IMG/VR virus record: IMGVR_UViG_3300034073_001962
Location: 1-21,506 of that record
Source of the DNA: a virus
Strand: one strand, 5' to 3'
DNA: 21,506 bases
In this document: piece by piece, positions 1 to 21,506 of the stretch
Numbering within the stretch: position 1 is the stretch's first letter
Layout of the letters: each line of letters starts with the position of its first letter
The notes under the pieces: model-generated
Database searches by the model: none
What the model was told of the DNA's origin: nothing
What the model saw: the letters and a program-made list of their open reading frames with translations, nothing else
Program-made: the position numbers and the translations under genes

Positions 1-88
1 AGCATAATTTTGCACCCACCAAGCGCGGCAAACAAAAGAAAAAAGACCGGCGTATCTCCTATAAGACCTATTCTATCACTTCTTCTAT

Positions 89-225
89 CTGTACCCAGGA
101 ATCTATCAGCATTGTTTGTACGCCAAAACTATCAATCTTTTAATCTTGAACGCTGAAACTATAAGAGATTATTTTATTTGAACGCCAAATATATCATCAT
201 TTAATCTTGCACGCCAATATTATGC
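89..225 (+). repeat. Array of degenerate direct repeats with ~30-base period
   Basis: Four clear copies of a ~19-base element begin at 116, 146, 178 and 207, with a more degenerate fifth at 89. The shared core is TTGNACGCC followed by AAA and then TAT(C/A)A. Spacings between starts are about 27, 30, 32 and 29 bases, close to three helical turns, so the copies would lie on one face of the DNA. The interval between copies is often AT-rich and carries TTTAATC before two of them. Such phased repeats commonly bind protein: terminase recognition at pac or cos, repressor operators, or replication iterons. The position upstream of the terminase genes makes packaging or transcriptional control the leading guesses. 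They are too short and variable for a CRISPR. Confidence 0.6.
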
Positions 226-375
226 AAATATCGCCGCAGAGACACATCGAATTAGTATTTCTGCCGATCAGATCCAATGATAAATAATCATAATCACTTG
301 ATTTATGAGATGTGCCAATGTGTCGTATATAAAAAGGTTACATAGGCACGATTATAGGACGTTCATCGTATCAAC

Positions 376-404
376 TTGTAAGTCCATAATATTTATTATA
401 TAAT
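376..404 (+). promoter_or_regulatory. Sigma70-type promoter, TTGTAA-N17-TATAAT
   Basis: A -35-like TTGTAA (376-381) is followed after exactly 17 bases by a perfect TATAAT (399-404), with a second overlapping TATAAT at 404-409. Transcription would start near 411 and read into the first small gene at 513 and the terminase cluster. The surrounding DNA is very AT-rich, so chance TATAAT matches are easy, but the correct spacing and position support it. Confidence 0.5.
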
Positions 405-430
405 ATAATTATATTTGATGAGCGCTCCCT

Positions 431-458
431 TTGACAGATTCAATATTACTATTAAATA
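431..458 (+). promoter_or_regulatory. Possible promoter with consensus TTGACA
   Basis: A perfect -35 TTGACA lies at 431-436. The best -10 at usable spacing is TAAATA (453-458, 16-base spacer), which is weak. It could be a second start for the same operon, or a chance match just downstream of the stronger candidate at 376-404. Confidence 0.3.
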
Positions 459-512
459 TCCTGAGGTTCAGAGACCTAGTAGTTTTTGGATTGGGGGTGG
501 TGGAGGTACAAG

Positions 513-668
513 ATGTTATGTGAGAGATGTGGGAGTCTAATGGTAATGGATGATACTGGTAGTTTCTGGTGGTGCATAAACTGTAATAATTGTTGGAGTG
601 ACGATGATGATTTGGTTAATGGGATCAAGGAGGGTGAGATTGGGGCTGTTCCGATATGGGACGAGTAA
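513..668 (+). CDS. Small zinc-ribbon protein
   Basis: A 51-residue protein. The start at ATG 513 is chosen because a strong SD, GGAGG (502-506), sits six bases upstream; an in-frame TTG at 486 would add nine Trp-rich residues but has no SD. The sequence contains CERCG near the N-terminus and CINCNNC about 20 residues later, a CxxC...CxxC pattern typical of a zinc ribbon, then a DDDD stretch and an acidic tail. Small zinc-ribbon proteins in phages usually bind nucleic acid or regulate transcription; no specific function can be assigned. It is the first gene after the leader promoters. Confidence 0.6.
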   Translation: MLCERCGSLMVMDDTGSFWWCINCNNCWSDDDDLVNGIKEGEIGAVPIWDE

Positions 669-669
669 T

Positions 670-759
670 ATGATAAAAAATAATACTGTTATGTGGAAAG
701 GGGTTAGGATAAAAAGTGTCGATTTTTACGGGGTTGAGACCGATAAAATGGTGATATAA
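670..759 (+). CDS. Possible 29-residue peptide gene
   Basis: A short ORF starts one base after the stop of the zinc-ribbon gene and runs for 29 codons to a TAA at 757-759. The peptide (MIKNNTVMWKGVRI then KSVDFYGVETDKMVI) has ordinary composition, and it fills a gap between two genes. The SD is weak (GACGAG overlapping the previous stop), so expression would rely on coupling. It may be only a chance ORF. Confidence 0.3.
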   Translation: MIKNNTVMWKGVRIKSVDFYGVETDKMVI

Positions 760-791
760 AATATGATAAATCGTCATAAAATGAGGTATAG

Positions 792-1094
792 ATGGGTGGG
801 ATAGCGAAGAGGAAGAGGGCAAAGGTATATATAGAGATTGACGGTATTGACTACGAGAAGTGGAAGTATGTGATTGGGGTATACGGGTGGTCGATCAGTC
901 GGAGGTTGAAGTTATTGGTTGAGATGGATTTAAGTGTGATTGAGAAGAATTTAAGGAAGGCGGTGGCATGTGGACGAGGAGGTATTCTTACAGATCTTGC
1001 CGGGCGGGAAGGAAGCACCGGACGGGTTATTGGCGGGGGAGGTGGAGTTAAGGCGGCGGTTGAACTACCTAATGGGGAAGAAGAAGGAAGCTGA
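792..1094 (+). CDS. Hypothetical basic protein, possibly frameshifted
   Basis: A 100-residue ORF with ATG at 792 and GAGG at 783-786. Residues 1 to about 56 are basic and look like a genuine small protein (IAKRKRAKVYIEIDGIDYEK, then a helical RRLKLLVEMDLSVIEKNLRK). After about base 955 the translation becomes Gly-rich and unlike normal protein (GREGSTGRVIGGGGG), while the next gene is already open in the +1 frame from 955. Either the two genes overlap by 125 bases or this gene really ends or shifts frame near 955-970. I do not recognise a family; a DNA-binding partner of the terminase is possible. Confidence 0.4.
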   Translation: MGGIAKRKRAKVYIEIDGIDYEKWKYVIGVYGWSISRRLKLLVEMDLSVIEKNLRKAVACGRGGILTDLAGREGSTGRVIGGGGGVKAAVELPNGEEEGS

Positions 1095-1365
1095 AGATGT
1101 AACAAAGATGATGGTGGTTGATCTTTTATTGCATTTGGGTGAGTCATTGAACAAGGAAAAGGGTAAGTTCGATGGTATGTCGTTAAAGGACAAGATTGGG
1201 GTTTTTAAGAAGTTAGCTGAAGCGCGGAAGGCGTTGGATGGGGTTGATGTTGCGGTTCAGTTAAATCAGTTGACTCAACAGATCAGTAAAGAGGAGGCAT
1301 TGAAGTATTTAGATGGACTTGACAACGGTAGCATTGGGATTGATAAAGGGGATGCCGTATCTTGA
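970..1365 (+). CDS. Candidate terminase small subunit
   Basis: A 131-residue ORF starting at GTG 970, with an AAGGAAGG SD at 953-960 nine bases upstream; an internal ATG at 1072 would give 97 residues. The protein is mostly helical and charged. Residues 28-60 contain a basic RRRLNYLMGKKKEAED stretch, and the second half (LKDKIGVFKKLAEARKALDG) looks like a helical oligomerisation region. It lies immediately upstream of and overlaps the large terminase (53 bases), the usual place for a small subunit that recognises phage DNA and stimulates the motor. No diagnostic motif is visible, so the call rests on position, size and helical character. Confidence 0.45.
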   Translation: MDEEVFLQILPGGKEAPDGLLAGEVELRRRLNYLMGKKKEAEDVTKMMVVDLLLHLGESLNKEKGKFDGMSLKDKIGVFKKLAEARKALDGVDVAVQLNQLTQQISKEEALKYLDGLDNGSIGIDKGDAVS

Positions 1366-1987
1366 AGATAAGGGTGTAGCGCGCAAGCACCTACACAATT
1401 TCTTACGGTATTTTGTAATTACGCAGGATGAGCATGATGAAGGTAAGCCGTTCAAGAAGCTACCGTATGACGTAATGCCTCATTTAAGGTGCCTAGCTGA
1501 CCTCTGGATGGACAATCAGCTTCTTTGTGTGGCGAAGTCCAGGCAGTTAATGGCTACATGGTTATTTTGCGCTATTTTGCTTTGGGACGCGATGTTTAAG
1601 AAAGGTCGTCTTAATATAATAATTAATAAGCGCGAAGATGATGCGGATGAGACTATTGATCGGGTTCGGTTTATATATGAGAACTTACCGGAAATGATAA
1701 AGAATCATATTCCTTTGAACCGGACACCTCAAGGGCAGTTAGGATCATACTGTAAACTAGAGTTTGGGACGCAGAATAGTATCATAAGGGGTTTACCCCA
1801 AAACCCCGATGCTGTGCGAAAGAACACCGCCAGCAATCTATTCATGGACGAAGCGGCTTTTATCGAAGGAGCGGAACAATGCTATACTGCGGCTCTACCG
1901 ACTGTGAGGGGTGGTGGGAAGTTAATAATAGTCTCCACCCCTTGCGGTCGTAATTTTTTTCATAGGATATTTAGTGACACGTTATGA
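1313..1987 (+). CDS. terL: Terminase large subunit, ATPase half
   Basis: A 224-residue protein carrying only the N-terminal packaging ATPase of a phage large terminase, the motor that drives DNA into the prohead. A deviant Walker A of the SRQ type is at residues 75-83 (KSRQLMATW), Walker B LFMDE with the catalytic Glu at 176-180, and the coupling motif STP at 208-210 within KLIIVSTPCGRN. It ends with a TGA that overlaps the ATG of the nuclease half (ATGA, 1984-1987). The Walker A lacks the usual Gly-Lys, a known variation in some terminases. The start is uncertain: ATG 1313 has GGAGG 15 bases upstream, and in-frame ATG 1352 is an alternative. Full-length relatives carry both domains in one chain, so this is either a natural two-gene terminase or a frameshifted gene. 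Confidence 0.88.
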   Translation: MDLTTVALGLIKGMPYLEDKGVARKHLHNFLRYFVITQDEHDEGKPFKKLPYDVMPHLRCLADLWMDNQLLCVAKSRQLMATWLFCAILLWDAMFKKGRLNIIINKREDDADETIDRVRFIYENLPEMIKNHIPLNRTPQGQLGSYCKLEFGTQNSIIRGLPQNPDAVRKNTASNLFMDEAAFIEGAEQCYTAALPTVRGGGKLIIVSTPCGRNFFHRIFSDTL

Positions 1988-2868
1988 CAGAAGGAATAAT
2001 GATCGGCAAAAACCATAAAAACGGCTTTACGACGGTACGGCTACACTATACGTCCGTTCCCATGTATCGTTCTGATGAATGGAAGAAGAAGGCTATGTTC
2101 GGGTATTCTAAGGATGCTTGGGAACAAGAGATGGAGATTAACTTCACCTTAGCTGGTACGAACAAGGTTTACCCGGAATTTAATTATGAACGGCACGTTA
2201 GGAAGTTAAGACCTTTAAAGGACAAGGGTTTATTGGTCGGGTGGGATTACGGGTTCCATCATCCGGCAGTTGTGATTTGCCAAATAGACTCATACGACAC
2301 GGTTTGCATCTTGGACGAGGTATTGGGGACGAACATCACTATCCAGAACTTCACGAAAGAGATAATTGGTAAGTTAAATAGGGATTACGGTCATTGGTAC
2401 AAGAGGAAGTTAATCGAGCATTTCGGTGATCCGGCGGGCAACCAACAAAACGACAAGTCTGAATTTACCAGTATGCAGATCCAAAGGAAGATGGGCATAT
2501 TCGTTAAATGGAAACGGGTTAGTGTTAAACAAGGCATAAGGACTATTCAGAACCTATTAAGTGAACGTGAGGATGGGACGTGTGGTTTAAAGGTTGATCC
2601 TCGCTGTCAGATACTAATAGACGGTTTTTTAGGTGGGTATATAGAACAACCAGTTGCCGGTGAGAGGCAGTTAAAGGAACTGCCGTACGCCGATGACTAT
2701 TATTCCCATAATCACGATGCGCTTCGGTACATCATAGTCAATAAGTTCCCCGCTCACGGTGTATTTTACAAAAAGAGGAACATTATTACCGACTCCGGTG
2801 TCTATAATCCATTTGAAGATAACCATCACAAGGTTGACGATCAGAGTTCCGCTACTGGATATTATTAA
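1984..2868 (+). CDS. terL: Terminase large subunit, nuclease half
   Basis: A 294-residue protein containing the RNase H-like nuclease domain that cuts concatemeric DNA during packaging. Three acidic motifs are visible: Asp88 in VGWDYGFHHP, Asp149 in IEHFGDPAGN and Asp245 in SHNHDALRYI, matching the usual three metal-binding Asp residues. Residues 15-60 (from GFTTVRLHYTSVP) continue the linker that normally follows the STP region of the ATPase. No SD is close to ATG 1984, so translation is probably coupled to termination of the upstream half through the ATGA overlap. Stops in this frame at 1963, 1972 and 1975 leave almost no room for a frameshift joining the halves. The last ~35 residues are a polar tail. 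Confidence 0.88.
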   Translation: MTEGIMIGKNHKNGFTTVRLHYTSVPMYRSDEWKKKAMFGYSKDAWEQEMEINFTLAGTNKVYPEFNYERHVRKLRPLKDKGLLVGWDYGFHHPAVVICQIDSYDTVCILDEVLGTNITIQNFTKEIIGKLNRDYGHWYKRKLIEHFGDPAGNQQNDKSEFTSMQIQRKMGIFVKWKRVSVKQGIRTIQNLLSEREDGTCGLKVDPRCQILIDGFLGGYIEQPVAGERQLKELPYADDYYSHNHDALRYIIVNKFPAHGVFYKKRNIITDSGVYNPFEDNHHKVDDQSSATGYY

Positions 2869-2885
2869 TATTATTCATAATCAAC

Positions 2886-2914
2886 TTGATTTTAATGTAT
2901 TTTTGTGGTATAAT
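2886..2914 (+). promoter_or_regulatory. Extended -10 promoter, TTGATT-N17-TGGTATAAT
   Basis: TTGATT (2886-2891), a 17-base spacer and a perfect TATAAT (2909-2914) preceded by TGG, giving an extended -10. It sits in the 68-base gap between the terminase and the small gene at 2937, the only sizeable gap in the early half of the window. It probably drives the portal, scaffold and capsid genes separately from the terminase. The start of transcription would be near 2921, just before the SD at 2927-2932. Confidence 0.6.
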
Positions 2915-2936
2915 GTGATATAAAATAAAGGAAAAT

Positions 2937-3140
2937 ATGACCAAATATATAAATTGGTATGACACTCGTCTACAAAAGAAGGAAGTCGACCAATTTTTTT
3001 ATGCCTTATCGGATATGTTAAACGAACTGAAGGCAGTTATGCCGGAGGAATATGACTATATATCAAAAAAATATGGTTTTTTTGAATATTCAACAGAATT
3101 TGAAAACTATTCGGTAAGGGTGGGGTTTAAAGATGATTGA
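2937..3140 (+). CDS. Hypothetical 67-residue protein
   Basis: A small acidic, aromatic-rich protein, first gene behind the internal promoter, with SD AAAGGA (2927-2932) and ATG 2937. Its end overlaps the portal start by eight bases, indicating co-translation. It has a probable helix (QFFYALSDMLNELKAVMP) and a Tyr/Phe-rich second half. No family is recognised. Position between terminase and portal would fit a small packaging or head accessory protein, but that is only inference. Confidence 0.65.
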   Translation: MTKYINWYDTRLQKKEVDQFFYALSDMLNELKAVMPEEYDYISKKYGFFEYSTEFENYSVRVGFKDD

Positions 3141-5184
3141 CAAGAAATTTAAGGGCAAAGATGTGCAACGTGAGATTTCAGACTATGTAATGGAGAAGTA
3201 TGACGAGTGTAAAGACAGGACGCAAATCGAGGCTCTTTGGACAAGACTATGGGATATATACAGGGGATTCTGGACTAAGGGGACGTATGAGGGGCGCGCA
3301 AATCTAGATTGGGCATCTGCCTATCAAGCGATTGAAATACTTGTGCCAAGAGTTCATCAGACGTTATTCCCGCGTAGAAAATGGTTTGACATAGTGGGGG
3401 TTGAGCAATCGGACGAAAAGCAAGCGCAACTTATGTCGAGTTATTTACGGCAGATATTTGAAAGGGACGTGCATTTCCGCCGGAAGATGATCGCCGGGAT
3501 TAGATATTGTGCGATATTCGGAACTATGATCGGTAAGACACCTTATCGAAAAGAGTCCGCAACCGTTCCCGTAAAGGTCAGAAAGAACCTCACAAATTTA
3601 TATGGACTATTCGCACCAGACTTTGAAGAAAAAAAGATTTTCACATTCGATTCAATCGATTTTGAACTGGTTGATATCTTCGATTTTTTTGTCGCTGATG
3701 ATTGCATCGATAGTATTGAGAATCAGCCTTTTGTTATTCACAAATCTAGTGAGTACATCGACACGTTATATAAAAAAGCATATAACGAAGAAACGGGTGA
3801 AGGGTGTTACGAGAACATCGACAAGATCACGAAAGACAAAGAAAGAATAAGGTCTGCATCCGAGAATAAATTTCAGCAGATGCGGCAAGGTCTTTTGGGC
3901 TACAAGACAAAAACAAGTTCACCGGCTCTTGACACGATTGACTTCATTGAATATCAAGGTGTGTACGAAGATGAGGATTGCGTTTTTGTTATTGCTAATG
4001 ACGGTGACACTAACCCGGTTGTTTCAGCGGAACCATTAAACACTCCCGACAAACAAAAGACGTTCGTAATGGCGAAATGGATTGACGTTCCGAGTGAGTT
4101 TTGGGGCATGAGTCCGATTGAACGAGTCGAGAAATCAATCTATGAATTAAATGACAGGGTTAATCAGACGATGGACGCTACAAGTCTCATCGTCAACCCG
4201 ATGTATTTAAATACAGACGCAGACATCCCCGAAGGAATTTTAAGAGCGCGTCCCGGTAGAATCATCTCAACCGCTACGGAGAATGGACTACGGGCAATAC
4301 ATCCGCCCGTTGAAGTATTGGCTCCTGCGTACTCGGCGATTGAAAGTCTTATCACTCACATTCAAGACACGACAGGCGCGACCAGATTCTTAGGGGGTTC
4401 TGCTCAAACACCTGAGTTGCAGAGAACGGCTACTGGTATTCTATCAATCCAAAAAGAAGCCATAGGACGGATAAACCTCACCATTCAAGGATTCGAAGAT
4501 ACTCTCATAATTCCCTTCCTACGAAAAGCCTACAAATACGCCCAATTCTACGGGGAAAGAAAAGAACTTGTCCGCATAGTCGGTAAACAAGGGATAGAGT
4601 ATCAGGAAGTCGATCCTGCGACGATTCTCGGTGATTACGATTTTAGACCGTTGGGTTCACAATCTAACGGCGCGGAAGAAATAGTCACACAGCAGATGAT
4701 AAATTACTTAAATATCGTCGCGCAGATTCCCGGCATAATTCAGCAGTTAGACGTGATGAAGCTCGCCACAAAGATCGGTGAGAAGATGCTCGGTCTTGAA
4801 GATATGGACGAACTTGTTTTGGTTAATAACCGCGAACAAGAGGAAACCGAAAAGGCAATATCTGAGAACATGGGTGCGATGCATGGAGTTCCACCGATCA
4901 TAACGGCGAACGACAATCATAGACTTCACATGGAAATACACGATGGTTTTATGCAAGATCCTCGCGCACAAGATTTCCCGCACACATTACAGCTGTTAGC
5001 TACTCACTTATCCGACCACGATAAATTTAGTAAGGGGCAGGGTTCACAACCGATGTATAACTCTGGCAATACTGGCTCACAACCAAGTGGACAAGGCGTC
5101 CCACCTCAAGAGATGCCTAGGGGTACAGATATGCAGAGTATGGTTCAGCAGATAGCGCAACCCAGCCAACAGGGGACGATGTAA
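3133..5184 (+). CDS. Portal protein
   Basis: A 683-residue protein; length and position directly after the terminase and before the scaffold and capsid genes fit the dodecameric portal that forms the DNA-entry vertex and docks the terminase. Supporting sequence: an N-terminal helical region (SAYQAIEILVPRVHQTLFPR, residues ~65-84), a central PSEFWGMSPIERVEKS stretch near 320 typical of large podovirus-type portals, a helical stem region around GFEDTLIIPFLRKAYKYAQF (~455-475), and a Gln/Pro/Gly-rich C-terminal tail (~630-683). ATG 3133 is preceded by GGGTGGGG. The stop overlaps the next small ORF in TAATG. The family call comes from general resemblance and synteny, not a signature motif. Confidence 0.82.
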   Translation: MIDKKFKGKDVQREISDYVMEKYDECKDRTQIEALWTRLWDIYRGFWTKGTYEGRANLDWASAYQAIEILVPRVHQTLFPRRKWFDIVGVEQSDEKQAQLMSSYLRQIFERDVHFRRKMIAGIRYCAIFGTMIGKTPYRKESATVPVKVRKNLTNLYGLFAPDFEEKKIFTFDSIDFELVDIFDFFVADDCIDSIENQPFVIHKSSEYIDTLYKKAYNEETGEGCYENIDKITKDKERIRSASENKFQQMRQGLLGYKTKTSSPALDTIDFIEYQGVYEDEDCVFVIANDGDTNPVVSAEPLNTPDKQKTFVMAKWIDVPSEFWGMSPIERVEKSIYELNDRVNQTMDATSLIVNPMYLNTDADIPEGILRARPGRIISTATENGLRAIHPPVEVLAPAYSAIESLITHIQDTTGATRFLGGSAQTPELQRTATGILSIQKEAIGRINLTIQGFEDTLIIPFLRKAYKYAQFYGERKELVRIVGKQGIEYQEVDPATILGDYDFRPLGSQSNGAEEIVTQQMINYLNIVAQIPGIIQQLDVMKLATKIGEKMLGLEDMDELVLVNNREQEETEKAISENMGAMHGVPPIITANDNHRLHMEIHDGFMQDPRAQDFPHTLQLLATHLSDHDKFSKGQGSQPMYNSGNTGSQPSGQGVPPQEMPRGTDMQSMVQQIAQPSQQGTM

Positions 5185-5300
5185 TGTTAAAGATAGATAA
5201 AAAACTACCACGCGCGCCAAAGCCACAAGAGCCACCGCGCCAAAAAGGGCAAAACTTTTCAATAACAAGGAAGTTAGAACTTCTAAAGGGTAAGTTATGA
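5184..5300 (+). CDS. Small basic Pro-rich protein (38 residues)
   Basis: A 38-codon ORF whose ATG shares one base with the portal stop (TAATG at 5182-5186) and whose TGA overlaps the next ATG (ATGA, 5297-5300). The fit to both neighbours is the main evidence that it is a gene. The peptide is basic and Pro/Gln-rich (KKLPRAPKPQEPPRQKGQ), then a short helix-like tail (ITRKLELLKGKL). No family is recognised. A small portal- or scaffold-associated peptide is possible. Confidence 0.5.
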   Translation: MLKIDKKLPRAPKPQEPPRQKGQNFSITRKLELLKGKL

Positions 5301-5560
5301 AGCTCACGGATGCCGACCAAGACTATTACACAAGATGTATTGAGTTGTTCAACATAATTAACGGCACACCATTCATGGATACTCTGAACGACTTGCGCGA
5401 CCAAACAATAACAAGAATGGCTCGTCTTAATGAGGTCGCTGATATTCAAAGAGAACAAGGGAAATTACAAATCCTTAACCAGCTCATAAACTATAAGGGC
5501 GTTCTATCGCGTGATATTCAAAGAATTGAAAGCGAAATGAATGAAGAAGCCACTCGTTAG
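5297..5560 (+). CDS. Small helical head-region protein
   Basis: An 87-residue, mostly alpha-helical, charged protein (YYTRCIELFNIINGTPFMDT, later QREQGKLQILNQLINYKGVL). Start ATG 5297 overlaps the preceding stop by four bases; an AAAGGGTAAG stretch just upstream may act as SD. Its end overlaps the following glycosyltransferase by 20 bases. No family recognised; position between portal and scaffold suggests a minor head or connector-associated protein. Confidence 0.6.
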   Translation: MKLTDADQDYYTRCIELFNIINGTPFMDTLNDLRDQTITRMARLNEVADIQREQGKLQILNQLINYKGVLSRDIQRIESEMNEEATR

Positions 5561-6299
5561 TTTTGTATGTCCGTGTTGGAACGCAGGATTTGTGATTAAC
5601 CAAACAATAGATTCGTTTTTTGACCAGACGTTAGAAGATTTTGAAGTCGTTATTGTAGACGACGGTTCAACCGACGAAACAGATAGTATCTTGAACGAGA
5701 TTGATGATGAACGGTTCAAGATAATGAAACTAAGGTGCAGACATGGAGCAGGTTTTGCTAGAAATGTGGGAAATCTTGAAGCTCACGCTCCTATTATCTG
5801 TGTGGTTGACTGCGGTGATGTTCTTTTACATAACAAGGCTGAAGTAACACTAGATTATTTCGTGCATCATAACGATGTCGATATTATGTGTTCTGCGACA
5901 CAACCGATAGCCGGTGGCAATACAATAAAACCTCGGTTATTTAGAGGCGATCCCGGTGAAAAACTAGGGTTTGAACATCCAGGTGTGGCATACAAAAAAC
6001 ACGTTACCGACAAGATAAAGTATCGGACTACATCACTTGAGACAGATCAGTACGACGCGTTCTTTTTTGAATGTGCGCGCGCCGGATTCAAGTTCGGTAT
6101 TTATGAGGAGCCGTTATCACTCAAATGCACGTTTTCCCAGTATACAGGAGGACGAAACCTTGATGAAGCATTGATGGTCAAGGCAGGTATTTATCGAGAA
6201 TTTAACATTCCACTACCTGAATGGTTAGAGGAACACGAAAGGAGATTCAAATGTCAGACGAAAAAATTGCGGTCAACCCAACAGATGAAACAACTGTAA
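5541..6299 (+). CDS. GT2-type glycosyltransferase inside the head module
   Basis: A 252-residue GT-A fold glycosyltransferase that would transfer a sugar from a nucleotide-sugar donor. Residues 5-50 show the family-2 nucleotide-binding region (VSFVCPCWNAG, then VVIVDDGSTDET with DD at 40-41). A DxxD-like metal site lies at Asp90/Asp93 (VVDCGD), and a distal TDQYDAFFFECARAGFKFG block at 168-186 may carry acceptor or base residues. It is clearly paralogous to the protein at 19465-20166: both begin MKKP and share HPxVxYxKxVTDKIKYR and TDQY(D/E)AFF. The gene overlaps its neighbours on both sides (20 and 49 bases), so it is an integral part of the head operon. A plausible role is glycosylation of virion proteins; acting on host glycans is the alternative. 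Confidence 0.85.
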   Translation: MKKPLVSFVCPCWNAGFVINQTIDSFFDQTLEDFEVVIVDDGSTDETDSILNEIDDERFKIMKLRCRHGAGFARNVGNLEAHAPIICVVDCGDVLLHNKAEVTLDYFVHHNDVDIMCSATQPIAGGNTIKPRLFRGDPGEKLGFEHPGVAYKKHVTDKIKYRTTSLETDQYDAFFFECARAGFKFGIYEEPLSLKCTFSQYTGGRNLDEALMVKAGIYREFNIPLPEWLEEHERRFKCQTKKLRSTQQMKQL

Positions 6300-6988
6300 C
6301 AGAGGTAGCCGCACCTGAAGCAGAGCAACCAGAAGTCACGCCGATTGACGCACCGGAAAGTCAAGAGGAAGTAGCTGAAGGCGCACAGGAAAAAAGCCCT
6401 GAAGTTGACGTGAGTCAACAGATCGAGGAATTGAAGAACACGGTTAATAGGTTGCAAGACTTTATTAGGCGTGGGCATGAGGAGAAAGAGTCAACTCCGC
6501 GTGACATATCGGTTGAGGTTCCAAAGGATCCGCGCGATTTTCTAACGAAGTTCGCAGAGAACCCACAGGACATCATCGAGAAAGTCATTCAGAAAACGAT
6601 TGCCCCTCAACAAAATGTTCTTCTTGATATTCAACGGAATCAAGCGGTTGATTATATCCGTTCCCAAAAAGACTATACGGATAAGATGCTTGATGAAATT
6701 TTATTCATCGTTGAAGGTCAAGACCGGAACAGATGGTTTCAGGTCGGCAATACCAGTTACCAGTTGAAAGATCTCCCACCCAGGCAGAAAGCCGAAGCGG
6801 CACTTCAAATCTATCGTGAAAAAAGCAACGTAGTAAAACAACAACAACAACAGCAACAACCTCGTCCTAAGCCGGTGACGACGGTAAAGACTCAGAAGCA
6901 ACCAACGGCTAAAAAAGCCGACAAGGAGATGAGCGCAGAAGAATTTTTAAAGTTTCACGGGTTAGACAAAAGGATAGAGGGGTTGTAA
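6251..6988 (+). CDS. Scaffold-like head assembly protein
   Basis: A 245-residue protein. Start ATG 6251 is chosen because of the strong SD GAAAGGAGA (6237-6245); an in-frame ATG at 6221 has no SD and adds ten residues. The N-terminal ~55 residues are acidic, Glu/Pro/Ala-rich and probably disordered; then comes a coiled-coil-like helix (QQIEELKNTVNRLQDFIRRG), a helical middle, a Gln run (KQQQQQQQPRPKP) near 196-208 and a Lys-rich C-terminus. This composition and the place directly between portal and major capsid are typical of phage scaffolding proteins, which chaperone capsid assembly and then leave. No protease domain is visible. Confidence 0.72.
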   Translation: MSDEKIAVNPTDETTVTEVAAPEAEQPEVTPIDAPESQEEVAEGAQEKSPEVDVSQQIEELKNTVNRLQDFIRRGHEEKESTPRDISVEVPKDPRDFLTKFAENPQDIIEKVIQKTIAPQQNVLLDIQRNQAVDYIRSQKDYTDKMLDEILFIVEGQDRNRWFQVGNTSYQLKDLPPRQKAEAALQIYREKSNVVKQQQQQQQPRPKPVTTVKTQKQPTAKKADKEMSAEEFLKFHGLDKRIEGL

Positions 6989-7002
6989 TTTAGGAGATTA
7001 TC

Positions 7003-8690
7003 ATGGTTATGCAAGATACTGGTGATGCCGGTTTAGCGGCGTTACTAAATACTTATTACACGAAGCGCGCTTTGGAACGTATGGTTCCTCAGCTTCATTT
7101 TTATGAAAGCGCAGAAAAACGTCCGTTGCCAAAAGGCACAGGGAAAACGATTGACTTTTTCCGTTGGACGAATTTATCAAGAATTAAATCAAACCTTACG
7201 GAACTTACTGCACCGACTCAGATCGGTTTAAGTTCTGCTCGCGTGACAGCGACGTTGATTCAACGCGGTTCATATTCGATGATCGACGAACTCGTTGATT
7301 TAACTGCTCGTTCACCTATGGTTGAAGCTCAAGTTGACCTTCATTCAGAGGAAGCGGCAAAAACAGTTGATGGGTATATCGCCGATGTTATCGGTTTCCG
7401 TGTAGCTGACGTTGTAAAACGCAGTTCATTACGCGTTAATCACGGTGGGACGCTCAACTCAACAGGTATCGGTGTTCGTATCTATTCCGGTTCAGACGAT
7501 ACCGATTCATTCCCGATGTATATTAACAAGACTCGTATCACGACATCTGCAACGGTTGTTGGTACTACGAAGTCGGCCTTGTCGTTAAAAGCCATTCTTC
7601 ACGGCGTAAGCATTTTAAAAGGTAGAGATGCACAGCCGATGGCTGATGGTTATTATCACGGGTTCTTACATCCGGTTTGCGAATATCATTTGATGAGCGG
7701 AACGGGTTGGAAAGGTTGGTTGAAATATACCGATCCTAGTCCAGTTCGTAGCTATGCAACTGGTATTATCGCCGGTGTAAAATTCTTTATTTCATCTGCG
7801 GCACCGCGCTTTGCTCTTTCTGGCGATACACTCGCTACGGGAACTGCGGCAATACACGGAACGATCATCGTTGGTCGTGGCGCGTATGGTGTAACGGAAA
7901 TCCCAGAATCCGGTCAATCTCAAGGGTTCAGGATGTACGTTAAGAAATCGGGCGACCAGAGTACGGCTGATCCGATCAACCAAAAGATGACGTGTGGTAG
8001 AATTAAATTCCAGCCTCACGTAAAAAACAACGAGAATTCGGTGAATCTCCAGAACGGACAACACCGAGCCGAGCTTCAAAACGAAGAAGGTGTAGAGACT
8101 ATGTACGTTGCAACGATAGTTGAAGATATAGTCCGAACTATACAGGAATGTATAGAGCATGACAGAAATGCTCATGCCGAACTGAGGATGGCGGCTTAAA
8201 TGAAACTCATTGGTGAAAAAGCATTAACTGGCGCAGAGAGACAAAGACGTTATAAGGCGAGAAACCCACTAAAGGTTCAAGCTAGTGCGATGAAATATCT
8301 TGCTAATAACGCAGATGTCAACCGCATTAACAAACGTGAATTTATGAGAAAAAATAGGGTTAAAGCAACCTATTGGAAGAAATCTTATAAAGAACGGTTT
8401 GGTAGTGTGTGTGAGATATGTGGTGAGAGTAGGGCGTTTGATATTTGCCACATAATACCAGTTAACCAAAATGGTGAGACAGTTGAATGGAACATATTAA
8501 TATTATGCCCAACTCACCATCGTCTTTTTGACCAAAGGAAATTATCTGATACCGAATATAACAAGGTGGCAGATAAAGTGTTAATTGCCAAAGATCAGTT
8601 TAGTAACAAAGTTTGTGGAAGATGACAATGGCGGCGAAGGTTCTTAATAAGTCTGCCGGTGTTATTCTCATTAGCACAGAGGTTGCGTAA
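7003..8690 (+). CDS. Major capsid protein, N4-gp56 type, split by intron
   Basis: Read as join(7003-7998, 8616-8690): 332 + 24 residues, 356 in total. ATG 7003 follows a good SD (TTTAGGAGA). Exon 1 has the N4-gp56 family pattern: YYTKRALERMVPQLHFYESA near 19-38, RPLPKGTGKTIDFFRWTNLS, a LTELTAP segment, RGSYSMIDELVDLTA and HSEEAAKTVDGYIADVI, then DPINQKMTCG at its end. Exon 2 begins W K M T M A A K V L N and ends ILISTEVA; the junction CG|WKMTMAAKVLN resembles the conserved ending of this family as I recall it. Without splicing, exon 1 reads 66 unrelated codons into the intron and stops at 8197-8199. The protein would form the icosahedral head shell. A stem-loop follows at 8705-8728. Confidence 0.92.
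7999..8615 (+). ncRNA. Self-splicing group I intron in the capsid gene
   Basis: A 617-nt intron whose core can be paired by hand. P1: exon bases 7990-7998 with 8013-8021, eight of nine paired (one T-T mismatch), closing with the required U-G wobble at the 5' splice site (T7998-G8013). P10: 8008-8012 (TTCCA) with exon-2 bases 8616-8620 (TGGAA). P3: 8028-8032/8106-8110. P4: 8038-8043/8062-8067. P5: 8048-8050/8056-8058. P6a: 8074-8077/8083-8086. P7: GACTAT 8097-8102 with ATAGTC 8128-8133, the latter in a canonical S element AAGATATAGTCC. P8: 8111-8114/8119-8122 with a GATA loop. P9: 8138-8143/8150-8155; P9.1: 8155-8160/8168-8173. The last base is G8615 (omega G). The HNH ORF fills the segment after P9.1. 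Confidence 0.93.
8200..8625 (+). CDS. Intron-encoded HNH homing endonuclease
   Basis: A 141-residue protein that would cut intron-less copies of the capsid gene and so spread the intron. The HNH fold is clear: CEIC at 71-74, DICHIIP with His84 (81-87), Asn98 in WNILIL, and CPTHH at 103-107; the Cys pairs form the structural zinc site. The N-terminal half is basic (GAERQRRYKARNPLKV) and probably binds DNA. The ATG directly follows the stop of the unspliced capsid reading frame (TAAATG, 8197-8202), so translation may be coupled to it; GAGGA at 8184-8188 is a distant SD. The stop (8623-8625) lies ten bases into exon 2, so a complete endonuclease can come only from unspliced RNA. Confidence 0.9.
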   Translation: MKLIGEKALTGAERQRRYKARNPLKVQASAMKYLANNADVNRINKREFMRKNRVKATYWKKSYKERFGSVCEICGESRAFDICHIIPVNQNGETVEWNILILCPTHHRLFDQRKLSDTEYNKVADKVLIAKDQFSNKVCGR

Positions 8691-8704
8691 GTATTAAATT
8701 GTTT

Positions 8705-8728
8705 GGGTGGGGGAGAAATCCCTCACCC
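8705..8728 (+). terminator. GNRA-capped stem-loop after the capsid gene, no U-tract
   Basis: GGGTGGGGGA (8705-8714) pairs with TCCCTCACCC (8719-8728) over ten base pairs (one G-U), closed by a GAAA tetraloop (8715-8718). No run of T follows, so it is unlikely to be a full intrinsic terminator. It may protect the 3' end of the capsid message or mark a processing site, letting capsid RNA exceed downstream RNA. It lies in the 54-base gap between the capsid gene and the gene at 8745. Confidence 0.65.
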
Positions 8729-8744
8729 GTAACAAGAAGGAAAC

Positions 8745-9317
8745 ATGAACATAGTAATTGGGATGCCAATATTAGATAAGGTTGAGGGTGAGACAATGGT
8801 GTCGCTCATCAATCTTATGAACTACAAATCTAGGAACATCAGATTTATACCGACAGTTGGATGCTCGATTATACACGATGCGAGGAACCACATAATCGAG
8901 GAAGCATACAAGGGTGATTTTGACGCTATTTTATTTATTGATTCTGATATGGTGTTTGAACCTGATACTTTGGAGAGATTGATCCACAACGATAAAGACG
9001 TATGTGGTGTTTTATATCAAAGTAGGACAAACGGGTTACAGAATGTATTTAGTTTATGCAATTATTCAGAGAAATTTGACCGTCTAAAGTTGAGCAAAAA
9101 TAGTGGTATTGTTTCAGTTGGTGCGGTCGGTGCCGGGATATTATTTATAAAGAAGGTTGTATTAGATAAAGTCCGTTCACCCTGGTTCTTTTATGAATCT
9201 GGTGTCGGCGAAGATTGTAACTTCTGCAAGTTAGCTGGACTTGCGGGGTTTAATGTATATGTTGACACAGATTTAGAAGTTGGTCATATCGGTAAAAGAA
9301 TATGGAGGGTTAAATGA
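8745..9317 (+). CDS. GT-A glycosyltransferase-like protein
   Basis: A 190-residue protein with SD AAGAAGGAA just upstream of ATG 8745. The central AILFIDSDMVFEPDTLERL carries a classic metal-binding DSD at 66-68, followed by GAVGAGILFIKKVVL (~127-140), GVGEDCNFCKLAGLAGF with GED at 155-157, and VDTDLEVGHIG with His181. The DxD, ED and terminal His order is that of GT-A enzymes using a nucleotide-sugar and Mn/Mg. It is shorter than usual and distinct from the two paralogues at 5541 and 19465. The stop overlaps the next ATG by four bases. The substrate is unknown; virion or host glycan decoration are both possible. Confidence 0.8.
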   Translation: MNIVIGMPILDKVEGETMVSLINLMNYKSRNIRFIPTVGCSIIHDARNHIIEEAYKGDFDAILFIDSDMVFEPDTLERLIHNDKDVCGVLYQSRTNGLQNVFSLCNYSEKFDRLKLSKNSGIVSVGAVGAGILFIKKVVLDKVRSPWFFYESGVGEDCNFCKLAGLAGFNVYVDTDLEVGHIGKRIWRVK

Positions 9318-9907
9318 TTGGTCGTTGCAGTAAAGATATTGAATTAGAGGAACTTCAAAAGGAGCGGTTAGCAGAGAAGGCTGAATATGCTCGTTTGCTT
9401 GACGGCGTTAAAAAGATGAAGATTGACGCTGAAGAAGTAATGGCTCAAGCACAAAAAGAAAAAGAAAACGTGCTGGAAGAGAAGGCTCGCATTGATGAAC
9501 TTGTAAGTCAGCAACAGTTAAAGACACAGTTCGCAGAAGCGAAGGTTGCAGTTGTTGAGAACTCAATTCGTGAGGCTGAGGTTGAGAAACAAAAATACAT
9601 AAAATTACAAATTGAATCTAAAAAGCGCGTTGAAGAAGCGAAGCAATATGAGGAACAGATGAAGGCTCAACTTTTTGAACTCAATGGTATGAGACAGAGT
9701 TTAGCAAGCGCGCCGAACAACATAAAAGCAAAAGAAGATGAACTTAACGCATTGATCCGCGCAAACCAAGAAAAAGAAACTGAGTTATTAAGACGTGAGA
9801 AGAAGGCTAACGATGATTATAGGAACAACGTAATTGACGCGGAATCAAACAGAAAAAAAGAAGCTGAACTAGTTGAACTTGCAAGGAAACTAAAGGTTAA
9901 TTTATGA
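9314..9907 (+). CDS. Long coiled-coil protein
   Basis: A 197-residue protein that is almost entirely charged heptad-like helix (for example KEKENVLEEKARIDELVSQQ), Glu/Lys/Ala/Gln-rich, with no signal peptide or membrane segment. Only a short GMRQSLASAPNN break near 131-142 interrupts the helix. It is joined by ATGA overlaps to the genes on both sides (9314-9317 and 9904-9907). It could be a rod-like virion component, a fibre-attachment protein or a chaperone for the downstream fibre proteins; the sequence gives no catalytic clue. Confidence 0.65.
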   Translation: MIGRCSKDIELEELQKERLAEKAEYARLLDGVKKMKIDAEEVMAQAQKEKENVLEEKARIDELVSQQQLKTQFAEAKVAVVENSIREAEVEKQKYIKLQIESKKRVEEAKQYEEQMKAQLFELNGMRQSLASAPNNIKAKEDELNALIRANQEKETELLRREKKANDDYRNNVIDAESNRKKEAELVELARKLKVNL

Positions 9908-10266
9908 GCCTAAAGGGTTTTGAAGTTTTCCAAATATTGAAGTCAAGCGGTCAAGCTATTGCTATAAATGAAACTGCGACCGTTTATACGGACGTTGTTA
10001 ATCTTGGACGGCACGAATACTTCGGGGTTGCGTTTCAAGCATCATCAGGGGGGACGATTGCATTAAAGGTTGAAATTGAGAACTCTGTGGACGGCACTAA
10101 CTTCGCCGTTCCTGACGATGTATCTGACATAGTAAGTGCATTGGCAGACTCAAATCTGCACGTTAAGCGGTTGTCCGTTGATCGGACTCCGTACATTAGA
10201 TTTAAAATTACGGGGAACGCTGGTAATGCGGCTACTACTAAAATTAATATTTATCTTGTTGCTTAG
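9904..10266 (+). CDS. Small beta-rich structural protein
   Basis: A 120-residue protein predicted to be mostly beta strands (ETATVYTDVVNLGRHEYFGV, IALKVEIENSVDGTNFAV, TPYIRFKITGNAGN). Alternating hydrophobic residues and the SVDGTNFA motif resemble small phage proteins such as head-decoration or fibre-connecting domains. No signal peptide is present, unlike the five genes that follow. The start overlaps the coiled-coil gene by four bases; the 3' end overlaps the next gene by 41 bases if that gene starts at 10226. The family is not recognised. Confidence 0.65.
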   Translation: MSLKGFEVFQILKSSGQAIAINETATVYTDVVNLGRHEYFGVAFQASSGGTIALKVEIENSVDGTNFAVPDDVSDIVSALADSNLHVKRLSVDRTPYIRFKITGNAGNAATTKINIYLVA

Positions 10267-12604
10267 TCAATCTTGTGCGTTCGCTCAATGGAACGAGAAG
10301 GTTGATTTGACACCAACTGGTGCTGTTGCAAACGGAGTAGATACATTAGTTACTGGTGATGCTGTTTATGATGCGATAGCGTTAGCGAATAGTGATTATC
10401 TACTTAATAATGCAGACGATACAACGAGTGGTTCTTTATGGGCGGTGAATTATTACGCATCAGGTGATGTGGTTGTAACGGATGATATTTTTTCCGACCA
10501 AATAACTGCACAGGCAGGGAATGGTAGTATTATTGCTCTACCAGCCGCAGGGGCAATAATTGTTAAAGATGATGTCGGAACTGGTGGGTATATAAGTTTC
10601 GGTGCGAATAGCGCAAGTTTAGGTTTATCGAGGGATGGAACGGTTGATGGATATGACTACGATGGTGCATTTATATTTGAGCAACAGGGAACAGACGCAG
10701 ACGAATATGGTGAGTTTATTTGGATGGAGGAAAACGGAAATTGGCGGTTTGCTCTACCAAAGTCACAGGCAGGGATGGGGACATATAATCCACGTTCAAT
10801 GATTATTGCCGGACCGTCTGTTAATACACGAAATAATTTTATAGGCACATATTGGGGATTTGATAAAGTTGATATGGCGACATCTACAACTGGTGCTGAC
10901 TTGGGTGTGCAGGATGATGTTGAGATAAATGGAACGGCATGGATAGACGAAAATTTAACTGTGGCATCGACAGTATGGGCAAACGGTAAAATGCTTATAT
11001 CGAAGGATGATTTAACTCCAACCGGAGCAGTTGCGGACGGTTCAACTAATTTGTGCACGTCAGATGCGATATACGATGCAATCGCTTTAGTAAGCGGTTC
11101 AAGTGATACCGATTGGACGGAGAGCGGTAATGTTGTTTCTACTGACGATTCAGTTCAAATCAATTCAAACGCGACAATAAGTGGTAGATTGACAGTTGAT
11201 AATGAAATACACGCTGACGCTTTTTACGGTGACGGGAGTGGATTAACTGGTGTTGCTGGTTCTGGAGATATAGAGGGTGTTAATGTTAGCGGTCTATTAG
11301 GTGGTGGTGGAGATAGTGGAACGGTTACAGTATCGTTAGGTGTTATTGATTTGTCAAGTGATAGCACCGTTAGCGGAATACTCGCCACAACTCATTTACC
11401 GGCTAATGTATTTTTGGACGCAGATTTAACGGACGCAAATAACAAATGGATAGGTGCAACTTATCCTAGTTTAGATACTGATTCAACCGATGATTTCACA
11501 TGGGACTATGACTATGGTGATTTAATTAATACTCCTGATGCGGTGTTGAACGACGATCTAACTAATAAGGTAACTAAAGTTGCAACCGTTGGTACATGGG
11601 ATACAGACGTATCAGATGATTTTGATGGCGCATATTCCTCGTTAACTGGAACACCGTATATTCCTTTAGTTCCATTCGATATATCAAGCGACGATACAGT
11701 AACTGGCATACTAGCGGAAACACACATACCAGACGGCACAACAACTGATCCTATTGATTTTACTAATGCCTCAGTTACAAATCTAACTGTTGGCAATAAC
11801 CTTTCTCTTGATGGTGCGGTATCCCCATCAGGTGTAGCATACTTTATGTTACAGGATGCTTCTGGGCAGTATCTAGGTAAATCATCGGTTGCATACCCAA
11901 CAACAGATGGTGCGTCTGCACCAGGAGGTGGATTCACTCAAGTAACTACACAAATATTAACAACCGGTACTGGGGAGACATACACCCCGACATCTGGTGC
12001 TACATACTTTGAAATTTGGGTTACTGGAGAAGGTGGTGGTGGCGGTGGATCAGACGGTGACGGTTCGTCATTCGGTGGTGCAGGAGGAGGCGGTGGTGGC
12101 GGTACTGCTTACAGAGTTATGACAGCTACAGAGATGGGTGAAAATGCAGTTTATACAGTTGGTTCTTCTGGCGGTGGCGGCGGGAGTGGCACGGACGGAA
12201 CAAGTGGTGCTAACGGTGCGGCTAGTACATTTTATGCGGCTGGAACCGGCCCTGACTTAACTGGTTCTGGTGGATTAGGTGGAACTGGTACAGGTGTATT
12301 ATCCGCTGGTGGTGCGTTCCCAGGTGGTGCTGGTAGCGGTGGGACGTCAAGTGGTGGTCAAGTTATTTATGGTAACTCTGGGGGATGTGGTACTGGTTCA
12401 GATAATATATTCGGTGCTAGTGGAACTGGCGGTGGTTCTTTTTTTGGCGGTGGTGCCGTAGGTCGTTCTTCAAATGGTGCTGGTATTTCAGCGTCAGACA
12501 ATACTGGTGCTGGTGGTAGTGGCGCAGTAACAATAGATACTAATACTGGTTCTGCCGGTGGAAATGGTGGAACTGGGATAATTATTATAAAGGAATACAA
12601 ATAG
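10226..12604 (+). CDS. Exported tail-fibre-like protein with Gly-rich tip
   Basis: A 792-residue protein. ATG 10226 is preferred over an in-frame ATG at 10136 because it begins a textbook Sec signal peptide (MRLLLKLIFILLLSQSCAFA, probable cleavage AFA|QW) and GGGG lies a few bases upstream. After it come two copies of a LTPTGAVA(N/D)G... D(A)(V/I)YDAIAL module (~residues 28-53 and ~260-288), low-complexity Asp/Thr/Gly-rich beta repeats with FYGDGSGLTGV (~residue 335), and a ~190-residue Gly-rich C-terminus ending in GGTGIIIIKEYK. Such Gly-rich ends occur in phage fibre and adhesin tips and may form polyglycine II helices. The fibre architecture with a signal peptide is unusual: it should leave the cytoplasm. 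It shares a SDTDWTESG module with the protein at 12893. Confidence 0.82.
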   Translation: MRLLLKLIFILLLSQSCAFAQWNEKVDLTPTGAVANGVDTLVTGDAVYDAIALANSDYLLNNADDTTSGSLWAVNYYASGDVVVTDDIFSDQITAQAGNGSIIALPAAGAIIVKDDVGTGGYISFGANSASLGLSRDGTVDGYDYDGAFIFEQQGTDADEYGEFIWMEENGNWRFALPKSQAGMGTYNPRSMIIAGPSVNTRNNFIGTYWGFDKVDMATSTTGADLGVQDDVEINGTAWIDENLTVASTVWANGKMLISKDDLTPTGAVADGSTNLCTSDAIYDAIALVSGSSDTDWTESGNVVSTDDSVQINSNATISGRLTVDNEIHADAFYGDGSGLTGVAGSGDIEGVNVSGLLGGGGDSGTVTVSLGVIDLSSDSTVSGILATTHLPANVFLDADLTDANNKWIGATYPSLDTDSTDDFTWDYDYGDLINTPDAVLNDDLTNKVTKVATVGTWDTDVSDDFDGAYSSLTGTPYIPLVPFDISSDDTVTGILAETHIPDGTTTDPIDFTNASVTNLTVGNNLSLDGAVSPSGVAYFMLQDASGQYLGKSSVAYPTTDGASAPGGGFTQVTTQILTTGTGETYTPTSGATYFEIWVTGEGGGGGGSDGDGSSFGGAGGGGGGGTAYRVMTATEMGENAVYTVGSSGGGGGSGTDGTSGANGAASTFYAAGTGPDLTGSGGLGGTGTGVLSAGGAFPGGAGSGGTSSGGQVIYGNSGGCGTGSDNIFGASGTGGGSFFGGGAVGRSSNGAGISASDNTGAGGSGAVTIDTNTGSAGGNGGTGIIIIKEYK

Positions 12605-12612
12605 GGGGATGT

Positions 12613-12882
12613 ATGAAAATAGTATTAATTAGTTTATTGATTTTACTTACTGCGTCGTATTCATTCGCGGCTCAAGTCTATACGACAAAGATTGCGTACG
12701 ACGGATCTGGTAATCCAGAATATATCGGGAAAGCACCGACCGGAACATCAATATTAGTTGGTGGGTGGCAGATCAAGAAATTAGTGTACGGAGTGAGTGG
12801 GGTTACTGATGTTCTCTGGTGCAACGGAGATAATAATAGCAGTTATGTGTGGAATGATCGCGCAAGTTTAACTTATAAATAG
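12613..12882 (+). CDS. Small secreted protein
   Basis: An 89-residue protein with a clear N-terminal signal peptide (MKIVLISLLILLTASYSFAA, cleavage near SFA|A or FAA|Q). The mature ~69 residues are beta-rich (YTTKIAYDGSGNPEYIGKAP, later ILVGGWQIKKLVYGVSGV) with one Cys. The SD is AGGGGGAT overlapping the stop of the preceding gene. The mature protein may be a fibre-associated or surface protein; no family is recognised. It sits between two large signal-bearing fibre-like proteins and has the same junction sequence on both sides. Confidence 0.7.
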   Translation: MKIVLISLLILLTASYSFAAQVYTTKIAYDGSGNPEYIGKAPTGTSILVGGWQIKKLVYGVSGVTDVLWCNGDNNSSYVWNDRASLTYK

Positions 12883-12892
12883 GGGGATATAG

Positions 12893-14470
12893 ATGAGGAC
12901 ATTAGCGTTCATATTATTGGCATTAGTTTTATTGTGTGGAACAGCTAATGCCGCATTTAAGTATATTGATAAAGATTTACAGGACGAAGGTCTTGACTAT
13001 TACGAGTCTGCTACGGCATTAACTAAAGTAGTTGAGACAGCTGGTGGCGTTCAAGTCACGGGTGATCTAACATCAACGGCGAACATAACGGCGACAGCTG
13101 GGTTGTTCGGCGCAACTTTAAATACTGGGCAAGGCAATTACGAACTATACGCCATGAACCAAAACGTGCAAACAACCGACGATGTTCAGTTAAAGAGTTT
13201 GAGTGTATCAAACAATTTAAGCTCGATAGATGCGACTTTTGTTGGTAAAGTTGAAACGGTTAGAGGAACAGTAGGTTCTGGATTGGGTGTATTCCCCGTT
13301 GGTGCTAATGCGTTTTCAGCCATAGAAGTTGAAGCTGGGGAGGGTGGTATTGCATATCTATATTTAACTGCTGACCAATATGACAACACGACAACAGATA
13401 GAGCAATAATAAGAAAGAACGATAGCGGAACATTGGACTTTGTTAATGTTGCAACGCAAGGTCTTTCGATGGGGACAGACGGTCAACTATCGTCTTTGAA
13501 TTTAACGGCTTCAGGTGCGGTTTCTGCATCAAAGTTTAATAGCGGATTGGGATTTTTTGAGATTGGGCAGGATTTACAGACAACAGATGCGGTTACATTT
13601 GCGACTGTTGATACTGGTCAAGGTGCAAACGAACTATATGACATGAATCAGAATGTCCAAACTACTGACAATGTAACCTTCGGGAACCTAACTGTATCTA
13701 CCGAGGCTTGGATTGGCGCACAATGTCTATTACGGGATAATGGCGGTGGTGATTTTGAGTTTTCAGAGGATAGCGGTAGTTCATGGTCTGATGTCGGCGC
13801 ATCTGGTTCAGATACAGATTGGACGGAATCTGGTGGCACAATATCAACGGACGATATGGTTGTAATGGCATCATGGCTTACGGTTGATTCATCTAGTCTG
13901 GTTGTTAATGCGGACGATGATTATGTTGGGATTGGAACGGCAAGTCCAAGAGATACATTACACGTTGTTAGTAACGCAGATATTGACGGGAACTTATCGG
14001 TCGATACGGTCAATGCAAGGACGATAGCTGGTTCTGGTAGTGGCGCAGCGACCATAGGGAATTTGAATGTGACGAGCAATTTAACGGTCAATGGTGGCGT
14101 TGTAACTGGTGACGATGTATTTGCACCGAGCTATGTTAACCCAACTGAATTAAGTAAGCAGATTCATTTCTATATTGACGATGACAGATACCCACATGGA
14201 GCGACAATTACGAACTTCATGGCGAGTCGTAATCTAACTCAAGCGGGTGATTTATCGGCGAATTGCTATATCGGCACATACGGTAAGGCTGGGTTTACGG
14301 CTGATAGTACGGCTGAATCATTAACATTTACTGAAAATCTGTTTGTAATTGAAGATAACGGAACGATTGATAATGCGACTGTTGCGGCTGGTAAATATAT
14401 TGTTGTTGACGTTGGTAAAGCGGCAACTGCATTAGTAAACTGGCAGGTCATATTAAAGAGAGAGGATTAA
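12893..14470 (+). CDS. Exported tail-fibre-like repeat protein
   Basis: A 525-residue protein with a signal peptide (MRTLAFILLALVLLCGTANA|A). The body carries recurring fibre motifs: NQNVQTTDDVQLKSLSVS and NQNVQTTDNVTFGNLTVS (two copies about 160 residues apart, each after a TGQG(N/A) element), QDLQTTDAVTFATV, and DDYVGIGTASPRDTLHV near residue 345, a motif common in phage fibre shafts. A SDTDWTESGGTISTDD stretch is shared with the 10226 protein. The C-terminal ~110 residues, from ATIGNLNVTSNLTVNGGVV onward, look like a globular beta domain ending in ALVNWQVILKRED. SD AGGGGGAT precedes ATG 12893. It is probably a fibre or adhesin, but the Sec signal is atypical for a virion component. Confidence 0.8.
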   Translation: MRTLAFILLALVLLCGTANAAFKYIDKDLQDEGLDYYESATALTKVVETAGGVQVTGDLTSTANITATAGLFGATLNTGQGNYELYAMNQNVQTTDDVQLKSLSVSNNLSSIDATFVGKVETVRGTVGSGLGVFPVGANAFSAIEVEAGEGGIAYLYLTADQYDNTTTDRAIIRKNDSGTLDFVNVATQGLSMGTDGQLSSLNLTASGAVSASKFNSGLGFFEIGQDLQTTDAVTFATVDTGQGANELYDMNQNVQTTDNVTFGNLTVSTEAWIGAQCLLRDNGGGDFEFSEDSGSSWSDVGASGSDTDWTESGGTISTDDMVVMASWLTVDSSSLVVNADDDYVGIGTASPRDTLHVVSNADIDGNLSVDTVNARTIAGSGSGAATIGNLNVTSNLTVNGGVVTGDDVFAPSYVNPTELSKQIHFYIDDDRYPHGATITNFMASRNLTQAGDLSANCYIGTYGKAGFTADSTAESLTFTENLFVIEDNGTIDNATVAAGKYIVVDVGKAATALVNWQVILKRED

Positions 14471-14471
14471 T

Positions 14472-15020
14472 ATGAGGATATTGATATACATACTTCTTTG
14501 CTTGTGCCTCTGTATGACAACTGATGCGAATATCGTTGGTAGTCAGTTTGTGGGGGTGACGGCGAGCGGGGGTGAATTTGTCGTTCTAGCTGGCGATACT
14601 GGTGATTATAGCGGTGGGACAACTAGAACGACTGCTGCGAATACCTATGGTTTACAATATGTTGCCGTTGCGACTGGAACGCTCACTAATGGATATTGGT
14701 ATTCTTACGAAATAGATACATCGGATAGTCGCATGGTTGTTTATAATTCTGCCGATAGTAAAATAGCAACGAGTGATTTACTGGGGACAACACTGGAAGG
14801 AACAACTGAATATGCGTTTAGTGGAGATCAACAAGTTACAATTACCAGTGGGCAGACGTATAGAATTTGTATAGCACCACTGGCGGCTATCAATACTAAG
14901 GCTGGCGGTACAAATACTATACCGTGGGCCGATGCTTACAATCCACCACCAGCGAGTTTCGTTGCGGACGGTAGTGATGATTGGGGTCCGTGGCAGATGT
15001 ATATAAAGGGTAATACATGA
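14472..15020 (+). CDS. Secreted beta-sandwich, carbohydrate-binding-like protein
   Basis: A 182-residue protein with a signal peptide (MRILIYILLCLCLCMTTDA|N); its Cys residues do not form a proper lipobox, so signal peptidase I cleavage is favoured. The mature part looks like a jelly-roll or beta-sandwich module: TGTLTNGYWYSYEIDTSDSR, ATSDLLGTTLEGTTEYAFSG, QQVTITSGQTYRICIAPL, and PPASFVADGSDDWGPWQMYI. Aromatic-rich, Gly/Thr-rich sandwiches of this kind often bind sugars or other fibre subunits. The start is one base after the preceding stop; the 3' end overlaps the next gene by four bases. Function is inferred only from overall appearance. Confidence 0.7.
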   Translation: MRILIYILLCLCLCMTTDANIVGSQFVGVTASGGEFVVLAGDTGDYSGGTTRTTAANTYGLQYVAVATGTLTNGYWYSYEIDTSDSRMVVYNSADSKIATSDLLGTTLEGTTEYAFSGDQQVTITSGQTYRICIAPLAAINTKAGGTNTIPWADAYNPPPASFVADGSDDWGPWQMYIKGNT

Positions 15021-16426
15021 AAAAGTTTCTATTCATACCAATATTATTATGGTGTTCTGTTTGTTACGCTACTCCAGCGATAACGTCAATTAATTTGTCT
15101 CTGTCTGGTACTTTTGACGGAGTAACAAGGGTAATCACTGGTACTGGTTTCGGAACTAAGGCGACTGCGGCACCGATTGTTTTCGATGACTTCGACAGTG
15201 GTTCAGTTAATGCTAATTGGGGATATGATTATAGCCAAGATGACTATCAAACTGTTGTGACTGATGTTAAACATAACGGCGGGTATGCACTAGAGGGTGA
15301 GTACGCCGTTGGTTCTGGTTCATCTGGTTGTTACGCTGGTGCATTTAATAGCTACGCTGGTTCTGGATATAACCAATATTGGTATGTTTCGTTTTGGTTT
15401 AGAAAGAACTTCACCTGGGGAACTGCTGGTGATGTTAAGTTCGGTAATTATAAACTAAATAGGTTTAATAATAATTCAGACTCAACGAATTGCTATGTAG
15501 AATTAGCAGCTGGTGACAACGCCAAACGAACAATAGAGTATGGCTCTGGTACGAAATACTGGTCATTTAATAGAGATAGCAATATACCATCAAATACATG
15601 GGTATTCTTGCAAACATGGTGGAAAGTTGGGGATAATAGTGATGGTGCTATGGGGTTTAGTTGTAATAGTAATGTGGTGTTCAATGAAACTGGTCTAGAT
15701 TTTGGGGCAAGGACAACACTTGATGAGCAGATATATGGTTTTTACAACGCACGAGGGCAAAGCACATTTGCTGGCGAGAAGGTTTGGATTGACGAGATGT
15801 ATGTCGATAAGTCATGGGCAAGGGTAATAATCGGAGACCAACCAGTATATTTAAATTGTACCAAATACGCTATGCAAATACCTTCTGCATGGGCTGACAC
15901 TGAAATTACGGTAACACTTAATCAAGGTAGTTTCACTGGTGCAGAAAATATGTATTTATTCGTAGTAGACTCAACTGGTGCGGTATCAGACGGGTTACTC
16001 ATAACTGGTGATGCTGGTATAGAGGAAGGCGATGACGATAATACACCTCCTAGTATTGGTGGATTTAACCCAAGTAATGGTGCAACTGGTGTGGCAGTTG
16101 ACACCTCAATCGTCTTTGTAGTATCAGACGGGGCATCTGGGATTGACCTTGACTCACTTACATTATCAAATGCAGTATCAGTCAATAACGTATCAATGGT
16201 GTCTGGACTATCAACAACTGGCAATAAGTCATCAGTGACATGCACACTTGATAACGCTGACCTCGGTAACTTCGAGCAAGGTGAAACAGTAACGGTTGGC
16301 GTTAATATAAAGGACTTATCGGAGAACTCAGTTCTTACAACATGGGACTTCACAACGGAAGATAACACATTTCGGCAAAACGCAGAAACAATAACTCTAA
16401 ACGGTCAGACATTGGAGCTAAAATGA
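15017..16426 (+). CDS. Exported multidomain adhesin or lyase-like protein
   Basis: A 469-residue protein with a signal peptide (MKKFLFIPILLWCSVCYA|T). Domain order: an IPT/TIG-like strand region (PAITSINLSLSG then RVITGTGFGTK, ~19-48); a ~210-residue concanavalin-like jelly roll (FDDFDSG..., YWYVSFWFRKNFTWG, TWVFLQTWWKVGDNSDG, KVWIDEMYVDKSWARV, ~55-270) resembling polysaccharide-lyase or LamG-type folds; an acidic linker (EEGDDDN, ~335-341); and a bacterial Ig-like domain (TPPSIGGFNPSNGATGVAVD to VLTTWDFTTED, ~342-450). The combination is typical of secreted polysaccharide-binding or -cleaving proteins. Catalytic residues cannot be identified. It starts in a four-base overlap and ends overlapping the next gene by four bases. 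Confidence 0.75.
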   Translation: MKKFLFIPILLWCSVCYATPAITSINLSLSGTFDGVTRVITGTGFGTKATAAPIVFDDFDSGSVNANWGYDYSQDDYQTVVTDVKHNGGYALEGEYAVGSGSSGCYAGAFNSYAGSGYNQYWYVSFWFRKNFTWGTAGDVKFGNYKLNRFNNNSDSTNCYVELAAGDNAKRTIEYGSGTKYWSFNRDSNIPSNTWVFLQTWWKVGDNSDGAMGFSCNSNVVFNETGLDFGARTTLDEQIYGFYNARGQSTFAGEKVWIDEMYVDKSWARVIIGDQPVYLNCTKYAMQIPSAWADTEITVTLNQGSFTGAENMYLFVVDSTGAVSDGLLITGDAGIEEGDDDNTPPSIGGFNPSNGATGVAVDTSIVFVVSDGASGIDLDSLTLSNAVSVNNVSMVSGLSTTGNKSSVTCTLDNADLGNFEQGETVTVGVNIKDLSENSVLTTWDFTTEDNTFRQNAETITLNGQTLELK

Positions 16427-16890
16427 AAATATCACTAAACACATCAAATACAAGTAAACTAAACCTTAAATCAGAATTAAACACAGATGTATCTGCATTT
16501 CATTTTAAGGTATCGGGATTACCGATTAAGTCAATAGTCTGTCATGACACAAACAAAATCGTTGATTATAACAATGAACATATCGTTGTATATGGGATGA
16601 ACAAGCTGAATGTAATGAATGGTGACTTACTCACTATTGAGTTTGATCTGCCGAACAATTACGGAACATACAATGTAGCTCTCACACCGCTTGATGCAAC
16701 TACGGGACTCGCTGAACGCAGAACGGTTGAGAAAGGTAGTGATGGCATAATCGCCATTACGTTTTCACAAGCTGATTTGGTGGAGGCGGTTTCTACGGTG
16801 GTTACTCGGATAACTACTGGTCTTGATATAAACTATGATGGTCTGTGTGACATCATTGACGTTCAACTTATAGCAAACAATTTGGGGTGA
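16423..16890 (+). CDS. Cohesin-like domain with a dockerin-like half repeat
   Basis: A 155-residue protein without a signal peptide. The N-terminal ~110 residues are beta-rich and resemble a cohesin fold in pattern (VSAFHFKVSGLPIKSI, then HIVVYGMNKLNVMNGDLLTI, then FDLPNNYGTYNVAL). The last 21 residues (from Asp135) match a dockerin F-hand half repeat: calcium ligands in DINYDGLCDIIDVQ, followed by LIANNLG. In cellulosomes dockerins bind cohesins, so the protein may mediate assembly of the exported proteins encoded just upstream. Only one half repeat is visible where dockerins normally have two, which weakens the call. The start is in ATGA overlap with the preceding gene. Confidence 0.6.
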   Translation: MKISLNTSNTSKLNLKSELNTDVSAFHFKVSGLPIKSIVCHDTNKIVDYNNEHIVVYGMNKLNVMNGDLLTIEFDLPNNYGTYNVALTPLDATTGLAERRTVEKGSDGIIAITFSQADLVEAVSTVVTRITTGLDINYDGLCDIIDVQLIANNLG

Positions 16891-16892
16891 TT

Positions 16893-17177
16893 ATGACAGA
16901 CATCGAAAGCAGACTAGCAAGAGTCGAGACCAAGATACTTGACCTTGAGGAACAAAATGTAACATTATGGAGATTACATGATACACACGCAACCGAGTTC
17001 AGAAATGAGATTCGGGCGTTACTTGAGAAGTTAATTGACCGAATGGACATGTTACCTTGTAGGTCTCATATCCAGAAATTCAACAGTTACGATACTCAAT
17101 TCAAGTTAATCTGGGCATTCATTATATCGGTCATTATAGGTGGTATTGTTTTAGGGTTTTGGGTTCATGGGAGGTAA
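16893..17177 (+). CDS. Holin-like, XhlA-type membrane protein
   Basis: A 94-residue protein: an N-terminal amphipathic coiled coil (SRLARVETKILDLEEQNVTL), a hinge with PCRSH, and a single membrane helix at the C-terminus (LIWAFIISVIIGGIVLGFWV). This matches the general plan of XhlA-type lysis proteins. ATG 16893 with GGGG (16884-16887) is preferred to a GTG at 16887 that overlaps the previous stop. It is followed by a small gene and a papain-like hydrolase, making a probable lysis group. A membrane anchor for another process is the alternative. Confidence 0.7.
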   Translation: MTDIESRLARVETKILDLEEQNVTLWRLHDTHATEFRNEIRALLEKLIDRMDMLPCRSHIQKFNSYDTQFKLIWAFIISVIIGGIVLGFWVHGR

Positions 17178-17178
17178 T

Positions 17179-17346
17179 ATGATTGAGAAATTGGTTGATA
17201 AGATTGAGAGTCTGAACGACAAGATAAAGGACAGGGTTGAGAATATCCCACCCGAACGAAAAGCGGCATACGAGAAACTTATCGGTCTAGCGATTGAATA
17301 CGGTCTTAAATATGCGGAGAATGCCTTAAATGAAAAAATCAAGTGA
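17179..17346 (+). CDS. Small helical protein (55 residues)
   Basis: A 55-residue ORF with an ideal SD (GGGAGGT, 17169-17175) just before ATG 17179, one base after the preceding stop. The sequence is charged and helical (KLVDKIESLNDKIKDRVENI, then KLIGLAIEYGLKYAENALNE), with no membrane segment. Its end overlaps the next gene by 17 bases. The position inside the putative lysis group suggests an accessory or regulatory role, but no family is recognised. Confidence 0.7.
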   Translation: MIEKLVDKIESLNDKIKDRVENIPPERKAAYEKLIGLAIEYGLKYAENALNEKIK

Positions 17347-17875
17347 GTTCACTCTAGACATACCCAAGATGGGTTATTTCCTTCTAGTAAAGCATGATAA
17401 AGGTCTAATCGGTGACATGATTAAGGCGGCACAGCTAAAAGAAGGGTTTAATGGCGAACATGCAAGTTTCACACATGTCGAGGTTATGGGTGGTGGGCAA
17501 TGGTCTGTATGCGTTGCGTATCCATCAACATCGGTAATTGACATAACAAAGAGATATAAAGGTCGGAAGGTCAAGATTGTCAAATATAAAGAGTATAGCA
17601 ACGAGCCAACCGATGCGTTATATCATAAGAAATACAAGGTCGCATTTTGGGCGGCATCACATTGTAACCTTAAATATGACTTTAGAGGTGTTGTTGGATT
17701 TGTATTGAATGCGGTCAAACACGCAAAGAACCTATTCTTCTGTTCCGAGAATTGCTTATGGGCATTACAGAAAGAGTTCCCGAATGCGTTAAATCTTGAG
17801 CCAGAGAAATGTATGCCAGCTCATTTTGCTGATCGAAAGAATTTCGTAACTGTGTGGGAAGGTATTATCAACTAA
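17330..17875 (+). CDS. Permuted papain-like (NlpC/P60, YiiX-type) hydrolase
   Basis: A 181-residue protein. Features of the circularly permuted NlpC/P60 superfamily are visible: a His-bearing strand FTHVEVMGGG (His49) precedes the nucleophile region NLFFCSENCLWALQKEF (Cys138), and a MPAHFAD segment follows near 162-168. These enzymes cleave peptide or amide bonds in peptidoglycan or act on lipids. Placed after a holin-like gene, it is a reasonable endolysin candidate, although it has no cell-wall-binding domain or signal peptide. ATG 17330 has no clear SD and overlaps the previous gene, so it may be translationally coupled. An alternative role is cleavage of peptidoglycan during infection. 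Confidence 0.7.
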   Translation: MKKSSEFTLDIPKMGYFLLVKHDKGLIGDMIKAAQLKEGFNGEHASFTHVEVMGGGQWSVCVAYPSTSVIDITKRYKGRKVKIVKYKEYSNEPTDALYHKKYKVAFWAASHCNLKYDFRGVVGFVLNAVKHAKNLFFCSENCLWALQKEFPNALNLEPEKCMPAHFADRKNFVTVWEGIIN

Positions 17876-17888
17876 CCAAAGGAGGGTT

Positions 17889-19505
17889 ATGTTTTTTTCA
17901 ATCATTATTCCATGTGCTAAAAAAGACCAGAGATACATACGGAGATGTTTGCTGTCTTTACAAGATCAAGACTATAACGGGTGGGAGGCTATTGTTGTCT
18001 ACGATGGCTTCGATGGCGGCAATGTTATTGACGATATGAGAATAACATACCTAAAGACCAACATGAAGAAGGGTGCATCCCATGTTAGAAACTACGGCGC
18101 AAAAAAAGCAAAAGGTGACACATTCTTATTCTTCGATGCTGATTGCGTTCTGTTCCCCGGCGTATTAACTCTGATCGCTGACACGTTTGAAAGAAATGAG
18201 TGTGACTTCGTATATGGTGGGTACAGATTCAACCACTCAACACTAAGCGTTTATCCGTCCAGACCATTTGATCCCTATTTACTTAAATGTATGAATTACA
18301 TCTGTACGATGTCCCCAATGAAGAAAGAAGTCTTTGAAAAGGTCGGTGGGTTCAATGAGGACTTACCATACTTTCAAGATTGGGACTTCTGGCTAAGGGC
18401 GGTAAAGAACGGCGCAAAAGGACATTACATAAGGGACTTCTTATTTCAAACTGAGGTTCCAAACGCTAAGTCAATAAGCGGTGGATTAAACTATAAATGG
18501 CGTGAGAAGGTTTTAAGACTTGAGTCATTACATAATCTTCCTAGTATGGATGTGTGCGTCACAACATTGTCGGCTCCGTATCAATCAATCGAAAGAGCAA
18601 AGGCGTTAGGCGCAAGATACTTGGGTAGTCATAACGGATCTAACTTGGTTCAGACTCCAGCCCAATTCAATTTTGGTGCAAGGGCGGTAATAGTCCAGGG
18701 GTTCTTCCCGATGAATGTTGAGGATCACATGGCTCTATTTCCGGAAGGTTGTATAAAGGCTATTAATTGGATTGGGACGGACGTATGGCAACTTCGTAAT
18801 AAGTTCTCACATGAGTCATTAAAGATATTTAAAGAGAGATGGTTAAGTCAGATTGACATCCAGATGTGCAACAGCGAGATATTGCAAGAGGAACTAGCTG
18901 AGATCGGAATAAAGGCGGATGTTGTTTATCAGCCAATAACAGAGAGTATTGATGTTACACCTCTACCTAAGGTGCCTACGGTTTCAGCTTATTTCTCAAA
19001 AGGACACCCACTCCACAACGAATTTTATTATAGAGATTTAGCACAATCAATGCCGGACGTTAATTTTATATTTTTTGGAACCGGATTGAGGGATACCCAA
19101 GAAGGGAATATTCGTTTCATGGGGTGGGTTCCTATTAACGAGGCGGTCAAGATGACGACCTTACATCTTCGTCTAACCGCCCATGACGGTTTTCCTCATA
19201 CTCCAGTTTATATGCTGTTAGGTGGTCGCAGGGTTCTGTGTAATTTCCCGTTGAAGTTCGCCGATTACGTTCCCGATGTTCCGTCTGAGGCATCATGGGA
19301 ATCACTCAAGACTAAGGTTGTTGCCCATATCAGATCTCATTTAGATGGTAAGCTAGACTATAAGGTTGAAGATTGTAGGGATTATTACAACGAACTCTGC
19401 GATCCGATAAAGTATAAGCGGATCGTCATGGAGAAGATCAACAATTTCGGCAAGGAGAAAAAAAGTGAAGAAGCCAAAAATATCGTGTGTCCTTCCAACG
19501 TATAA
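17889..19505 (+). CDS. Two-domain glycosyltransferase (GT2 plus GT-B-like)
   Basis: A 538-residue protein with a strong SD (AAAGGAGGG) before ATG 17889. Residues 1 to ~205 are a GT2 GT-A domain: FFSIIIPCAKKDQ, AIVVYDGFDGG, the metal-binding DAD at 83-85 in LFFDADCVLFPG, and GGFNEDLPYFQDWDFWLRA with an ED and WD pair. Residues ~220-500 look like a second, GT-B-type transferase (FFGTGLRDTQEGNIRFMGWV, HDGFPHTPVYMLLGGRRVL near 431-450). The GT-B catalytic EX7E motif is not intact: His replaces the first Glu and Tyr stands where the second is expected. The fusion could add two sugars in sequence. The 3' end overlaps the next gene by 41 bases. Confidence 0.8.
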   Translation: MFFSIIIPCAKKDQRYIRRCLLSLQDQDYNGWEAIVVYDGFDGGNVIDDMRITYLKTNMKKGASHVRNYGAKKAKGDTFLFFDADCVLFPGVLTLIADTFERNECDFVYGGYRFNHSTLSVYPSRPFDPYLLKCMNYICTMSPMKKEVFEKVGGFNEDLPYFQDWDFWLRAVKNGAKGHYIRDFLFQTEVPNAKSISGGLNYKWREKVLRLESLHNLPSMDVCVTTLSAPYQSIERAKALGARYLGSHNGSNLVQTPAQFNFGARAVIVQGFFPMNVEDHMALFPEGCIKAINWIGTDVWQLRNKFSHESLKIFKERWLSQIDIQMCNSEILQEELAEIGIKADVVYQPITESIDVTPLPKVPTVSAYFSKGHPLHNEFYYRDLAQSMPDVNFIFFGTGLRDTQEGNIRFMGWVPINEAVKMTTLHLRLTAHDGFPHTPVYMLLGGRRVLCNFPLKFADYVPDVPSEASWESLKTKVVAHIRSHLDGKLDYKVEDCRDYYNELCDPIKYKRIVMEKINNFGKEKKSEEAKNIVCPSNV

Positions 19506-20166
19506 TAACGCCGCCTTCTTGCCGAGGACGTTAGACAGCCTTGTTAAGCAGACATTAAAAGACATTGAGATAATCGTTGTTGATGATTGTTCTGACGACT
19601 CAACAAAGCAAGTGCTTACGTTCTACAAGAAGAAATACAAGAACATAAAGACATCTTATATGGATAACCGAAGGGGTGCGGCAGTATGCAGGAACTTCGG
19701 CAATATGATTGCTAAGGCTGATTTGATTATGGTCTGCGACTCTGGTGATGTGAACCATCTTGATCGCGCAAAGAACGCATACTATTTCTTTAAGAAATAC
19801 CCGGACGTTGATATATATTCAACTGCTTGTATTGAGACGAACGCTATTGACGAACACATTGACTTACATTATCCGAGAGTATTTAGTGACAAAGAGAAAC
19901 CGAGTCTGTTTCATCCAACGGTCACATACCGTAAAGAAGTAACGGACAAGATTAAGTATCGGGAAGGTAATCTGGCAACCGATCAATACGAGGCGTTCTT
20001 CATCGAGGCGTTTAGATGTGGGTTCAAGTTTTGGCACACAACAGACGGATTCGTTAAGAAGCTACGGCAGGATGTATCGGTTGAACGCGCAAAGCAAAGA
20101 GTAGAGCAGAGGAAGAAGAACTTTAAGGAGTTCGGTATTGAAACGGATAATGACAATAGGGTGTAG
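19465..20166 (+). CDS. GT2 glycosyltransferase, paralogue of the 5541 gene
   Basis: A 233-residue protein starting at GTG 19465 with SD AAGGAGA (19452-19458), giving MKKP as in its paralogue at 5541. It shows ISCVLPTYNNAAFLPRTLDS, IIVVDDCSDDST (DD at 40-41), a CDSGD metal site at Asp92/Asp95, and the shared distal block HPTVTYRKEVTDKIKYR...TDQYEAFFIEA (~150-181). The similarity indicates an old duplication within this phage or acquisition of two related enzymes. Its Lys/Arg-rich C-terminus differs from the paralogue. It sits in the right-hand glycan cassette, overlapping both neighbours. Confidence 0.83.
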   Translation: MKKPKISCVLPTYNNAAFLPRTLDSLVKQTLKDIEIIVVDDCSDDSTKQVLTFYKKKYKNIKTSYMDNRRGAAVCRNFGNMIAKADLIMVCDSGDVNHLDRAKNAYYFFKKYPDVDIYSTACIETNAIDEHIDLHYPRVFSDKEKPSLFHPTVTYRKEVTDKIKYREGNLATDQYEAFFIEAFRCGFKFWHTTDGFVKKLRQDVSVERAKQRVEQRKKNFKEFGIETDNDNRV

Positions 20167-20671
20167 TTGGACTGACAAATATCCAGACTACATTACGTCA
20201 GCGTATGTTGATAAAAGAAGTTATCACGGTAAAGGTTTATGGTTCATTGAAAACAAATTGAATGAAATTGATACGAGACGATACGATAAGATTATCGTTC
20301 AGCTACCGACTCCGATCAGATTTAGGGCGTCAATATCAGACACAGAGGATTCAATTAAAGAATTTAAACTGTCAATGATGGGCGACGATAAACTGCTTCG
20401 TGCGTATGAACGGAAGATTTTAGACATTAGCCAGGACAGCAGGGTTGTATTTCTTCTGTACAATACGGGCGGTTATCCGTTCAGACATCCGTACGATTTT
20501 GGCGCACAAGCAGAAGAACAAGTCATACTGTATATGGAGAAAAACGGTATACAGCACATAAAAGTTATATTGGAGGGGTTACATGGATTCACAAAAAGTT
20601 ACAACGACTTCCACCCTAACGAAGCGGCTGACAAAATTTGCGCTAAAATTGTTGAAAATAATATTCTATAA
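20138..20671 (+). CDS. SGNH/GDSL-like hydrolase
   Basis: A 177-residue protein. TTG 20138 is favoured because AAGGAG lies at 20126-20131 region upstream and the product begins MKRIMTIGCSWTDK; ATG 20150 (MTIGCSWT) has no SD. GCSWT supplies the block-I nucleophile Ser10, and a C-terminal NDFHPNEAADKI supplies the Asp157/His159 pair expected in block V. A central RVVFLLYNTGGYPF strand may be another conserved block. Members hydrolyse esters, often O-acetyl groups on sugars, which fits the neighbouring glycan enzymes. The short length and missing middle motifs make substrate prediction impossible; some phage proteins with GCSWT starts have no known activity. Confidence 0.6.
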   Translation: MKRIMTIGCSWTDKYPDYITSAYVDKRSYHGKGLWFIENKLNEIDTRRYDKIIVQLPTPIRFRASISDTEDSIKEFKLSMMGDDKLLRAYERKILDISQDSRVVFLLYNTGGYPFRHPYDFGAQAEEQVILYMEKNGIQHIKVILEGLHGFTKSYNDFHPNEAADKICAKIVENNIL

Positions 20672-20685
20672 GGAACAGAAGCAGA

Positions 20686-20718
20686 GGGAATTATCAGATT
20701 ATAATTACCCGCTTTTTT
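20686..20718 (+). terminator. Intrinsic terminator
   Basis: GGGAATTAT (20686-20694) pairs with ATAATTACCC (20701-20710, one bulged A at 20707) around a six-base loop CAGATT, followed after GC by six T (20713-20718). This is the only textbook Rho-independent terminator in the window. It ends the transcript carrying the SGNH-like gene and abuts the next ATG at 20722. Confidence 0.75.
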
Positions 20719-20721
20719 GAT

Positions 20722-21339
20722 ATGAAATATATATACATAAGAAATGACGATGTTTACAAGGTTGATGACAAATTAAAGGCGTTCTTTGAAACGCTTGACG
20801 GTTTGCCGGTTTCAAATGCAGTAATACCGATTAAGGTGACAACTGAATGTATTAAGTTCTTATCCGATAATAAGGCTGATGTAATACAACACGGTAGTAT
20901 ACACAAAAAAGGTAAGGACAATATCAGAGATGGCGCAACGATGATGAACGAACGCTTTGATGATTGGACAATGGTATATGCACCACCCTGGCATGAGATA
21001 AGCGACCTCGATATGATAATGCTTAATTCAATGGGGTATGACGGTATATCATCCGACGTAGATGCTAATAGGGTTATTGATGAATATAAACTCGATCTGT
21101 TTAGTTTCCCAATAAATATTGAGTTGCGTAAGGGTGCGTTCCTCAGAGAAAACTATACTAATATAGAGGGACTAATAGATGAATACATTGAAAACCATGA
21201 CGTTATTGGAATACTTATCCATCACAATTATATTGACGATTTCGCTTATTTTAATGACTTTGTTAAGTTCATAAAAAACAGGAAAGGTGCGGACGTTCTT
21301 AGTTTTCGTGATGCGATAGAGGGCAATTATGAGGATTAA
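20722..21339 (+). CDS. NodB-type polysaccharide deacetylase-like protein
   Basis: A 205-residue protein with the order of motifs of carbohydrate esterase family 4: RNDDV with Asp9/Asp10, QHGSIHK with metal-binding His57 and His61, a YAPPWHE loop near 87-92 in place of the usual RxPxG motif, and GILIHHNY with the late catalytic His (167/168). Such enzymes remove N-acetyl groups from chitin-like, peptidoglycan or surface polysaccharides. The ATG begins four bases after the terminator T-run, and no SD is present, so how it is translated is unclear; a promoter within or beyond the hairpin region is not evident. The stop overlaps the next gene by 11 bases. Confidence 0.75.
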   Translation: MKYIYIRNDDVYKVDDKLKAFFETLDGLPVSNAVIPIKVTTECIKFLSDNKADVIQHGSIHKKGKDNIRDGATMMNERFDDWTMVYAPPWHEISDLDMIMLNSMGYDGISSDVDANRVIDEYKLDLFSFPINIELRKGAFLRENYTNIEGLIDEYIENHDVIGILIHHNYIDDFAYFNDFVKFIKNRKGADVLSFRDAIEGNYED

Positions 21340-21506
21340 TATTGTCGAGGTTGAAAAAGAGTCAAGCGGTATAAATATGTGGTCGCGTGAAATGATGAAA
21401 CGGCTACCGGCTGACTACGAAATAAAGATTTCAAAGGATTACGCAGAACCAGAAGGATGCGACCTGGTGTATTTTAATTTCTACCGAAGGGTTAAAGAAG
21501 TTCCAA
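21329..21506 (+). CDS. Partial gene, probable glycosyltransferase N-terminus
   Basis: The first 59 codons of an ORF that runs off the right edge, starting at ATG 21329 and overlapping the deacetylase stop by 11 bases. The visible part (MRINIVEVEKESSGINMWS, then EIKISKDYAEPEGCDLVYFN) resembles the N-terminal Rossmann half of GT-B glycosyltransferases, with a SSGINMW segment where acceptor-binding glycines usually lie. The context of surrounding glycan enzymes supports this, but too little is present for a firm call. Confidence 0.45.
   Translation, partial: MRINIVEVEKESSGINMWSREMMKRLPADYEIKISKDYAEPEGCDLVYFNFYRRVKEVP

Follow-up and report, generated by a model that had tools for sequence, protein, structure and literature searches.

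Five consecutive genes with predicted Sec signal peptides in the receptor-binding slot of an N4-gp56 capsid phage

According to the textbook view, virions are assembled in the cytoplasm. Known uses of Sec signals by phages are SAR endolysins, spanins and antiholins. Exported phage products also include Lom of lambda, Cor of HK022 and Llp of T5, the former two being encoded near tail-fibre genes. These are small outer-membrane proteins or lipoproteins and are not fibre-like. In a limited search of the open-access literature, which is weak evidence, no description of runs of tail-fibre genes that carry signal peptides was found. The nearest match in this search was an account of Porphyromonas gingivalis phages (proposed family Nixviridae) with five signal-peptide genes of unknown function, which follow the Bacteroidetes Q rule (PMC10367356).

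We analyzed a virus record of 21,506 bases from IMG/VR (in the following, the window), which is probably a fragment and represents a partial N4-gp56-capsid phage. A first-pass annotation had claimed that five consecutive fibre- or adhesin-like genes of this DNA each start with a Sec signal peptide. Both the signal peptides and the coordinates of the genes held up, with the scores given in Table 1.

Gene content of the window

The TIGR04387 score of the major capsid protein lies above the curated cut-off of 60, which identifies the window as part of an N4-gp56 capsid phage. The terminase large subunit is divided over two frames. A twin contig in IMG/VR (L002) is 99.99% identical, carries the same genes and shows the same split, so that a sequencing error is unlikely. 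The twin supports the assembly of the window and is not a case of independent evolution. Scans of IMG/VR with the portal and the capsid of the window retrieved only this near-identical twin, and an alignment of seven capsids was too diverged to serve as a search profile. Among genome contigs, one binned with Patescibacteria gave the best matches of portal (E 3e-30) and capsid (E 1e-28), while the best genome match of a window fibre was a Zixiibacteriota chromosome. No hub or adaptor gene, and no other neck or tail gene, was seen within the 21.5 kb. Promoter scans gave no excess over shuffled sequences (24 vs. 25.5) and terminators little excess (9 vs. 5.3).

In addition, an HNH protein and several glycosyltransferases are encoded in the window. 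The glycosyltransferases are found at 17889-21339 together with an apparent polysaccharide-deacetylase-like gene, and similar modules occur near the N4-gp56 capsids of a Manatee Spring podovirus and of Patescibacteria-binned contigs (L003, L195, L196). Directly 3' of the five-gene run, the protein encoded at 16423-16890 carries a dockerin-like C-terminal segment (DINYDGLCDIIDVQLIANNLG).

Table 1. Coordinates, scores and matches of the features in the window and in other contigs
Feature	Sequence	Position	Strand	Score, match or remark
Terminase large subunit, two frames	Window	1313-1987 and 1984-2868		ATPase-like and nuclease-like, 4 nt overlap; phrog_2 / phrog_10250
Portal protein	Window	3133..5184	+	phrog_332 E 2.6e-31, phrog_1216 E 6.8e-26
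Likely scaffold	Window	6221-6988		
N4-gp56 family major capsid protein	Window	7003..8199	+	TIGR04387 98.1 bits; phrog_1357 E 4e-37
120-aa structural-module protein without signal peptide	Window	9904..10266	+	phrog_28213 E 5e-7; upstream neighbour, overlaps 10226
792-aa fibre: signal peptide (1-20), shaft, GDGSGLTG motif, Gly-rich tip	Window	10226..12604	+	Score 10.3; phrog_863; likely cut MRLLLKLIFILLLSQSCAFA then QWNEK
89-aa small protein: signal peptide (1-19/20), mature part ~69 aa	Window	12613..12882	+	Score 9.0; no family match; likely cut MKIVLISLLILLTASYSFA then AQVY
525-aa fibre: signal peptide (1-20), shaft repeats, VGIGTxxP motif, C-terminal tip	Window	12893..14470	+	Score 10.3; likely cut MRTLAFILLALVLLCGTANA then AFKY
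182-aa protein, moderate signal peptide	Window	14472..15020	+	Score 6.5; no homologue found; likely cut TDA/N, MRILIYILLCLCLCMTTDA then NIVG
469-aa adhesin-like protein: signal peptide (1-18), middle region, C-terminal bacterial Ig-like Big_5 domain	Window	15017..16426	+	Score 8.2; likely cut MKKFLFIPILLWCSVCYA then TPAI
155-aa protein, dockerin-like C-terminus, without signal peptide	Window	16423..16890	+	No Pfam match
Holin/XhlA-like protein, coiled coil and C-terminal membrane helix	Window	16887..17177	+	phrog_1193 E 0.0015, phrog_689 holin E 0.018
Probable lysis or peptidase-type protein	Window	17330..17875	+	phrog_1128 E 1e-10; peptidase resemblance from sequence alone
Signal-bearing SU10-family adaptors	L193; L215; L214	10353-11015; 7768-8463; 8988-9713		Three diverged Zixiibacteriota-binned phages
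Run of four signal-bearing genes	G391:C48	36856-41190		One gene with weak beta-helix match
Four consecutive genes with signal peptide or anchor	L014	3844-7236		One gene with Laminin_G_3 domain
Tandem signal-bearing proteins with fibre-like shaft repeats	L141	5935-16247		Zixiibacteriota chromosome

The five-gene run forms a tight operon with gaps of 1-10 nt or overlaps of 4-41 nt. It is located between the capsid genes and the holin/endolysin-like genes, in the slot where receptor-binding proteins are usually encoded. The description of the products as fibre- or adhesin-like is well supported for 10226, which matches the phrog_863 tail fibre family (E 6e-21) and has a Gly-rich tip (Gly_rich_2, E 6e-4, below the cut-off), and for 12893, the shaft of which consists of NQNVQTTD..TF repeats. 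It is reasonable for 15017, where Big_5 was found above the cut-off (E 1.9e-9). For 12613 and 14472 it follows from position and size only; profile and homologue searches gave no family match or homologue for these two, and searches did not confirm a suspected likeness between 12613 and a small protein of phages. Neither a phage fibre family (phrog) match nor shaft repeats were found for 12613, 14472 and 15017, and none of the five proteins matches a lysis family (SAR endolysin, spanin, antiholin). When 50,697 GenBank phage records were searched by tblastn with the five proteins, of which 12613 and 14472 were represented by their mature parts, no match was obtained. AlphaFold2 predictions made from the mature parts of 15017 and 14472 without alignment were unusable (mean pLDDT 32 and 35). 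The five proteins contain 2, 1, 2, 1 and 5 cysteines, respectively, from which no disulfide argument arises for the window.

Signal peptides were predicted by a home-made score, which considers the charge of the n-region, the hydrophobic core, the residues at -3/-1 and the start of the mature part. In a calibration with E. coli K-12 proteins, 17 of 17 annotated exported proteins scored at least 7. A score of at least 6 was reached by none of 48 cytosolic proteins and by one of the 16 polytopic membrane proteins. By this measure a positive n-region, a hydrophobic core of 7-15 residues and small residues at -3/-1 are present in all five proteins. Four of the signal peptides are strong and one is moderate, whereas none was found in the 22 other genes of the window (scores of at most 1.02). 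The weakest of the five is that of 14472, which has a weaker c-region containing an aspartate and for which the scoring script favoured a cut other than that in Table 1. Whole-protein shuffles of the five proteins reached a score of 6 in 0.25-2.7% of cases. As background, 36 of 792 ORFs in 83 viral loci score at least 6 at any early start (4.5%, including false positives); at this rate, five in a row would be expected by chance with a probability of about 2e-7. If five of 27 genes bear signals, all of them will be neighbours by chance with P = 2.8e-4.

The leaders of the five proteins differ from one another, and thus one leader cassette was not simply copied. G-rich Shine-Dalgarno-like sequences are located upstream of four of the starts, and GGGGA is found upstream of 10226. 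The start of 10226 overlaps the 3' end of the gene before it by 41 nt; therefore the N-terminus of 10226 is the least independent of the five. Inspection of the five N-termini by eye revealed no h-region that ends in a lipobox consensus (L-[ASTVI]-[GAS]-C). It is confirmed at the level of prediction that the five genes begin with classical Sec/SPase-I signal peptides.

Signal peptides on fibres and neck proteins of other phages

We surveyed IMG/VR contigs for the fibre motif Y-G-D-G-[ST]-G-L-T-G, which gave 103 matches with a visible 5' end. Nine of these reach the threshold: the twin of the window, L051/L085, L072/L109, L084, L140, L053, which was judged a spurious start, and L060, which is counted with reserve because its phage context is uncertain. 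Signal peptides are thus borne by the motif fibres of 5-6 independent phages including the window, or about one in twenty. The phage represented by L072/L109 and the longer contig L145 (G001) has a portal related to that of the window; its recognisable fibre-like genes are all signal-bearing, and no other recognisable fibre genes are present. L084 encodes an N4-gp56-type capsid. The siphophages L051 and L140 (G003 and G005) are related to each other. Among the phages related to the window by their N4-gp56 capsid (25-26% identity) and likewise by their late gene order are the Manatee Spring podovirus MW202801 and Bacillus phage Page. The former has one signal-bearing protein in fibre position, after the hub and a small gene, and no signal-peptide run; the first 25 kb of the latter contain neither a run nor a signal-bearing fibre. 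The hubs of G001 and MW202801 are without signal peptide, which indicates that export often concerns the fibres only.

The first-pass annotation had also recommended a search for such runs beside N4-gp56 capsids in other phage genomes. Four-gene runs were found in L014, with signal peptide or anchor, and in G391 (see below). That of L014 adjoins an HK97-type capsid gene, i.e., another capsid than that of the window. On the other side, no signal peptides were found on fibre genes of the gut N4-gp56 contigs L018, L019 and L021 or of the podovirus MW202803. The shaft repeats of 12893 are common to signal-less phage fibres (L006-L012) and to the signal-bearing phage protein of L014. They also match a signal-bearing protein of the Zixiibacteriota chromosome L141 (36% identity, E 3e-16), where such proteins are encoded in tandem as in phages. 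Unlike in a prophage, no capsid, portal or lysis genes were found alongside in the 20 kb examined. Signal-bearing proteins with shaft repeats can therefore be cell-surface proteins.

The siphophages G003 and G005 (capsid proteins 65% identical) allowed the conservation of signal peptides to be followed. Their tail operon encodes a tape measure, a 252-aa protein, a large protein regarded as hub by its position, a small protein of 90-95 aa and, after it, the signal-bearing fibre, the first 89 residues of which are 47% identical between the two. A scan of IMG/VR with their capsid gave a clade in which seven distinct members have a capsid identity of 58% or more. All seven encode, between capsid and head-tail adaptor, a protein of about 130-150 aa with a signal peptide (scores 7.8-10.5; L158, L160-L165), for which a scan of one member gave no Pfam or PHROG match. 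On average, the signal region is 25% and the mature part 53% identical, and the mature part contains two invariant cysteines. This pattern is as expected for a functional signal peptide on a putatively extracytoplasmic, perhaps disulfide-bonded protein.

Zixiibacteriota genomes were searched with the N4-gp56 capsid and the SU10 adaptor family (PF24175), which led to the contigs G391:C48, G421:C198, G458:C81 and G467:C42. The assignment of these and of the Patescibacteria-binned contigs depends on the binning of phage contigs with host genomes, which can be wrong. The portals of G391, G458 and G467 show no mutual BLASTP match. All three phages have two tandem genes in adaptor position, the first without and the second (SU10_adaptor, PF24175) with a signal peptide (scores 11.1, 10.0 and 6.8, respectively); in G421, a signal-bearing gene without family match occupies the second position. 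The hub (phrog_511/3287) adjoins the second adaptor. It has a clear signal peptide in G458 (8.9), and in G391 and G467 a hydrophobic signal-like N-terminus, which failed the score because the n-region is long. In G391, G458 and G467, no signal peptides were found on the portal, the capsid, the first adaptor and the large downstream proteins, which are probably ejected with the DNA. The partition between head and tail is not perfect, since one more signal-bearing gene is found between portal and capsid in G391 and likewise in G458. If the contig of G391 is circular, its four-gene run is followed by a putative endolysin and holin (lysis roles assigned from sequence), comparable to the window. 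No signal peptides were found on the adaptors and hub of the control contig G455 of the same phylum, nor on the adaptors of four Patescibacteria-binned contigs.

Possible functions of the exported proteins

We propose that the five genes might serve a short-tailed N4-gp56 phage as its receptor-binding/adhesin block and that their products are made as Sec pre-proteins. At a late stage of infection, the products would be translocated by the Sec system of the host and cut by signal peptidase I. The exported fibre proteins would fold and oligomerise outside the cytoplasm while the heads are filled inside. Holin and endolysin, encoded just downstream, would then open the cell, and the exported parts would meet the heads and complete the virions. 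We give such a two-compartment assembly, with the five genes as exported receptor-binding block, an even chance of being correct. Judged from the leaders and from their conservation in the parallel cases, export itself is well supported; we infer that the proteins are actually exported, that their mature forms are located on the virions and that the parts join at or after lysis. For T4 and P22, it is a classical observation that heads and tail parts produced separately can be joined in vitro. To our knowledge, the tailed phages whose virions have been closely studied assemble them in the cytoplasm, which counts against the model. Further points against it are the signal-less hubs of G001 and MW202801, the lack of a recognisable domain in two of the five proteins, the chromosomal shaft-repeat proteins of L141 and the imperfect partition between head and tail in G391 and G458.

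The first-pass annotation had offered three meanings for the signal peptides: coating or alteration of the host surface, maturation of the fibres outside the cytoplasm, and membrane anchoring. Maturation outside the cytoplasm appears the most probable of these, at about even odds, and is favoured by the receptor-binding slot upstream of the lysis genes in the window and in G391:C48, the fibres of G001 and the signal-bearing SU10-family adaptors. Under the coating alternative, which is the main rival, the exported proteins would never join virions. They would coat the infected cell or its debris or block the receptor, so that superinfection is prevented or progeny are not lost to debris, or they would bind matrix glycans. 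We regard this as rather unlikely. The export signals are real also under this reading, the Gly-rich, Ig-like and shaft domains fit adhesion, and similar exported shaft proteins are encoded on bacterial chromosomes. Exported proteins of the tail region are known in Lom of lambda and Cor of HK022. The five signal-peptide genes of the P. gingivalis phages are proposed to modify the outer membrane of the host (PMC10367356). However, the run lies in the fibre slot of the late operon, five proteins are many for receptor masking, and G001 would be left without ordinary fibres. Coating also does not explain the exported neck proteins of other phages, since adaptor and hub of the Zixiibacteriota-binned phages have no obvious role outside the virion. 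As these two proteins lack an evident non-virion use, their export would serve virion assembly, and the relatives, by their predicted leaders, favour proteins of the virion exterior over surface coating. We extend the virion-assembly reading to the window by analogy, as it might apply there given the related capsid, the comparable gene position and the same kind of leader. The strongest argument thus comes from other phages, because the window is without hub and adaptor genes.

The remaining readings seem less probable still. If the hydrophobic N-termini were uncleaved membrane anchors or virion-docking helices, the proteins would not be released; long hydrophobic segments or poor cleavage sites in the hub of G391, the fibre of L145 and the second gene of L014 point in this direction, as does the weak c-region of 14472. 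This fits poorly with the short h-regions followed by AxA-type sites in four of the five window sequences and in all seven siphophage orthologues, and we consider it improbable. It is even less probable that the genes are captured host surface-protein genes, carried as passengers and used by the host only. The match of the 12893 repeats to the Zixiibacteriota chromosomal protein speaks for such an origin, but ordinary phage fibres contain these repeats as well, the genes are embedded in the structural-lysis operon, and no break in composition was seen. Coincidence or mis-annotated starts, i.e., N-terminal extensions that are untranslated or non-functional, would be in line with the overlap of 10226 with the preceding frame; this we judge highly improbable in view of five adjacent genes against none of 22, the Shine-Dalgarno-like sequences, and the signal peptides of other phages, which were kept despite sequence turnover. 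The further suggestion that the glycosyltransferases and a cohesin/dockerin-like protein decorate or assemble the fibres found no support. Neither bears a signal peptide, and glycosyltransferase modules also lie beside N4-gp56 capsids where no signal-peptide run was seen (Patescibacteria-binned L195, L196).

Returning to assembly in two compartments, the occurrence of such tags on tail parts of distantly related viruses suggests that tails may be assembled outside the compartment in which heads are made. Tentatively, there might be a class of tailed phages in which DNA-filled heads are closed by the first adaptor in the cytoplasm and are joined by a Sec-exported tail exterior when the cell opens. 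This exterior would comprise the second adaptor, hub, fibres and spikes and would fold outside the cytoplasm, and it is conceivable, with similar reserve, that the run of the window is its fibre part.

Implications and comparison with known systems

If some phages export their fibres, and other lineages apparently an adaptor and a hub, the secretion system of the host would be needed for head-tail joining, and the host range would depend on it as well. The same would hold for fibre folding, with regard to disulfides and periplasmic chaperones. Receptor-binding proteins of uncultured phages are otherwise hard to recognise, and signal-peptide runs upstream of lysis genes would provide a sequence rule for them.

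Compared with Lom, Cor and Llp, the proteins of the window include fibre-like ones and show no lipobox consensus. The P. gingivalis phages resemble the window in having several Sec-signal genes suited to the signal peptidase of the host, and use of host secretion was proposed for them as well (PMC10367356). They differ in that their genes are proposed as modifiers of the outer membrane, and a fibre run, an adaptor or a hub is not stated in the relevant passage of that article, whereas the five genes of the window are located in the slot of receptor-binding proteins.
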